64,000 nucleotides of DNA, from positions 2,108,001-2,172,000 of the forward strand of contig NZ_CP038256.1 in NCBI RefSeq assembly GCF_004564075.1. Direction: 5' to 3'. Below the pieces are notes generated by a model. It searched no databases, was not told the DNA's origin, and saw nothing but the letters and a program-made list of their open reading frames with translations. Source of the DNA: Microbacterium sediminis (GTDB lineage: Bacteria; Actinomycetota; Actinomycetes; Actinomycetales; Microbacteriaceae). Positions 1 to 64,000 of this stretch are shown piece after piece; the stretch's first letter is position 1; every line of letters starts with the position of its first letter. The translations under genes were made by a program, and so were the position numbers.

Positions 1-315
1 CGCGATCCCGAACGGCAGAGAGCTCGGGCCGCCCAGGATCTCGAGCGAGGTGTCGACGTGCTCGGCCGGCCGGAGGATGTCGGGATGGAACTCGATGTCC
101 TCGAACGCCTGCCGGGCCCGCCGGATCGAGACCTCGGCCTCGGCGGCGCCGTCGGTGTAGTCGAATGCCGCCGCCGGCGTGCGTCGCTTCGCGATCGCGC
201 GCAGATCCGCGATCGTGAGCGCCTTGCGCAGCCGGGCGGCGCGGCCGAGCTGGGGCCGGCGCAGCTGCAGGTACTCGAAGACGTCCTTCGGGTTCGGAAG
301 CTGCCGTCGCGGCAT
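1..315 (-). CDS. FMN-dependent alpha-hydroxy-acid oxidase/dehydrogenase, N-terminal 105 residues (runs off the window)
   Basis: The first 105 codons of a gene read on the minus strand; the rest lies beyond the left edge. The visible part contains TIADLRAIAKRR followed by AFDYTDGAAEAE, which matches the N-terminal signature of the FMN-dependent alpha-hydroxy-acid oxidase family (L-lactate dehydrogenase LldD, glycolate oxidase, lactate 2-monooxygenase). Members oxidise 2-hydroxy acids with FMN in a TIM barrel; the catalytic His/Arg part is not visible, so the substrate cannot be assigned. The ATG overlaps the galE stop codon by one base (TGATG), so translation is probably coupled to galE. The link to galE in one transcript is positional; no functional connection is evident. 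Confidence 0.8.
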   Translation of the reverse strand, partial: MPRRQLPNPKDVFEYLQLRRPQLGRAARLRKALTIADLRAIAKRRTPAAAFDYTDGAAEAEVSIRRARQAFEDIEFHPDILRPAEHVDTSLEILGGPSSLPFGIA

Positions 316-1334
316 CAGGCCTCGTACCCGGAGGGGTTGCGCTGCTGCCAGTTCCACACGTCGCGGGTCATGTCGTCGATCGACCGCTCGGCCTTCCAGC
401 CCAGCTCCCGCTCGGCCTTGCTCGGGTCGCAGTACGTGGCCGCGAGATCGCCGTCGCGCCGTGGGGCCATCACCTTGGGCAGCTCGCGGCCCACGGCCCG
501 CTCGAACGACGAGATCAGCTCGAGCACGCTCACCGGCTTGCCGGTGCCCAGGTTGTAGGCCGCCAGCCCCGGGCGCGCCTTCTCCAGCGCCGCCACGTGC
601 CCCTCCGCCAGGTCGACGACGTGGATGTAGTCGCGCAGGCCGGTGCCATCGGGGGTGTCGTAGTCGGTGCCGAACACGTTGATCGCCGGCAGGGCGCCGA
701 CGGCGACGCGCGCGACGAAGGGCATGAGGTTGTTCGGGATGCCCTTGGGGTCCTCGCCGACGAGGCCCGACGGGTGCGCGCCCACGGGGTTGAAGTAGCG
801 CAGCAGCGTGACGTTCAGCTCGGGGTGCACACGCTGCACATCGGTGAGCACGACCTCGTTCATGAGCTTGGACTTCGAGTAGGGGTTCGACAGCTCCACG
901 AGGTTGCGCGACGCCTCCTCGGTGAACGGCAGGTCCGCGGGATCGGAGTACACCGTGCCCGTGCTCGAGAAGATGAACGACGAGATGCCGCGCTGCAGCC
1001 CGACCTTCACGAGCGTGTACGTGGTGTCGAGATTGTTCCGGTAGTACGCCAGCGGCTGCTGCACCGACTCGCCCACGGCCTTCTTCGCCGCGAAGTGCAT
1101 GATCGAGTCGAAGGGACCGAAGTCGTCGAACGCGCGCTCCACGTCGTCGACGTGCGCCGCGTTGCCCGCCACCAGCGGGGCACGCTTGCCGGTGATCTGG
1201 TGGATCCGCTCCGAGACGATCCCGCTCGTGTTGGTGAGGTCGTCGAGGAGGACGACGTCGTGACCGGCCTCGAGCAGGGCGATGGCGGTGTGGGTGCCGA
1301 CGTAGCCGGCACCGCCGGCAAGGAGAACTCGCAT
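315..1334 (-). CDS. galE: UDP-glucose 4-epimerase
   Basis: 339 residues, the normal length for GalE, a cytoplasmic NAD-dependent enzyme that interconverts UDP-glucose and UDP-galactose for galactose use and cell-surface glycans. The extended short-chain dehydrogenase fold is clear: the NAD-binding GGAGYVG lies at residues 7-13, the FSSTGTVY segment near 122-129 supplies the catalytic Ser/Thr, and the catalytic Tyr152-x-x-x-Lys156 is in PYSKSK. The ATG has no Shine-Dalgarno sequence; a TAGGCT -10 box ends six bases upstream, so the mRNA is probably leaderless. The stop codon overlaps the start of the downstream hydroxy-acid oxidase gene. Related 4-epimerases acting on other UDP-sugars cannot be fully excluded. 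Confidence 0.93.
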   Translation of the reverse strand: MRVLLAGGAGYVGTHTAIALLEAGHDVVLLDDLTNTSGIVSERIHQITGKRAPLVAGNAAHVDDVERAFDDFGPFDSIMHFAAKKAVGESVQQPLAYYRNNLDTTYTLVKVGLQRGISSFIFSSTGTVYSDPADLPFTEEASRNLVELSNPYSKSKLMNEVVLTDVQRVHPELNVTLLRYFNPVGAHPSGLVGEDPKGIPNNLMPFVARVAVGALPAINVFGTDYDTPDGTGLRDYIHVVDLAEGHVAALEKARPGLAAYNLGTGKPVSVLELISSFERAVGRELPKVMAPRRDGDLAATYCDPSKAERELGWKAERSIDDMTRDVWNWQQRNPSGYEA

Positions 1335-1340
1335 GGGGAA

Positions 1341-1346
1341 AGCCTA
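1341..1346 (-). promoter_or_regulatory. -10 box TAGGCT of leaderless galE promoter
   Basis: TAGGCT on the minus strand is followed by exactly six bases and then the galE ATG, the spacing at which transcription starts on the first base of the start codon. No Shine-Dalgarno sequence is present. Confidence 0.6.
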
Positions 1347-1378
1347 CGCGGGCGACGCGGCCGGCCCCGGGCAGCGGC

Positions 1379-2032
1379 TCAGCCGAGCACTCCCCCGGAC
1401 TCCTCCAGGTAGCAGGCGCCGCACAGCGACTCGTAGGTGACGAAGTGATCGTCGCGCACGGCGGCCGTGGCGGCGTCGATCGCGACCTGATCGCCGTCGA
1501 ACACGAAGCGGCCGTTCACGAGCCGCCCGTTGAAGAGCGCCTTGCGGCCGCAGCGGCAGATCGTCTTGAGCTCCTCGAGCGTATGGGCGATCTCCAGCAG
1601 GCGGGCCGATCCGGGGAACGCCGCCGTGCGGAAGTCGGTGCGGATGCCGTATGCCATCACGGGAATGCCGTCCTCCACCGCGATGCGGAAGAGGTCATCG
1701 ACCTGCTCGGAGGTGAGGAACTGCGCCTCGTCCACGAGCAGGCAGGCGACATCGCGCGGGCGCCCCGGGATCAGCGCGTCCTGCGCCTCGCGGCGGACGC
1801 GCTCCCTCTCGCGCGCGAACAGCGCCCGTGCGTCGGCGTCGGGCGCGATGAGGAAGTCCACCGTGCGCGAGACACCCAGGCGCGACTCGATCTGATCGGC
1901 GCCCTTCGTGTCGATCGCGGGCTTGGCGAGCAGCACGGCCTGACCGCGTTCCTCGTAGTTGTACGCGGCCTGCAGCAGCGACGTGGACTTCCCCGAGTTC
2001 ATCGCCCCGTATCGGAAGTACAGTTTCGCCAC
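1379..2032 (-). CDS. tdk: Thymidine kinase
   Basis: 217 residues, a type II (TK1-like) thymidine kinase that phosphorylates thymidine with ATP in the pyrimidine salvage pathway. The Walker A loop GAMNSGKST spans residues 9-17, the Walker B-type VDEAQF is at 100-105, and the structural zinc site is made by Cys159, Cys161, Cys204 and Cys207. The start is GTG at 2032: a TAGGCT -10 box ends six bases before it and no Shine-Dalgarno sequence is seen, so the transcript is probably leaderless. The gene is separated from galE by 44 bases on the same strand and has its own promoter. Confidence 0.95.
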   Translation of the reverse strand: MAKLYFRYGAMNSGKSTSLLQAAYNYEERGQAVLLAKPAIDTKGADQIESRLGVSRTVDFLIAPDADARALFARERERVRREAQDALIPGRPRDVACLLVDEAQFLTSEQVDDLFRIAVEDGIPVMAYGIRTDFRTAAFPGSARLLEIAHTLEELKTICRCGRKALFNGRLVNGRFVFDGDQVAIDAATAAVRDDHFVTYESLCGACYLEESGGVLG

Positions 2033-2038
2033 GCGCCT

Positions 2039-2044
2039 AGCCTA
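2039..2044 (-). promoter_or_regulatory. -10 box TAGGCT of leaderless tdk promoter
   Basis: TAGGCT on the minus strand, then six bases (aggcgc), then the GTG start of tdk. This is the same arrangement as at galE and decides in favour of the GTG start. Confidence 0.6.
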
Positions 2045-2053
2045 CGCGGGGCG

Positions 2054-2749
2054 TCAGGGCGTCACGCCCGCGGCCTCCAGCTGCGCATCGATCACCGTGC
2101 GGAAGTCGTCGAGCGGAAGGGCGCCGAGCAGGTACTCGTCGCCGATCACAAACGACGGGACGCTCTCGATGCCCGCGGCCCGCGCGGCCTCCTGGCTCTC
2201 GAGCACCGCGCTCTGCAGGTCCGCGGCGCCCAGCCGGGCGCGGAACGCGTCGAGGTCGGCGACGCCGGCCCGCTCGGCGAATCGCACGAGGCTCGCCTCG
2301 GTGAAGACCGGATGCCCGGTCCGGGGCGAGTCGGCGTACAGCGCGTCCATGAACTCGAGGTACCTGCCCTGCTCTCCGGCGGCGCGGGCCGCGACCGCCG
2401 CCTCCAGCGACTCCGCGCCGAGCTTGGCGACGTCGTGGATCTCGTACCGCACCAGGCCCGTCTCGACGTACTCCTCGAGCAGCGTCGGCAGCGTGTCGAC
2501 CGCGAACATGGCGCAGTAGGGGCAGCTGTAGTCGGTCCACTCGACGATCATGAGCGGCGCGTCGAGGTCGCCGACGGCCATCGGGTCGTCCGCGTCGGCG
2601 CGCGCGAGCTGGTCGGCCCACGTCGGAGCGACGGCGGTGGTGACGGGTGCGGGGTCGGTGTCGGCCGACGCGGCGGCACAGGATCCGAGGGTTCCGGTGA
2701 ACGCGAGCGCGGCGATGGCGGCGAGAAGACGAGGGGCGAAGGTGCGCAT
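2054..2749 (-). CDS. DsbA-family thiol-disulfide oxidoreductase, secreted lipoprotein
   Basis: 231 residues from the ATG at 2749; the frame stays open upstream but the protein should begin here because MRTFAPRLLAAIAALAFTG is a signal peptide leading to a lipobox LGSC with lipidated Cys24. The mature part has a thioredoxin-like fold of the DsbA group: WTDYSCPYC gives the redox pair Cys76/Cys79, and VPSFVIGDEYLLG near the C terminus holds the cis-proline. Such proteins form or isomerise disulfides in exported proteins, anchored to the outer face of the membrane. A second DsbA-fold gene at 31303-32205 in this window lacks the CxxC pair. Confidence 0.85.
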   Translation of the reverse strand: MRTFAPRLLAAIAALAFTGTLGSCAAASADTDPAPVTTAVAPTWADQLARADADDPMAVGDLDAPLMIVEWTDYSCPYCAMFAVDTLPTLLEEYVETGLVRYEIHDVAKLGAESLEAAVAARAAGEQGRYLEFMDALYADSPRTGHPVFTEASLVRFAERAGVADLDAFRARLGAADLQSAVLESQEAARAAGIESVPSFVIGDEYLLGALPLDDFRTVIDAQLEAAGVTP

Positions 2750-2974
2750 GTCTCCACGGTAGGAAGCCCGCCCATGGCACCGGCGGCCTGGGTGCGCCGC
2801 CTGAGTGGTCTCCGCGGGGCCGATAAGCGCTTCGCGCGGGGATCTGCGTGGCGAGAGCCCGCTCACAGGGCGCGGGCGCCGCCCATCTGTCCACGGATCC
2901 GTCACCGCGCGGTTCCGCGCGCGGGCGCCTGCGTAGCGTCGGGGACATCCCGCCACCGATCCGAGGAGGAACCG

Positions 2975-3262
2975 ATGCCCATCTACACCGTCGACAGCGA
3001 CATCATCGCCGAGAAGGCGGCCACCGTGCAGGGCACGGTCGGCCGGCTCCAGGCCGAGACCACCACGCTGCAGGCGCAGCTGCGCGACCTGCAGAGTTCC
3101 TGGACCGGCATGGCCGCCGGCGCCTTCCAGTCCAGCGCCGAGGAGTGGCGTGCCGTGCAGCTGCAGGTCGAGCAGGCCCTGGCCGCGCTCGGCGAGTCGC
3201 TGCGCGCGGCCGGCATGAACTACGCCGACACCGAGCGGGCGGCCATGTCAATGTTCCGCTGA
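2975..3262 (+). CDS. WXG100 family (ESAT-6-like) protein
   Basis: 95 residues, the size of the WXG100 family, small helical-hairpin proteins exported by type VII secretion systems. The W43-T44-G45 turn separates two predicted helices (about 5-40 and 48-90) with Glu/Gln-rich heptads. A strong Shine-Dalgarno sequence GAGGAGG lies before the ATG at 2975. No EssC/EccC, EsaA or partner WXG100 gene is nearby, so this is an orphan that would need secretion machinery encoded elsewhere or act without export. It converges on groEL with a double hairpin between them. Confidence 0.85.
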   Translation: MPIYTVDSDIIAEKAATVQGTVGRLQAETTTLQAQLRDLQSSWTGMAAGAFQSSAEEWRAVQLQVEQALAALGESLRAAGMNYADTERAAMSMFR

Positions 3263-3269
3263 CCGGGCC

Positions 3270-3334
3270 GCATTCCCGACTCCCCCACCGGGAATGCGGA
3301 AGCGCCCCTCCCGCGATGCGAGAGGGGCGCTTCC
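3270..3334. terminator. Double-hairpin bidirectional terminator between WXG100 gene and groEL
   Basis: Two consecutive perfect inverted repeats fill the convergent gap. The first has 9-bp arms (GCATTCCCG at 3270-3278, CGGGAATGC at 3289-3297); the second has 13-bp arms (GGAAGCGCCCCTC at 3298-3310, GAGGGGCGCTTCC at 3322-3334). There is no long U run, as is common in high-GC actinobacteria. Confidence 0.7.
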
Positions 3335-3344
3335 GGAGCGTGGA

Positions 3345-5000
<1,656 letters not shown>

Positions 5001-5027
5001 TTAGCACTCAAAACAACCGAGTGCTAA
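5001..5027 (-). promoter_or_regulatory. CIRCE operator (HrcA site), perfect consensus
   Basis: TTAGCACTC at 5001-5009, nine-base spacer, GAGTGCTAA at 5019-5027: an exact CIRCE palindrome about 40 bases before the groEL start, near the expected transcription start. It binds the repressor HrcA in known systems. Confidence 0.95.
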
Positions 5028-5031
5028 CGCC

Positions 5032-5037
5032 ATTCTG
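5032..5037 (-). promoter_or_regulatory. Putative -10 box of the groEL promoter
   Basis: CAGAAT on the minus strand, 17 bases downstream of TTGCAC (5060-5055). This pair would place the -35 inside the upstream CIRCE-like repeat and the start of transcription within the perfect CIRCE. Confidence 0.45.
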
Positions 5038-5061
5038 GCACTCACCCCCGGGGAGTGCAAG
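5035..5061 (-). promoter_or_regulatory. Second, degenerate CIRCE-like operator
   Basis: CTGGCACTC at 5035-5043, nine-base spacer, GAGTGCAAG at 5053-5061. Each arm matches the CIRCE consensus at 7 of 9 positions and the spacer is the canonical length. It lies immediately upstream of the perfect CIRCE, over the promoter. Confidence 0.7.
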
Positions 5062-5103
5062 CCGCGGGATGCGGTCGCCGCGTACGCCGCCCGGACACGC
5101 GAA

Positions 5104-5133
5104 GGCGCCCCGGAACCGAAGCTCCGGGGCGCC
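5104..5133 (-). terminator. Terminator hairpin of the cold-shock gene
   Basis: GGCGCCCCGGA at 5104-5114 pairs perfectly with TCCGGGGCGCC at 5123-5133 across an 8-base loop, 13 bases after the csp stop codon. Confidence 0.75.
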
Positions 5134-5146
5134 GTGGAGGGTCGCG

Positions 5147-5347
5147 TCAGAGGGGACGGACCGCCTCGGCCTGGGGGCCCTTCTGGCCGGTGCCCACCGT
5201 GAACTCGACGGCCTGGCCCTCCTCGAGGACGCGAAAGCCGCTCATCTCGATGTTCGAGTAGTGGACGAAGACGTCCTGGCCGTCGGCGACGGTGATGAAC
5301 CCGAAGCCCTTCTCGGCGTTGAACCACTTGACGGTGCCCTGGGTCAT
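5147..5347 (-). CDS. Cold-shock protein (CspA family)
   Basis: 66 residues, one cold-shock domain: a single-stranded nucleic-acid-binding OB fold that melts RNA structure. RNP1 is KGFGFI at residues 13-18 and RNP2 is VFVHY at 26-30; the opening [16 protein letters not shown] is typical. An AGGAGAG Shine-Dalgarno precedes the ATG at 5347. About 107 bases separate it from the next gene; TACGCT at 5392-5387 is a plausible -10, giving an untranslated leader of roughly 35 bases. Whether it is cold-induced or a constitutive Csp paralogue cannot be told from the sequence. Confidence 0.95.
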
Positions 5348-5454
5348 GCTGGAACTCTCCTGGTGCTGCGCGGGGTAGACAGCGAAAGCGTATTCACGCC
5401 GATCGGCGCCGAGACGCGGTTCAGGAGAGGTTTGACACGGCCGAATCGGAACGT

Positions 5455-5985
5455 TTACTCGACCGAAACACGGTCGAGGCCGAGCACCACGGTGACCCGC
5501 TTGTCCGCGGGATCGTTGTACGCATCGCTCTGCTCGATCCGCGCGCCGCCCAGCGCCTCGGCGACGCCCGCGGCCGCGGCCTCGTGCTCGGGCGCGGCGT
5601 AGTAGACGGTCGTCTCGGGGAAGTCGGTGGTGTTCGCCGTGCTGACATCGACGTCGTCGGCGCTCCAGCCGGCCGCGACGAGCTCCTCCTCCGCGGCGGC
5701 CTCGAGCCCCTGCGACGCGGTGCCGTTGAGGATCAGCACCTCGTACGTCGGATCGATGACCGCGGCGGTGGTCGGCTCGGGGTCGGGCTGCGGCAGGATC
5801 CCCGGCTGCTGCGAGACGACGAGGAAGCCGATCACACCGGCGCCGAAGAGCACGATCGCGGCGAGTGCCGACCACAGCAGCACGACACCCGCGCGCATCC
5901 GGGGGTTCTCGGCGCGGTGCGCCCCCACCCGTTCCGGCTGACGAGGGACGTCGTCGAATCGGTCACGCGGGTAGTCGGCAGGCAC
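5455..5985 (-). CDS. LytR_C-domain membrane protein
   Basis: 176 residues. A charged cytoplasmic N terminus (1-29) is followed by one membrane helix (about 30-57) and an outside domain that begins [12 protein letters not shown] near residue 81, the signature of the LytR/CpsA/Psr C-terminal (LytR_C) domain. The catalytic LCP phosphotransferase domain is absent, so this is a stand-alone LytR_C protein; its role is probably at the cell wall but is not established. The start is GTG at 5985, six bases after a TAGCAT -10 box (leaderless). It lies downstream of the DUF3263 gene in the same direction, a pairing common in actinobacteria. Confidence 0.75.
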
Positions 5986-5991
5986 CCGTCG

Positions 5992-5997
5992 ATGCTA
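5992..5997 (-). promoter_or_regulatory. -10 box TAGCAT of leaderless LytR_C gene promoter
   Basis: TAGCAT on the minus strand, then six bases, then the GTG start at 5985; no Shine-Dalgarno sequence. Confidence 0.55.
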
Positions 5998-6031
5998 CCG
6001 GGCGGCGTCCCGCGGCTGGCTGAGCGCGGGG

Positions 6032-6322
6032 TCAGGCGTGCAGCGCGTCGCGCCGCGCGACCCGCTCGTCGCGCACGCGGCGCAGGCGCTTCACGAGCAG
6101 CGGATCGTGCTCCAGGGCCTCGGCGGTGTCGATCAGCCGGCCCAGCAGCTGGTAGTACCGGGCGGGACCCATGCCGAGCTCCCGGCGGATGGCCTCTTCC
6201 TTCGCGCCGGCGTGCCGCGTCCACTCGGCCTCAAAGGCGAGGATCGCGCGCTCGGTCTCGGTCAGTGCCACGGGTTCACGGTACGTCCGCGGGGGCATGC
6301 TTCCCGGGCGCCACTCCGGCAT
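6032..6322 (-). CDS. DUF3263 family protein
   Basis: 96 residues from the ATG at 6322. LTETERAILAFEAEWTRHAG followed by REELG-like helices and MGPARYYQLLGRLID matches DUF3263, small actinobacterial proteins with a helix-turn-helix-like core and unknown function. A second in-frame ATG at 6298 (MPPRTYREP) is an alternative start; the first ATG is only four bases from the stop of the DUF2332 gene, which suggests translational coupling. The domain lies at about residues 20-90. A role in DNA binding is possible but not shown. Confidence 0.75.
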   Translation of the reverse strand: MPEWRPGSMPPRTYREPVALTETERAILAFEAEWTRHAGAKEEAIRRELGMGPARYYQLLGRLIDTAEALEHDPLLVKRLRRVRDERVARRDALHA

Positions 6323-6326
6323 GCCC

Positions 6327-7295
6327 TCAGACCGCCGCGATCCACGCGCCGAGCGGGTCGGCTGCGGCGATCACCTCGCCGTCCAGGGCCAGCGCGAAAC
6401 CCTCCCAGCCCTCGGGGTCCGGCCGACGCGTCCAGGCGTCGTGGAGCGCCGGTGCGTCGAGGGTGATCCAGCGCGCGTCGATCGCGCGGATCGCGTCGAT
6501 CAGCCGCTCACGAGCCGCGCGCGGCACGTGCGGCAGCACCCCGGGAGTGGTGATGACGAGCGTGGCGCCCGCGGGCGCGCGGGAGGCGAGGTCCGCCAGG
6601 ACGCCGGGCGCGCTGGCGTCCGCGGCGACGAGCACGGGCGGGTCCGCGGCCGCGATGTCGAGCGCGGCGCGGATCCGCTCGGCGCGGCCGGTCTCGCCGG
6701 GCCACACCAGCCCGGTGATCCAGTCGCGGTCCCCGGCGTCCGCGGCCACCCGCGGCTGCGGGTCGATCCCCGCACGCCACACGATCTCGGGCAGCGTGCG
6801 CGGCGCCGGGGTGCGGCCCCGCAGGGTCGCGTCGATGACGACGGCTGATCGTCCCAGCTCCGCGATCGCGTCCTCACCATGGAAGCGGTAGGCGTAGCGG
6901 TCGGGGTACAGACAGAGGCCGGCGGACGCCCCCACCTCGAGCAGCGCGATCGGGCCCGGGATGTGCTGCAGCGCATACAGCAGCGGCGCGCACCGGCCCG
7001 GTTCGTTCGTCTGGATGCTGCGCGCCGCGCACTCGGCCACCACGCGATCGGCGTGGGCGCGGACGAACCGCGCCCATTCCCGATACGACCCCTCGCCCGA
7101 CCCCAGCAGGCGCGTGACGGCGAACACGAGCGGCGGCTGGCGGTGCGGCGGATCCAGCCGCGCCAGGATGCGGCAGACCTCCTCGTCGGCCGCGACGCCG
7201 GTCGCCCACGCCGCGTACAGGGCGCTGCGGCCGGGCGCCTCGTCCCGCGCGAACCGGGCGTACCGATCCCGCACCTGGGCCGCCCGTTCCTCCAC
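6327..7295 (-). CDS. DUF2332 family protein
   Basis: 322 residues. The sequence matches DUF2332, a family of about 330 residues with features of Rossmann-type SAM-dependent methyltransferases: ALLEVGASAGLCL (near residue 117) resembles motif I. Substrate and reaction are unknown. The start is a GTG at 7295; a CAGAAT element ends six bases upstream, so the transcript may be leaderless. It heads a run of three minus-strand genes (DUF2332, DUF3263, LytR_C). A 30-bp tandem repeat lies in the divergent gap before msrB. Confidence 0.75.
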   Translation of the reverse strand: MEERAAQVRDRYARFARDEAPGRSALYAAWATGVAADEEVCRILARLDPPHRQPPLVFAVTRLLGSGEGSYREWARFVRAHADRVVAECAARSIQTNEPGRCAPLLYALQHIPGPIALLEVGASAGLCLYPDRYAYRFHGEDAIAELGRSAVVIDATLRGRTPAPRTLPEIVWRAGIDPQPRVAADAGDRDWITGLVWPGETGRAERIRAALDIAAADPPVLVAADASAPGVLADLASRAPAGATLVITTPGVLPHVPRAARERLIDAIRAIDARWITLDAPALHDAWTRRPDPEGWEGFALALDGEVIAAADPLGAWIAAV

Positions 7296-7303
7296 TCCCC
7301 CAT

Positions 7304-7363
7304 TCTGCGGCCGCCGGAGGGGGCGACGACGACTCTGCGGCCGCCGGAGCGGGCGACGACGAC
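7304..7363. repeat. Two tandem 30-bp repeats in the DUF2332-msrB divergent gap
   Basis: Copy 1 at 7304-7333 and copy 2 at 7334-7363 differ at one base only. Each starts TCTGCGGCCGCCGGAG and ends GGGCGACGACGAC. The array fills most of the space between the two divergent start codons. Confidence 0.9.
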
Positions 7364-7384
7364 CCCGGCCGCCCGGATCGCGCT

Positions 7385-7390
7385 TACCCT
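7385..7390 (+). promoter_or_regulatory. -10 box TACCCT of leaderless msrB promoter
   Basis: TACCCT, then six bases (ggttcc), then the msrB ATG at 7397. Confidence 0.55.
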
Positions 7391-7396
7391 GGTTCC

Positions 7397-7798
7397 ATGG
7401 CCTACGAAGTGCAGAAGTCCGAAGAGGAGTGGCTCCAGGAGCTGGGTGCCGAGAAGTACGCGGTGCTGCGCCAGGCCGGCACCGAACGCCCCTGGACGGG
7501 CGAGCTGCTGGACGAGGAGCGCGCCGGCATCTACACCTGCGCGGCGTGCGGCAATGAGCTGTTCGTCAGCGGCACCAAGTTCGACTCGCACTGCGGCTGG
7601 CCGAGCTTCTACGAGTCCGTGCGCCCGGAGGCCGTCGAGCTGCTCGAGGACACCAGCCACGGCATGGTCCGCACCGAGGTGCGGTGCGCGCGCTGCGGAT
7701 CGCACCTGGGACACGTCTTCCCCGACGGCTTCGGCACGCCCACGGGCGACCGTTACTGCATGAACTCGATCTCGCTGAACTTCACGCCCGAGGGCTGA
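7397..7798 (+). CDS. msrB: Peptide-methionine (R)-S-oxide reductase
   Basis: 133 residues, a complete single-domain MsrB that reduces methionine-R-sulfoxide in oxidised proteins with thioredoxin. Zinc is held by Cys48/Cys51 (TCAAC) and Cys97/Cys100 (CARC); the catalytic cysteine is Cys121 in DRYCMNS, and Cys66 in SHCGWPS may act as the recycling residue. The mRNA is probably leaderless. The 3' end overlaps the convergent YdcZ-type transporter gene by 17 bases. Confidence 0.96.
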   Translation: MAYEVQKSEEEWLQELGAEKYAVLRQAGTERPWTGELLDEERAGIYTCAACGNELFVSGTKFDSHCGWPSFYESVRPEAVELLEDTSHGMVRTEVRCARCGSHLGHVFPDGFGTPTGDRYCMNSISLNFTPEG

Positions 7799-8741
7799 CC
7801 CCGCGCCGGCGCGCCGCCACGATCACCCCGGCGAGCGCGAACGCGACGGTGAGCACGGCCTGCCAGAGCGGTGCCGGCGCCGCCGCGGGCCACAGCACAT
7901 CGAGCAGCACCGACCCCGCGAGCAGCCCCAGCACGGAGCCGAGCCCGAAGACCAGCACCCCGGTGCGAGGGGTGATGGCGGCGCTCAGCGCGATGTACAC
8001 GACGCCGAGGGCTCCTCCCGCATAGAGCACGGGATTGCTCGGAAGCTCCTCGGGGAGGCCCGCGACGGCGGCATGCGCGATCGCCGCGCACAGCAGCACG
8101 GCCGTCCCGCCCGCGAAGTTCACCACGGTCGCCGCGATCGGCGAGCGCGTCGCGACCTGCAGCCGCCCGTTGGTGGCCTGCTGCCATGACAGGCAGGCGC
8201 CGGAGGCCACCGGCAGCACGAGCATCCACCACGGCACGCGCGCAAGGGTGTCTCCGCCCAGGGCGACGAGCACGGCGACGAGCGTGAGAGCGGCGCCGAC
8301 TGCCCGCGGCACCGTCACCGCCGACGCTCCCGCCGGGCTGTAGCCGATGCGGTCCATCACCAGGCCGCCGACCGTCTGACCGGCCACCAGCCCGACGGTG
8401 AACAGCGCGGCGCCGACGATGGCGACCGTGAGCGTCTGGGCGACGACGTTGAAGGCCCCCGCGATCCCGCCGCAGAGCATCCACCAGGTCACGTCCCGCG
8501 CAGCGATCCCGCCGCGCAGCGCGCGCAGTCCCCGCCGCCCCGAGGGAAGGGCGAGCGCGACGGCGAGGACGATCACCAGCCCCGACCCGAAGGAGACAAG
8601 GGCCGCGGCGAACGCGTCGTCCAGCTCGACCCCCAGCTGCCCGTTCGCCCGCGCCTGCAGCACGGTGAGCATCCCGACCAGCACCGCCCCGCTCACGGGG
8701 ACGATCGTGCGCGCACGGCGGCGGAACGCGGTAGGGCTCAC
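7782..8741 (-). CDS. DMT-superfamily transporter, YdcZ/DUF606 type, tandem-domain
   Basis: 319 residues with about ten hydrophobic helices arranged as two DUF606 (YdcZ) halves; the paired motifs LQARANGQLGVEL (near 29-41) and QQATNGRLQVATRS (near 188-201) mark the duplication. YdcZ proteins belong to the drug/metabolite transporter superfamily; the cargo is unknown. The GTG start at 8741 follows a TAGGGT -10 box by six bases (leaderless). It lies next to the xanthine dehydrogenase genes in divergent orientation, which hints at but does not prove a role in purine or cofactor transport. Confidence 0.8.
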   Translation of the reverse strand: MSPTAFRRRARTIVPVSGAVLVGMLTVLQARANGQLGVELDDAFAAALVSFGSGLVIVLAVALALPSGRRGLRALRGGIAARDVTWWMLCGGIAGAFNVVAQTLTVAIVGAALFTVGLVAGQTVGGLVMDRIGYSPAGASAVTVPRAVGAALTLVAVLVALGGDTLARVPWWMLVLPVASGACLSWQQATNGRLQVATRSPIAATVVNFAGGTAVLLCAAIAHAAVAGLPEELPSNPVLYAGGALGVVYIALSAAITPRTGVLVFGLGSVLGLLAGSVLLDVLWPAAAPAPLWQAVLTVAFALAGVIVAARRRGVSPRA

Positions 8742-8747
8742 CGACCC

Positions 8748-8753
8748 ACCCTA
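8748..8753 (-). promoter_or_regulatory. -10 box TAGGGT of leaderless YdcZ-type gene promoter
   Basis: TAGGGT on the minus strand, six bases, then the GTG start at 8741. Confidence 0.55.
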
Positions 8754-8795
8754 TGCCCGCTCAGGGAGCCCGCGCGGCGCCGACGGGCCGACCCC

Positions 8796-8812
8796 GTTTA
8801 CATGTGCGTCAC
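8796..8812. promoter_or_regulatory. Weak GlnR-like box upstream of the xanthine dehydrogenase genes
   Basis: Minus-strand reading GTGAC-n6-GTAAAC (8812-8796) matches the GTnAC half exactly but the GAAAC half only in part. It contains the ATG at 8802, which argues that translation starts later, at 8835. On its own this would not be convincing. Confidence 0.3.
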
Positions 8813-8834
8813 ACGCGTGGGATTGGATGACGGG

Positions 8835-9635
8835 ATGGACCTCGTGGACGTACAGACACTTCGTGTGGCGCGCACGACGGCCGACCTCGTGCTCGCGCCC
8901 GGCGAGCGTGCGATGGGCGGCGGAACCTGGCTGTTCTCCGAGCCGCAGCCGGGCACCACGGGCGTCGTCGACCTCATGGGCCTCGGCTGGCCCGACCTCG
9001 AGGACCTGCCGGAGGGGGGACTGCGGATCGCGGCGACCTGCACGCTCGCCGCCCTGGCCGCGTCCGGTCGTCACCCGCTGTTCCTTTCCGCATGCGAGTC
9101 GCTGCTGGCGAGCTTCAAGGTCTGGAACGCGGCCACGGTCGGCGGGAACGTCTGCCTCGGCCTTCCCGCGGGCGCGCTCGTCTCCCTCGCCGCAGGCCTG
9201 GACGGCGTCGCGGTGCTGTGGACCGCCGACGCGGCGGGCGGGCTCACCGAGCGGCGGCTCCCCGTCCTCGACTTCGTGACGGGGGCCGCGCAGACCGCCC
9301 TGCGCCCCGGCGAGGTCCTCCGCGCGATCGACTTCCCCGCCGCGGCGCTGCGCGCGCGCTCCGCGCTGCGCAAGCTCGCGCTCTCGCCGCTCGGCCGATC
9401 GGGCGTCGTCGTCGTGGGCCGGCAGGACGAGGACGGCGCGGTCGCCATCACGGTGAGCGCCGCGACGCTCCGCCCGCGACGCCTCGCCTTCGCGGCCCCG
9501 CCGAGCGAGGAGGAACTCGCTGCCGCGGTCGCGGGGATCGATGACTGGTTCGGGGACGCGCACGGCGCCGCGGACTGGCGGCGCGCGCAGGGCCTCCGGC
9601 TGGCGATCGAGGTCCTCGGCGAGGTGACGGGATGA
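8835..9635 (+). CDS. Xanthine dehydrogenase, FAD-binding subunit
   Basis: 266 residues from ATG 8835; an in-frame ATG at 8802 would add 11 residues. The protein is the CoxM/XdhB-type FAD subunit of molybdenum hydroxylases: the FAD pyrophosphate loop AMGGGTWLFSEPQPG lies near residues 27-41, NAATVGGNVCLGLPAG near 98-113, and a CO-dehydrogenase flavoprotein C-terminal domain follows. It passes electrons from the iron-sulfur/molybdenum subunit to NAD. Its stop overlaps the next start (ATGA), so both subunits are made from one transcript. Xanthine is the inferred substrate because guanine deaminase, XdhC and urate-degrading genes lie in the same region. Confidence 0.85.
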   Translation: MDLVDVQTLRVARTTADLVLAPGERAMGGGTWLFSEPQPGTTGVVDLMGLGWPDLEDLPEGGLRIAATCTLAALAASGRHPLFLSACESLLASFKVWNAATVGGNVCLGLPAGALVSLAAGLDGVAVLWTADAAGGLTERRLPVLDFVTGAAQTALRPGEVLRAIDFPAAALRARSALRKLALSPLGRSGVVVVGRQDEDGAVAITVSAATLRPRRLAFAAPPSEEELAAAVAGIDDWFGDAHGAADWRRAQGLRLAIEVLGEVTG

Positions 9636-12328
9636 CGACGACCGTGAACGGCCGGCCGATCGACGCGGTCCCGCGCCCGGGTCAGGTGCTACGCACCTTC
9701 CTGCGCGAGCACGGCTGCTTCGAGGTGAAGAAGGGATGCGACGCGGGAGACTGCGGCGCGTGCACCGTGCTGCTCGACGACGTCCCCGTCCATTCCTGCA
9801 TCACCCCGGCGCATCGCGCCGAGGGCGCTGAGGTCACGACCGTCGCGGGCCTGGGCTCCCCGGAGCACCCGCACCCCGTCCAGCAGGCCTTCGTCGCCGC
9901 GGGCGGCTACCAGTGCGGCTTCTGCACGGCGGGCATGATCGTCACGGCCCAGGCCCTCCAGCCGGGCGACGACCTCACCCAGAAGCTGAAGGGCAACCTC
10001 TGCCGATGCACGGGCTACCGCGCGATCGAGGATGCGATCCACGGCGCCTCCTCGATCGAGCACCCCGCCGCGGGCGACGCCGCGGGCCGCTCCGTCGCCC
10101 CGCCCGCGGCCTGGCGCGTCGTCACGGGTCGCGAGGAGTACACGCTCGACTCCTTCGAGCCGTTCCGCTCGACCTCCGCCCTCGCCCACCTCGCCGTGCT
10201 CGGCGCTCCCCACCCGCACGCCCGGATCCGCACGATCGACACGCGCCGCGCCGAGGCCGCGCCGGGGGTCATCGCCGTCCTCACCCACCGCGACTCGCCG
10301 GCGACCCTCTTCTCCACGGGACGGCACGAGAACCGGCTCGACGACCCCGACGACACCCTCGTCTTCGATCCCGTGATCCGCTTCGTCGGCCAGCGCGTCG
10401 CCGCGGTCGTCGCCGAGTCCGCGGCGGCGGCGGAGCTGGCCGCCCGCATGATCGAGGTCGAGTACGACCTGCTTCCGGCCGTCTTCGACCCCGAGCTCGC
10501 CCGCCGGCCGGGAGCGCCCCTGCTACACGACGACAAGACGCCCGAGACGAGCCGGATCGCCGCGCCCGAGCGCAACACGGCGGCCGAGACGCGCGGCGAG
10601 CGCGGCGACGTGTCGGCCGCCCTCGCCTCCGCCGACATCGTCGTCAGCGGCGAATGGCGCACGGGGCGGATCGCGCACGCCTCGCTCGAGACCCACGCCA
10701 CCCGCGGCTGGCTCGACGGCGACGGCCGGCTCGTGCTGCGCACCTCCACGCAGGTGCCCTACCTCGTGCGCGACGAGATCGCCCGCATCTTCGACCTCGA
10801 CCGCGATCGCGTCCGCGTCTTCGCGACCCGCGTCGGCGGCGGCTTCGGCGGCAAGCAGGAGCTCCTCACGGAGGATCTCGTCACCCTCGCGGTGCTGCGC
10901 ACGGGGCGCGCCGTGCAGTATGAGTTCACGCGGCAGGACGAGTTCCGCATCGCCCCCGGCCGCCACCCGATGCGCCTGCGGGTCGCTCTCGGCGCACGGC
11001 GTGACGGCACGCTCACCGCGATCGACGTCGACGAGCTGTCCGACACCGGCGCCTACGGCAACCACTCGGCGGGCGTCATGTTCCATTCCCTCCACGAATC
11101 CCTCGCCGTCTACCGCTGCGAGAACGTCCGTGTCCACGGGCAGGCGGTCTACACCAACAACCCTCCCTCCGGGGCCTTCCGCGGCTACGGGCTCGGCCAG
11201 GTGATCTTCGCGATCGAGAGCGCGATCGACGAGCTCGCCGGCCGGCTCGGGCTCGACCCCTTCGAGATCCGCCGCCGCAACGCCGTCCGCCCGGGCGACC
11301 CCCTCGTCACGACTGACGAGGATCCGGGCGACGTCGCCTTCGACGGGGCGGACGGCCTGCGGCAGTGCCTCGACCTGGTCGAGGCCGCGCTCGCCGCGGA
11401 TGCGCCGGCGGTGCGCGAAGGCGGCCTCGGCGCCCTAATGTCGATGCCGCCCACGGCCGAGGAGATCGCGAGCGGCGAATGGCGGATCGGGACGGGCGTC
11501 GCCCTCGCGATGATCGCCACGATCCCGCCCCGCGGCCACTACGCCGAGGCGACCGTACGGCGCGTCCCCGGCGAGGACCACGACTTCGAGATCGAGGTCG
11601 GCACGGCGGAGTTCGGAAACGGGTCCACCACCGTCCACGCCCAGCTCGCGGCGACCGCGCTCGGCACGACCCCGCAGCGGATCCGCATCCGTCAGTCCGA
11701 CACGGCCCTCCCGGGCGCACGCCATGACACGGGGGCCTACGGATCGGCGGGGTCCGTGGTCGCGGGGAAGGCCGTCTACACGGCAGCTCTCCGGCTCGCC
11801 GAGCAGCTCAGGGCGGGCGGGCCGGACGAGGCGACGGCGACGCACGACGGCACGCCCCGCACGGTCGCGTTCAACGTGCAGGCCGTCCGCGTCGCCGTCC
11901 GCCCCGCCAGCGGCGAGGTGCGGGTGCTCCGCTCGGTGCAGGCGGTCGACGCGGGCACCGTGCTCAACCCCGCGCAGCTGCGCGGACAGGTCGAGGGAGG
12001 GGTGGCGCAGGCCTTCGGCTCGGCGCTCTACGAGAACGTCGTCCTCGAGCAGGGCGTGGTCGTGACCGACCGCTTCCGGCAGTACCACATCCCGCAGTTC
12101 GCCGATCTGCCACGCACCGAGGTGCTCTTCGCCCAGACCCATTCGCCGCTCGGCCCGCTCGGCGCGAAGTCGATGAGCGAGGCTCCCTACAACCCCGTCG
12201 CTCCGGCCATCGCCAACGCGATCCGCGACGCGCTCGGCGTGCGCCCCTACGCGCTCCCCCTCACCCGCGACGTCGTGTGGCGCCTCGCGAACGGGACCGA
12301 CCCCGCCGCGCGGCCGGACGTCAGCTGA
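9632..12328 (+). CDS. Xanthine dehydrogenase, fused [2Fe-2S] and molybdopterin-binding subunit
   Basis: 898 residues. Residues 1-135 form the double iron-sulfur domain: plant-type cluster Cys36, Cys41, Cys44, Cys56 and second cluster Cys95, Cys98, Cys124, Cys126 (CGFC and CRCTGYR). Residues about 170-890 form the molybdopterin-cytosine-dinucleotide subunit, with GGGFGGKQE near 400, GAFRGYGLGQ near 513 and the active-site Glu region GAKSMSEAPYNPVAPA near the end. Most xanthine dehydrogenases keep these parts on separate chains (bacterial) or fuse all three domains (eukaryotic); here only the Fe-S and Mo parts are joined, with FAD separate. It oxidises hypoxanthine and xanthine to urate (inferred). 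The 3' end overlaps convergent xdhC by 8 bases. Confidence 0.88.
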   Translation: MTTTVNGRPIDAVPRPGQVLRTFLREHGCFEVKKGCDAGDCGACTVLLDDVPVHSCITPAHRAEGAEVTTVAGLGSPEHPHPVQQAFVAAGGYQCGFCTAGMIVTAQALQPGDDLTQKLKGNLCRCTGYRAIEDAIHGASSIEHPAAGDAAGRSVAPPAAWRVVTGREEYTLDSFEPFRSTSALAHLAVLGAPHPHARIRTIDTRRAEAAPGVIAVLTHRDSPATLFSTGRHENRLDDPDDTLVFDPVIRFVGQRVAAVVAESAAAAELAARMIEVEYDLLPAVFDPELARRPGAPLLHDDKTPETSRIAAPERNTAAETRGERGDVSAALASADIVVSGEWRTGRIAHASLETHATRGWLDGDGRLVLRTSTQVPYLVRDEIARIFDLDRDRVRVFATRVGGGFGGKQELLTEDLVTLAVLRTGRAVQYEFTRQDEFRIAPGRHPMRLRVALGARRDGTLTAIDVDELSDTGAYGNHSAGVMFHSLHESLAVYRCENVRVHGQAVYTNNPPSGAFRGYGLGQVIFAIESAIDELAGRLGLDPFEIRRRNAVRPGDPLVTTDEDPGDVAFDGADGLRQCLDLVEAALAADAPAVREGGLGALMSMPPTAEEIASGEWRIGTGVALAMIATIPPRGHYAEATVRRVPGEDHDFEIEVGTAEFGNGSTTVHAQLAATALGTTPQRIRIRQSDTALPGARHDTGAYGSAGSVVAGKAVYTAALRLAEQLRAGGPDEATATHDGTPRTVAFNVQAVRVAVRPASGEVRVLRSVQAVDAGTVLNPAQLRGQVEGGVAQAFGSALYENVVLEQGVVVTDRFRQYHIPQFADLPRTEVLFAQTHSPLGPLGAKSMSEAPYNPVAPAIANAIRDALGVRPYALPLTRDVVWRLANGTDPAARPDVS

Positions 12329-13310
12329 CGGGCTGCCCCGTGACGGGCGCGTGGATCCGCCCGGAGAGCTCCCGCAGCGAACGGGCGGACGCCCCCGAGC
12401 GCACCTGGAGCAGCTCGGCGAGGATCGAGATGGCGACCTCGTCGGGCGTCACCGCGCCGAGGTCGAGGCCGATGGGGCCGTGCAGGCGCGCGAGGTCCGC
12501 CGTGCTCGCGCCGAGGTCCCTCAGCCGGGCGAGACGCTGCTCGTGGGTGCGGCGCGACCCCATCGCCCCCACATAGAAGGCGGGCGAGCGCAGCGCGAGG
12601 AGGATCGTCTCGGGGTCGAAGCGATCGTCGTGGGAGAGCAGGCAGACCGCGTCCCGCGGCCCGAGGATCGTCTCGGCAAGGATGAGGGGAGGCCAGCCGA
12701 CCACGATCTCCGCGCCGGGGAAGCGCTCGGGCGTGGCGAAGACGGGGCGCGGGTCCAGGATCGTGACGGCATAGCCGATCGCGCGCGCCGCGCGGGAGAG
12801 CGCCGCGGAGAACTCCATCGCCCCGACGATCACGAGCCGCGCGGGGAGCTCCGCCGTGTCCACGAACACCGGATCCGCGCACTCGGCCGTGTCGTATCCC
12901 GTGCCCGTCAGCGCGATCCGCGCGGGCAGGCCCGCCGCAGCCCGCCGCAGGGAGCGGAGCACCGCATCACCCTCGCCGCGACGCGCGGGGTCGACCAGGG
13001 CGAGGTGCAGGCGGATCCGCCCGCCGCAGGACAGGCCGACCGCGAGCGCCAGCTCCGCCTCGGGGCCCTCATCGGGAACACCGAACTCGATGACGCGCGT
13101 CCGGCCGTCCTCGAGCACCCGGTCGGCGACGTCGATGGTCGCCGACTCCACGCATCCGCCCGCCACCGATCCGATCGCCTGGGAGCCGTCCCACGCCATC
13201 GAGGTGCCGAGCTGACGCGGCCCGCTGCCGTCGAGCCCCACGACGGTCGCGACGACGAGCGGGCGCCCGGCATCCAGCGCGTCGAGCAGGCGGGCGGCGA
13301 TCTCCAGCAT
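12321..13310 (-). CDS. xdhC: XdhC/CoxI family protein, molybdenum cofactor insertion
   Basis: 329 residues from the ATG at 13310 (MLEIAARLLDALDAGRP, a typical XdhC start). The N-terminal CoxI-type domain carries GSVAGGCVE near residue 51, and the C-terminal Rossmann domain begins LVIVGAMEFSAALSR near 164 and ends with YVGAMGSRRTHEQR and GAVTPDEVAISILAE. XdhC binds the molybdenum cofactor and supports sulfuration and insertion into xanthine dehydrogenase. It converges on the Xdh genes and diverges from guanine deaminase, sharing a 38-bp dyad at the promoter. Two upstream ATGs (13328, 13334) lie within the dyad and are less likely starts. Confidence 0.85.
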   Translation of the reverse strand: MLEIAARLLDALDAGRPLVVATVVGLDGSGPRQLGTSMAWDGSQAIGSVAGGCVESATIDVADRVLEDGRTRVIEFGVPDEGPEAELALAVGLSCGGRIRLHLALVDPARRGEGDAVLRSLRRAAAGLPARIALTGTGYDTAECADPVFVDTAELPARLVIVGAMEFSAALSRAARAIGYAVTILDPRPVFATPERFPGAEIVVGWPPLILAETILGPRDAVCLLSHDDRFDPETILLALRSPAFYVGAMGSRRTHEQRLARLRDLGASTADLARLHGPIGLDLGAVTPDEVAISILAELLQVRSGASARSLRELSGRIHAPVTGQPVS

Positions 13311-13348
13311 GAAACGAACCTGACACATCGACATGTCAGGCTCGTTTC
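13311..13348. promoter_or_regulatory. 15-bp inverted repeat between xdhC and guanine deaminase (operator candidate)
   Basis: GAAACGAACCTGACA at 13311-13325 and TGTCAGGCTCGTTTC at 13334-13348 pair at 14 of 15 positions around an 8-base spacer. It abuts the xdhC ATG and lies 28 bases before the guanine deaminase ATG, so one bound protein could control both directions. Each arm also reads GAAAC-n6-GACAY, resembling part of a GlnR site. Confidence 0.65.
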
Positions 13349-13376
13349 GTGATGCTGACGGGCCAGAGGAGTAGCC

Positions 13377-13853
13377 ATGACCACTGACGCCGACTGGCTG
13401 GGCCGCGCGCTCGCGCTCGCGACGCGGAACGTCTCGGAAGGCGGCGGACCCTTCGGCGCGCTCGTGGTCGGCGCGGACGGGGGGATCCTCGCCGAGGGCG
13501 TGAACCGGGTGACGCGCGACAACGATCCGACGGCGCACGCCGAGGTGACCGCGATCCGCCGCGCCTGCGCCACGATCGGGGACTTCTCTCTCGCCGGGGC
13601 CACGCTCTACACCTCCTGCGAGCCGTGCCCGATGTGCCTGGCCTCGGCGCTCTGGTCGCGCGTCTCCCGCATCGTCTTCGCCGCCGACCGGCATGACGCC
13701 GAGCGCGCGGGCTTCGACGACCGCGCGTTCTACTCGGTCTTCGAGACGCCGTCGACCACGTGGCGGTCGCCCTCCGTCGAGGAGCTGCGCGTCGACGCCG
13801 CGAACGCGCCCTTCGAGGCGTGGCTCGCCGCGGCCGACCGCACCGAGTACTGA
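13377..13853 (+). CDS. guaD: Guanine deaminase (cytidine-deaminase fold)
   Basis: 158 residues, the length of the Bacillus-type guanine deaminase that converts guanine to xanthine. Zinc-dependent deaminase motifs are complete: His54-Ala55-Glu56 (HAEVTAI) with the proton-shuttling Glu56, and Pro-Cys84-Pro-Met-Cys87. The C terminus EELRVDAANAPFEAW is of the type that closes the active site in this family. It is divergent from xdhC and followed after 36 bases by the MocA-like gene. Guanine is the best guess from context; other nucleobase deaminases share the fold. Confidence 0.82.
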   Translation: MTTDADWLGRALALATRNVSEGGGPFGALVVGADGGILAEGVNRVTRDNDPTAHAEVTAIRRACATIGDFSLAGATLYTSCEPCPMCLASALWSRVSRIVFAADRHDAERAGFDDRAFYSVFETPSTTWRSPSVEELRVDAANAPFEAWLAAADRTEY

Positions 13854-13889
13854 TGGTGCCCGGTCTCGTGCCGCCGTGGGGCCCCGGCC

Positions 13890-14498
13890 GTGCGCTCGGC
13901 TGAGCCGACGTCCGCTCTGGCTGCCGCGGTCGGGATCGTGCTCGCGGCGGGAGCGGGCGCTCGTGCGGGCGGGCCGAAGGCGCTCCGGCGCTCCGTCGAC
14001 GGGGTTGCCTGGCTCGGGCTCGCCGCGCACGCGCTGCTCGACGGAGGCTGCCGGGAGGTTGTCGCGGTGCTCGGCGCCTCTGCGGCGGACGCGCTGCCGC
14101 TCGTCCCGCCGCACCCGGCGGTGCGCGCCGTCGTCGCCGCCGACTGGGCGGCAGGGGTCTCCGCCTCCCTGCGCGCGGGCCTCGTCGCCGCGGCCGAGAC
14201 GGAGGCCGCCGTCGCCGTCGTCTCGCTCGTCGACCTTCCGGGGCTCCCCTCCGCCACCGTCGCCCGGCTCCTCGCCCCGCCCTCCTCCGGCTCCGGTGCG
14301 GCGCATCCCGCGGGAATCCTGCGGCGCGCGGTGTACGGCTCCCGCCCGGGACACCCCGTCGTCCTCGGCCGGGACTGGTGGCCGGCGCTCGCCCACGATG
14401 CGCGTGGCGATCGCGGCGCGGGCGCCTTCCTCTCCCGTCACGGCGCGGAGGCCGTCGAATGCGGCGATCTGTGGCACGGCGAGGACGTCGACCGCTGA
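13890..14498 (+). CDS. Molybdenum cofactor cytidylyltransferase-like NTP transferase (MocA type)
   Basis: 202 residues from a GTG start. The N terminus GIVLAAGAGARAGGPKAL (about 15-32) is the nucleotide-binding signature of MobA/MocA-like NTP transferases, and SLVDLPGLP (near 110) carries the metal-binding Asp. MocA adds CMP to molybdopterin, giving the dinucleotide form used by xanthine dehydrogenases; its place directly after guanine deaminase and beside xdhC supports this. Identity to MocA rather than another NTP transferase is inferred from context. Confidence 0.75.
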   Translation: MRSAEPTSALAAAVGIVLAAGAGARAGGPKALRRSVDGVAWLGLAAHALLDGGCREVVAVLGASAADALPLVPPHPAVRAVVAADWAAGVSASLRAGLVAAAETEAAVAVVSLVDLPGLPSATVARLLAPPSSGSGAAHPAGILRRAVYGSRPGHPVVLGRDWWPALAHDARGDRGAGAFLSRHGAEAVECGDLWHGEDVDR

Positions 14499-14523
14499 CG
14501 CGTGCGCGCGGCCGTGGCGGCGA

Positions 14524-15615
14524 TCAGCCGCCCGCCGCCGGCACCGGGAGCCCGACCGCGGGCGGCTGGGGCGCGTTGAGCAGCTCGACGAGGAAGTCCT
14601 CGAACGCCGGCACGTCGATCGCGCGCACCACGGTCTGGCGCGTCTCGCCGAGCCCGGGCTCGTATCCGGGCGCCCACGACAGGATGTCGCCATAGCCCGG
14701 CCCGAACTCGGTGTTCACATCGATGAAGAGCTCGTCGGACTCGGTGATCAGGTCGGGACGCAGCCAGGTGGCGGTCGCGATCTCGTCCCAGAGCGGGAAG
14801 CCCGGATGACGCGAAGCGAGCGCACGGCACAGCGGCGTGCCCGCGGCCGTCATCCGGGCCAGAAGCTCCGCCGTGAGCTCCGTGGCCGTCGACGGGTCGA
14901 CCGGGATCATCGTCACCCGCGGCCACGGCGAGCGCATCACGATGCTCGCCGCCTCAGGGTCCCAGCGGATGTTGAACTCGCGCCGCGGCGAGTTGGCGAA
15001 CTCTCGGGCGAACTGATGCGCCGACGTGCTGTCCCGACGGCGGTGCGGGTTGAGGCTGCCCCCCATGTAGACGAGCTCCTTCACCCGGGATGCGAAGCCG
15101 GGATCGAGGGACTGCGCCAGGGCGAGCGTGGTGAGAGGGCCCGTGGCGATGATGCTGACCTCCCCCGGGTGCTCGCGCGTCAGCCGCAGCATGGTCAGGG
15201 CCGCATGCTCCTCGCTCGCGGGGACGACGGTCGGGTTCCCGATCGGCAGGTCGACGACGACGTCGTGCGCGTGGTAGCGGGGATCGCTCTGCAGGGTCTC
15301 CTCGACCCACCCGCGGCTCCACGCGCCCTTCCACACGAGCTTGCCGTAGAGCGCCTCCCATCGCTCGGTCGCCGCCTCGGAGTTCAGCAGCGGGAACACC
15401 GACCCCGGCAGTGCGGGGATCTCGGGGTGGCCGGTGATCTCGAGCATCCGCCGCACGTACGCCAGCGACTGATCCCGCCACACGTTCCCGCTGATGGCCG
15501 AGAACCCGAGCACCTGGGCCTCGGCGGACTGCAGCAGGAGCGGGAAGGCGGCGTGGAAGCCGGAGACGTCGTCCTCGACGATCACCTTGCGGGCGGGGTT
15601 CGTCGTCTGGGTCAT
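14524..15615 (-). CDS. Nucleoside hydrolase-fold protein with a degenerate metal-binding motif
   Basis: 363 residues related to inosine-uridine nucleoside N-ribohydrolases, which release nucleobase from nucleosides. Conserved family segments are IIATGPLTTLALAQ (near 158) and VYMGGS (near 182). The N-terminal calcium-binding motif, normally DTDPGxDDA, reads EDDVSGFHA here (residues 14-22): Glu replaces the first Asp, and the final two Asp are Phe20 and His21. Only Asp16 keeps its place. The enzyme may use a different metal geometry, act on another substrate, or be a non-catalytic binder. It lies 121 bases after the fused ABC permease on the same strand and is probably the last gene of that operon. 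Confidence 0.75.
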   Translation of the reverse strand: MTQTTNPARKVIVEDDVSGFHAAFPLLLQSAEAQVLGFSAISGNVWRDQSLAYVRRMLEITGHPEIPALPGSVFPLLNSEAATERWEALYGKLVWKGAWSRGWVEETLQSDPRYHAHDVVVDLPIGNPTVVPASEEHAALTMLRLTREHPGEVSIIATGPLTTLALAQSLDPGFASRVKELVYMGGSLNPHRRRDSTSAHQFAREFANSPRREFNIRWDPEAASIVMRSPWPRVTMIPVDPSTATELTAELLARMTAAGTPLCRALASRHPGFPLWDEIATATWLRPDLITESDELFIDVNTEFGPGYGDILSWAPGYEPGLGETRQTVVRAIDVPAFEDFLVELLNAPQPPAVGLPVPAAGG

Positions 15616-15736
15616 TCTGATCCCTTCTTCATAAGAGCGGACAGGCCGGTCGGCCCGCCGATGTGACAGCGGCGCTCCTCACGCGAGCGCTCCCGTGCCG
15701 GGACGCGGAGCGGGCGGCGGGTCGGTGCGGCACGGC

Positions 15737-17356
15737 TCATCCGACGATCCCGATGCGACGTGTCAGCGTGCCGCTGACGAGTGACAGCACGGCATAGATC
15801 GCGAGGACGGTCACGACGAGGAGCACGCTCGCCGACCACAGCTGCAGATACTGCGCGCGCACCGAGGACACCGCGAGCAGGTGCCCGATGCCGTCGCCGG
15901 TCGCGAGCCACTCGGCGAGCGTGGCGCCGGCGATCGATGCGGGCACGGCGATCTGCGCCGACGCGATGATGGAGGGGACGGCGTACAGCACCCGGATGTG
16001 GCGGGCGATCTGCCATCCGGATCCGCCGGTCGCGCGGACGACGTCCACGGCGCCCTCCGGCGCGGCGCGGAGTCCGCCCATGACGTTCACGAGCGTGGGG
16101 AAGAACGTGATCAGGACGACCACGATGGTGACCGCGAGCAGCCCCCGCCCGAACACGATGACGATGACGGGGATCATCGCCATCATCGGGATCGAGCGCA
16201 GCACGACGGCGAGCGGCATGACCACGCTCTCCAGACGCGGCAGGGCGACCAGGGCGATCGCGCCGAGCACGGCGAGCGCGGTGCCGGCGACGAACCCCGA
16301 CGCCGCGTGCACCGCGGTCTCGCCCATCGCGCCCAGGAACGTCGCCCAGAACACCTCCGGGCCCTCGCCCGTGCGCGGGTCGCCTTCGGTCAGGAACCGC
16401 GCGATATCGTGCGGGAGCTTCACGAAGTAGTCGCTGAGCCCGAACACACCCCGCAGCGCGTACCAGGACGCCGCGACCAGCCCGAAGGCGACCAGGAGCG
16501 CGACGATGCTCTTGCCTGTGCCGAGCCGCGCGGTCTCCGCGCCGGCGACCGTCGTGTCGACGGTCGCGCCCTTCCCCGCCCACGGCACGGCCAGACGTGC
16601 GACCAGCGTCACCATCGCGTAGCCGACGGCCGCGATCGCCCCGGCGACGACGCCGATCGCCCATACGCGGGTCACGAGGAACTGTTCCTGCGACGCGAGC
16701 AGCACGGCCCCCAGGCCGCGATCCGCCCCGAAGAACTCGCTGATCAGCGCGCCGAGCACCGCCGAGGGCACGCCGATCTGGAGCGCGGCGATGATGCTCG
16801 GCACGGCCGACTGCACCCGCAGGAAGCGGACCTTCGCCCAGCCCCGGCCACCGCTGGCGGTGATGACGTCGGCGGCCCGCCCGTCGACCGAGCGCAGCCC
16901 GAGCAGCAGGCCGACGAGCAGGGGGAAGTACACCGCGAGCGCCGTGATGATCACGCGCGCCGTTTCGGGAGGGACCGCAACGGTCAGGATCGGGGCGATC
17001 GCCACGGTGGGGATGACGTGCACGACGGTCGCGACGATGAACACGACCGGCTGGCTCACGGGGAGGAGGAAGCAGAGCACCGCGAGCGGCACAACCACCG
17101 CGATCGCCCAGAGCAGCCCCTGCGCCGCACGACCGAGCGTGTGGGCCGCGTTGCCGGCGAGCAGCTGCCCGTCGGCGACGATCTGGGCGACGAGCGTCCA
17201 CGGGTAGGGCACCACGCCGTTGTCCGCGAAGGCGGTGGCCACCAGCAGCCAGACGACCGCGAGGGACCCCAGCACGATCAGGGGCAGCCGGATCCCGCGC
17301 CGGCGGGGCGTGCGGCCGTGGGAGACCCGCGTGGCCAGGCCCGACGTCACCGTCAC
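15737..17356 (-). CDS. ABC transporter permease, two permease domains fused in one chain
   Basis: 539 residues starting at GTG 17356, whose GTGA overlaps the stop of the ATPase gene. Two BPD_transp_1 (SsuC/TauC/ThiX-type) membrane domains are joined head to tail: the first at about 20-265 with the EAA-type loop [17 protein letters not shown], the second at about 290-535 with [17 protein letters not shown]. Importers of this class usually work as a dimer of identical permeases; the fusion builds both halves into one protein. The divergent second operon keeps its two permeases as separate genes (23981-25680). Predicted role is the membrane channel for a purine- or pyrimidine-like solute (inference from neighbours). 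Confidence 0.88.
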
Positions 17357-18156
17357 GATGCCGCGCCGCCTCGTGCCGAGAACAGCAGCTCGCCGAGGTG
17401 ATCCGCGTAGGCGTGGAAGACGGCCTCCTGCCGGACGGCGGCGGTGCGCGGCCGGGGCAGCTCGACGTCGACGCGCTCGATGATGCGTCCCGGTCGTGCC
17501 GCCATGACGAAGATGTGATCGCTCAGGAACACGGCCTCCTGCAGCGAGTGGGTGACCAGCAGCGTGGTGGTCGGCCGCTCCGTCCAGATCCGCTGCAGCT
17601 CGACGTTCATGTGGTGCCGCGTCATGTCGTCGAGCGCGCCGAACGGCTCGTCGAGCAGCAGCACGTCCGGCTCGAGCACGAGCGCCCGCGCGATGGCCAC
17701 CCGCTGGCGCATGCCGCCGGAGAGCTGCGCGGGCCGCGCCTGCTCGAAGCCCGCGAGGCCGGTGAGCGCGATGAGGTCCGCGATCGCCCTGGGGTCGACG
17801 GCCCGCCCGGCCACCTGCAGTGGCAGCGCGATGTTCGCCTCCACGGATCGCCAGGGCAGCAGCGCGGCGTCCTGGAACGCGACGCCGATGTGGTGCCCGC
17901 GCTGCACCTCCCGGGGAGCGCGGCCCAGCACCTCGAGCGTGCCGGTGGACGGGGTGTCGAGGCCGGCGAACATCCGGAGCAGCGTCGATTTCCCGCACCC
18001 GGAGGGACCGATCAGCGACACGAAGGATCCTTCGCGGGTGGTGAAGGAGACGTCGTCGAGCGCCGTGACGGGGCCCGAGCGGGTGGAGAACACCTTCCCC
18101 ACCCGCTCGACGGCGAGGCCGTCGCGGACGACCGTGGCAGGGGCGGAGTCACTCAC
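17353..18156 (-). CDS. ABC transporter ATP-binding protein (SsuB/TauB/ThiZ type)
   Basis: 267 residues from GTG 18156. Walker [10 protein letters not shown] at 50-58, Q-loop in [14 protein letters not shown], signature [12 protein letters not shown], Walker [15 protein letters not shown]-loop VTHSLQEA. The PWRS segment after the Q-loop is typical of the nitrate/sulfonate/taurine/pyrimidine-precursor importer class. It overlaps the substrate-binding protein gene by 8 bases and the permease by 4, so the three are one transporter. Confidence 0.93.
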
Positions 18157-19198
18157 CGAGGATGCCCTCCTGCGCCGACAGGTCGAAGAGGTCGGCTGCG
18201 TCGAGATCGATGTCGAGGATGTCGTCGAAGAGCGCCTGGGTCGAGGCGACCCCCTTCTCTGTGATCTCCAGCAGCCCGCCTTCGTTGAGGTCGGCGCCTC
18301 GCTCGATGAGGTCGGCCCAGACGACGGCGCCGTCGACCTGGGACTCCCGCTCGAGACCGAGCTGGTCGCCGTAGACCTCGTACACGAGCTCGCCCGCGGC
18401 CTCGGGATCCGCGATGAAGTCCTCGGCGCTGGCGAGGGTGCCCCGCAGGATCGCCTTGATCTGCTCGAGCTTGTCCGGATCCTCCAGCGAGTCCTCGCGC
18501 ACGACGAGGATGCTGCTCCACCGGTTGTAGCCGTAGTCGGCCACGGCGAACGACGTGGTCGGCGTGCCCTGGGCCTCGAGAACGACGGGGACGTTGCCGA
18601 GCGTCGTGTACAGCGCGTCCACCTGGTCCGTGACCAGGGGCGTCGCGGAGCCGTCGACGGTGACGATCTCGATGTCGGCCGTGTCGACTCCCACCCATTC
18701 CAGGAAGGGCAGCAGCGTCACCTCCTGCCCTGTGGTGACGCCGATGCGCGTGCCCGCCAGGTCCTCGATCTCCTCGATGCCGGAGTCGGCGAGCATGGTG
18801 ATGCTCGTCGAGGAGAACTGGTACAGGGCGGCGACGCCGACCAGGGGCGCGCCGTTGCGCACGGCGTCGGCGAGGGTCTGCGTCGACATCAGCCCGACCA
18901 GGGCGCCGCCGCCGACAATCTGCGCGTCCACGGTCACGTCAGGGCCGCCGGGAAGGATCTCGAGCTCGATGCCCTCGTCCTCGAAGTACCCCTTCTCGTC
19001 GCCGAGGACGTAGACGCCGTTCTCGATGTTCGGAAGCCACCCCAGCTGCAGAGCGGCCGGCGCGAGCTCGTCGGAGCCCTGCCCGCCTGGGGCGGGCGCC
19101 GAGCACCCGGTGAGCGCGAGGGCGAGGCCCGCGCCGGCGACGAGAGCGGTGATCCGGCGCACGGTGCCGGGGACCGGGACAGAGGGTGTGGTCGACAT
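18149..19198 (-). CDS. ABC transporter substrate-binding lipoprotein (NMT1/THI5-like)
   Basis: 349 residues with a lipoprotein signal peptide ending ALTGC (Cys32). The mature protein belongs to the NMT1/THI5-like periplasmic-binding family ([29 protein letters not shown]), whose members bind thiamine pyrimidine precursors, nitrate, sulfonates, riboflavin or nucleobase-like compounds. The gene heads an operon with ATPase, fused permease and nucleoside-hydrolase-like gene. A GlnR-type box and an AATCGATT operator lie upstream. The substrate is not determinable here; a purine derivative is the contextual guess. Confidence 0.85.
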
Positions 19199-19281
19199 GG
19201 TGGGGTCTCCAGAGATGATCGGAATCGGGGCTTGCGAGAGGGGGCGAGGCTGCGATCCGCATCATGGCACTGTCGCTGCCA

Positions 19282-19289
19282 AATCGATT
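19282..19289. promoter_or_regulatory. AATCGATT operator upstream of the ABC operon (LacI-type site)
   Basis: AATCGATT, a palindrome with the central CG typical of LacI-family operators, 84 bases before the start of the substrate-binding protein gene. The same 8-mer occurs between the amidohydrolase and the LacI regulator genes. Confidence 0.55.
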
Positions 19290-19342
19290 CTGCACGGAGG
19301 ACGCGGTCGTCTCCCAGGGATGCGAAAAGGCTTATCGAGAAC

Positions 19343-19358
19343 GTAACGAGGCGGAAAC
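19343..19358. promoter_or_regulatory. GlnR-type box upstream of the ABC operon
   Basis: GTAAC at 19343-19347, six bases, GAAAC at 19354-19358: an exact match to the actinobacterial GlnR half-site pair GTnAC-n6-GAAAC, about 145 bases before the start codon of the minus-strand operon. Confidence 0.65.
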
Positions 19359-19379
19359 TTGCTCTCCGGGCGTCACCGG

Positions 19380-20750
19380 TCAGCCGATCAGCGCGGCCAG
19401 CTCACGCTGCCGGACCGCCGCGCGGGCACGGATCTCGCTCACGTCCGCGGTCAGCACCTCGCCGTCCTTGACGACGACGGCCCCGTCGACCAGGACGTGC
19501 CGCACATCGCGCCCGCTGGCGCATTCGTAGAGGAAAGCCTCCGCGGACGCGTACGCGGCGGCGTCGGGACCGTCGGTCCGCAGCACGACGATGTCGGCGC
19601 GCTTTCCGACCTGGAGCGTGCCGACGCGGTCCTGGATGCCCATGGCACGAGCACCGCCGACGATGGCCATCCCCAGGATCTCCTCGCCGCGCACGCCGTT
19701 ACGGTTGTGCACGGGCGTGGCCTCGACGTGCTGCTGCCCGACGCGGGCGAGCATCGCGACACGGAACAGGTCGAGCGTGCCCAGCCCTGCCACCCCGTCC
19801 GTGCCGAGCCCGATGGACACCCCCCGACGCCACATCCGCAGTGCCGGAGGCGTGCCGATGGAGTAGTTGCCCTTGGCGCAGTGCGCCGCGGAGACGCCAT
19901 GGCGGGCATAGGCGTCGATGTCCTGATCGTCCACCAGGATCGAATGCGCGCCGTGCAGGGCGCTGTCGAAGACCCCCTGCTCGATCAGATGGTCGATGGG
20001 GCGGCGCCCGAACCGCTCCAGGGCGAAATCGATCTCGTACGTCCCCTCCACGAGGTGGGTGTGAACCTTGACACCGCGCGCGGAGGCTTCGCGGTGGATG
20101 CCCGAGACCAACTCCGGGCTGCAGGTGATGATCTGCCGGAGCGACATGCCGGCGGTCACCCGCGTCGACCCGTCCGCCGCCGCGGGCAGGCGCTCGACGA
20201 GGGCGACGTTCTCCGCGATCGCCTCGTCCGTGCTCATCTGCATGCTCGCCGGGATCCGGTCGCCGCCGTCCATCGTGCTCAGCGACACGGAGCCCCGGAT
20301 GCCGCTCCGCCACGCCGCGGCGGCCATCGCGTCGGGATGCGGGCCTCCCGCCTCGAAGAAGGCGGTGGTGCCGGTCTGGAGCATCGCCGTGTAGGCCAGC
20401 ATCCCGGACAGCTCGACATCCTCGGGGGTCAGATTCGCCTCGAACGGCACGAGGTACTCGCGCCAGGTGGGCACCCGCAGCGCCCCGCTCTTGGCGAGCG
20501 TCGGGAGCAGCCCGCGCATGAGGCTCTGCGCGGTATGCAGATGGGCGTCGGTTAGCCCGGGGATGACGATGTCCCCGGCCGCGTGGATCCGCTCCGAGGA
20601 GACCCATTCGGCCGTCACGTCCGAGGTCTCCCCGATGCCGACGATCACCCCGTCCTTGATCGCCACGGCCCCGTCGGAGAAGACGCGCGCCTCCTCGTCG
20701 AAGGTGACGACATGGGCGTTCTGGATGATCCGGTCCGCGGTCTGGGGCAT
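19380..20750 (-). CDS. Amidohydrolase-family deaminase (SsnA/guanine-deaminase-like)
   Basis: 456 residues from ATG 20750, chosen over an upstream ATG because GGAGGAAG lies five bases before it. A TIM-barrel metal-dependent hydrolase: metal ligands His70/His72 in DAHLHTAQ, later His in KVHTHLVEG and LHGAHSI, and the catalytic Asp in GLGTDGVAG. The C terminus (VGKRADIVVLR, VLVDGAVVVKDG) completes the small beta-sandwich. Relatives deaminate guanine, 8-oxoguanine, cytosine, s-triazines or similar rings. It faces a LacI-type regulator with an AATCGATT site between them, so its substrate may be the inducer. The exact ring substrate is unknown. Confidence 0.85.
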   Translation of the reverse strand: MPQTADRIIQNAHVVTFDEEARVFSDGAVAIKDGVIVGIGETSDVTAEWVSSERIHAAGDIVIPGLTDAHLHTAQSLMRGLLPTLAKSGALRVPTWREYLVPFEANLTPEDVELSGMLAYTAMLQTGTTAFFEAGGPHPDAMAAAAWRSGIRGSVSLSTMDGGDRIPASMQMSTDEAIAENVALVERLPAAADGSTRVTAGMSLRQIITCSPELVSGIHREASARGVKVHTHLVEGTYEIDFALERFGRRPIDHLIEQGVFDSALHGAHSILVDDQDIDAYARHGVSAAHCAKGNYSIGTPPALRMWRRGVSIGLGTDGVAGLGTLDLFRVAMLARVGQQHVEATPVHNRNGVRGEEILGMAIVGGARAMGIQDRVGTLQVGKRADIVVLRTDGPDAAAYASAEAFLYECASGRDVRHVLVDGAVVVKDGEVLTADVSEIRARAAVRQRELAALIG

Positions 20751-20791
20751 AACTTCCTCCGGTCTGAGACGATTTGCCGAGCTCATGCGAC

Positions 20792-20801
20792 GAATCGATT
20801 C
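20792..20801. promoter_or_regulatory. GAATCGATTC palindrome between amidohydrolase and LacI-type regulator
   Basis: A perfect 10-bp palindrome 42 bases before the amidohydrolase ATG. Its core AATCGATT is the same as at 19282-19289. It probably binds the adjacent LacI-family protein. Confidence 0.65.
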
Positions 20802-20857
20802 CGCATGGTCACGGCATGTCTACCACACGGCCGTCGGAGCACTGCGGGCCCCCGGCC

Positions 20858-20868
20858 TAGGATCGATT
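20858..20868 (+). promoter_or_regulatory. Promoter -10 of the LacI-type gene with an overlapping operator-like GATCGATT
   Basis: TAGGAT at 20858-20863 is a plausible -10 box; GATCGATT at 20861-20868 matches the AATCGATT operator at 7 of 8 bases and overlaps it, as expected for autorepression. Confidence 0.4.
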
Positions 20869-20895
20869 GACCGCCGCATAGCCGAAAGCCGACCG

Positions 20896-21909
20896 ATGAC
20901 CCCGTCCCCTCCCCGCGCGACGATCGCCGACGTCGCCGCCGCCGCCGGCGTCTCCCGCACGACCGTGTCCGTGGCGCTGTCCGGACGGGGACGCGTGGAC
21001 GCCCGCACCCGCGAGCACGTCAAGGCCGTCGCCGCCGCGCTCGACTACCGCCCGAGCGTGCGTGCCCAGCGCCTCCGCTCCGGCGTCTCCCACACCGTCG
21101 GCCTGGTGACCGCGCTGCCGGACGAGGTGGTCGGCAAAGACTCGCGCATGAGCTTCCTGCTGGAGCTGGGAGTGCCGCTTGCCCGCGCCCTGCTCGAGCG
21201 CGGCTACTCGACCCTCCTGCTGCCCCCGGCGAAGAGCGGGAGCCACCTCGACAACATCGACGCGGATGCGGCGGTCGTCCTGGATCCGCGCGCGGACGAC
21301 CCCCTGATCGAGGGCTTCCGCAGCCGCGGTCTCCAGGTCATCACGATCGGCGACGCCCCGGGCATCCAGGCCGACGGCGTGGTCGACCGCGGGACGAGCG
21401 ACGCCGAGGTCGCCATCGGCCACCTCGTCGACAACGGCGCGACGAACATCGTCGCGCTGTCCACCGTCGAACAGCACTCGCTCGCGTCCAGCCTGCGCAG
21501 CTACGCGCTCGGGCCGCGCCCCGACGGCGTGCGGCTTCGGCTCGTCGAGATCTCAGCCGACGCCGGCGAGGAAGGCGGCAAGGCGCGCGCCCGCGATCTG
21601 CTCCGCGACGACCCGTCGATCGACGCGATCTACGCCCCGATCGACGCCTTCGCCGTAGGCGCCCTGCACGCCGCGCAGGAAGCCGGGATGCGCGTCCCGG
21701 ACGACATCATGATCATCACGAACTACGACGGCCCCCGCGCGCACGCGACCACTCCTGCGCTGACCGCGCTGAACCTGCAACTGCCCGCGTTCGCCGATGC
21801 CGCGGTGAGCCTGCTGATCGACTGCCTCACCGACCCCCGGGCCGAGCGGCGCACGATCCCCGCGCCCCGGCCGGAGGTCGTCCAGCGCGCCTCGACGAGA
21901 CGCGCCTGA
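20896..21909 (+). CDS. LacI-family transcriptional regulator
   Basis: 337 residues. The helix-turn-helix ATIADVAAAAGVSRTTVSVAL spans residues 8-28, with the hinge helix at about 45-60 (YRPSVRAQRLRSG), followed by a periplasmic-binding-protein-like effector domain of two lobes. LacI proteins repress until a small ligand, often a sugar or purine, binds. Its divergent position to the amidohydrolase and three AATCGATT-like sites (19282, 20792, 20861) suggest that it controls the amidohydrolase, the ABC operon and itself. The ligand is unknown. Confidence 0.92.
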   Translation: MTPSPPRATIADVAAAAGVSRTTVSVALSGRGRVDARTREHVKAVAAALDYRPSVRAQRLRSGVSHTVGLVTALPDEVVGKDSRMSFLLELGVPLARALLERGYSTLLLPPAKSGSHLDNIDADAAVVLDPRADDPLIEGFRSRGLQVITIGDAPGIQADGVVDRGTSDAEVAIGHLVDNGATNIVALSTVEQHSLASSLRSYALGPRPDGVRLRLVEISADAGEEGGKARARDLLRDDPSIDAIYAPIDAFAVGALHAAQEAGMRVPDDIMIITNYDGPRAHATTPALTALNLQLPAFADAAVSLLIDCLTDPRAERRTIPAPRPEVVQRASTRRA

Positions 21910-21939
21910 TCGCGCGGCCGCCGCCGTGCGGGAGCGCGT

Positions 21940-21955
21940 GTAACCACGGCGAAAC
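21940..21955 (+). promoter_or_regulatory. GlnR-type box upstream of the second ABC/deaminase operon
   Basis: GTAAC at 21940-21944, six bases, GAAAC at 21951-21955: an exact GTnAC-n6-GAAAC pair, 117 bases before the start of the next gene. It stands only 31 bases after the LacI gene stop, in the intergenic space. Confidence 0.65.
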
Positions 21956-22071
21956 ACCCCGCCGGTGTTCGCGAAATCTGCGTCTCCTAGCGTCTACTCA
22001 CGCGCGCCGCCGAGGACACGGAGCGGGGCGTCGACACCCGAAGCGGTCCCGTCGACCTGGAGACACATCAC

Positions 22072-23142
22072 ATGACCTTCCGCACCTCTCGCACACGGCG
22101 CGCATCCGTCGCGCTGCTGGGCACCGCCGCCGCGGTGCTCGCCCTGGCCGCCTGCTCGACCGGCGACGACGACGCCTCGTCCGAGCCGGGCGCCGCCGCC
22201 GAGGGCTTCGGCGACATCACTCTGCAGCTCAGCTGGATCTTCAACGAGGAGTTCGCCGGCGAGTACGTCGCCGACTCCGAGGGCTATTTTGCCGAGGCCG
22301 GCTTCGACTCGGTCACGCTCGTCCCCGGCCCGTCCACGGGCGTCGCGGAGCTGCTCAGCGGCACCGCCGACATCGCGCTGAGCGACTCCGTGGCGGTCGG
22401 CACCGCCATCGCGAACGAGAGCGCGCCGCTGAAGATCATCGGCGCGACGTTCCAGGCCAACCCGTTCACGATCCTCTCCCTCGGCGACGGCGGGAACATC
22501 GCCGCCCCGGAGGACCTGATCGGCAAGAAGATCGGCGTGCAGGACTCCAACACGTCGCTGTTCAACGCGCTGCTGGCGGCCAACGGCATCGACGCCTCCG
22601 AGGTCGAGGTCGTCCCTGTCCAGTACGACCCCGCTCCCCTCGTCAACGGCGAGGTCGACGGCTTCGTGGCGTATCTCACGAACGAGGCGATCACCGTCGA
22701 GATGATGGGCCTGGACACCGTGAACCTGCCCTTCGCGGAGAACGGCCTGCCCTTCGTCGCCGAGACGTTCACCGTCACGCAGGAGACCCTCGACAGCCAG
22801 CCGGAGATGCTGAAGGCGTTCCTCACGGCCGAGATCCGCGGCTGGACCGACGCCGTCGCCGACCCGCAGCTCGGCGCCGACCTCGCCATGGAGACCTACG
22901 GCACCGACCTGGATCTCGACCCGGAGAAGACCCTCGCTGGCTCCGAGGCGCAGAACGCCCTCGTGACCTCGGCGGACACGGAGGAGCACGGCCTCTTCGT
23001 GATCACCGAGGAGCTGCAGGAGATGACCATCGAGAGCCTCGCCGGTGCCGGCATCGAGATCACCGCCGACCAGCTGTTCGACCTCAGCCTGCTGGAAGAG
23101 GTCTACGCAGACAACCCAGAGCTCGTCAGCTACGCGGGCTGA
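22072..23142 (+). CDS. ABC transporter substrate-binding lipoprotein (NMT1/THI5-like), second system
   Basis: 356 residues with signal peptide and lipobox LAAC (Cys28). ITLQLSWIFNEEFAGEYVADSEGYFAEAG is the NMT1/THI5-type opening of the mature protein, divergent from the binding protein at 18149-19198. A Shine-Dalgarno TGGAG precedes the ATG. First gene of a six-gene plus-strand operon (binding protein, ATPase, two permeases, two deaminases). The co-transcribed adenine/adenosine deaminase makes a purine or nucleoside the likely cargo (inference). Confidence 0.85.
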   Translation: MTFRTSRTRRASVALLGTAAAVLALAACSTGDDDASSEPGAAAEGFGDITLQLSWIFNEEFAGEYVADSEGYFAEAGFDSVTLVPGPSTGVAELLSGTADIALSDSVAVGTAIANESAPLKIIGATFQANPFTILSLGDGGNIAAPEDLIGKKIGVQDSNTSLFNALLAANGIDASEVEVVPVQYDPAPLVNGEVDGFVAYLTNEAITVEMMGLDTVNLPFAENGLPFVAETFTVTQETLDSQPEMLKAFLTAEIRGWTDAVADPQLGADLAMETYGTDLDLDPEKTLAGSEAQNALVTSADTEEHGLFVITEELQEMTIESLAGAGIEITADQLFDLSLLEEVYADNPELVSYAG

Positions 23143-23166
23143 TCACCGAACCACAAGGAAGCACCC

Positions 23167-23991
23167 GTGACAGACACGGCCACGCAGGCCGGTGCCCAGG
23201 CGAACGCCCTGGGCACCGGCCTGCAGATCACCGCCCTCAACAAGTCGTTCCGCGTGGGACGACGCACGGTCGTCGCCCTGCAGGACGCCGACCTGCACAC
23301 CGATCAGGGTACGTTCCTCTCGCTCCTCGGCCCGTCCGGCTGCGGCAAGTCCACGATCCTGCGGATCCTCGCCGGCCTCGAGGAGCCCACCAGCGGCACC
23401 ACCCGGGTGGACGGCAAGAGCCCGCGGCAACTGCGCAAGGAGAACGCGCTGGGCATCGCGTTCCAGGACTCCGCGCTGCTGCCGTGGCGCAGCGTCGAGG
23501 CGAACATCCGGCTGCCGTTCGAGGTCGCGGGCAGGCCCGTCGACCACGCGTACGTGCGCGAGATGATCGACCTCGTCGGCCTGACCGGGTTCGAGAAGGC
23601 CAAGCCCGCCCAGCTGTCCGGCGGCATGCGGCAGCGCGTCTCGATCGCCCGGTCGCTCATCCTGAAGCCCGAGGTGCTGCTGTTCGACGAGCCCTTTGGC
23701 GCGCTGGACGACATGACGCGCCAGAGGCTGAACCTCGAGCTGCTGCGGATCTGGACCGAGAAGCCCGCCACCACCCTCCTGGTCACGCACGGCATCTCGG
23801 AGGCGATCTTCCTCAGCGACAAGGTGGCGGTGATGAGCCCGCGCCCCGGACGGATCAAGGCCGTCATGGACATCGACCTGCCGCGGCCCCGCACGCCGGA
23901 GCTGATGCGCACGCCCGAGTTCCACGCCTACGTGGACGAGGCCTCCGAGCTGCTCTTCGGCGCCGACGGCGCCGCGACCGATGACCTCTGA
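23167..23991 (+). CDS. ABC transporter ATP-binding protein, second system
   Basis: 274 residues from a GTG start. Walker [10 protein letters not shown] at residues 55-63, Q-loop [14 protein letters not shown], signature [12 protein letters not shown], Walker [15 protein letters not shown]-loop VTHGISEA. It belongs to the same SsuB/TauB-like class as the ATPase at 17353-18156, so the two transporters are paralogous. It overlaps the next permease gene by 11 bases. Confidence 0.93.
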
Positions 23992-24805
23992 GACGGGCGG
24001 GGCCCGCCGCGTCGGCCGACTGCCCGCGCCGGTCGTCGGCGTGCTCGGCGTCGTCGCGATCGTCGCGCTGTGGTGGGTCCTGGCGCTCACCGTGTTCTCG
24101 GACGTCGGCGGCCGGGGCGTGCAGGCGGTCCCCACGCCGCCGCAGGTGATCGCCGCGATGGTCGAGTCGGGCGGGGAGTTCTACGTGCGCAACTTCTCGG
24201 TCACCCTCGCCGAGGCGGGCATCGGCTATCTGTGGGGCAACAGCCTCGCGCTGGCCGCGTCCGCGCTCGTGCTGCTCGTGCCGCGGCTCGAACCGGTGAT
24301 CATGCAGCTGGCGATCCTCACCTACTGCGTCCCGATCGTGGCGATCGGGATCCTCCTCGTCGTCATCATCCCGCTGCCGCGAGCGGGCGAGCCCGCGGGC
24401 AACGCGGTGTTCCTCGCCGCACTGTCGGTGTTCTTCACCACGGTGGTGGGCGCGCTGCTCGGCCTCAAGGCGGCGGATCGCAGCGCTCTCGACGTCGTCG
24501 CCGTCTACGGAGGATCCCGGCTCACGCAGCTGCGCAAGGTGCGGGTCATCGCGGCCCTCCCCGCGATCCTCAACGCATTGCAGATCGCCGTTCCCGCGGC
24601 GTTCCTCGGCGCCGTGCTCGGGGAGTTCTTCGGCAAGGTGCAGCTCGGCGTGGGGCCCGCGATGATCGCGGCACAGCAGGGGCTCGACGCGCCCCGGCTC
24701 TGGGGCATCGCGCTCGTGTCGGGTCTCGTCGCCCTCGCGGGGTACGGGGCCATCGGGCTGGCCTCGCGGGCGATCGCCCCCTGGTCGAGAGGAGGAACGC
24801 GATGA
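23981..24805 (+). CDS. ABC transporter permease 1, second system
   Basis: 274 residues with about six membrane helices and one BPD_transp_1 domain; the coupling loop [18 protein letters not shown] (near 166-183) docks onto the ATPase. Its sequence corresponds to the first half of the fused permease of the other system. The stop overlaps the following ATG (ATGA), indicating coupled translation with the partner permease. Confidence 0.9.
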
Positions 24806-25680
24806 GCGGATCCCACACGGCCGCACTGTCCCAGGTCGCCACCGTCGAGGCGCCCGCACTGGCCGCGAAGGTCCGCGCCGACGCCCGCCGCGCGACGATG
24901 AAGGCGCTCGGGTCGAGCCTGCTGACCTTCGCGCTGACCATCGTGACGGTGCTGGTCCTGTGGCAGGGGACGCTGTCCCTCTTCGGCGTCAGCGCCTACG
25001 TGGGCAAGGGGCCTGCCGACGTCTGGACGTTCCTCGTCAGCGCGCCCGACGCCGCGGCGAACCGGGCCCAGCTGTTCGGCCAGCTGGGCGAGACGCTCGG
25101 CGACGCGGCGATCGGCTTCGTCGCAGGCCTCGTCGTCGCGCTCCTCGTCGCGATGCTGTTCCAGCTCAGCAACGGCGCCGAGCAGGCGCTCATGCCCCTC
25201 GCCATGCTGCTGCGCTCGGTACCGCTCGTCGCGATGGCGCCCGTGATCATCCTGATCTTCCAGCGCAGCTTCGTGACGGTCGCGGTCATCGGGGGCATCG
25301 TGGTGCTCTTCCCCGCGCTCGTGAACATCGTCTTCGGGCTGCGCTCCTCGTCGCCGCTGATGAACGACGTCATCGCCGTCTACGGCGGATCCGCGTGGAC
25401 CGCGCTGCGCAAGGTCGCCCTGCCGAACGCGCTGCCCTCCCTGCTGGCGGCCGTGCGGATCTCCGTCCCGGGCGCGATCACCGGCGCCCTCCTGGCCGAA
25501 TGGCTGGCGGTCGGCGGCGGGATCGGCGGCAGCGTCGGCGCCTATCAGGCACAGGCGCAGTTCTCCGCCCTGTGGACGGCCGTCGTGCTCGTCACCGCCG
25601 CCGCGCTGGTCATCTACAACATCGTCGCCGTCGTCGAGTCGATCGTGCTCGCCCGCATGGGCATGGCCGACCGCTCCTGA
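24802..25680 (+). CDS. ABC transporter permease 2, second system
   Basis: 292 residues from ATG 24802, which is preceded by GAGGAGG. An N-terminal cytoplasmic stretch of about 40 residues is followed by about six helices and the coupling loop VIAVYGGSAWTALRKVAL. It corresponds to the second half of the fused permease at 15737-17356 and should form a heterodimer with permease 1. Confidence 0.9.
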   Translation: MSGSHTAALSQVATVEAPALAAKVRADARRATMKALGSSLLTFALTIVTVLVLWQGTLSLFGVSAYVGKGPADVWTFLVSAPDAAANRAQLFGQLGETLGDAAIGFVAGLVVALLVAMLFQLSNGAEQALMPLAMLLRSVPLVAMAPVIILIFQRSFVTVAVIGGIVVLFPALVNIVFGLRSSSPLMNDVIAVYGGSAWTALRKVALPNALPSLLAAVRISVPGAITGALLAEWLAVGGGIGGSVGAYQAQAQFSALWTAVVLVTAAALVIYNIVAVVESIVLARMGMADRS

Positions 25681-25697
25681 TCTCCCCGAAGGACTCC

Positions 25698-26747
25698 ATG
25701 TCTCACACCACCGCTCCCCCGTCGCTGCGCGAGTTCGCCTTCGGGCTGCCCAAGGCCGAGCTGCACTTGCACCTGGAGGGCACGCTCGAGCCCGAGCTGA
25801 AGTTCGCCCTGGCCGCGCGCAACGGCGTCGAGCTCGCGGAGAAGACCGTGTCGGAGGTGACGGCGACCTACGACTTCACGGATCTGACGAGCTTCCTCGC
25901 CGTCTACTACCCGGCGATGCGCGTGCTGCAGACCGCCGAGGACTTCCACGACCTGGCGTGGGCGTACCTGCAGCGGGCGAAGGAGCACGGCGTCGTGCAC
26001 GTCGAGATGTTCTTCGATCCGCAGGCCCACACCAGCAGGGGCGTCCCCTTCGACACGGTGGTCTCCGGCTATCGTCGCGCCGCGGTCCGGGCGCAGCGCG
26101 AGCTCGGCGTCTCGGCGGAGCTGATCCTCTGCTTCCTGCGGGACTTCTCCGCCGAGTACGCCATGGCGACGCTGATGGAAGCGCTGCCCTACAAGGCCTG
26201 GATCGTCGGCGTCGGACTCGACTCCGACGAGCGCGACAACCCGCCGGCGAAGTTCGCGGAGGTGTTCGCCCGCGCCAAGGCCGAGGGCTTCCTGACCACG
26301 ATGCACTGCGACATCGACCAGGCGGGCTCCCTCGAGAACATCCGCACCGTCATCGAGGAGATCGGCGTGGACCGCATCGACCACGGGACGAACATCGTGG
26401 AGGACCCCGAGCTCGTCGAGCTGGCCAGGCAGCGCGGACTCGGGTTCACCTGCTGCCCCGTGTCCAACTCGTTCGTCACCGAGCAGATGAAGACCGACGA
26501 GATCGTCGGGCTCCTGCGCCGGGGCGTGAAGGTGACGGTCAACTCCGACGACCCGGCCTACTTCGGCGCCTATGTCGCCGACAACTACATCGCCCTCGCC
26601 GAGAAGGCGGGCCTCAGCCATGCCGATCTCGCGCAGCTGGCGATCAACTCCTTCGACGCCTCCTGGATGACCCCCGCCCGGCGCACCGCTCACGTCGACG
26701 CGGTGCGCCGCTACGCGGCGGAGCACGGCGTGACGCTGCCGTCCTGA
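25698..26747 (+). CDS. Adenine/adenosine deaminase family protein with altered HxGE motif
   Basis: 349 residues, ADA-family TIM barrel that would convert adenine or adenosine to hypoxanthine or inosine. Metal ligands His23/His25 are in ELHLHLEG, another His in RIDHGTNIVE, and the metal Asp in TVNSDDPAYFGAY, a form typical of bacterial/fungal adenine deaminases. The usual catalytic HAGE is replaced by His203-Cys-Asp-Ile-Asp207, so the proton-donating Glu is missing from its expected place. It starts 17 bases after permease 2, in the same operon. Adenine deaminase is slightly favoured over adenosine deaminase; a novel 6-aminopurine deaminase is possible. Confidence 0.78.
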   Translation: MSHTTAPPSLREFAFGLPKAELHLHLEGTLEPELKFALAARNGVELAEKTVSEVTATYDFTDLTSFLAVYYPAMRVLQTAEDFHDLAWAYLQRAKEHGVVHVEMFFDPQAHTSRGVPFDTVVSGYRRAAVRAQRELGVSAELILCFLRDFSAEYAMATLMEALPYKAWIVGVGLDSDERDNPPAKFAEVFARAKAEGFLTTMHCDIDQAGSLENIRTVIEEIGVDRIDHGTNIVEDPELVELARQRGLGFTCCPVSNSFVTEQMKTDEIVGLLRRGVKVTVNSDDPAYFGAYVADNYIALAEKAGLSHADLAQLAINSFDASWMTPARRTAHVDAVRRYAAEHGVTLPS

Positions 26748-26790
26748 CGCCGAGCCCCCGCCCCGCAGCACCGTCCTCCCCGGAGAGAAC

Positions 26791-27408
26791 ATGACCGCCG
26801 ACGCCCTCGCCACCTCGTTCACCCTGCGGCTGCCCGAGTGGCTCGAACGGGAGCTGCCGCGGCTCCCCGAGATCCTCCCCGACGTCGACGGGCGCATGGC
26901 GCTGGTCAATCGGCTCGCGCGCCGCAACTTCGCGGAGGGCAACGGCGGCCCCTTCGCCGCCCTCGTCGTCGAGCGGGAGACCGGGCGGCTCGTGTCCGTG
27001 GGAGTGAACGTCGTGCTCTCCACCGGGATCTCTTCCGGCCACGCCGAGGTGGTGGCCCTCGGCCTGGCACAGCAGCGGGTGGGCGGCTGGGACCTGGCCG
27101 CCGCGCACCTGCCCGAGCACGAGCTGGTCGTCAACTGGCGCCCCTGCGTGCAGTGCTACGGCGCGACGATGTGGTCGGGTGTGACCTCGCTCGTGGTCGC
27201 CGGCTCCGGGCCCGAGCTCGAGGAGCTGTCCGGGTTCGACGAGGGCCCGATGCGCGAGGACTGGGACGAGCAGTTCCGCCGCCGCGGCATCTCGGTCGTC
27301 TCCGGGGTGCGGCGCGACGAGGCGCTCGACGTCTATCGCGAGTACGGGGCGTGGGTCGCCGCGCACGACGGCGTCGTCTACAACGCCCGCGCCTCGCGAC
27401 CGGAGTGA
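26791..27408 (+). CDS. Nucleoside/nucleobase deaminase, cytidine-deaminase fold
   Basis: 205 residues. Zinc motifs are His84-Ala-Glu86 (GHAEVVAL) and Pro-Cys119-x-x-Cys122 (RPCVQCYGA), so the enzyme should be active. It is about 50 residues longer than the guanine deaminase at 13377-13853 and has an N-terminal extension (SFTLRLPEWLERELPR) typical of a distinct actinobacterial group. It follows the adenine deaminase by 43 bases and ends 9 bases before the convergent hpxO. The ring it deaminates is not known; guanine, cytosine or a related purine fits the setting. Confidence 0.78.
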   Translation: MTADALATSFTLRLPEWLERELPRLPEILPDVDGRMALVNRLARRNFAEGNGGPFAALVVERETGRLVSVGVNVVLSTGISSGHAEVVALGLAQQRVGGWDLAAAHLPEHELVVNWRPCVQCYGATMWSGVTSLVVAGSGPELEELSGFDEGPMREDWDEQFRRRGISVVSGVRRDEALDVYREYGAWVAAHDGVVYNARASRPE

Positions 27409-27417
27409 CGCCCTCGC

Positions 27418-28587
27418 TCAGGCGAGGTCGGCCCCGAGGCCGGTGGGGCTCTCGAGGATGTTGCCGAGGATGCCGCGGACGATCCGGGATCCGTCGGCGC
27501 CGCGCAGGCCTTCGTACCAGGCCTCGGTGACACCGGGCTCGAAGGCGTGCGTCTCGTGCGCGCGGGCACGGCCGCGCTCGACGAGGTCGCCGGCGCGCTC
27601 GGCACGAGCGCGCTCGTAGCGGGCGAGCGTGTCCTGCGGGCCGAGCGTCGTCATCGAGAAGAGCAGCCCGAGCACGAACGAGTCCTCCAGCGCGGAGCAC
27701 GCCCCCTGCCCCACGTCGGGAGCGGTGTTGTGCGCGGCGTCGCCCAGGATCGCGACGCGTCCGCGCACCCAGGTGTGGAACGGATCCAGGTCCCAGATCT
27801 CCACGCGATTGAGCGAGGCCGGATCGATCGAGTCGATCATCGACGCGACACCCGGAGCCCATCCCGCGAACGCGTCGCGCAGCGCGCCGTGCGCGGACCC
27901 CGGCTCCTCCCCCGAGGGGCCGGGCACGTCGGCGAAGAAGTAGAGGCGATCGCCCGCGACGGGCATCGCGGCGAAGCGCCTGCCCGCCGCGACATACGTC
28001 GTCCACTGGCCGGCCGGGCCGAACGCGGTGTTCGCCGGCACCAGGCCGTTGTAGTTGACGTAGCCGCGATAGGAGCGCGGCATCCGCCGGCCCACCACGT
28101 AGTCGCGGACGATCGACTTGGCGCCGTCGGCGCCGATCACGATGTCGGCCGAGTCGGACGACCCGTCCTCGAAGACGACCGTCGCCCGGTCGTCGTCCTG
28201 GTCGATCCCGACGGCCTTCTTCCCCAGGCGGATCCGATCGGTCCCGAAGCGCTCCATGAGCAGCTGCTGCAGGTCGGCGCGCGCCACGGGATAGGGGCGC
28301 TGGCCGGTCTTCTCGGTGATGGGCGCGAGGCTGAACTCGGTCATCGTCTCACCCGTGAGGCCGTCTCGGTAGGCCATGGTGTCCATGCGCCCGCCGAGCG
28401 CGGCGACCTCCTCGGAGAGTCCGAGCCAGTTGAGCACCTTGACGCCGTTCGACCACAGCGACAGGGCCGCGCCGACCGGCTTGTTCTCGCGGATCCGATC
28501 GTAGATCGTCACGTCGTGCCCGAGACGCTGCAGCGCGATGCCGGCGCTCGTGCCGCCGACTCCCGCCCCGATGATGACGACCTTCAT
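27418..28587 (-). CDS. hpxO: FAD-dependent urate hydroxylase
   Basis: 389 residues from ATG 28587. A class A flavoprotein monooxygenase: GAGVGG at 7-12 binds FAD, IVIGADGAKS (near 150) is the DG motif, and ILGDAAHNTAPDVGQGA (near 270) is the GD motif. It resembles HpxO, which turns urate into 5-hydroxyisourate with NADH and O2. The immediate upstream genes are uraH (one-base gap) and uraD, which carry the product on to (S)-allantoin, so the assignment is well supported by context. Confidence 0.92.
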   Translation of the reverse strand: MKVVIIGAGVGGTSAGIALQRLGHDVTIYDRIRENKPVGAALSLWSNGVKVLNWLGLSEEVAALGGRMDTMAYRDGLTGETMTEFSLAPITEKTGQRPYPVARADLQQLLMERFGTDRIRLGKKAVGIDQDDDRATVVFEDGSSDSADIVIGADGAKSIVRDYVVGRRMPRSYRGYVNYNGLVPANTAFGPAGQWTTYVAAGRRFAAMPVAGDRLYFFADVPGPSGEEPGSAHGALRDAFAGWAPGVASMIDSIDPASLNRVEIWDLDPFHTWVRGRVAILGDAAHNTAPDVGQGACSALEDSFVLGLLFSMTTLGPQDTLARYERARAERAGDLVERGRARAHETHAFEPGVTEAWYEGLRGADGSRIVRGILGNILESPTGLGADLA

Positions 28588-28588
28588 G

Positions 28589-28909
28589 TCAGGACCCCCG
28601 GTAGGTGGAGTAGGCGAACGGGCTGAGCAGGAGCGGGACATGAACGTGCCGCTGATCGACGACCGTGAACGTCACGTCCACGAACGGGTAGAACGTGTCG
28701 ACGCGCTTGTGCGCGAAGTAGCCGCCCGTCTCGAAGCGCAGCGTGTAGTCGCCGGCGGGCAACCGGTCGGGGCCGACCGCCGCGCGACCGTCGGCGTCGG
28801 TCTCCGCGGTCGCGACCCGCTCCCCCGCCGCCGTGGAGAGCACGAGGCGGATGCCAGGGGCGGGCATCCCGCTCGCCGCGTCGAGGACGTGAGTCGTCAG
28901 GTGGGGCAT
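28589..28909 (-). CDS. uraH: 5-hydroxyisourate hydrolase (transthyretin-like)
   Basis: 106 residues, the full length of the transthyretin-like HIU hydrolase that converts 5-hydroxyisourate to OHCU. The N-terminal THVLDAASGMPAPG and C-terminal HVHVPLLLSPFAYSTYRGS are diagnostic, the family normally ending YRGS. The stop lies one base before hpxO and the start overlaps the uraD stop by one base, so the three are translated from one message. Confidence 0.96.
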   Translation of the reverse strand: MPHLTTHVLDAASGMPAPGIRLVLSTAAGERVATAETDADGRAAVGPDRLPAGDYTLRFETGGYFAHKRVDTFYPFVDVTFTVVDQRHVHVPLLLSPFAYSTYRGS

Positions 28910-29406
28910 CAGGCCTCCAGGGTCTGTTCGAGGCGGAGCACGGCGATCTCGGCAAGCTGCGCGGCCGCCTCACGCCATTCGTCGTGGGGGTCGTTCGCGA
29001 GGCGTCGCTCGAGCTCCGCGAGCATCTCCTCGGGCGAACGGCCCGCCGCGCGGATGAGGAACACGCGGCCGAAGCGCTGCTCGTACGCGGCGTTCGCCGT
29101 GGCCATGCGAGCCGTGAGGGCATCGGAGGCCGCCGCCATCGACGACTGCTCGCGGCGGGAGTGATCGGCCTCCTCGGATCGCGCCGAGACGCGCTCGCCG
29201 ATCCGCGGGTGGTGCGCGAGCGCCGCGTCCAGATCCCGCATCGTCCAGTCGCGCGCAGCGGCTGCCGCGAGCCCCGACGCCTCCGTGACGGAGCGGAACG
29301 GACGGGCCGCCACGATCGCCGACACCCAGGCGGGGACGTCGGCCCACACCCGGACGACCGCGCGCGCCGCAGCGTCGGGCAGGGCGTTGAACTCGCTCAG
29401 CTGCAC
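28909..29406 (-). CDS. uraD: 2-oxo-4-hydroxy-4-carboxy-5-ureidoimidazoline (OHCU) decarboxylase
   Basis: 165 residues from GTG 29406 (VQLSEFNALP). A further in-frame GTG at 29415 overlaps the TAGGGT -10 box, so the shorter, leaderless start is preferred. HHPRIGERVS is the active-site segment with the catalytic His, and FIRxxGRS-type FLIRAAGRSPEEML follows. UraD decarboxylates OHCU to (S)-allantoin. It is the first gene of the uraD-uraH-hpxO operon. A GlnR-like box lies just upstream of the promoter. Confidence 0.93.
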   Translation of the reverse strand: MQLSEFNALPDAAARAVVRVWADVPAWVSAIVAARPFRSVTEASGLAAAAARDWTMRDLDAALAHHPRIGERVSARSEEADHSRREQSSMAAASDALTARMATANAAYEQRFGRVFLIRAAGRSPEEMLAELERRLANDPHDEWREAAAQLAEIAVLRLEQTLEA

Positions 29407-29413
29407 GTCTCTC

Positions 29414-29419
29414 ACCCTA
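29414..29419 (-). promoter_or_regulatory. -10 box TAGGGT of leaderless uraD promoter
   Basis: TAGGGT on the minus strand, then seven bases, then the GTG at 29406. Confidence 0.5.
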
Positions 29420-29429
29420 GCCAGCGCAC

Positions 29430-29445
29430 GTTTCCGGCCCGTTGC
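29430..29445 (-). promoter_or_regulatory. GlnR-like box upstream of uraD-uraH-hpxO
   Basis: Minus-strand reading GCAAC-n6-GAAAC matches GTnAC-n6-GAAAC at 9 of 10 informative positions or better. It covers about -24 to -39 relative to the inferred start, so it overlaps the -35 region. Confidence 0.5.
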
Positions 29446-29454
29446 GTCGTCACG

Positions 29455-30735
29455 TCATGAGCCCGTCACGGGCGAGGGCGCCTGCGCGACGAGGCGCATG
29501 CCGAAGCCCAGGACGACCTGCAGCGCCGACACGGCGAGCACCACGACGAACGCGCCCGCCGAGCCGAGATGCTCGGCCAGCACGCCGGAGACGGCGGCCC
29601 CGACGGCGAGGCCGAGGACGACGCCGCTGGCGGTGAGCGTCATGACGATGCCGCCGCTGCCGGGTCGCGCGACGGACCCGGAGACGTCGAACACCGTCAG
29701 CATCAACGGTCCCTGGAAGGCGCCGGCGAGGACGCACGCGACGATCACCATGGCCGTGTCGTCCGCGAGCACGAGGAGCAGCGATCCGGCCGTCATCCCG
29801 GCGCCCGCGATCATCCACCGAGCCCACGGGCGGATGCGTCCGGGCACGGCGACCATCGCCAGCGTGGTCGCCGCCGATCCCACGGCCATCACCGCGTACA
29901 GCAGCGGACCCGCCCCCGAGATCCTGGCCTCCTCGGCGAACGCGGTCAGCCCGGTCTGGCTGGCGCCGAAGAAGACGCCCATCGCCAGCATGCCCGTGAA
30001 GGCGACCGCGACGAGCAGGCGGTCCCGGCCGCGCATCCGCGGCGGCCTCGCGTCCCCGGCAGTCGCGGATCGCTTCCGCCGGCGGGGGACGAGACGGTGG
30101 CTCGGGTGCACCGCGAACCAGCTCACGAAGACCGCGACGAGCAGCCCCGACACGATGAGGGCGGCGGCCGGCCCCGACACGACCGCGATGAGCCCGACCA
30201 GCGCGGGGCCGAAGATGTAGACGACCTCGTCGATCGCGCCCTCGAACGCGAAGGCGGTCTGCCGGTGCTGCGGCGCGACGACGAGCCAGCGCGCCCGCGA
30301 GAGCGCCCCCACCTGGGGCAGGGTGAGCCCCGCGGCGCCCGCGAGCATCACGACGACGGGATCCGGCGCGAGGCCGGCCGAGGCACCGAATGCCAGGAGC
30401 GCCGCGAGATGGAGGACCACGCCGATCAGCAGCACACGCCGCTGCCCGTGCCTGTCGGTCAGCGCACCCGCGACGGGCGCCCCGACCGCCTCGCCGAGGG
30501 CCGACGCTGCTGCGGCGACCCCTCCCACGGCAATCGAGCCTGTGGCGGCACTCGCCAGGGTCAGGATCGCCAGGGGCACCATCGACAGCGGGAGCCGGCC
30601 CAGGCCTGTGGCGACGAGGAAGCCCCAGCCCGCCGCCGCCGGCAGCGAGCGGTACGCGGTGAGCCCGCCGGGGTCCCGCGTGGCGGAAGCGCTCGGCGGT
30701 TCGACGGGGGTCGGCGAGCACTCTTCGGACGACAT
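29455..30735 (-). CDS. Major facilitator superfamily transporter
   Basis: 426 residues from ATG 30735, which is preceded by GGGAGG at a 4-base spacing. Twelve predicted helices in two halves split by a basic loop (RLVPRRRKRSATAG, near 205). TDRHGQRR between helices 2 and 3 is the MFS motif A. The cargo is unknown. It lies 48 bases upstream of the inferred uraD start on the same strand, so export or uptake of a purine breakdown product is possible. A 16-bp palindrome upstream may be its operator. Confidence 0.82.
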   Translation of the reverse strand: MSSEECSPTPVEPPSASATRDPGGLTAYRSLPAAAGWGFLVATGLGRLPLSMVPLAILTLASAATGSIAVGGVAAAASALGEAVGAPVAGALTDRHGQRRVLLIGVVLHLAALLAFGASAGLAPDPVVVMLAGAAGLTLPQVGALSRARWLVVAPQHRQTAFAFEGAIDEVVYIFGPALVGLIAVVSGPAAALIVSGLLVAVFVSWFAVHPSHRLVPRRRKRSATAGDARPPRMRGRDRLLVAVAFTGMLAMGVFFGASQTGLTAFAEEARISGAGPLLYAVMAVGSAATTLAMVAVPGRIRPWARWMIAGAGMTAGSLLLVLADDTAMVIVACVLAGAFQGPLMLTVFDVSGSVARPGSGGIVMTLTASGVVLGLAVGAAVSGVLAEHLGSAGAFVVVLAVSALQVVLGFGMRLVAQAPSPVTGS

Positions 30736-31196
30736 GGGGCCTCCCTCTGGCGCGTCCCCCACCTGATCGCGCCCGAGCCCCCATGCACAGGTGCATGATG
30801 GGCGCCAGCCGGCGCCCGACGTCGTATGCCTGCCACTCTACTGGCACGAGCCGTTCGCACGACGCCCCGGACATCACGCCTCACGAGAGCACTCCAGGTG
30901 TGCAATGGTTCGGCGAACGGTCCCGGGACCTCGGCGTTCTGGAGCGGCTGCGCCACGGGTTGAGAGGAGAAACCGGCTCGGGAGGAGGTTTCGCCCGCAA
31001 CTGCTCCTCGTCAACGGGGAGCACCTCGTCAACCGTGCGGGCATTGCCTCACCGAGCGGCGAGGTGACGTCCCTGTCCGCGGATATCACGCCCCGTGAGC
31101 CCGTTACGGAACGCAACTGATTCCGCAACCCGCGGAGAACGCGTCCACGATCGAGGCGAAGACCGCCTCCGGGCTGCAGACACGCCCGTTCGCCGA
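30736..31196. other. Gene-free stretch between the MFS gene and tRNA-Thr
   Basis: About 460 bases without a convincing coding region: open frames here are short and lack start signals or family resemblance. It holds the palindrome and hairpin next to the MFS promoter, and an imperfect GAGAAACC/GGTTTC inverted repeat near 30967-30995. No RNA family is recognised. Confidence 0.5.
30782..30797. promoter_or_regulatory. 16-bp palindrome upstream of the MFS gene (operator candidate)
   Basis: CATGCAC-AG-GTGCATG is perfect, 46 bases before the MFS start codon. It is followed at 30800-30817 by GGGCGCC-AGCC-GGCGCCC, a second perfect inverted repeat. The first looks like a dimeric repressor site. Confidence 0.5.
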
Positions 31197-31272
31197 TGGT
31201 GCCGGCTGCGGGGCTCGAACCCACGACCTGCTGTTTACAAGACAGCTGCTCTACCAACTGAGCTAAGCCGGC
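31197..31272 (-). tRNA. tRNA-Thr (anticodon UGU)
   Basis: Minus strand. The acceptor stem GCCGGCT pairs with AGCCGGC, the D arm is GCTC/GAGC, the anticodon stem GCTGT/ACAGC encloses the loop CTTGTAA with anticodon TGT, and the T arm GTGGG-TTCGAGC-CCCGC is canonical. The 3' CCA is encoded (31199-31197). It reads ACA codons, which are rare in this GC-rich genome. Confidence 0.95.
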
Positions 31273-31302
31273 GCGGGATCCATCCTAGGCCCGCGGGTCG
31301 CG

Positions 31303-32205
31303 TCACTCCGCGGGTGTCGGCGTGGGGGTCGGGGTCGCGAGGTAGGCGTCGCTCTCGACCGTGAGCACGAACTGGGTGAACTCGGCCGGATCGTCGAGGC
31401 TGCCCACGTAGGCCTGGCCGTCGACGAGGATGAGCGGCACACCCGCGAGCTCCACGTCGTCGGTGCCCGGCAGCGCGCCGTCGAGGGCCGCCGCCGTGGC
31501 CTCGCGCGCCCAGGCGACGTAGTCCTCGCCCTCGATGCAGTCGCGCACCTCGCGCGTGTTCTCGGCGCCGACCGCGACCGCGAGGTCCGCGAGCTCCTCA
31601 TCGGTGTAGCCCTCGGTGCCCACCTCGGGCTGGTTGGTGAGCAGCTCGTGGTTGTAGGCCGCGAACGCGTTGCCGGAATGCGTCGCGACGCACGCGGCCG
31701 CCGAGACCGCGCGCTGCGAGTACTTGGTGCCGCTCGACTTGGCGGTCAGCATCGCGACCGGGTGGTAGCTGAGCGACACGTCGCCGCCGGTGACCCACTG
31801 CGCGAGCCGGGCGGCGTTGGCCGCCTCGAAGGCACCCGCCTCCTCCGACAGGTAGTCGACGTAGATGCGGATCTGGACGGGCTCCTCGGCCGGCGTCTCC
31901 GAGGGCTGCGGCTCCTCGGCGGGCTCCGGCGTCGCCTCGGGGGTGGCCGCGTCGCTCATGCTCGAGAGGTCGACATCGTCCACGGAGAACCCGCCCTCCA
32001 CGAAGCCGCGCGGCACCTGCGTCTCGCCCGTGACCTCCGGCACCACCGTGTTGGTGATCGCGATCCCGGCGGCGGTCAGCGCGCCCACGATCACCACTCC
32101 CGCGGCCACGCGCCACAGCACGCGGGCGCGGGTCTGCTTGGCCGTCACCTGCTTGGCCTTGGCCCGCAGTGCGTCGCGCCGGCCCGGCGTCTCGTCACTC
32201 GACAT
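31303..32205 (-). CDS. Membrane-anchored DsbA-fold protein lacking the CxxC redox pair
   Basis: 300 residues: basic cytoplasmic N terminus (1-29), one membrane helix (about 30-50), a Pro/Glu-rich linker (88-109) and a thioredoxin-like domain. The expected redox site after IYVDY reads LSEEAG (119-124) instead of xCPYC, so no active-site cysteines exist; the cis-proline segment GVPLILVDGQAYVG is kept. Two cysteines elsewhere (near 173 and 218) could form a structural disulfide. It probably binds proteins outside the membrane rather than catalysing redox exchange. A Shine-Dalgarno AGGGAGG precedes the ATG. The catalytically complete relative is at 2054-2749. Confidence 0.75.
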   Translation of the reverse strand: MSSDETPGRRDALRAKAKQVTAKQTRARVLWRVAAGVVIVGALTAAGIAITNTVVPEVTGETQVPRGFVEGGFSVDDVDLSSMSDAATPEATPEPAEEPQPSETPAEEPVQIRIYVDYLSEEAGAFEAANAARLAQWVTGGDVSLSYHPVAMLTAKSSGTKYSQRAVSAAACVATHSGNAFAAYNHELLTNQPEVGTEGYTDEELADLAVAVGAENTREVRDCIEGEDYVAWAREATAAALDGALPGTDDVELAGVPLILVDGQAYVGSLDDPAEFTQFVLTVESDAYLATPTPTPTPAE

Positions 32206-32462
32206 GGTCCTCCCTCACCGCCGAAGCGGTTCCACAACCTTCCCGAGGATAGTCCCGCGCCCTGGGAATGCGCTCCCCGGGCCGGGATGGGCAGCACAGC
32301 CGGTCGCTCACCCGCTCCGCGCCCGCCACTCAGGAACCGCCCGTGACGGACCCCCGCGTGCCATACTGATCGGGACCCAACGGAGGGTCGCGGTGGGTGC
32401 GCCCGCCGTTCCATTCACTACGGATCGTCCGGCACGTACCTGCCGGTGAAGGAGAAACTGAC

Positions 32463-33566
<1,104 letters not shown>

Positions 33567-33581
33567 TCGTCCGTTCCACCC

Positions 33582-33620
33582 CCGCGGCGCGGGCCTGCCT
33601 TCAGCGGGTCCGCGCCGCGG
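33582..33620 (+). terminator. Hairpin after the MsmK-type ATPase gene
   Basis: CCGCGGCGCGG at 33582-33592 pairs with CCGCGCCGCGG at 33610-33620 over a 17-base loop, between the ATPase stop and the DUF4032 start. There is no U run; it may be a terminator or an attenuating stem. Confidence 0.5.
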
Positions 33621-33641
33621 CGCATCCGACGGGAGCGCGTT

Positions 33642-34934
33642 GTGCCCGAATCACTCCGGATCACCGCCGCGGAGATCGACCCGCAGCTGCTGACCCTGCC
33701 CTGGCGCGTGCCGCTGGAGGACTGGCCGAGCGAGAACATCGTGCGGCTGCCGAAGGGCATCTCGCGCCACACGGTGCGCTTCAGCGAGCTGTCGGGCCAG
33801 GTGGTCGCCGTCAAGGAGACCACCGAGACGATGGCCCGGCGCGAGTACGAGATGCTCGGCGCGCTGCGGCGCCTCGAGATCCCCTGCGTGCGCCGCGTGG
33901 CGGTGATCGCCGACCGCACGCTTCCCACCGGTGAGGCGCTCCCCTCGGCGCTCGTGACCGCGCACCTGAGCTTCTCGATGCCCTACCGCGCGCTGTTCAC
34001 GCACACGCTGCAGCCGTCGACGGCCACCCGCCTGGTCGACGCGCTGGCGCTGCTGCTCGTGCGCCTGCACAACGTGGGCTTCTACTGGGGCGACGTGTCG
34101 CTGTCGAACACGCTGTTCCGGCGCGACGCGGGCGCCTTCGCCGCCTACCTCGTCGACGCCGAGACGGGCGAGCTGCACGAGGGCGGCCTGACCGACGGGC
34201 AGCGCGAGCACGATCTCGATCTCGCCCGCACCAACATCGCCGGCGAGATCATGGACCTCGCCGCGAGCGGCCGGCTCGACTCCGACGTCGAGGCGATCCG
34301 GATCGCCGACGGCATCGTCTCGGCCTACCGGTCGCTGTGGGCGGAGCTGACGGCGCCCGAGTCGTTCGACATGACCGAGGCGTGGCGCATCACCGAGCGC
34401 GTGCGGCGCCTGAACGAGCTCGGCTTCGACATCGACGAGATGGCGATCCAGACCGCCGCCGACGGCACCCACGTCTCGATCACCCCGAAGGTCGTCGACG
34501 CGGGGCACCACCAGCGTCGGCTGCTCCGGCTGACCGGGCTCGACGTGCAGGAGAACCAGGCCCGCCGCCTGCTCAACGACCTCGACGAGTACCGCGCGCG
34601 CACCGGCCGCAGCGAGGAGGAAGAGGAGGTCGCGGCGCACGAATGGCTCACGCGCGTGTTCGAGCCGGTGATCCGCGCGATCCCGTTCGACCTGCGCGCC
34701 AAACTCGAGCCCGCCGAGGTGTTCCACCAGGTGCTCGAGCACCGCTGGCTCATCTCCGAGCAGCGCGAGCAATGGGTGCCGCTGGCCGAGACCCTCTCCA
34801 GCTACATCGACACGGTGCTGCGCCACCGGCGCGACGAGGCCACGATCATGGGCCCGCCGACCGAGACGATCACCGCCGCCGTCCGCACGACGTCGCCCGA
34901 CGAGGTCGAGGGCGACTGGCGCGACTTCGTCTGA
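33642..34934 (+). CDS. DUF4032 domain protein with kinase-like N-terminal fold
   Basis: 430 residues from GTG 33642. The N-terminal half has protein-kinase-like features: VVAVKETTETMARREYEML (near 50-68) resembles the ATP-lysine strand and helix C, and LHNVGFYWGDVSLSNTLF (near 143-160) resembles the catalytic loop with Asp and Asn, followed by YLVDAETGE as a DFG-like segment. The C-terminal half is the DUF4032 domain found in actinobacteria. Function is unknown; phosphotransfer to a small molecule or protein is possible. It follows the MsmK-like gene by 75 bases. Confidence 0.8.
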   Translation: MPESLRITAAEIDPQLLTLPWRVPLEDWPSENIVRLPKGISRHTVRFSELSGQVVAVKETTETMARREYEMLGALRRLEIPCVRRVAVIADRTLPTGEALPSALVTAHLSFSMPYRALFTHTLQPSTATRLVDALALLLVRLHNVGFYWGDVSLSNTLFRRDAGAFAAYLVDAETGELHEGGLTDGQREHDLDLARTNIAGEIMDLAASGRLDSDVEAIRIADGIVSAYRSLWAELTAPESFDMTEAWRITERVRRLNELGFDIDEMAIQTAADGTHVSITPKVVDAGHHQRRLLRLTGLDVQENQARRLLNDLDEYRARTGRSEEEEEVAAHEWLTRVFEPVIRAIPFDLRAKLEPAEVFHQVLEHRWLISEQREQWVPLAETLSSYIDTVLRHRRDEATIMGPPTETITAAVRTTSPDEVEGDWRDFV

Positions 34935-34941
34935 GCCGCGC

Positions 34942-37182
34942 TCATGCCCCGGCCGGCGCGTCCGGATCGATGAAGAAGTTGTCGCGGAACAGCCCCGTCG
35001 GGTCGTAGCGCCGCTTCAGCTCGCGCAGCCGACGCAGGTGCGCGGGCGGGAAGGCACGCTCCACCGGCGGCGGCGTGGTCGAGTCGAAGCTCAGGTACAT
35101 GCCCTCGAAGAAGGGCAGCAGCCGCGACCAGTGCGCGTCGAGCCCGGAGCGCGGCGAGCCGAAGGCGGCGACCGAGAAGCCGGCGTCGCGCCAGCCGTAC
35201 GCCGTGGCGTCGGCGGGCACGTCCGCCACGGCCCCGCCTACGGCCCGCACCGCGAAGAAGTGGCTCGCTCCCGCGTCCAGCAGGGCGTGCGACTCGCGCG
35301 CGAACTCCGGCGTGATGCGGCGCAGCAGGCCCGAGCGCGACATCGGCTCCCCGCGCCCCTGCTGCGGCCCGTCGCTCGGGAAGGCGCCCATGATCTGGTC
35401 GTACGTGACGAGCGCCACCGACTGATCGATCAGCGGCGCCACCTGGGCGATCGGCTGCAGGTGCGCGATGATCCGCTCGGGATCGTCGTCGTCGACCACG
35501 AGCAGCGCCTGCGCGCTGCGGCGGCCGTCTCCCGAGCCGGACGAGAGGATCACCTCGCCCGACACCGCGCGATCGGCCCGCTCGATGAACGCGCCCCACC
35601 CCTCCAGGAACTCGGCGGCGTCGGTGGCGTCGAAGACCAGCTGCGCGAAGCCGACGCGCCCGACGGGGACGGCGTCGAACTCGAACGAGACCGCGATGCC
35701 GAAGTTGGCGCCGGCGCCGCGCATCGCCCAGAACAGGTCGGGCTCCTCCGCCTCGCTCGCGCGCACGAGGGAGCCGTCCGCGAGCACCACGTCGACGGCA
35801 CGCATCCGGTCGATCGTCAGGCCGTGCGCGCGGGCGAACCAGCCGATGCCGCCCGCCGTCGCCAGCCCGCCCACGCCCACGCCGCCGTAGTCGCCGCTGG
35901 AGATCGCCAGCCCGTGCGGCGCGAGGGCGCGCGCCACGTCGGCCCACCGGGCGCCGGGACCGAGGCGCACGCGCCCGGAGGCGGGGTCGAGCACGGTGAT
36001 CTCGTCGAAGGCGCCGACGTCGAGCACGAGGCCGCCGTCGTTGATCGAGCGCCCCGAGATGCCGTGGCCCGCGCTCAGCACCCCGAGCGGCAGGTGGCGG
36101 TGCGCGCGGGCGACGGCCACCGCGTCGTGCAGCTGATCCAGCGTGCGGGGCGCGAGCACGAGGCCCGGGGCGGCGCCGCGCAGGTAGGTGGAGCGGTAGC
36201 GGCCGTACGCGACGTCGCCGGGCTCGATCGCCACGTCGGCGAGCGAGGAGGGCAGCTCGTCGTAGGCGATTCCGGGTGAGCGGCGCGCGAGCGCGGCGGT
36301 CCCGCGCACGCGGCCGGCGACGGAGACGCCGCGCCCGGCCCGCTCGCGGTCGACCTCCTCACGCACGGTCGGGAGGATCTCACCGGCGAAGGCCTCGAGC
36401 GTGCGCTCGTCGTCGCTCGCGACGATGAACACGCTGATGCCGTCCTCCAGCGCCAGCCGCGCGAGCTCGGCCGCCGGAGTCTGCGGCGGGATGTTCAGCA
36501 GCCGCGTGATCTCTCGCGGGTCGCGGCCGGCCTCGGTCGCCGCGTCGTCGATCGCCCGGTTCCCCGCCGCCAGGGCGCCCGGCTCGAGGTAGCCGAGGCT
36601 CGGCAGCCAGCCGTCCGCCTTGCGCCCGGTCAGCCGCAGCATGCGCGGCTTGTACGCCCCGAGCCAGATCGGGATCTCGTGCGCCGGGGCCGGGCCGGTC
36701 TTGGCACCGTCCACCCGGTGCCAGCGGCCGCCGGCGCGCAGGGGCCCGCGGCGATGCGGATCCCAGATCCCGCGGATGATGTCGATCGCCTCGCTGAGCG
36801 CATCCACGCCCTGCCCGGGCGTGAGGCGCCGTCCGCCCATGGCCTCGATGGCGTCCCAGAAGCCGCCGGCGCCGAGGCCGAGGTCGAAGCGCCCGCCCGA
36901 GAGCAGGTCGAGACTCGCGGACGCGCGCGCGAGCACCGCGGGCTGCCGCAGCGGCAGGTTGAGCACGTTGCCGGACACGTGGATGCGCGAGGTGCGGGCG
37001 GCGACCCAGCTCAGCAGCGTCCACGTGTCGTGGAAGCCGGGCTGATACGGGTGGTCCTGGAAGGTGACGAGGTCGAAGCCGAGCCGCTCGGAGAGCACCG
37101 CGAGCTCGACGGGGCGCGCGGGAGGCGCGTTGCGGGGCGTGACGAAGGTGCCGAAGCGCAGGGGGTGGCCATAGTCGGGCAT
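34942..37182 (-). CDS. Fusion of LLM-class (luciferase-like) flavin oxidoreductase with BBE-type FAD-linked oxidase
   Basis: 746 residues. Residues about 1-290 are an LLM-class FMN/F420-dependent oxidoreductase (HPLRFGTFVTP; GGRFDLGLGAGGFW; IPIWLGAYKPRMLRLTGRKADGW). Residues about 305-746 are a PCMH-type FAD oxidase: SAGHGISGRS (near 405) carries the His used for covalent FAD, GDYGGVGVGGLATAGG has no Cys for the second covalent link, and the end KRRYDPTGLFRDNFFI is the berberine-bridge-enzyme (BBE) C terminus. One chain thus joins two flavin enzymes, suggesting channelled two-step oxidation. The substrate is unknown. An HxlR regulator is divergently encoded 64 bases away. Confidence 0.85.
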   Translation of the reverse strand: MPDYGHPLRFGTFVTPRNAPPARPVELAVLSERLGFDLVTFQDHPYQPGFHDTWTLLSWVAARTSRIHVSGNVLNLPLRQPAVLARASASLDLLSGGRFDLGLGAGGFWDAIEAMGGRRLTPGQGVDALSEAIDIIRGIWDPHRRGPLRAGGRWHRVDGAKTGPAPAHEIPIWLGAYKPRMLRLTGRKADGWLPSLGYLEPGALAAGNRAIDDAATEAGRDPREITRLLNIPPQTPAAELARLALEDGISVFIVASDDERTLEAFAGEILPTVREEVDRERAGRGVSVAGRVRGTAALARRSPGIAYDELPSSLADVAIEPGDVAYGRYRSTYLRGAAPGLVLAPRTLDQLHDAVAVARAHRHLPLGVLSAGHGISGRSINDGGLVLDVGAFDEITVLDPASGRVRLGPGARWADVARALAPHGLAISSGDYGGVGVGGLATAGGIGWFARAHGLTIDRMRAVDVVLADGSLVRASEAEEPDLFWAMRGAGANFGIAVSFEFDAVPVGRVGFAQLVFDATDAAEFLEGWGAFIERADRAVSGEVILSSGSGDGRRSAQALLVVDDDDPERIIAHLQPIAQVAPLIDQSVALVTYDQIMGAFPSDGPQQGRGEPMSRSGLLRRITPEFARESHALLDAGASHFFAVRAVGGAVADVPADATAYGWRDAGFSVAAFGSPRSGLDAHWSRLLPFFEGMYLSFDSTTPPPVERAFPPAHLRRLRELKRRYDPTGLFRDNFFIDPDAPAGA

Positions 37183-37234
37183 GCCCCCAGCCTCGACCCC
37201 GGCGCGATCGGCCGCAATCGGCCCGTCAGCGACT

Positions 37235-37249
37235 TACTATTCGTATGTG
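37235..37249 (+). promoter_or_regulatory. Leaderless -10 and YodB/CatR-like operator at the hxlR-type gene
   Basis: TACTATTCGTATGTG resembles the TACT-N7-AGTA box bound by HxlR-family YodB in Bacillus (12 of 15 against the form I recall). TACTAT is also a good -10 box, six bases before the GTG start at 37247, so a bound repressor would cover both promoter and start codon. Confidence 0.5.
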
Positions 37250-37612
37250 AGCACACCCGAGCGACCGTGGCCCCTCATCGACGACGAGGAATGCCGCCGC
37301 GCGACCACGATGATCGAGATGATCGGCCGCCGCTGGAGCAGCTCGGTGCTGCTCGCGATCGGCCGCGGGGCCCACCGGTTCCGCGAGATCCGCGGCATGG
37401 TCGACGGCCTGTCCGACCGCATGCTGTCGGTGCGCCTGCGCGAGCTCGAGCAGGCCGGCCTCGTGGCGCGCGCCGTGCAGCCCACCATGCCCGTCACGGT
37501 GCAGTACGGCCTCACGCCCCGCGGGGCGGAGCTGCTCACCGCGATCCAGCCGCTGGCGCGCTACGCCCAGCGGTGGGCGGCCGAGCCCGAGGAGCCGGCC
37601 GCCTCCGCCTGA
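37247..37612 (+). CDS. HxlR-family (MarR-like) transcriptional regulator
   Basis: 121 residues from GTG 37247; an upstream ATG at 37181 would place translation ahead of the likely promoter. The winged helix carries the HxlR pattern: RRWSSSVLLAIGRGAHRFREI, then LSDRMLSVRLRELEQAGLV and YGLTPRGAELL. HxlR regulators often sense aldehydes, quinones or oxidants and control adjacent redox enzymes. Here the divergent target is the LLM-BBE fusion gene. No N-terminal cysteine of the YodB type is seen, so redox sensing through Cys is not supported. Confidence 0.88.
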   Translation: MSTPERPWPLIDDEECRRATTMIEMIGRRWSSSVLLAIGRGAHRFREIRGMVDGLSDRMLSVRLRELEQAGLVARAVQPTMPVTVQYGLTPRGAELLTAIQPLARYAQRWAAEPEEPAASA

Positions 37613-37621
37613 CGCGCGGGG

Positions 37622-38596
37622 TCAGCCCGCCTGCTGCGCGGCGCGCGTGGTGGCGACCTGGTACAGCGCCACCGACGCCGCGATGCCCGCGTTGAGCGAC
37701 TCGGTCGCCGCGGAGATCGGGATCGAGACCACCTGATCGCAGTTCTCGGTGACCAGGCGCGAGAGGCCCTTGCCCTCGCTGCCGACGACGATGACGATCG
37801 GGCGGTCGGCGAGCGCGAGCTCCGGCAGCGACACGTCGCCGTCGCCGTCGAGGCCGAGCACGAACACGCCCTGCTTCTTGAGATCCTTGAGCGTCGAGGT
37901 GAGGTTCGAGGCCATCGCCACCGGGATCCGGGCGGCGGCGCCGGCGCTGGTCTTCCACGCGGCCGAGTTGACGCCCGCCGAGCGGCGCTGCGGGATGATC
38001 ACGCCCTGGCCGCCGAACGCGGCGGTGGAGCGGATGATCGCGCCGAGGTTGCGCGGGTCGGTCACGCCGTCGAGGGCCACGAGCAGCGGCGTCTCGTCGC
38101 GGTCGATGATCTCCTCGAGCAGGTCCTGCGGGTGCGCGTACTCGTACGGCGGCACCTTGAGCGCCACGCCCTGGTGCACGCCGTCGAAGCCCGCCATGCG
38201 ATCCAGCTCCGGACGGGTGACCTCGAGCACGGGGATCTCGCGCTTGGCGGCGATCGACAGCATCTCCTTGACGCGGTCGTCCATCTCCACGCGCTGGGCG
38301 ATGTAGAACGTGTTCGCGGGGATCTTGGCGCGCAGCGCCTCGAGCACCGAGTTGCGGCCGGTGACGTACTCGTTGTCGTCGTTCGGACGGCGCTGGGGCG
38401 TGCGGCCCTGCGCCGGGCGCTTGGCGGCCGCGCGCTCGGCGAGCACCTTGCTCTTGTGCGCCTTGTGGTACGGCCGGTCCTCGGCCTTCGGGGTGGGGCC
38501 GCGACCCTCGAGCGACTTGCGGCCGTGGCCGCCCGTGCCCTTGGTCGGGCCCTTCTTCTTGCCGCGGCTGGCGCCGGGGCGTCCGGGCTTCGTCAT
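37622..38596 (-). CDS. rlmB: 23S rRNA (guanosine-2'-O)-methyltransferase, SpoU/TrmH family
   Basis: 324 residues from ATG 38596, which overlaps the cysS stop (ATGA); an in-frame ATG at 38608 is less likely. A basic disordered N terminus (about 1-75) is followed by the SpoU substrate-binding domain ([12 protein letters not shown]) and the knotted SPOUT domain with motif 1 NLGAIIRST, motif 2 [10 protein letters not shown] and motif 3 [18 protein letters not shown]. RlmB methylates the ribose of G2251 in 23S rRNA. The cysS-rlmB pair is conserved in actinobacteria. Related tRNA methyltransferases are the alternative. Confidence 0.9.
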
Positions 38597-39975
38597 TCGA
38601 TGCTCCAATGGGTGCCGTCTGGGGTGTCTTCGAGGGCGATGCCGGCGGCGGCGAACGCGTCGCGCAGCCGATCGGCGGTGCCCCAGTCCTTCGCCGCACG
38701 CGCGTCGGCGCGCTGGGCGATGAGGGTGGTCATGAGGGTGTCGAGGGTCTGGGCCGCGGCGGACTCGTCGCCGCCGGCCTCGGGGCGCTCGTCGAGGCCG
38801 AGGATGCGCAGCATCGCCGCCAGCTCACCGGCCGCGCGCGCGGCGCCCTCGCGGTCGCCCGCGTCGAGGGCGGTGTTGCCGGCACGGACGGTCTCGTGCA
38901 GCGCGGCGAGCGCCTGCGGGACGCCGAGGTCGTCGTCCATGGCGTCCGCGAACGCCGCCGGCGGCGCGGCCGGCGCGACCGTCACGCCGGCGCGCTCGGC
39001 ACGGACGCGGAAGCCGGTGATCCGATCGAACGCCGCGGCGGCCTCGTCGAGCGCCTTGTCGGAGACGTCCAGGCTCGAGCGATAGTGCGCGGCGAGGAGG
39101 GCGTAGCGGACGACGTGCGCGGGGCGCGCGGCGAGCAGGTCGGCGGCGAGGGTGAAGTTGCCGAGCGACTTCGACATCTTCTGGCCGTCCACCGTCACGA
39201 GCCCGTTGTGCAGCCAGTACCGCGCGAAGGCGTCGCCGGCCGCCGTCGACTGGGCGAGCTCGTTCTCGTGGTGCGGGAAGCGCAGGTCCAGCCCGCCGCC
39301 GTGGATGTCGAACTCCGCCCCCAGGTAGCGGCGCGCCATGGCGGAGCACTCGATGTGCCAACCGGGCCGACCCGGTCCCCACGGCGAGTCCCAGGTCGCG
39401 TCGGCGGGCTCGCCGTCCTTGCGGCCCTTCCAGAGCGCGAAGTCGTGCGGGTCGCGCTTGCCGCGCGGGTCCGCGTCGGCGGCCTCCTCCATGTCGGAGG
39501 TCTGCTGCCGGGTGAGCGATCCGTACGCGGGCCACGAACGCACGTCGAAGTACACGTCGCCGGCGGCCGCGTAGGCGTGCCCGCGCTCGATGAGCGCGCC
39601 GATGAGCTCCTGCATCTGCGGGATCGAGGCGGTCGCGCGCGGCTCGTACGTGGGCGGGAGGATGCCGATCGCGGCATACGCCGCGTCGAACTCGCGCTCC
39701 ATGCGGTACGCGAGCGCCCACCACGGCTCCTCGGGCGTCGCGTTCGCGAGCACCTTGTCGTCGATGTCGGTGACGTTGCGCACGAACGTGACGCGGCCGA
39801 AGCGGTGCTCGAGCCAGCGGCGCAGCACGTCGAAGGCCAGCGCCCCTCGCAGGTGTCCCACGTGCGGGCCGGACTGCACAGTCGGGCCGCAGACGTACAT
39901 CGTGACGTTCCGGGCGTCGAGGGGCACGAAGTCGCGCAGCGCCTGGGCGCGCGTGTCGTAGAGCCGGAGAGTCAC
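38593..39975 (-). CDS. cysS: Cysteinyl-tRNA synthetase
   Basis: 460 residues from GTG 39975. Class I synthetase motifs are HVGH at 38-41 and KMSKS at 266-270; zinc ligands are Cys29, Cys210, His235 and Glu239. The C terminus folds as the anticodon-binding bundle ([18 protein letters not shown]). A TAGGCT -10 box ends six bases before the start codon, so the transcript is probably leaderless. This is CysS rather than MshC: length and C-terminal domain fit the synthetase. Confidence 0.95.
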
Positions 39976-39981
39976 GTCACC

Positions 39982-39987
39982 AGCCTA
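39982..39987 (-). promoter_or_regulatory. -10 box TAGGCT of leaderless cysS promoter
   Basis: TAGGCT on the minus strand, six bases, then the GTG start at 39975. Confidence 0.6.
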
Positions 39988-40066
39988 CTGATGGGCGCCT
40001 GAAGATTACGGTCGCCCGGAGGGCGCGCGAAACGGCGCCGACGCACGCGTGGGATAGAACAGTCTC

Positions 40067-40990
40067 GTGCCGTTCGTGATCGCCGTCCTCGCCGCCGCCG
40101 TCCTCTTCGGCACGACCGGCACCTCGCAGGCGCTCGGGCCCGAGGGCACCACCCCGTTCACCGTGGGCGGCGTGCGGCTGGTGATCGGCGGCACGGCCCT
40201 GGCCGCGCTCACCGCCGCGGCCGCGTGGCTGCGTCGGCGCCGCAATCCCGGCGCCGCCCGGCCGCGCGCGACGGCCCGCCCCGTGGGGCTCATGGCGCTG
40301 ACGGCGGTGTGCCTGACGGTGTACCAGCCGCTGTTCTTCCTCGGCACCTCGCTCAATGGCGTGGCGGTGGGCACGGTGATCGCGCTCGGCTCCTCGCCCG
40401 TCATCGCCGGCGTCATCGAGGGCGTGCTGCATCGCCGCCTGCCCAGCGGCATCTGGATGTCGGCCACGGCCCTCGCCACCGTCGGCGTGGTCCTGCTCGG
40501 CGTGGGCGGGGGCGGCGAGGTCGCCGCCGATCCGGTCGGGGTGCTCGGCTCGATCGGCGCCGGGGCCTCCTTCGCGGTGCTCGCGGTGGCGCAGCGCCGG
40601 CTGCTCGACGACGGCTGGCACCCGTTCACGGTCGTGGGCTCGATGGGCGGCGGCTCGGCCGTGCTCGCGATCCCGTTCCTCTTCGCCGGCGACCTGTCGT
40701 GGCTCGGCGAGCCGCGCGGCGTCGTGATGGCGCTCTGGCTCGGTCTCGCGACCGTCACGGTCGCCTACGCCCTGTTCACGTGGGGCCTCGGCGGGCTCAG
40801 CGCGGCGGCGGCCGCGACGCTCACGCTCGGCGAGCCGCTCACGGCCAGCGTGCTCGGTCTCGCGGTGCTGCACGAGCAGCTCGCCCCGCTCGCGATCGCC
40901 GGGCTCGTCGTGCTCGGCGCGGGCCTGGCGCTGCTCGCCCGGGGCTCGCGCGCGCCCCGCGACCCGGAGCCGTTCGCGGTCGAGGGCTAG
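40067..40990 (+). CDS. EamA/DMT-family transporter
   Basis: 307 residues from GTG 40067. Ten predicted helices form two EamA repeats: the first opens VIAVLAAAVLFGTTGTSQAL, the second VGVLGSIGAGASFAVLAVAQ, and LGEPLTASVLGLAVLHEQL near 255-273 is the typical EamA end. Drug/metabolite exporter; cargo unknown. TAGAAC stands six bases before the start, so the mRNA may be leaderless. The TAG stop lies inside the 6-bp target duplication of the IS element next to it; the gene itself is intact. Confidence 0.85.
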   Translation: MPFVIAVLAAAVLFGTTGTSQALGPEGTTPFTVGGVRLVIGGTALAALTAAAAWLRRRRNPGAARPRATARPVGLMALTAVCLTVYQPLFFLGTSLNGVAVGTVIALGSSPVIAGVIEGVLHRRLPSGIWMSATALATVGVVLLGVGGGGEVAADPVGVLGSIGAGASFAVLAVAQRRLLDDGWHPFTVVGSMGGGSAVLAIPFLFAGDLSWLGEPRGVVMALWLGLATVTVAYALFTWGLGGLSAAAAATLTLGEPLTASVLGLAVLHEQLAPLAIAGLVVLGAGLALLARGSRAPRDPEPFAVEG

Positions 40991-40991
40991 G
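40986..40991. repeat. Target-site duplication GCTAGG, left copy
   Basis: GCTAGG directly abuts the left inverted repeat and recurs at 42046-42051. It contains the stop codon of the EamA gene (plus strand) and that of the transposase (minus strand). Confidence 0.9.
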
Positions 40992-41949
40992 TGTAGTTCC
41001 CCGTGAGGTTGTGAACGCGTGAGGCCGGGGTCTGGCCGCCGAGGGCGGTGTGGGGTCGGTGGTGATTGTAGTGATGCAGCCAGGCCGGGAACGCCTCGAT
41101 GCGGGTCGATTCGTTCGGGTAGAAGCGGGCGTATGCCCATTCGTCCTCGGCGGTGCGGTTGAGGCGCTCGACCTTCCCGTTCGTCTGCGGCCGGTAGGGC
41201 CGCGTTCGACGGTGCTTCACTCCATTGCCGAGCGCATCTCGGAAGGCATGTGAGCGGTAGCAGGCGCCGTTGTCCGTCATCACCGCAGTGACCGTGATCC
41301 CCGCATCCGCGAAGAACGCGCGGGCGCGGATCCAGAACGCTGCAGCCGTCTCCTTGCGCTCGTCATCGAGGATCTCCGAATACGCCAACCGGGAGTGGTC
41401 GTCGATCGCGTTGTGGACAAACGCGTAGCCGACACCGCGCTGTCGGTCCCGGTTGCCTGCTGCCCGGCCGAGGGCGCGGTGCCCGCCGCCTTCGGGGATG
41501 CGCCCCTGCTTCTTGATGTCGACATGGACCAGCTCGCCCGGCCGCGACGCCTCGTAACGGATCGGTTTGGGCTTGCGGACCGGCAGTCCGGTGAACCGGT
41601 CCAGGTGCTTGAGCAACGGCATCCCGTAGCGGGCCAGGACCCGCCCGACCGTCGAGCGAGCCAGGCGCAGGTGATACGCGATCCGGTGAGGCCCCCAACG
41701 GCGGGTGAACCGCAACGCGATGATCCGCCGCTCCGTGCGCCGTGACAACTGATGCGGCGACGACACCGGCCGTGACGACCTGTCGGTGAGCGGCTCGCCC
41801 GCGGCGTAGCGTTTGGCCCACTTCGACGCGGTCGCGGGCGAGCAGTTGAACCGTTCCGCTGCCCGCCGGATCGTCCAACCGGCATCGACGATCGCGGATG
41901 CGAGGCGACGACGCCCTTCCGGCGTCAAGGGAGCGTTAGCGTGAGTCAC
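40987..41949 (-). CDS. IS481-family transposase
   Basis: 320 residues from GTG 41949, preceded by GGAGG at five bases. N-terminal helix-turn-helix regions (VDAGWTIRRAAERFNCSPAT; RRWGPHRIAYHLRLARSTV) are followed by the integrase core: HVDIKKQGRIPEGGGHR, AIDDHSRLAYSEI with Asp, VMTDNGACYRS with Asp, and NGKVERLNRTAEDEW with the catalytic Glu. The frame is uninterrupted, so the element may be active. Its final stop codon TAG is not part of the element but comes from the target duplication (...AAC TAC ACC TAG). Confidence 0.93.
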   Translation of the reverse strand: MTHANAPLTPEGRRRLASAIVDAGWTIRRAAERFNCSPATASKWAKRYAAGEPLTDRSSRPVSSPHQLSRRTERRIIALRFTRRWGPHRIAYHLRLARSTVGRVLARYGMPLLKHLDRFTGLPVRKPKPIRYEASRPGELVHVDIKKQGRIPEGGGHRALGRAAGNRDRQRGVGYAFVHNAIDDHSRLAYSEILDDERKETAAAFWIRARAFFADAGITVTAVMTDNGACYRSHAFRDALGNGVKHRRTRPYRPQTNGKVERLNRTAEDEWAYARFYPNESTRIEAFPAWLHHYNHHRPHTALGGQTPASRVHNLTGNYT

Positions 41950-42045
41950 GAGGGCCTCCGTTGTGACGTAGTGAGTGTGGTAACCCACATCGTCCCGGAG
42001 GCCCTCGCCTCAGCTCACACGTTCACAACGTGTCGGGGAACTACA
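40992..42045 (-). mobile_element. Insertion sequence of the IS481 family, complete, 1054 bp
   Basis: The ends are imperfect inverted repeats of about 32 bp: left 40992-41026 and right 42011-42045 both begin TGTAGTTCCCCG and share GTTGTGAAC and GTGAG (28 of the first 32 bases match). A 6-bp direct repeat GCTAGG flanks the element, fitting the NCTAGN target described for IS481. It sits between the EamA gene and ispDF without breaking either one. Confidence 0.93.
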
Positions 42046-42051
42046 GCTAGG
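42046..42051. repeat. Target-site duplication GCTAGG, right copy
   Basis: Identical to 40986-40991; directly follows the right inverted repeat ending ACTACA. Confidence 0.9.
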
Positions 42052-42077
42052 GAGCGCCGGCGGATCGCTCGGTGCGC

Positions 42078-43319
42078 TCAGACCGGGACGACGAGGGCGA
42101 CGGCGAGGGCCTGCACGCCCTCCGCGCGCCCGGTGAAGCCCAGGCCGTCGGTGGTCGTTGCCGAGACGGAGACGGGCGCCCCGCCGAGCGCGGCCGACAG
42201 CGCGGCTTCGGCCTCGGCCCGGCGCGCCGCGAACCGCGGGCGCTGGGCCTGCACCTGCACCGACACGTTGCCGATCTCCCACCCGGCCTCGCGCACGAGG
42301 CGCGCGGTCTCGGCGAGGAACGCCTCGGCGTGCGCGCCGGCCAGCTCCGGCCGATCGGTGCCGAAGCGGGATCCGATGTCGCCCAGGCCGGTGGCCGAGA
42401 GCAGCGCGTCGACGATCGCGTGCGCGACGGCGTCGCCGTCGGAGTGTCCGGCCAGCGCGGGCTCGCCCGGCCACTCCAGGCCCGCGAGCCAGAGCGTGCC
42501 CTCGCCGCCGAACGCGTGCGCGTCGGTGCCCACGCCGACGCGCGGCGGCCCGGCCGGTCGCGCGTCGCCCGCCGCGTCCCGGGCCGCGGGCCCCACCGGA
42601 GCGATCGGGTCGCCCGCGACGAGCGTGCGGGCGCGCTCGAGGTCGGCGGGCGTGGTGATCTTGAAGCCCAGCGGGTCGCCGTCGACGGCGGCGATGGGAT
42701 GGCCGGCGTCGGCGACCAGGGCGGCGTCGTCGGTGTACTCGCGCTCGGCCGCCGCGTAGGCGGCCTCGAGCACGTCGCGGCGGAAGCCCTGCGGCGTCTG
42801 CGCGGCCCCGAGCTCGCTGCGGTCGACGACCCCGACGATCCGTTCGCCCTCGACGCGCTTGATCGTGTCGATCACCGGCAGCACCGGCACGGCGCCCCAC
42901 CCGGTGCGGTCGATCGCCTCGACGACGCGCTCGAACACGGCCGGCGGCGTCAGCGCGCGGGCGGCATCGTGCACGAGCACGATCTCGATCTCGGGCAGCA
43001 CGCGCGCCAGCCCCGCCGCGACCGACTCCTGGCGCGACGCTCCCCCGGCCACGACCGAGACGAGCGGGGCGCGATCGCCCGCCGCCTCGCGGGCGTCGGT
43101 AAGCGCCTCGCCGACGCGATCCTGCGGTGCGACCACGATCACCTGCGCGAGCGGTCCGGCGAAGACGCCGCGGAGCGCGTGGCGCAGGATCGTGTGGGCG
43201 TCGAGGCCGACGAACGCCTTCGGGGCCCCGGCGCCGAGTCGCGTGCCGGAGCCCGCGGCGACGACGATCGCCGCGATGCGCGGCGCGAGCGGGGGTGCGG
43301 AGGGCTGCGTCTGGGTCAC
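42078..43319 (-). CDS. ispDF: Bifunctional IspD/IspF (MEP isoprenoid pathway)
   Basis: 413 residues. Residues about 1-235 are IspD (MEP cytidylyltransferase): [16 protein letters not shown] is the CTP-binding loop and [12 protein letters not shown] its conserved helix. Residues about 255-413 are IspF (MECDP synthase): [11 protein letters not shown] supplies the metal Asp and His, and [12 protein letters not shown] follows. The fusion performs steps 3 and 5 of the non-mevalonate pathway to isopentenyl diphosphate. Start GTG 43319 (VTQTQPS) is preferred over ATG 43352, because the latter lies inside the terminator hairpin behind carD. Confidence 0.93.
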
Positions 43320-43326
43320 TCCATAA

Positions 43327-43364
43327 ACGTACCGCCGGGTACCCGAAGGCACCCGGCGGTACGT
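43327..43364 (-). terminator. Terminator hairpin between carD and ispDF
   Basis: ACGTACCGCCGGGT at 43327-43340 and ACCCGGCGGTACGT at 43351-43364 form a perfect 14-bp stem with a 10-base loop, 42 bases after the carD stop. It probably ends or attenuates the carD transcript before ispDF. Confidence 0.7.
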
Positions 43365-43405
43365 GGCACGGACGGTCGGTCGCGACCGCCCGAGAGATCA
43401 GTCGC

Positions 43406-43888
43406 TCAGGAGGCGAGAACCTCGTCGAGGAGCGTCGCGGCCTTCTCCTCGTCGATCTTCTCGGCCAGCGCGAGCTCCGACGTGAGGATCTGACGCGCCT
43501 TGGCGAGCATGCGCTTCTCACCCGCCGAGAGGCCACGGTCCTGATCGCGGCGCCACAGGTCGCGGACGACCTCGCTCACCTTGATCACGTCGCCCGACGC
43601 GAGCTTCTCCAGGTTCGCCTTGTAACGGCGGGACCAGTTGGTGGGCTCCTCGGTGAACGGCGCGCGCAGGACCTCGAAGACCTTGTCGAGGCCGTCCTGG
43701 CCGATCACGTCGCGGACGCCGACCAGGTCGACGTTCTCCTGGGGCACCTCGATGATGAGATCGCCCTGCGTGACGTTCAGCTTGAGGTAGACCTTCTCTT
43801 CGCCCTTGATCTTGCGGGTCTTGACTTCCATGATCGTCGCGGCCCCGTGGTGGGGGTAGACGACGGTCTCTCCAACCTCAAAAAGCAT
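43406..43888 (-). CDS. carD: CarD-family RNA polymerase-binding transcription regulator
   Basis: 160 residues. The N-terminal Tudor-like RNA-polymerase-interaction domain ([19 protein letters not shown], about 1-65) is followed by the helical DNA-binding domain with the conserved Trp in [17 protein letters not shown] (near 85). CarD stabilises open promoter complexes, chiefly at rRNA promoters, and is essential in mycobacteria. AAAGGA lies before the ATG. The carD-ispDF order is conserved in actinobacteria. Confidence 0.95.
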
Positions 43889-44069
43889 AGAATGTGTGTC
43901 CTTTCGGCGTTCTCCAGGATATCACAGCCGGGAATGCACTAAGGTTCCCCTCCTCACAGATTCGGGCCTGGCGGGGCCGCCCAACGCCGCCCGATCCGCC
44001 GCGCGCGACCCTCTAGACTGATGTGCGGGCCCGCCGGTCGGCGGACATCCCGCACCACCTGGAGGATCC

Positions 44070-44537
44070 GTGAACTCGCGCTCTCTCGCGTCCCTCGCAC
44101 TGGGCGGCCTCGTCGTGCTCGGCACGGCCGGCTGTGCCGCCATCACGCATCAGGCGACCACCATCCAGTACTCCCCCGCCGACGGCGTGAACATCCCGGT
44201 CGGCGACGATTCGCCGGTCGAGATCCTCAACACCCTGATCGTCGCGAACGAGGACGGCACCGACGGCAACCTCGTCGCCGCCTTCGTCAACAAGACCGAC
44301 GAGCCCGTCACCGTCACGCTGTCGTGGAACGGCGGCGGCGCCGAGGTCGACGTGCCGGCCGACGAGACGCTGAGCCTGGGCGGCGAGGACGACCCCGTGC
44401 TGCTCGAGGGCATCGACACCCCGGCCGGCGCGACCCTGCCGATCGCGTTCTCGACCGGCGGCGAGCCCGTCCAGGCCGAGGTCCAGGTGTTCGACGAGGA
44501 GCTGGGATACCTCGAGGGCCTCGCTCCCTCGGAGTGA
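44070..44537 (+). CDS. Predicted lipoprotein, LpqE-like
   Basis: 155 residues from GTG 44070, with GGAGG five bases upstream. The signal peptide ends LGTAGC (Cys22), so the protein is lipidated and exported. The mature part (ATTIQYSPADGVNIPVGDD, then beta-strand-rich sequence) resembles actinobacterial LpqE-like lipoproteins, which have an immunoglobulin-like fold distantly related to copper chaperones. No Met/His copper-binding cluster is visible. Function unknown. Confidence 0.75.
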   Translation: MNSRSLASLALGGLVVLGTAGCAAITHQATTIQYSPADGVNIPVGDDSPVEILNTLIVANEDGTDGNLVAAFVNKTDEPVTVTLSWNGGGAEVDVPADETLSLGGEDDPVLLEGIDTPAGATLPIAFSTGGEPVQAEVQVFDEELGYLEGLAPSE

Positions 44538-44547
44538 CCCGTCGCAT

Positions 44548-44589
44548 CGAGAAAGGCGCCCACCGCGGAACGCGGGGGCGCCTTTCTCG
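44548..44589. terminator. Bidirectional terminator between the lipoprotein gene and regX3
   Basis: CGAGAAAGGCGCC at 44548-44560 pairs perfectly with GGCGCCTTTCTCG at 44577-44589; the arms end in A/T-rich tracts on both strands. Confidence 0.8.
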
Positions 44590-44601
44590 TACCCGATGGG
44601 A

Positions 44602-45288
44602 TCAGAGCGCCTCGAAGCGGTAGCCGAGACCGCGCACGGTGACGAGCATGACCGGCTCGCTCGGGTGCTCCTCGATGCGCGAGCGGATGCGCTTGATGTG
44701 CACGTCGAGCGTCTTGGTGTCGCCGAAGTAGTCGCTGCCCCAGACCCGGTCGATGAGCTGACCGCGGGTGAGCACGCGGCCGGCGTTGCGCATGAGCACC
44801 TCGAGCAGCTCGAACTCCTTCAGCGGCATGCTGATCGGCTCGCCGTCGACCGCGACCGTGTGGCGATCGATGTCGAGGGTCACCCGGCCGCCCTGCAGCA
44901 CACGCTCCTCCAGCTCGGCCTCGTCCTGCTGCGCGCGGCGCAGCACCGCGCGCATGCGGGCCAGCAGCTCGCGCGCGGAGTACGGCTTGGTCACGTAGTC
45001 GTCGGCGCCCAGCTCCAGGCCCACGACGATGTCGATCTCGCTGTCCTTGGCGGTGAGCATGATGATCGGCACGCTCGAGGTGGTGCGCACCTGCCGGCAG
45101 ACCTCGGTGCCCGGCATGCCGGGCAGCATGAGGTCGAGCAGCAGGATGTCGGCGCCTCGCTCGCGGAACGCGATCAGGGCCGCGTCACCGTCTTCGGCGA
45201 TCTCGACGTCGAACCCCTCTCTGCGCAGCAGGTACGCGAGCGGGTCGGCGAGGTCGGGTTCGTCTTCGACGAGGAGCACGCGGGTCAT
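44602..45288 (-). CDS. regX3: Two-component response regulator RegX3 (phosphate)
   Basis: 228 residues, OmpR/PhoB family. The receiver has the acidic pair in VEDE (8-10), phospho-acceptor Asp52 in LLLDLMLPG and Lys near 102 in YVTKPYSA; the winged helix begins near 130 and ends VMLVTVRGLGYRFEAL. Together with SenX3 it forms the actinobacterial phosphate-starvation system, equivalent to PhoP-PhoR. Its start overlaps the senX3 stop by four bases. PHO-box-like direct repeats occur before phoU and pstS in this window. Confidence 0.92.
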   Translation of the reverse strand: MTRVLLVEDEPDLADPLAYLLRREGFDVEIAEDGDAALIAFRERGADILLLDLMLPGMPGTEVCRQVRTTSSVPIIMLTAKDSEIDIVVGLELGADDYVTKPYSARELLARMRAVLRRAQQDEAELEERVLQGGRVTLDIDRHTVAVDGEPISMPLKEFELLEVLMRNAGRVLTRGQLIDRVWGSDYFGDTKTLDVHIKRIRSRIEEHPSEPVMLVTVRGLGYRFEAL

Positions 45289-46481
45289 GCTTTCTCCTTC
45301 TTGAGGGAACGGGCCGCCTTGCGGGCGGAGCTCTTGGGGCGACGCTCGGGCTCGCGCACGGGCGCCTCGATGCGGGGCAGGCGGATGGTGAAGGTCGAGC
45401 CGCGATCGGGCTGCGACCAGAGCTTGACCTCGCCGCCGTGGCGGTAGACCGCGTGCTTCACGATCGACAGGCCCAGGCCGGTGCCGCCGGTGCGGCGGGA
45501 GCGGGCCTGATCGGCGCGGTAGAAGCGCTCGAAGACGCGCTCCTGGTCGGCCTCCGAGATGCCGATCCCCTGGTCGGTGACCGCGATGTCGACGGCCTCG
45601 CCGTCGCCGCGCACGCCGATCCCGACGCGGGAGTTTCGGGGCGAGTAGGCGATCGCGTTGGCGATGAGGTTGCCGACCGCCTCGATGAGGATCTGCGCGT
45701 CGCCGCGCACGTACAGCCCGCGATCGCCGCCGCGGACGAGCTCGACGCCCTCCGAGTCGGCCTGGACGGCGTTCGACTCGATCGCGGCGGTGACGACCTC
45801 GTCGATCGCCACGTCGCCGAAGGTGGTCAGCTCGTCGGTCGCCTGCAGGCGCGAGAGGTGCATGATGCGACCCGTGAGCTGCCCCAGCCGCTCGGCCTCC
45901 GCCGAGATGCGCGAGGCGAACCGGCGCACCTCCTCGGGCTCGTCGGCGGCCGTGTCGATCGCCTCCGCCAGCAGCGTGATGGCGCCCACCGGCGTCTTCA
46001 GCTCGTGGCTCGTGTTCGAGATGAAGTCCTGGCGCATCTGCTGCAGCCGCTCCTGCTCGGTGAGGTCGCGCGCGATGAGCAGGAACCACCGCTCGGTCAG
46101 GCGCGAGATCCGGGCGGAGATGAGCCGCTCCTGGCCCTTGAGCTTGCCGGTCGGCAGGCGCATCGACTCGTGGGCGGTGCCCGCTCCCCGGGCCACCTTG
46201 AGCAGGTCGCGCAGCCCGGGGTACTCGAGCGGGCGGCCCGGCACGAAGCCGAGCGAGTCGGCCGCGTGCGAGATCTCGAGCACGGTGCCGGAGGAGTCGA
46301 CGACGGCGGCGGGCTCGTCGAGGGCGGCGAGCACGGCGCTCACCCCCGTCGGCAGCGCGTCGCTGTTCTCGCGCAGGATCCGCTCGCGCGCGCGCACGGC
46401 GACGACCAGCAGGAGGGTGATGCCGACCCCGATGAGCGCCCCCAGGAGCAGGGCGAGCAGCACGAGCTGCGTGGAGTCCAT
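45285..46481 (-). CDS. senX3: Two-component sensor histidine kinase SenX3
   Basis: 398 residues. One N-terminal membrane segment (about 5-29) is followed by a PAS-like domain (40-140), the dimerisation/phospho-acceptor box SNTSHELKTP with His159, and the ATPase domain with N-box NLIANAIAYSPR, DQGIGI and GTGLGLSIVKH. SenX3 phosphorylates RegX3; PhoU and Pst normally modulate it. The C-terminal tail is basic (RRPKSSARKAARSLKKEKA). Divergent to phoU with a PHO-like repeat between. Confidence 0.92.
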   Translation of the reverse strand: MDSTQLVLLALLLGALIGVGITLLLVVAVRARERILRENSDALPTGVSAVLAALDEPAAVVDSSGTVLEISHAADSLGFVPGRPLEYPGLRDLLKVARGAGTAHESMRLPTGKLKGQERLISARISRLTERWFLLIARDLTEQERLQQMRQDFISNTSHELKTPVGAITLLAEAIDTAADEPEEVRRFASRISAEAERLGQLTGRIMHLSRLQATDELTTFGDVAIDEVVTAAIESNAVQADSEGVELVRGGDRGLYVRGDAQILIEAVGNLIANAIAYSPRNSRVGIGVRGDGEAVDIAVTDQGIGISEADQERVFERFYRADQARSRRTGGTGLGLSIVKHAVYRHGGEVKLWSQPDRGSTFTIRLPRIEAPVREPERRPKSSARKAARSLKKEKA

Positions 46482-46512
46482 GCCATCAGCGTAGAACGGC
46501 CCGGATCGTGCC

Positions 46513-46530
46513 GTTCACCGGATGTGCACC
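46513..46530. promoter_or_regulatory. PHO-box-like direct repeat between senX3 and phoU
   Basis: GTTCACC at 46513-46519 and GTGCACC at 46524-46530 are spaced 11 bases start to start, the periodicity of PhoP/RegX3 direct-repeat units. Confidence 0.5.
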
Positions 46531-46665
46531 TTCTCGGGGATGCGCGGACGAGTGTTCCGAGCCGCGTCACCATCCGTTAACCTTCGCTGACCAGACTCGA
46601 GCCGACCGCGTGCACGAGTATCGTTGCGCGCGCAGATGCATGCGCCCATGAAAGGTCACCCACCG

Positions 46666-47328
46666 ATGCGCGAAGTCTTCCACCAGTCGCTTGAAGAGGT
46701 GCAGTCCCGGCTCGTCGAGATCAGCGAGCTCGTCACCGTCGCGATCGACAAGGCCACCAAGGCCTTCGGCACGAGCGATGTCGCCCTAGCCGAGGAGGTC
46801 ATCGCCGGCGACTCGGTGATCGACGAGAAGTCGGTCGAGCTCGACGAGCTCGCCATCGAGATCCTCGCGATGCAGCAGCCGGTCGCCCGCGACCTGCGCA
46901 TCGTCGTCGCGGCACTGCGCACGAGCGCGTCGCTCGAGCGCATGGGCGATCTCGCCGAGCACATCGCCCAGCTCGCGCGCATGCGCTACCCGGAGCGCGC
47001 CATCCCAAAGGGCTTCAAGAGCACCTTCGAGCAGATGGGCAAGCAGGACGTCGAGATCGCCCGCCAGCTCACCGAGCTGCTGCGCACGCAGGACGTCGCG
47101 ATCGCCGATGCGATCCGCAACGCCGACGACGAGGTCGACGAGCTGCACGCCTCGGTCTTCGAGAAGGTGCTCGGCGCGCAGACCGCCGCCGACGCCGCGG
47201 CCGTCGTCGACGCGACCCTCGCCAGCCGCTACCACGAGCGCTTCGCCGACCACGCGGTGGGCGTGGCCAAGAAGATGGTCTACCTCGCGACCGGCGACTG
47301 GATCGGCCCGGGCGAGTCCGAGCACTGA
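46666..47328 (+). CDS. phoU: Phosphate signalling protein PhoU
   Basis: 220 residues from ATG 46666 (MREVFHQSLEEVQ); earlier in-frame ATGs at 46624 and 46648 lack support. Two PhoU helical bundles carry the metal-binding ExxxD-type motifs (ASLERMGDLAEHIAQLAR and ASRYHERFADHAVGVAKK). PhoU links the Pst transporter to the SenX3 kinase and represses the response when phosphate is plentiful. Divergent from senX3-regX3 and 11 kb from pstSCAB. Confidence 0.93.
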   Translation: MREVFHQSLEEVQSRLVEISELVTVAIDKATKAFGTSDVALAEEVIAGDSVIDEKSVELDELAIEILAMQQPVARDLRIVVAALRTSASLERMGDLAEHIAQLARMRYPERAIPKGFKSTFEQMGKQDVEIARQLTELLRTQDVAIADAIRNADDEVDELHASVFEKVLGAQTAADAAAVVDATLASRYHERFADHAVGVAKKMVYLATGDWIGPGESEH

Positions 47329-47343
47329 TCCCCGCTCACGCGA

Positions 47344-47377
47344 AAGGCGCCGCTCCCCCTGACGGGAGCGGCGCCTT
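47344..47377. terminator. Bidirectional terminator between phoU and gpmA
   Basis: AAGGCGCCGCTCCC at 47344-47357 pairs perfectly with GGGAGCGGCGCCTT at 47364-47377 across a 6-base loop, in the convergent gap. Confidence 0.85.
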
Positions 47378-47389
47378 CTGCGTGTGGCC

Positions 47390-48133
47390 TTACTTCTTGC
47401 CCTGCGCGGCGACCGCGGCGGCGCCGGCGGCGGCGGCCTCGGGGTCGAGGTAGCGGCCGGGACCGGTGGGGCGCATGTCGTCGTCGAGCTCGTAGACGAG
47501 CGGGATGCCGGTGGGGATGTTCAGCCCCGCGATGTCGTCGTCGCTGATCCCGTCGAGGTGCTTCACGAGCGCGCGCAGCGAGTTGCCGTGGGCGGCGACC
47601 ATGACCGTCTTGCCGGAGCGGAGGTCGGGCACGATCTCGGCCTCCCAGTACGGCAGCAGGCGGTCGATCACGAGCTTGAGCGACTCGGTCTGCGGCAGCT
47701 CGCCGTCGATGCCGACGTAGCGGGGGTCATCGGTCTGGGCGTACTCGTTGCCCGGGTCGATCGCGGGCGGCGGCACGTCGAACGAGCGGCGCCAGGTCAT
47801 GAACTGCTCCTCGCCGAACTCGTCGCGGATCTGTGCCTTGTCCTTGCCCTGCAGGGCGCCGTAGTGACGCTCGTTGAGACGCCACGAGCGGGTGACGGGG
47901 ATCCACAGGCGGTCGGCCGCGTCGAGGGCGATGTCGGCGGTCTGGATCGCGCGGCTGAGCACGGAGGTGTGCAGGATGTCCGGCAGCACGCCCTGCTCCC
48001 GCAGCAGCTCGCCGCCCCGCTTGGCCTCCGCCTTGCCCGTCTCGGTCAGGCGGACGTCCACCCACCCGGTGAAGAGGTTCTTCTCGTTCCATTCGCTCTG
48101 CCCGTGGCGGAGCAGGATCAGCGTGTGCGTCAT
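47390..48133 (-). CDS. gpmA: 2,3-bisphosphoglycerate-dependent phosphoglycerate mutase
   Basis: 247 residues. Glycolytic enzyme interconverting 3- and 2-phosphoglycerate. The phospho-histidine motif [10 protein letters not shown] starts near residue 6, with the second catalytic His in [14 protein letters not shown]. The family-wide segment [13 protein letters not shown] is present. Start ATG 48133 is chosen because the upstream in-frame ATG (48142) is part of a TAGCAT -10 box seven bases before it (leaderless). Confidence 0.95.
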
Positions 48134-48140
48134 GCTGCCC

Positions 48141-48146
48141 ATGCTA
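48141..48146 (-). promoter_or_regulatory. -10 box TAGCAT of leaderless gpmA promoter
   Basis: TAGCAT on the minus strand, seven bases, then the ATG at 48133. Confidence 0.5.
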
Positions 48147-48205
48147 GAGCGGATCGCGCGCGCGATTGTCGGCATCCTCTCGATCGGGCGCGAGAGGATG
48201 AAGGC

Positions 48206-49039
48206 ATGCAGGGCGGGCGCGCGGGTCGAGTCGTCGGCCGCCCCACCCGAGGCACCACCGGCACGAATCGCCTGCGCCGCGTGGACCGCTGGATCGCACA
48301 GCTGCCGGCCCTGCGCGCGGCCCGCGATCCGCTCGTCGTCGACCTCGGCTTCGGCGCGAACGGGGTCACCACCCTCGAGCTCGAGGACCGCCTGCGCCGC
48401 GCGCGGCCGGGCGTGGACGTGCTCGGGCTCGAGATCGATCCCGATCGCGTCGAGGTGGCCGACGCGCAGCTGGCGGCGGTGCGCCGGGCCGAGCTGCGCT
48501 TCTCGCCGGAGGCGCGTGTGTCGTTCGCGCGGGGCGGGTTCGAGGTCCCGTCGCCGCGCCGGCCCACGGTGATCCGCGCCTTCAACGTGCTGCGGCAGTA
48601 CGACGAGGCCGACGTGCCGGACGCGTGGGCCCGCATGTGCGCGCGGCTCGCCCCCGGCGGCGTGCTCGTCGAGGGCACGTGCGACGAGATCGGGCGCGTG
48701 TCGTCGTGGATCGACGTCGACGCCGATGCCCGGCCGCTGCGCTTCACCATCTCACTGCGGCTGCGGGGACTCGAGCGCCCGTCGATCGTGGCCGAGCGCC
48801 TGCCGAAGGCGCTCATCCACCGCAACGTGCCGGGCGAGCGGGTGCACGCCTGGCTCACCGCCCTCGACGACGAGTGGGAGCGCGCCGCCGGGCACGCCGT
48901 CTGGGGCCCGGAGCAGCGGTGGCTGGCGATGATCGCCGCCCTGCGAGCCGCGGGATGGCCGATCGAGGGCGGACGCACGCGCTGGCGCCTGGGCGAGCTG
49001 ACCGTGCCGTGGAGCGCCGTCGCGCCCCTTCCGGCCTGA
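48206..49039 (+). CDS. SAM-dependent methyltransferase, class I
   Basis: 277 residues from ATG 48206, preceded by [27 protein letters not shown] (about 43-58) is the glycine-rich SAM-binding motif [17 protein letters not shown] (near 70) holds the acidic motif II residue, and [14 protein letters not shown] (near 120) takes the place of motif IV. The substrate is unknown. The stop TGA directly abuts the first palindromic repeat (49039-49092), which may serve as terminator. Confidence 0.75.
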
Positions 49040-49092
49040 AGGTATGAGAAACGGCGGCTTCGCGCCGTCAGAACCGCCAGATCTCATACCTT
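49039..49092. repeat. Palindromic repeat element, copy 1 (shared 3' end of methyltransferase and DUF559 genes)
   Basis: Outer arms AAGGTATGAGA (49039-49049) and TCTCATACCTT (49082-49092) are perfect, and inner GGCGG/CCGCC extends the stem. The DUF559 stop codon lies in one arm. The same outer sequence recurs at 50156-50211. Confidence 0.85.
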
Positions 49093-50100
49093 TCGGGACT
49101 CCTGGCGGCGGATCGCCGCGCGCACCCGCGCGACGATCCGGGCCTCCGAGGTGACGGGATCGCGGAAGTCGGCGGCCGTGAACCGCACGATGTCCCACCC
49201 GAGATCGCGCAGCCATTCGCCCTTGGCGATGTCGCGCTCGAACTGCCTCTGCGCGCGGTGCCCGGCTCCGTCGTACTCGATCCCCACCCGCACTCGCGGG
49301 TACGCGAGATCGAGGCAGGCGACGAACGCGCCGTCGGGCGCGACGACGTCGTAATCAAGGCTCGGCTCCGGCAAGCCGCCGTCCACCAGAACCAGCCGCA
49401 CCCGCGTCTCGGAGGGGGACGATGCGCCCGTGCGCGCCCGGTCCAGCGCCCGACGCAGCCTCTCGGCCCCTCGGCGCCGGCCGATCGCCGCCGCCAGCTG
49501 CTCCCGGGTCGCGAAGGCGGGTCGCTCGGGCGGCCGGAATCCGCCCGGGTGCCGCGGGATGCGCAGCAGGTGGTCGGCCGCGACGACGAGGTCCCGCTCC
49601 GACAGCCGGGCGCCGAGCATCGCCCAGGTCGACACGGGATCGGTGACCCGGAGCCCGTCGACCTCGACGACGGGCGCGAGCGCCGGATCGATGTGGATGC
49701 CGCGCACGTTCGCCCGTCGCACCACCGAGCGCGGCTTGTGGACGGCGACTACGAGCGGGGCCAGATCGGGTGGCCCGGCGGAGCCGCGTTCGCGCGGGAG
49801 CGAATGAGAGAACGCCGGCAGGGGGATGCCGTGGATCACCGCGGCGGTCACCCCCGCGAAGAAGGCGTGCGGCGCCAGGACGGTCGCGAGCTCGCGCGCC
49901 CGTGCGAGCACCCGCTCCCGCTCCCGCGCCGCCGGCGGAAGCTCCTCGCCCGGAGCCGCGGCGCTGAGCGAGCGCGCGCCGTGCGCGGTCGAGATCAGGT
50001 CCGCGCCGCGCAGCCGAGCGCGGCTCACCCCCTCCGCGCGGGCGTGCGCGACCGCGAAGCTCTGGCCCAAGCCGGGCGGCAGCTCGCCTCTGGTCCGCAT
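49084..50100 (-). CDS. DUF559 (Vsr-like endonuclease fold) protein with AbiEi-like N-terminal part
   Basis: 338 residues. The N terminus has a winged-helix-like region and a middle part reminiscent of AbiEi antitoxin-type proteins (HAFFAGVTAAVIHGIPLP, near 77). The C terminus is a DUF559 domain: RVGIEYDGAGHRAQRQFERD, then LGWDIVRFTAADFRDP, matching the restriction-endonuclease-like fold with its Glu/Asp residues. Proteins of this layout are common single genes in Microbacteriaceae; function is unproven. The final residues K-V-stop are encoded by a palindromic repeat arm, and a second copy lies upstream of the start. Confidence 0.72.
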   Translation of the reverse strand: MRTRGELPPGLGQSFAVAHARAEGVSRARLRGADLISTAHGARSLSAAAPGEELPPAARERERVLARARELATVLAPHAFFAGVTAAVIHGIPLPAFSHSLPRERGSAGPPDLAPLVVAVHKPRSVVRRANVRGIHIDPALAPVVEVDGLRVTDPVSTWAMLGARLSERDLVVAADHLLRIPRHPGGFRPPERPAFATREQLAAAIGRRRGAERLRRALDRARTGASSPSETRVRLVLVDGGLPEPSLDYDVVAPDGAFVACLDLAYPRVRVGIEYDGAGHRAQRQFERDIAKGEWLRDLGWDIVRFTAADFRDPVTSEARIVARVRAAIRRQESRKV

Positions 50101-50155
50101 GCCCGGAGTCTGCCCAACCCGCGCTCGCCCCGGCGCGAACTCTCCACAGCCGCCG

Positions 50156-50211
50156 AAAGGTATGAGAAACGGTGGTTATCCGGGATCGAAACCGCCAGAT
50201 CTCATACCTTT
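50156..50211. repeat. Palindromic repeat element, copy 2 (upstream of the DUF559 gene)
   Basis: Outer arms AAAGGTATGAGA (50156-50167) and TCTCATACCTTT (50200-50211) are perfect 12-bp complements; AAACGG and ACCGCCAGA flanking the loop are also shared with copy 1, while the loop differs. Confidence 0.85.
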
Positions 50212-50241
50212 GCGGAACGTCGCGGGTCGCGGCGCACCGGG

Positions 50242-51348
50242 TCAGACGCGGGGGATCGCGCGGGCGGCGTCGGCGCGCGGCTCGCCGGCGGCCACGAGCA
50301 GGTCGACCACGAGCGGGCGCAGCGAGGCGACGACGTTCTGATCGCCCAGGCGTGCCCGCGGCAGCAGCGCCGCGGGGTCGAGCGTCGCCGCGATCGCCCG
50401 CAGCGCCTCGCGCGCCTCGGGCTCGCGGCCGGCGTCCTCGGCCGCCGCGGCCACGAGCGCGGCGGACCGCTGCACCCCAGCCACGACGTCGGCGAGCTCC
50501 GGCCGCTCCTCGCCGTCGTCGACGGCGTAGTGCACGCGCCGCGCGACGACCCGCAGATTGCGGGCGGCGAGGTCCATGGCGTCCTGCATGCGGGCGAGCC
50601 GGGCGAGCTCCTGCCTGCGGCCCTGCAGGAACGGCGACATGCGCGAGATCGCCTGACCCGACTCGATCGCCGCCGCCCACACCTGCATCGGACCGTGCAG
50701 ATCGCGCGCCCGCGACAGCCCGCGCTCGGCGCGCAGCCGATCGCCCCGCCGCAGCCCCTGCGCCACCCGCGCGATCGCGTGGTCGAACTCGTCGAACACC
50801 GTTCGGGCGTCGCGCAGCACGGCGCGCATCGGATTGCGCGGCAGCAGCGCGGTCACGAGCAGCGCGAACGCGCCGCCGATCGCGCCGTCCAGCAGCCGCT
50901 CGCCCGGGAAGTCGCCGATCGGGAGCATGAACGCGATCGCCGTCTGCACGGCCGCCGAGATGGGGAACTGCGGCGACGGCGAGAGGAACCGCGCCACGGT
51001 GAGCGTGATCGCCATCGCCACGGCCAGCTGCCACCACCCGGGCCGGGTGACCAGCAGCAGCACCTCGGCGATCGCGATGCCGGTGAGCATGCCCGCCACC
51101 GTCTGCAGCACCTTCGACGGCCGCGCGTCGCGCAGCAGCCCCAGGCTCGAGATCGTCACGGTCGCGGCCAGCAGCGGCCGCTCGTGCCCCAGCACGACCC
51201 GCGCCACCACGAACGCGAGCGTCACCGCCACGACGATCTGCACGATCGCCACCCACGAGTCGCGCAGCCGCAGCAGGCCGACGCGGGGGCGGTACCCGGC
51301 GTGCCACTTCGCGGGCACCACCTGGGTGAGCGGATCGGTCTCAGGCAC
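50242..51348 (-). CDS. FUSC-family (aromatic acid exporter-like) membrane protein
   Basis: 368 residues from GTG 51348. About six N-terminal helices (25-180) with the FUSC pattern SWVAIVQIVVAVTLAFVVAR and AAVQTAIAFMLP, followed by a long cytoplasmic helical domain (180-365). FUSC proteins are linked to efflux of aromatic acids; the cargo here is unknown. A TAGCCT -10 box stands six bases before the start (leaderless). Confidence 0.82.
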   Translation of the reverse strand: MPETDPLTQVVPAKWHAGYRPRVGLLRLRDSWVAIVQIVVAVTLAFVVARVVLGHERPLLAATVTISSLGLLRDARPSKVLQTVAGMLTGIAIAEVLLLVTRPGWWQLAVAMAITLTVARFLSPSPQFPISAAVQTAIAFMLPIGDFPGERLLDGAIGGAFALLVTALLPRNPMRAVLRDARTVFDEFDHAIARVAQGLRRGDRLRAERGLSRARDLHGPMQVWAAAIESGQAISRMSPFLQGRRQELARLARMQDAMDLAARNLRVVARRVHYAVDDGEERPELADVVAGVQRSAALVAAAAEDAGREPEAREALRAIAATLDPAALLPRARLGDQNVVASLRPLVVDLLVAAGEPRADAARAIPRV

Positions 51349-51354
51349 GACTCG

Positions 51355-51360
51355 AGGCTA
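51355..51360 (-). promoter_or_regulatory. -10 box TAGCCT of leaderless FUSC gene promoter
   Basis: TAGCCT on the minus strand, six bases, then the GTG start at 51348. Confidence 0.55.
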
Positions 51361-51382
51361 TCGCCGCCCGGTCGGGCACGTG

Positions 51383-52483
51383 TCAGCGGTCGGTCGCGAG
51401 CGGCCGGCGCGACAGGCGCGTGAGGCGCGGCACCTCGGCGGTCGCCCCGGCGTCGGCCGGCACGATGATCTCCTGCGCCGCCGCGATGCGGGTGCCGCCG
51501 GCCTCGACCTCGAGCGCGGCGTCGCCCGGCGTGCGGCGCGAGACGAGCGCGAGGGCGATCGGGCCGAGCTCGTGGTGCAGCGCCGACGAGGTGACGTGAC
51601 CGGCCTCGGCGTCGCCCGCGAGCACCGGCGCACCGGGCTCGGGCAGCACGCTGTCGGAGCCGTCGAGGTGCAGCATCACGAGGCGGCGCGGCGGGTGCCC
51701 GAGGTTGTGCACCTTCGCCACCGTCTCCTGTCCGCGGTAGCAGCCCTTGTTGAGGTGGACGGCCGAGCGCAGCCAGTCGGCCTCGTGCGGGATCGCGCGG
51801 TCGTCGACCTCGCGGCTCCACCGTGGGCGCCACGCTGCCACGCGCAGGGCGTCGGCCGCGATCGTGCCGGCCAGCGGCAGCGCGCGCACCTGCTCGGCCG
51901 CGTCGCGGGGCACGAGCGCCTCGCTCCATGCGCGCTCGGCGCCGGGGTGGGCGGGTGCGACGGCGTACTGCCAGCCGCCCGGGGTCACCGACGCCCACGG
52001 ATCGGTCCACACGATCACCGACCGCGCGCGGACGGCCTCCTCGGCCGCTCCTCCCGGCACCTCGCCGACGACGAGCAGGTCGTCGCGCACGGCGACCTCC
52101 ACGCGCGAGCGGAAGCGCATCATCGTGAGCCACTTCGCCAGCGGCGCGACATCGCCCGCGTCGGCGATGAGCCACGTCGTCGCGCCGTCGTCCACGACGC
52201 CCGCGGCGTGCTCGATCCGGCCCTGCGGGTCGAGGATCAGCAGCTCGGTGCTCTCGCCCGGGGCGAGTGCGACGACCTGCTGCGAGGTGATCGAGTCGAG
52301 CCAGCTGAGCCGGTCCTCGCCCGAGACGGCCACGACGCCGCGGTCGCCCAGGGGCGCGGCGGCCTCGCCCCGCGCGAGTGCCCGCTGCTCGCGGATCGGG
52401 TCGCCGTAGTGGGTGCGCACCCACTCGGGCGCGCCCTCGCCGAGCCCGGCGCGCAGCGGGTCGGGGCGGTCTGCGGCGTCCAT
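51383..52483 (-). CDS. YgfZ/GcvT-like folate-binding protein (Fe-S cluster maintenance)
   Basis: 366 residues. A GcvT-like folate-binding fold with the YgfZ signature NKGCYRGQETVAKVH (near 240), including the conserved Cys. YgfZ proteins use tetrahydrofolate in the repair or assembly of iron-sulfur enzymes. The ATG overlaps the stop of the upstream nitrobindin gene (TGATG). The YgfZ-nitrobindin pair is a recurrent actinobacterial arrangement, suggesting a shared redox or nitric-oxide function (inference). Confidence 0.9.
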   Translation of the reverse strand: MDAADRPDPLRAGLGEGAPEWVRTHYGDPIREQRALARGEAAAPLGDRGVVAVSGEDRLSWLDSITSQQVVALAPGESTELLILDPQGRIEHAAGVVDDGATTWLIADAGDVAPLAKWLTMMRFRSRVEVAVRDDLLVVGEVPGGAAEEAVRARSVIVWTDPWASVTPGGWQYAVAPAHPGAERAWSEALVPRDAAEQVRALPLAGTIAADALRVAAWRPRWSREVDDRAIPHEADWLRSAVHLNKGCYRGQETVAKVHNLGHPPRRLVMLHLDGSDSVLPEPGAPVLAGDAEAGHVTSSALHHELGPIALALVSRRTPGDAALEVEAGGTRIAAAQEIIVPADAGATAEVPRLTRLSRRPLATDR

Positions 52484-53088
52484 CAGTCGACCTTCGCCAG
52501 GCGCGCCGAGGCGTGCGAGCCGAGCTCGCGGCCGAGCGCGGCGATGTCCCACGCCCACAGCAGGTGGCCGTCGACGAGCCCGTACAGTCGGGTCGCCGCC
52601 GCGTAGGGCTTGGTGCTCGCCGAGCGCATCACGGCGTCGGTGCCCAGATCGATGCGCGGCCCCTTCACCTCGCCCACGTACAGCTCGCTGACGCCGTCGG
52701 AGTGGATCAGGGAGACCTCGATGTCGAATCCGCCCGTGGCGTTGCGCAGCGCCTCGACATCGTCGGCGGTGCGGGCCTCGCCGGTCTCGAGCGCCGGCAG
52801 CAGGCCCGGCCCGGCGTCGGTGGGCTGGGCGGGGCGCGCCAGGCGCCAGTAGCCGGTCTCCGCCGTCAGGCGCTGCGACGGCTTGTCGCCGTCGGCCGCG
52901 AGCCACGCGGTCGCGGAGTAGTTGAGGTAGCCGCCGCCGTCATGGCTGAAGCTCACGCGATGAGTGAACTCGCCTTCGTACTTCGTCTCGCCCACGGTGT
53001 AGTCGATGACGCCCGTGCCCTCCCAGACGCCGAGCAGCCAGGAGAGGGGAACGATGTCCGCGGGAAGGTCGGAGGGGATCTCGATCAT
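52483..53088 (-). CDS. FABP-like/nitrobindin-family protein
   Basis: 201 residues. The N-terminal LLGVWEGTGVIDY (near 18-30) gives the GxWxGxG motif of nitrobindins, all-beta haem proteins that bind nitric oxide and isomerise peroxynitrite. The C-terminal His of these proteins may be the one in ELGSHASARL. GGAGGG lies before the ATG. Translationally coupled to the YgfZ-like gene. Haem binding is inferred from the family only. Confidence 0.82.
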   Translation of the reverse strand: MIEIPSDLPADIVPLSWLLGVWEGTGVIDYTVGETKYEGEFTHRVSFSHDGGGYLNYSATAWLAADGDKPSQRLTAETGYWRLARPAQPTDAGPGLLPALETGEARTADDVEALRNATGGFDIEVSLIHSDGVSELYVGEVKGPRIDLGTDAVMRSASTKPYAAATRLYGLVDGHLLWAWDIAALGRELGSHASARLAKVD

Positions 53089-53208
53089 GGTCCCTCCAGC
53101 GTATCCGCCGTGCGGGACCGCGGGCCCGGGAGCGAGCGTGCGGCCGTCGCGTCACCCGCGGCGGGAGGAAGCGCCTGCGGCGACCCTGCCGCGCGGACCG
53201 GCGTCAGA

Positions 53209-53322
53209 TCAGCGCTGGCCGCGGAAGAGGTTGACGAGGACCGCGCCCGAGATGAACGCGATCGCCAGGCCGGCGAGGCCGAGCAGTCCGACGAAGAAGA
53301 GTTCGAGGGCGACGAGATCCAT
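53209..53322 (-). CDS. Small single-helix membrane protein (37 residues)
   Basis: MDLVALELFFVGLLGLAGLA is followed by a further hydrophobic stretch to about residue 31 and a basic end NLFRGQR. A TAGGCT -10 box ends exactly six bases before the ATG, as at the other leaderless genes of this window, which supports it as a real gene. One or two membrane segments; function unknown. Confidence 0.6.
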   Translation of the reverse strand: MDLVALELFFVGLLGLAGLAIAFISGAVLVNLFRGQR

Positions 53323-53328
53323 GGCATC

Positions 53329-53334
53329 AGCCTA
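53329..53334 (-). promoter_or_regulatory. -10 box TAGGCT of the leaderless 37-residue gene
   Basis: TAGGCT on the minus strand, six bases (gatgcc), then the ATG at 53322. Confidence 0.5.
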
Positions 53335-53354
53335 CTGGATGCCGCGCGGCGGGT

Positions 53355-53642
53355 TCAGGCGGCGATGGCCGCGAGGGCGAAGCCGAGGGAGATGAAGCCC
53401 ATCAGCAGCAGCGCGCCGAGCACGGAGGCGGCGGTGCGGACGATGAATCCCTCGGCGCGGCCGTGCCAGAGGTTCACGGCGAACGCGACGAGAAGGCTCG
53501 CCCCGGCGCCGATCGCCATCCAGGCGAAGCGCTGATCGAAGGGAGCGAACACGCCCACCGCGATCGCGGCGAGCGCTCCGAAGGCCCACGTGATCGCGAA
53601 CGCGACGACGGGCGAGCGCGGTGCGAGCTCGGGAGTCGACAT
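53355..53642 (-). CDS. Small hydrophobic membrane protein (95 residues)
   Basis: From ATG 53642 ([17 protein letters not shown]). Three predicted helices at about 13-34, 43-63 and 70-93, with a short basic loop WHGRAEGF. No family recognised. Same direction as the 37-residue gene downstream. Confidence 0.6.
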
Positions 53643-53784
53643 GCGTTCATTGTCGCGCACTCGCCCTGCGAACGGCGTGCGGGTCGTCCGAGGGGCGGGC
53701 TCGGCCGTGTCACAGCGGCCTCTCAGCACGGCCTATTATGGGGTCCACGGTGCGGCCGCCCCCGCCGCCCGAAAGGACGTTCGC

Positions 53785-54480
53785 TTGGCACAGCTCCTCG
53801 TTTTGAGTTCCGCCCCCGGCGGCGGAGCGGTCCTGCCCGCCCTGGAACTCCTCAGCCACAAGGTGCGGCAGATCCCCGCCGAGCCGGCCCAGCTGGTGAA
53901 CGCTCCGAGCGCGGACGCGATCTTCGTGGATGCGCGAGCCGATCTGGTCGGTGCGAAGTCGCTGTGCAAGATCCTCAACACGACCGGGCTCGACGCACCC
54001 CTGCTGCTCGTGGTCACCGAGGGAGGGCTCACGGCGGTGTCGACCGACTGGGGCATCGACGACGTCATCCTCTCCACGGCCGGCCCGGCCGAGGTCGATG
54101 CGCGCGTGCGACTGGCGCTCGGCCGCCAGAACGCCGAGCAGCCGTCGGGGCGCATCCAGACCTCCGGCATCACGATCGACGAGTCCTCGTACTCGGCCAA
54201 GGTGCACGGCAAGCCGCTCGACCTCACCTACAAGGAGTTCCAGCTGCTGCACTTCTTCGCCACGCACCCCTCGCGCGTGTTCACTCGCGAGCAGCTGCTC
54301 AGCGAGGTCTGGGGCTACGACTACTTCGGCGGCACCCGCACGGTCGACGTCCATGTGCGGCGCCTGCGCGCCAAGCTCGGCGACCTCGAGCAGCTGATCG
54401 GCACCGTGCGCAACGTGGGGTACCGCTTCAACGTGTACGAGGACGACCAGCTGCCGCCCTCGAAGGTCTCCACCTCGTAG
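53785..54480 (+). CDS. glnR: Nitrogen master regulator GlnR (atypical OmpR-type response regulator)
   Basis: 231 residues from TTG 53785, with AAAGGA 9 bases upstream. The receiver domain is GlnR-like: [24 protein letters not shown] opening, then [20 protein letters not shown] and [19 protein letters not shown]. Asp49 sits where phosphorylation would occur, but the usual acidic cluster (here LSSA) and Lys are absent, fitting known GlnR, which acts without a kinase. The winged helix (about 130-220, ending [17 protein letters not shown]) binds DNA. GlnR activates nitrogen uptake and assimilation genes; sites of its consensus occur in the purine island of this window. Confidence 0.88.
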
Positions 54481-54550
54481 GACCGGCCGATCCGCCGCGC
54501 GGAGCGGTTCCGTTCACCACTCCGAAACCCAGCGGTGTCAGGATGGGGGC

Positions 54551-56730
<2,180 letters not shown>

Positions 56731-56734
<4 letters not shown>

Positions 56735-57669
56735 CCGACCGCACCGTCTACGCCGCCGGAGGCGTGCTCTGGCGTGTGGCGGACGGGCGCCTGCGCATCG
56801 CGCTGGTGCACCGCACCAAGTACCGCGACGTGACGCTGCCCAAGGGCAAGATCGAGCCGGGCGAGATGCTCGCCGAGACCGCCGTGCGCGAGGTGCACGA
56901 GGAGACGGGCATCCGGGCCTCGCTCGGGGTGCCGCTGGGGGTCTCGCACTACCACCTGCCCAACGGCCGCGAGAAGATCGTGCACTACTGGGCGATGCGG
57001 GCGAAGGATCGCGCGATCCGCGAGAGCAGCTTCGTGCCCAACAAGGAGATCGCCGCGGTCGAGTGGATCGGCCCCAAGCAGGCGCTCGCCCGGCTCAGCT
57101 ATCCGGTGGATCAGGAGATCCTCGAGTCGTTCCTCACGCTGTTCGACGACGGGGTGCGGGCGACGTTCCCCATCGTGGCCCTGCGCCACGGCAAGGCGGT
57201 CGCGCGGGGCGACTGGGACCGGGCCGACTACCTGCGGCCGCTGCATCCCAAGGGGCGCGATCAGTCCCAGGCCATCGTGGGCGCGATGCGCGCGTTCGGC
57301 GTGAAGAAGATCGTCTCGAGCACGGCCACGCGCTGCGTGCAGACCGTCACCCCGCTGTCGCGGGCGATCGGCGAGAAGATCGTCGAGTCCGAGCTGCTCA
57401 GCCAGGATGCGTGGGACGACCAGCTCGCCGACGTGCGACCGATCGTGGGCAAGCGGGTCGCCTCGGGCAAGCCGGCCGTGATCTGCACGCATCGGCCGGT
57501 GCTGCCGTCGGTGCTCGACGAGCTGGCGCTCGCCACGGGCACCATCCGCACCTCGGCGATCTCCGAGGCGGCCGACCTGAGCCCCGGCTCGTTCTCGGTC
57601 GTGCACATCAGCGCCGACAACCCCGGATCCGGGATCGCGGCGATCGAGACCCACGCGCCGGCGGTCTGA
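56731..57669 (+). CDS. NUDIX hydrolase fused to histidine phosphatase (MutT1-like)
   Basis: 312 residues from GTG 56731. Residues 1-140 are a NUDIX hydrolase with the box GKIEPGE...REVHEETG (39-60); residues about 145-305 are a histidine phosphatase with [12 protein letters not shown] (near 150) and the second His in [10 protein letters not shown]. Mycobacterial MutT1 of this layout hydrolyses 8-oxo-dGTP and diadenosine polyphosphates. Coupled to ppk, it may act on nucleotide or polyphosphate products; the ppk-MutT1 pair is conserved in actinobacteria. Confidence 0.88.
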
Positions 57670-57681
57670 CGCGATCGCCCC

Positions 57682-58389
57682 TCAGGCGCCGAGGAACTCG
57701 ATCAGCGCCGCCTTCGACAGCCGCGAGTAACCGGACCGTCCCGTGGAGCGGGCCCGCTCGCGCAGCTGCGAGACCGTGAGGGCCGACAGCTCGTCGACCA
57801 CCGGCGGTGCGGGGTCAGTCGCGGGCGCGGTCGCGCCGCCCCCGGCGCGGCGGCGGGTGGGGGCGGTGCCCGACGCGGCGGCGGTGCCCGACCCGGTCGA
57901 GCGCGTGCCGGCCTTCCGCGAGCCGGTCGGACGCGAGCCGGTCGAGCGCGAGCCGGTCGAGCGCGTCGCGCTCCGTCGGGCGGCCACCGACGCGGCGGCC
58001 GGCGTGCCGACCGGGGCCGCCGCGTTCTGCGGCGCGTCCTTCGGCAGCTCGCGGATCGCCGCCAGCGCCTCGGCCTCGACCCCGGCGGGCTTCGAGGCCT
58101 TCGGGGCCGTGCCCGCGTCGGACCTCTTCGCCGCCTTCTTGGCCGTCTTGACGACCTTCTCGAGCGCGTCGACGGCGTCCTCGGCCCGGGCGCGCACGCG
58201 CTTGGGATGCTTGCCGACCTTCTTCTTCGAGGTGCCGGCGACCTCCGTGGCGGCGTCGCCCAGCTTCGTGACCTTCTTCGCCTGCTTCGGCGGCAGATCC
58301 TTCGCGACCTTCGTCGCCTTCTTCGCGGCCCGCGCCGCCTCGTCGAGAGCCTCGAGGGCCTTGCGCTCCGCCTTGGTGGTCTTCGCCAT
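57682..58389 (-). CDS. Lys/Ala-rich histone H1-like protein with C-terminal SAP/Rho-N-like motif
   Basis: 235 residues. Residues 1-95 are a highly charged Lys/Ala helical region (KKATKVAKDLPPKQAKKV); 100-190 are a low-complexity Ala/Ser/Arg/Thr linker with repeated STGSR units; 205-235 (LTVSQLRERARSTGRSGYSR then LSKAALIEFL) resemble the SAP or Rho N-terminal motif for nucleic-acid binding. It is probably a nucleoid or RNA-associated protein. Convergent with the MutT1-like gene; its start is 208 bases from pstS in divergent orientation. Confidence 0.7.
   Translation of the reverse strand: MAKTTKAERKALEALDEAARAAKKATKVAKDLPPKQAKKVTKLGDAATEVAGTSKKKVGKHPKRVRARAEDAVDALEKVVKTAKKAAKRSDAGTAPKASKPAGVEAEALAAIRELPKDAPQNAAAPVGTPAAASVAARRSATRSTGSRSTGSRPTGSRKAGTRSTGSGTAAASGTAPTRRRAGGGATAPATDPAPPVVDELSALTVSQLRERARSTGRSGYSRLSKAALIEFLGA
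57908..57968. repeat. Short tandem repeats inside the histone-like gene
   Basis: The unit GCGAGCCGGTCG plus three bases (15 bp) occurs three times in a row with small changes near 57917-57964; on the coding strand it gives repeated STGSR/PTGSR pentapeptides. Confidence 0.65.
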
Positions 58390-58482
58390 GGCTCCGAGCT
58401 TAGGATCGGGACCGCCCTCGCGGCAGGGGGACGCGTCACGAATGTCACACTCCGATCACGCCCACAGCAGGCGCCCAGGCTT

Positions 58483-58504
58483 GTTCACCTTCCGTTCACC
58501 TGCC
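58483..58504 (+). promoter_or_regulatory. PHO box: two 11-bp direct repeats before pstS
   Basis: GTTCACCTTCC at 58483-58493 followed at once by GTTCACCTGCC at 58494-58504. Ten of 11 bases are identical; tandem 11-bp GTTCACC units are the PhoP/RegX3 site in actinobacteria. It lies 95 bases before the pstS start. Confidence 0.85.
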
Positions 58505-58598
58505 GGGCGCAGTCTCTTAAGAGCGCCGCCCTACCGTCTCGGTGTGCCCCGAAGTCCCGAAGGGGCGTCCCCTTGATCACCGATCGAACGGATACACA

Positions 58599-59711
58599 GT
58601 GAAGATCACCCGTTTCTCGAGCGTCGCCGCCCTCGGCGCGGTCGCCGCTCTCTCGCTCGTCGGCTGCGCCGCAAACGAGCCCGCCCCCGGTGGCGGCGAC
58701 GAGTCGAGCGCCCCGTCGGAGTCGACCCTCAGCGGCACGATCGAGGCGACCGGTGCGTCGTCGCAGGAGACCGCGCAGAGCGCGTGGGTCGCCGGCTTCC
58801 AGACCCTCAACTCCGGCGCCACGGTGAACTACACCTCGACCGGCTCGGGCCCCGGCCGCGACAACTTCGTCGCCGGCTCGTCGGACTTCATCGGCTCGGA
58901 CCGCGCGTTCAACGCCGACGAGCTCGCCGCGGGCGAGTTCGGCTCCTGCGCTACCTCGTCGATCGTGGAGATCCCCGTCTACATCTCCCCCGTCGCGGTC
59001 GCCTTCAACCTCGAGGGCGTCGACGAGCTGAAGCTCGACGGTGCGACCATCGCGGGCATCTTCGCCGGCGAGATCACCAACTGGAACGACCCGGCGATCG
59101 CCGACCAGAACCCCGACGTGACCCTGCCCGACCAGCCGATCGTGCCGGTGCACCGCGCCGACGACTCGGGCACGCAGGAGACCTTCACCAACTACCTCTC
59201 GTCGGTCGCCCCCGACGTGTGGACGTGGGAGGCCGACGGCGTGTGGCCGTCCGACCTCGGCGGCGAGGCCGCTGACGGCACCTCGGGCGTCGTGAGCGCC
59301 ATCTCGGAGGGCTCGGGCTACATCGGCTTCGCCGACGCCTCGCAGGCCGGCGAGCTCGGCCAGGTGGCCGTCGAGGTCCAGGGCGAGTACGTCGAGTACT
59401 CGGCCGAGGCCGCCTCGGCCCTCGTCGCCGCCTCGCCGCTCGAGGAGGGCCGCGAGCCCCAGGACCTCGCCTTCGCCGTCGACCCGGCCGCCGCGCCGGC
59501 CGGCTCGTACCCGATCGCCCTGGTGAGCTACCTCATCGGCTGCGTCGAGTACGAGGACGCCGAGGTCGCCCCGCTGGTCAAGGCGTACTTCGAGTACGTC
59601 GCCTCGGAGGAGGGCCAGGAGGCCTCGGTCGAGGTCGCCGGCAACGCCCCGATCTCGGAGGAGCTGCGCACGCAGATCATGACCGCGATCGACGCGATCG
59701 TCACCGAGTAA
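58599..59711 (+). CDS. pstS: Phosphate ABC transporter substrate-binding lipoprotein PstS
   Basis: 370 residues from GTG 58599. Signal peptide ending SLVGC (Cys22 or close), then the PstS fold: phosphate-binding segments TGSGPGRDNFVAGSSDFIGSD and HRADDSGTQETF, and IVPVHR. It captures phosphate for PstCAB. Preceded by a PHO box; followed by a strong intercistronic hairpin that likely sets pstS mRNA above pstCAB. Confidence 0.95.
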   Translation: MKITRFSSVAALGAVAALSLVGCAANEPAPGGGDESSAPSESTLSGTIEATGASSQETAQSAWVAGFQTLNSGATVNYTSTGSGPGRDNFVAGSSDFIGSDRAFNADELAAGEFGSCATSSIVEIPVYISPVAVAFNLEGVDELKLDGATIAGIFAGEITNWNDPAIADQNPDVTLPDQPIVPVHRADDSGTQETFTNYLSSVAPDVWTWEADGVWPSDLGGEAADGTSGVVSAISEGSGYIGFADASQAGELGQVAVEVQGEYVEYSAEAASALVAASPLEEGREPQDLAFAVDPAAAPAGSYPIALVSYLIGCVEYEDAEVAPLVKAYFEYVASEEGQEASVEVAGNAPISEELRTQIMTAIDAIVTE

Positions 59712-59733
59712 TCGACTGATCGATCAACGCAAC

Positions 59734-59790
59734 GGTGCCCCCGCGCTCCCCGATGTGGGATCCTCCCCTGAGGGAGAGCGCGGGGGCACC
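59734..59790 (+). terminator. Intercistronic hairpin between pstS and pstC
   Basis: GGTGCCCCCGCGCTC at 59734-59748 pairs perfectly with GAGCGCGGGGGCACC at 59776-59790 (15-bp stem). It probably causes partial termination or protects the pstS mRNA end. Confidence 0.7.
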
Positions 59791-59847
59791 GACGCGAGAT
59801 AACTCCACACCCCTCACCCGACTGCGAGCATCCGAGGAGCCGCTCCG

Positions 59848-60816
59848 ATGACCACGACCACGACGGGCCGCGACAGCGCCCCTTCGTCCGCGCCGGCCAA
59901 GCCCGTGCTGCGCCCCGGGGACCGCATCTTCTCCGGGACCGCGCTCGCCGCGGGCATCATCATCCTCGCGACCCTCGGGCTCGTCGCGCTGTTCCTCATC
60001 GTGCAGTCGATCCCGGCGTTCAAGTCGGACACGTCGCACAACAACATCCTCGACGGCCAGTCGTTCCTCACCTGGGTGTGGCCGTTCGTCTTCGGCACGC
60101 TGTGGGCCAGCGCGATCGCCCTCGTCGTGGCCGCGCCGATCGCCATCGGCATCGCGCTGTTCATCTCGCACTACTCCCCGCGGCGCCTGGCGGGCGTGCT
60201 GGGCTACATCATCGACCTGCTCGCGGCGGTGCCCTCGGTGGTCTTCGGCCTCTGGGGCGCGCTCACCTTCGCGCCGATGCTCGTGCCGTTCTACCACTGG
60301 CTCAACGAGTACCTCGGCTGGATCCCGATCTTCTCCGGCACCCCGACCGGTACCGGCAAGACGATCCTCACCGCCTCGCTCGTGCTCGCGGTGATGATCC
60401 TGCCGATCATGACCGCCATCTGCCGCGAGGTGTTCCTGCAGACGCCCAAGCTCCACGAGGAGGCCGCGCTCGCGCTCGGCGCCACCCGCTGGGAGATGGT
60501 GCGCATGGCCGTGCTGCCCTTCGCCCGCAGCGGCATCGTCTCGGGCGCCATGCTCGGCCTCGGCCGCGCGCTCGGCGAGACGATGGCCGTCACGCTGGTG
60601 CTCTCGCCGCTGGGCGTGGTGACCTTCAACCTGCTGAACCCGGAGAACCCGACCACCATCCCCGCGATCATCGCGCTGCGGTTCCCCGAGGCGCACGACG
60701 AGGGCGTGAGCACGCTCGTCGCCGCGGGTCTGATCCTGTTCATCGTGACGTTCGCGGTCAACTTCATCGCCCGCTGGATCGTCAACCGCCGTGCCGAGTT
60801 CTCGGGAGCCAACTGA
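59848..60816 (+). CDS. pstC: Phosphate ABC transporter permease PstC
   Basis: 322 residues with six predicted helices and the PstC pattern: ITLGLVAL-type helix 1, LLAAVPSVVFGLWGAL, coupling loop ALALGATRWEMVRMAVLP and LGRALGETMAVTLVL. It forms the channel with PstA. The stop at 60816 is one base before the pstA ATG. Confidence 0.95.
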   Translation: MTTTTTGRDSAPSSAPAKPVLRPGDRIFSGTALAAGIIILATLGLVALFLIVQSIPAFKSDTSHNNILDGQSFLTWVWPFVFGTLWASAIALVVAAPIAIGIALFISHYSPRRLAGVLGYIIDLLAAVPSVVFGLWGALTFAPMLVPFYHWLNEYLGWIPIFSGTPTGTGKTILTASLVLAVMILPIMTAICREVFLQTPKLHEEAALALGATRWEMVRMAVLPFARSGIVSGAMLGLGRALGETMAVTLVLSPLGVVTFNLLNPENPTTIPAIIALRFPEAHDEGVSTLVAAGLILFIVTFAVNFIARWIVNRRAEFSGAN

Positions 60817-60817
60817 C

Positions 60818-61918
60818 ATGACCACCGTCGCCACGCCTCCGACGCGCACCGCCTCGCGCCCCGCCACGCTCACGGCCGGTCACCTGCCCGCCTGGGCGCC
60901 CTGGGCGCTCCTGGCCGGCTCCATCGCGGTCGCGGCCGTCGTCTTCACGCTGCTCAACCTGGGCGGCGACCCGGCCGACTTCAACATCGCCATGACGCTC
61001 GTCGTCGGCCTCGTGATCTACATGGTGCTGATCGTGTCGGTGTCGTCGCTCGTCGAGAGCCGCCGCCACGCGATCGACCGCCTCATGACCGCGCTGGTCT
61101 CGACGGCGTTCGTCATCGCCCTGCTGCCCCTCGTCTCGCTCCTGTTCACGGTGGTCGTCAACGGCCTGCAGCGCTTCGACCCGGAGTTCTTCAGCTTCTC
61201 GATGCGCAACGTCGTCGGCGAGGGCGGCGGCGCCGTGCACGCCATCTGGGGCACGGTGCTGATCACCCTCACGGCGACGATCATCTCGGTGCCGATCGGC
61301 CTGATGACCTCGATCTACCTCGTCGAGTACGGCCAGGGCAAGAAGCTGGCCCGCGGCATCACCTTCCTCGTCGACGTGATGACGGGCATCCCCTCGATCG
61401 TCGCCGGTCTGTTCATCTACTCGGTGTTCGCGGTGATCGTCGGCCCCGGCACGCGCCTGGGCATCATGGGCTCGCTCGCCCTCTCGGTGCTGATGATCCC
61501 GGTCGTCGTCCGCGGTTCCGAGGAGCTGCTGCGCATCGTCCCGAACGAGCTGCGCGAGGCCGCCTTCGCGCTCGGCGTGCCCAAGTGGCTCACGATCGTG
61601 AAGGTGGTGCTGCCGACCGCGATCGCCGGCATCACGACGAGCATCATGCTCGCCGTCGCGCGCGTCATCGGCGAGACCGCGCCGCTGCTCATCACGGTGG
61701 GCATGGTGCAGGGCCTGAACACCAACCTCTTCAGCGGCCAGATGGCGACCCTGCCGGTGTTCGCCTACATGCAGGCGAAGTACCCGGGCCAGCCGCCGGA
61801 GGCGTTCACCGAGCGCGCCTGGGCCGCGGCGCTCACGCTGATCCTGATCGTGATGGTGCTGAACCTCCTGGCCCGTCTGATCGCGAAGATCTTCGCCCCC
61901 AAGATGACCGGCCGCTGA
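60818..61918 (+). CDS. pstA: Phosphate ABC transporter permease PstA
   Basis: 366 residues from ATG 60818. Eight predicted helices with an N-terminal extension; IYLVEYGQGKKLARGITFLVD-like segment, GIPSIVAGLFIYS and coupling loop AFALGVPKWLTIVKVVLP are typical. Partner of PstC in high-affinity phosphate uptake. Confidence 0.95.
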   Translation: MTTVATPPTRTASRPATLTAGHLPAWAPWALLAGSIAVAAVVFTLLNLGGDPADFNIAMTLVVGLVIYMVLIVSVSSLVESRRHAIDRLMTALVSTAFVIALLPLVSLLFTVVVNGLQRFDPEFFSFSMRNVVGEGGGAVHAIWGTVLITLTATIISVPIGLMTSIYLVEYGQGKKLARGITFLVDVMTGIPSIVAGLFIYSVFAVIVGPGTRLGIMGSLALSVLMIPVVVRGSEELLRIVPNELREAAFALGVPKWLTIVKVVLPTAIAGITTSIMLAVARVIGETAPLLITVGMVQGLNTNLFSGQMATLPVFAYMQAKYPGQPPEAFTERAWAAALTLILIVMVLNLLARLIAKIFAPKMTGR

Positions 61919-61960
61919 CCCGCGCCACCCGAGCTTCCCGCGAGAGAGAGAACCACGAGA

Positions 61961-62740
61961 GTGTCCAAGAGCATCGAAGTCAACGACCTCAACGTCTACT
62001 ACGGCGACTTTCTCGCCGTCGAGGGCGTCTCGATCGACATCCAGCCCCGCACCGTGACGGCGTTCATCGGCCCGTCGGGCTGCGGCAAGTCCACCTTCCT
62101 GCGCACCCTCAACCGCATGCACGAGGTCATCCCCGGCGCGCGCGTCGAGGGCGAGGTGCTGATCGACGGCAAGAACCTCTACGGCGCCGGCGTCGACCCG
62201 GTGCTCGTGCGTCGCCAGGTCGGCATGGTGTTCCAGCGCCCCAACCCGTTCCCCACGATGTCGATCAAGGAGAACGTGCTCGCGGGCGTCACCCTCAACA
62301 ACCGCCGCATGCCCAAGAGCGAGCAGGACGACCTCGTCGAGAAGTCGCTGCGCGGCGCGAACCTCTGGAACGAGGTCAAGGACCGCCTCGACAAGCCCGG
62401 TTCGGGCCTCTCGGGCGGTCAGCAGCAGCGCCTCTGCATCGCCCGCGCGATCGCCGTCTCGCCCGACGTGATCCTCATGGACGAGCCGTGCTCGGCGCTC
62501 GACCCGATCTCGACCTTCGCGATCGAGGAGCTCATCTCGGAGCTCAAGAACGAGTACACCGTCGTGATCGTCACGCACAACATGCAGCAGGCGTCGCGCG
62601 TGAGCGACAAGACCGCGTTCTTCAACATCGCGGGCACCGGCAAGCCGGGCAAGCTCATCGAGTACGACGACACCACGAAGATCTTCACGACGCCGTCCGT
62701 GCAGGCGACCGAGGACTACGTCTCCGGCCGCTTCGGGTGA
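61961..62740 (+). CDS. pstB: Phosphate ABC transporter ATP-binding protein PstB
   Basis: 259 residues from GTG 61961. Walker [10 protein letters not shown] near 35-43, Q-loop [12 protein letters not shown], signature [12 protein letters not shown], Walker [14 protein letters not shown]-loop [16 protein letters not shown] and DEPCSALDP are PstB-specific. Last gene of pstSCAB; ends 12 bases before the convergent aminotransferase gene. Confidence 0.97.
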
Positions 62741-62752
62741 TCCGGCCCTGCC

Positions 62753-63655
62753 TCAGTCCCGCGGGCTGAGCAGGTAGGCGTTGAGGGCGGCCGTGAGGTC
62801 CCGATCCACCGGGAGCTCACGGCCGTCGACGTGTGTCAGGGCGGCGGCGAGCCGGGTGCTCGAGACGAGCCAGGCCGCATCGGCGTCGTACAGCGCCGCC
62901 GTGGGGATGTGCTCATAGCCGGTGGGGTGGCCGTTCTCCTCGAGCCAGTCGAACGCGCTCAGCTGCGTGGTTCCCTGCAGCAGCCCGCCGGTCGGCTCGG
63001 GCGTGAGGAACGTGTCGCCGCGGCGGAGGATGAGGGTCGCCGTCGGCGCCTCGAGCACGTAGCCGTCGCTCGTGACGAAGATCGCGTCGTCGGCGCCGCG
63101 GCGTCGCGCCTCGCGCAGCGCCGCCATGTTCACGGCGTACGACAGCGTCTTGGCGCCCAGGAGCAGCCACGGGGCGCGGGCCGCCGCACCGCTGTCGTAG
63201 CCGCGATCGAGAGTGACGACCTTGATGCCGTTCTCGCGCGCGGCCGTGTTGTCGGGCGCCTGCGCCGCCGTGAGCCAGATCGTGGGCCCGTGGATCCCCT
63301 GCCCGGGGCCGCCGTGCTGCACGCCGCGGCTCAGGAGCAGGCGGATGGTGCACTCCCCCGGCGGGCACTGCGCCGCGGCCGCCTCGACGGCGGCGCGCAG
63401 CTGCGCGGTGTGGGGCTCGGGCAGGTCGGACAGCCGCGCCGAGTGCGCGAGCCGCTGCAGGTGGGCTCCCGTCTCCTGGGGGTGGCCGTCGACCACCGCG
63501 ATCGACTCGAAGATGCCGTCGCCGCGGTTGGAGCTCAGATCGCTCACGCTGAGCGCGGGAGCATCGGGATCGATCGGCGAGATCGTGCCGGCGAAGTCCG
63601 TGCGCGGATCGTCTGCGGGGATCGGGTCGATGAGGAACGCGAGGCGGAACGTCAT
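62753..63655 (-). CDS. pabC: Class IV aminotransferase / aminodeoxychorismate lyase
   Basis: 300 residues. Fold-type IV PLP enzyme: SSNRGDGIFESI near the N terminus, PLP-binding Lys in LLLGAKTLSYAVNMAALREA and the Glu-containing YVLEAPTATLIL. Aminodeoxychorismate lyase (PabC) makes p-aminobenzoate for folate; branched-chain or D-amino-acid aminotransferases are the alternatives, and the ADC-lyase call is by resemblance. A TAGGCT -10 box six bases before the ATG indicates a leaderless mRNA. Confidence 0.8.
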   Translation of the reverse strand: MTFRLAFLIDPIPADDPRTDFAGTISPIDPDAPALSVSDLSSNRGDGIFESIAVVDGHPQETGAHLQRLAHSARLSDLPEPHTAQLRAAVEAAAAQCPPGECTIRLLLSRGVQHGGPGQGIHGPTIWLTAAQAPDNTAARENGIKVVTLDRGYDSGAAARAPWLLLGAKTLSYAVNMAALREARRRGADDAIFVTSDGYVLEAPTATLILRRGDTFLTPEPTGGLLQGTTQLSAFDWLEENGHPTGYEHIPTAALYDADAAWLVSSTRLAAALTHVDGRELPVDRDLTAALNAYLLSPRD

Positions 63656-63661
63656 GTCACG

Positions 63662-63667
63662 AGCCTA
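63662..63667 (-). promoter_or_regulatory. -10 box TAGGCT of leaderless pabC promoter
   Basis: TAGGCT on the minus strand, six bases, then the ATG at 63655. Confidence 0.6.
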
Positions 63668-63861
63668 CGACCGCGCGCGCCCCGGACAGCGTGAAGCCGG
63701 ACCGCAGAAACGCCTCTCGGCGCGAGGCCGCTCGTAGCGGCAGAAGTTGGAGCCCGGGGTTTGCTGCGGCCCGGCCGTTCCAGTCTAACGGCGCGGTGTC
63801 CCGGAGTATTCCGAGCGATCGAGTTCGCGCCGTGCTCTCGACTCGCTGCGCTCGCTCGAGC

Positions 63862-63969
63862 CGTCTCCGCTCGCTTCGCTCGGTCGACGAGCCCGCAGGG
63901 TCGCACCCCTGATGCGCGACAAGCACCGCGGCTCGTCGACCGGAGGCGCGAAGCGCCGAAGCGGAGACG
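63862..63969. repeat. Long imperfect inverted repeat at the right edge
   Basis: The left arm 63862-63893 (CGTCTCCGCT ... GGTCGACGAGCC) is complementary to the right arm 63930-63969 (GGCTCGTCGACC ... AGCGGAGACG) except for small insertions in the middle. CTCGACTCGCTGCGCTCG just before it (from 63837) is of the same composition. Such GTCGACGAGC-type repeats are frequent between genes in Microbacteriaceae. Confidence 0.7.
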
Positions 63970-64000
63970 CGGGCCCCTGGAGTGGAGGCTCCGCGCGTCG

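Follow-up and report, generated by a model that had tools for sequence, protein, structure and literature searches.

The window analysed here, a stretch of 64,000 nucleotides from Microbacterium sediminis, encodes two ABC systems, both with binding proteins of the NMT1 type (PF09084; SBP1 and SBP2), a LacI-type gene located between their operons, a urate operon and a gene for the response regulator GlnR (Table 1). The amidohydrolase next to SBP1 is matched by 44 NCBIfam models, and among the 25 of 44 listed all matches are below the cut-offs. The best solved-structure matches in the SBP2 alignment include pyrimidine-precursor binders; it is solely the neighbouring genes that suggest a purine as substrate of the importer.

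Table 1. Genes and candidate regulatory elements of the locus, with positions in the window.
Feature	Position	Strand	Basis or remark
SBP1 (18149-19198), ATPase (17353-18156), fused double permease (15737-17353), nucleoside hydrolase (14524-15615)	14524..19198	-	
LacI-type operator TGCCAAATCGATTCTGCA upstream of SBP1	19277..19294		palindrome also at related operons
Site 1, exact box GTAAC-gaggcg-GAAAC, between amidohydrolase and SBP1	19343..19358	+	word search; weakly kept in relatives
Amidohydrolase/aminohydrolase (TRZ/ATZ, 8-oxoguanine/guanine deaminase-like)	19380..20786	-	NCBIfam matches
LacI-type operator GAATCGATTC upstream of amidohydrolase	20792..20801		
LacI-family regulator	20896..21909	+	PF00356 and PF13377
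Site 2, candidate GlnR box a1-b1, GTAAC-cacggc-GAAAC	21940..21955	+	exact word, matrix rank 1, kept in relatives
Second b half-site GAAAT, 17 bp after GAAAC	21973..21977	+	register a1-b1-(degenerate a2)-b2
Putative -10 hexamer TAGCGT, 10 bp after second b half-site	21988..21993	+	full-architecture match
SBP2, NMT1/ThiY-like substrate-binding lipoprotein	22072..23142	+	Pfam PF09084
ATPase (23167-23991), permeases (23981-24805 and 24802-25680) of the site 2 operon	23167..25680	+	Pfam, tblastn in relatives
Adenosine deaminase, start uncertain	25656..26747	+	TIGR01430 above cut-off
Cytidine/guanine-deaminase-type zinc deaminase	26791..27408	+	Pfam PF00383
uraH (28589-28909), hpxO urate hydroxylase (27418-28641)	27418..28909	-	PF00576; NF033623 above cut-off
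uraD (OHCU decarboxylase)	28909..29406	-	TIGR03180 above cut-off
Putative -10 TAGGGT, 10 bp past box, 7 bp before GTG	29414..29419	-	same geometry in relatives
Site 3, candidate GlnR box GCAAC-gggccg-GAAAC, one mismatch	29430..29445	-	word search, uraD relatives
glnR, orphan OmpR-type response regulator	53779..54480	+	start uncertain; open frame from 53590

The first-pass annotation had reported GlnR-type words in front of both ABC operons and the urate operon. All three, GTAACGAGGCGGAAAC (site 1), GTAACCACGGCGAAAC (site 2) and GCAACGGGCCGGAAAC (site 3), were recovered at their positions, and each falls outside the genes called in our analysis. According to the word search GTAAC-n6-GAAAC is exact at sites 1 and 2, and GCAAC-n6-GAAAC at site 3 has one mismatch. 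The statement that the boxes are oriented toward the operons is true for sites 2 and 3 and wrong for site 1, a plus-strand box at a minus-strand operon. Exact GTNAC-n6-GAAAC words are found twice in the window versus 0.12 expected (100 shuffles), words with at most one mismatch 12 times versus 4.74 expected. The whole genome (2.92 Mb) contains seven exact words, which include those in the glnA and ald promoters, and one match to the reversed-word control. In a scan of the window with a position matrix derived from 28 amtB promoters of relatives (own amtB excluded; locus L206 contributes one poor best box) site 2 ranks first, site 1 second and site 3 sixth. Since 2.7 scores equal to site 3 or better are expected per window by chance with this matrix, the word alone is insufficient for site 3. 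The three sites are unequal in quality.

Two other candidate boxes of the window were rejected. The box that precedes ppk (54513-54528, rank 3 in the matrix scan) has by eye a leaderless-like layout (n10, CAGGAT, n6, ATG); 20 of 52 relatives were checked, ppk lies inside the stretch in seven of these 20, and none of the seven keeps a box with at most one mismatch. The GTTCAC words near ppk resemble Pho boxes. A one-mismatch box before an xdhC-type gene (13344-13359, minus strand; matrix rank 5, above site 3) shares bases with an inverted repeat of 38 bp (13311-13348) that immediately precedes the probable ATG at 13310. The box has no TAnnnT at n10 and was left out of the GlnR sites. The xanthine dehydrogenase genes at 8802 are preceded by no box with at most one mismatch, so that the boxes do not cover the whole island.

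The glnR gene at 53.8 kb is genuine, as annotated before, with full-length similarity to GlnR of solved structure. Residues 68-279 of the open frame align to 8hih, GlnR of M. tuberculosis (E 3.8e-77), and the match to 8hig is nearly as good (E 1.9e-75); an 18-residue stretch in the DNA-recognition part is identical in both alignments. GlnR was found in 53/53 genomes examined, so that there is no contrast by which presence or absence could link box and regulator, and this approach was ruled out. Of the classic GlnR targets glnA and amtB, amtB served as positive control. At amtB, for which 29 of 30 loci were used (the fragment L231 was omitted), the box is exact in 21/29 and within one mismatch in 29/29 promoters (within 450 bp, own promoter included); the own amtB has one-mismatch boxes only. 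The b1-n17-GAAA register of site 2 is shared by 19/28 amtB boxes of relatives. In these amtB promoters of relatives TAnnnT has no peak at offset 32, and the n10 rule described below is therefore not universal.

Site 2 combines the consensus a-site GTnAC, a 6-bp spacer and the b-site GAAAC on the coding strand with tandem half-sites in the 11-bp register known from glnA. The full architecture (a1-b1-b2, 11-bp register, n10, -10) has a single match in the whole genome, and this match is site 2. It is present in 127/249 genomes, with no match of the reversed control among the matches listed, and the loci examined in relatives, a subset of all genome matches, precede glnA in 30/30 cases. From its sequence site 2 looks like a complete GlnR promoter. 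Boxes of this type lie ahead of the same ABC operon in Microbacterium, Demequina, Nocardioides, Isoptericola and others; as the relatives share descent, locus counts are not independent events. The first set comprised 57 of the 58 best-scoring SBP2 relatives (G177:C44, at a contig edge, was omitted). Exact boxes are found in 13/57 loci versus 0.16 expected from the same DNA, boxes with at most one mismatch in 35/57 versus 2.0; the box is directed at the gene in 33/57, and 22/57 loci lack a box with at most one mismatch. When the spacer was varied, 6 bp gave 33 matches and spacers of 2-5 and 7-10 bp at most 6; spacer and -10 counts cover 56/57 loci (upstream DNA of L125 is too short). A second set of 72 loci outside the first, for which the scan covered 79 of 80 loci (L336 omitted), contains 20 exact boxes and 53 boxes within one mismatch aimed at the gene compared to one reversed; 19/72 loci have no box aimed at the gene. 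TAnnnT is found at offset 31-33 in 46 of the 53 boxed loci.

Site 3 has the weaker word, yet it shares the n10 spacing between box and -10 with site 2. The start of uraD was re-assigned to the likely GTG at 29406-29404 (29415 in the listed open reading frame), and the operon is likely leaderless. Of 64 relatives with a uraD match the loci of 29 were examined; the box is present in 8/29 of these overall and in 7/8 of the closest, and 21/29 have no box within 150 bp. At the own site 3 and in the seven close relatives TAnnnT stands at offset 10, 21 or 32; one box (L156) is out of phase. In two close relatives the box is directed at a divergent allantoinase gene; the divergent gene of L139 encodes an allantoinase. 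The spacer control is less clean at uraD, with six forward matches for spacer 6, four for spacer 4 and three for spacer 9. Conservation of the boxes in related genomes is given for sites 2 and 3.

For site 1 both conservation and the proposed GlnR control are weak. Its a-b consensus is exact, the box is directed away from its minus-strand operon, and no -10 was seen by eye at n10, n21 or n32 toward SBP1; a class-II promoter at this site was rejected. Among seven related loci a one-mismatch box was found in one (L240), likewise directed away from the operon; the other six have none within one mismatch in regulatory stretches delimited by hand. Words with up to two mismatches are more frequent in these seven stretches (12) than the 3.3 expected from mostly coding DNA. 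A LacI-type operator lies between box and gene. The adjacent regulator has a LacI HTH and a ligand domain, and a palindrome occurs at the adjoining genes and is kept in relatives. In the window AATCGATT is found at 19282 and 20793 only, and the longer AATCGATTCnGCA has just two exact matches in the genome, both at this locus. As AATCGATT is present in 5/7 related SBP1/amidohydrolase loci (L200 and L242 resemble each other in the operator stretch) and the GlnR box in 1/7, the local LacI-family regulator appears to be the likelier main control of the SBP1 and amidohydrolase genes.

Nevertheless site 1 could also be a functional GlnR operator that is used in reverse, and we give this somewhat less than an even chance. 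Apart from its exact word and its matrix rank, there is a parallel in the same genome: the BMP-type gene of a PnrA/BMP nucleoside-transporter operon is preceded by an exact, reversed box (genome position 1987870), and BMP-type operons of 28 of 29 relatives (the partial L191 was omitted) have boxes within one mismatch reversed in 7/28 versus forward in 2. A box on the non-coding strand is also described for SCO0888 (PMC10704036).

That the LacI-family regulator alone governs the island and the GlnR words are coincidental is unlikely. Its gene position and its palindromes suit the SBP1 and amidohydrolase genes; this explanation fails for the other two operons, since no AATCGATT precedes the site 2 operon or uraD, and sites 2 and 3 exceed chance by far in both architecture and conservation. 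It is very unlikely that the main binder of the boxes is a different OmpR-type regulator, e.g. MtrA, which sometimes competes with GlnR at Streptomyces nitrogen genes (PMC10704036): the genome has a further OmpR-type match with 33% identity to GlnR, but the same architecture marks glnA in all loci examined, the box marks amtB, and the decisive part is assigned to GlnR in that review.

We consider it well supported, with considerable confidence, that sites 2 and 3 act as operators for GlnR, which would activate the importer/deaminase and urate operons, and that the LacI-family regulator would mainly control the SBP1 and amidohydrolase genes. Judging from the sequences, GlnR very probably switches on genes for purine import and breakdown in this soil-type bacterium and in many of its relatives. 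When nitrogen is short, GlnR, whose gene lies 24-32 kb away, would bind the tandem 5-bp half-sites at 11-bp spacing. A gap of 10 bp separates the end of the last half-site from the TAnnnT -10, so that GlnR may stand in for the -35 element and recruit RNA polymerase in a way that resembles PhoB-type activators. It would thereby turn on the NMT1-type ABC importer with the adenosine and guanine-type deaminases as well as the leaderless uraD-uraH-hpxO operon, and purines could be taken up and degraded as a nitrogen source. SBP1 and the amidohydrolase gene would mainly be repressed by the local LacI-family protein at the AATCGATT palindromes, with site 1 as an auxiliary GlnR contact at most.

A more far-reaching reading is tentative and in our opinion rather doubtful. 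In several families of Actinomycetes the NMT1/ThiY-type importer, taking up purines or similar nitrogen-rich bases, might belong to the core targets of GlnR and possess a promoter of glnA grade. GlnR might further use two layouts within one genome, a class-II layout 10 bp from the -10 (glnA, importer, uraD and, in relatives, the allantoinase genes) and boxes placed upstream in reverse at operons for nucleoside uptake (BMP type, site 1), the latter maybe repressing or acting as a second activating mode over LacI control.

The sites are candidate GlnR targets outside Streptomyces, Mycobacterium and Amycolatopsis, and among the open-licence literature matches listed there is no study of GlnR in Microbacteriaceae. 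The promoter rule of tandem 11-bp half-sites followed by 10 bp and TAnnnT finds GlnR targets from sequence, and a little-known ABC importer that is common to many Actinomycetes would gain a nitrogen-linked role.

GlnR control of purine use has already been published, and the earlier term of a new regulon branch is therefore too strong. Growth of M. smegmatis on guanine and uric acid depends on GlnR (PMC4222082), the GlnR ChIP peaks of this species include xanthine/uracil and purine permeases, allantoicase and PucR-family genes (PMC3662644), and genes for uricase, a transthyretin-type protein and OHCU decarboxylase are up under nitrogen limitation (PMC4617892). In S. coelicolor pucR is a GlnR target (PMC10704036). 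What is found here adds a transporter operon and a urate operon to a known GlnR circuit and is no new type of circuit. The uptake genes named for M. smegmatis are permeases, whereas here an NMT1-type ABC importer is combined with deaminases, and HpxO takes the place of the mycobacterial uricase. In S. coelicolor GlnR acts on purine catabolism via the regulator gene pucR (PMC10704036), whereas the boxes described here precede structural genes. The palindromes with central CG, which lie next to the gene of the regulator and ahead of SBP1 and the amidohydrolase, are like those of LacI-family local repressors; the site 2 and site 3 operons have no such operator. The GTnAC-n6-GAAAC half-sites are shared with S. 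coelicolor glnA (a-b-a-b) and Amycolatopsis mediterranei nas (a1-b1-b2), and as in nas a1, b1 and b2 are kept at site 2 and a2 is degenerate (PMC10704036). The spacer between b1 and b2 is 16 bp in the published description (PMC10704036) and 17 bp at site 2. Site 2 differs from the published glnA and nas boxes in its target genes, and its distance to the TAnnnT -10 was derived in the present analysis.

Site 2 is the GlnR-type word in front of the operon of the binding protein SBP2. The three GlnR-type words of the first-pass annotation were found again at their coordinates, and its glnR gene at 53.8 kb aligns with 8hih and 8hig from residue 67-68 through the end of the DNA-binding part. The box GTNAC-n6-GAAAC (half-sites a and b) occurs exactly twice in the window (0.12 expected), and twelve times if one mismatch is allowed (4.74 expected). 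The whole genome (2.92 Mb) contains seven exact words, including sites 1 and 2, and one in the reversed control. At the alanine dehydrogenase box a Lrp/AsnC-type gene is divergent.

Boxes, predicted operators and genes (L-numbers are fetched loci; G000:C1 is the M. sediminis contig; SBP1 and SBP2 are the binding proteins of the two ABC operons)
Feature	Position	Strand	Description
Site 1	19343	+	exact GTNAC-n6-GAAAC
Site 2	21940	+	exact GTNAC-n6-GAAAC
Site 3	29430	-	GTNAC-n6-GAAAC with one mismatch
Predicted LacI-type operators	19277-19294 and 20792-20801		AATCGATTCnGCA copies; AATCGATT in related loci
Exact word L001	G000:C1:80768-80783		before alanine dehydrogenase gene (TIGR00518 above cut-off)
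Exact word L002			before glnA (PF00120)
Exact word L003			within coding sequence, by reading of locus
Exact word L004	G000:C1:1987870-1987885 (L004:1501-1516)	reversed	before PnrA/BMP-type nucleoside-transporter gene (PF02608); nucleoside hydrolase (PF01156) upstream
Exact word L007			at start of coding sequence, by reading of locus
SBP1, ATPase, fused double permease, nucleoside hydrolase	near site 1	-	operon
Amidohydrolase	upstream of SBP1 operon	-	8-oxoguanine/guanine-deaminase-like class
LacI-family regulator	next after amidohydrolase	+
SBP2, ATPase, two permeases, adenosine deaminase, CMP/guanine-deaminase-type protein	after LacI-family gene	+	site 2 operon
hpxO, uraH, uraD	behind MFS gene ending at 29455	-

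In front of amtB a box with at most one mismatch lies within 450 bp in all 29 loci including that of M. sediminis (exact in 21), always oriented toward amtB; M. sediminis itself has two, each with one mismatch. Among spacers of 2-10, spacer 6 gives 28 forward one-mismatch matches at amtB (others at most 7) and 33 at SBP2 (others at most 6). The margin is narrower at uraD (6 forward, others at most 4) and at the BMP operon (7 reversed, others at most 3). A matrix derived from 28 amtB promoters ranks site 2 first, site 1 second and site 3 sixth in the window, and 0.06, 0.53 and 2.7 chance matches per window are expected at their respective scores.

Site 2 is a putative GlnR operator, and very probably a genuine one. 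Its sequence, GTAAC-n6-GAAAC-n6-CCGGT-n6-GAAAT-n10-TAGCGT, has the same layout as the glnA promoter of this genome (GTAAC, GAAAC, GACAC, GCAAC, n10, TAGGTT). Among 57 family loci from the 58 best-scoring SBP2 relatives, 13 contain an exact box (0.16 expected) and 35 one with up to one mismatch (2.0 expected); the box is gene-directed in 33 and reversed in five. TAnnnT is most frequent at offset 32 (13/33), and no offset exceeds 3 in 300 shuffles. The second collection of loci, drawn from named genomes (72 absent from the first; 79 scanned), which covers Demequina, Nocardioides, Isoptericola, Blastococcus and others, contains 20 exact boxes, 53 gene-directed ones with at most one mismatch and one reversed, and TAnnnT lies at offset 31-33 for 46 of the 53. 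Among the 79 loci scanned no box was found in 4/4 Rathayibacter and 6/9 Cryobacterium loci. The full architecture is matched in 127 of 249 family genomes, the reversed control gives none among the matches listed, and site 2 is the sole match in M. sediminis. All 30 loci fetched from these hits precede glnA, and seven further listed matches (M. sediminis included) precede SBP2 by coordinates. In the genome-wide comparison suggested earlier, site 2 thus ranks with glnA.

Class-II activators of the OmpR/PhoB type have half-sites near the -10 which stand in for the -35. GlnR probably binds and activates at sites 2 and 3 in this mode: the half-sites stand in tandem, one every 11 bp, the last one ends 10 bp before the putative -10, and the array would replace the -35.

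SBP1 and SBP2 are both NMT1-type binding proteins. Since pyrimidine-precursor binders are among the solved relatives of SBP2, we infer purines as transporter substrate only from the neighbouring deaminases (adenosine deaminase, TIGR01430 above cut-off).

Site 3, in front of the urate operon, is likely to be a GlnR operator and is regarded as putative. The layout GCAAC-n6-GAAAC-n10-TAGGGT-n7-GTG (29406) matches that of the relatives in its geometry, the word itself being weaker than that of site 2. In the 29 examined of 64 uraD relatives with a match, a box lies within 150 bp in eight, and seven of the eight most similar relatives have one. TAnnnT is found at offset 10, 21 or 32 in these seven and at site 3; the one remaining box, in L156, does not keep this phase. 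Five of the seven are directed at uraD, those of L139 and L140 at a divergent gene, which in L139 encodes allantoinase AllB (TIGR03178 above cut-off). From the geometry conserved in the closest relatives, the box of the urate operon is probably genuine and the uraD mRNA probably leaderless. Between uraD and the divergent gene, L139 and L140 contain an exact box with n10-TACGGT-n6-ATG.

All three words had been described as oriented toward their operons, which does not hold for site 1, because its operon is encoded on the other strand. Of 366 genus genomes, 8 encode an SBP1 relative at E 1e-60, M. sediminis counted, and identity is at most 37% among the relatives listed for a wider family sample. 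In seven genus relatives of the operon, gene order and promoter differ. No box with up to one mismatch occurs in the regulatory stretches of six; L240 has a one-mismatch box between LacI gene and operon, directed away from the operon like site 1. These seven stretches contain 12 words with two mismatches or fewer, several of them away-pointing; 3.3 would be expected, as estimated on DNA that is mostly coding. AATCGATT is found in five of the seven related loci, with three copies in the closest, and AATCGATTCnGCA occurs exactly in only two copies in the M. sediminis genome, before SBP1 and before the amidohydrolase. These motifs point to LacI-type control as the main reading at SBP1 and the amidohydrolase. 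GlnR control of site 1 is favoured by the reversed boxes which also precede the BMP-type operon (L004, and 7/28 relatives with at most one mismatch vs two forward), and site 1 is kept as a tentative candidate operator.

A one-mismatch box with leaderless-like spacing between glnR and ppk (54513-54528) was rejected, being absent from seven relatives with ppk adjoining glnR; GTTCAC words there suggest Pho control instead. Directly before an xdhC-type gene (minus strand) lies a 38-bp inverted repeat, GAAACGA...TCGTTTC (13311-13348), which a one-mismatch GlnR-type word (13344-13359) overlaps; the repeat looks like the operator of another regulator.

No GlnR study in Microbacteriaceae was found among the open-licence papers listed, and a text search of the S. 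venezuelae GlnR paper (PMC3087709) turned up no purine term. According to excerpts of other reports, M. smegmatis depends on GlnR for growth on guanine and uric acid, and the same report covers purine-transport genes (PMC4222082). GlnR ChIP revealed 53 sites, among them purine permeases, PucR-family genes and an allantoicase, with the motif Gn2AC-n6-GnAACA and critical adenines (PMC3662644), and nitrogen limitation induces uricase, transthyretin-type and OHCU decarboxylase genes (PMC4617892). The S. coelicolor regulon contains pucR, GlnR boxes are mostly but not invariably on the coding strand, and MtrA competes with GlnR (PMC10704036, in part). Therefore the proposed new regulon branch is not new in principle, since GlnR control of purine use is already published; the operons described here and the promoter rule are additions. 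The Amycolatopsis nas promoter, as excerpted from the same source, shows an a1-b1-b2 pattern with a dispensable a2, which is the pattern seen at site 2 (PMC10704036).
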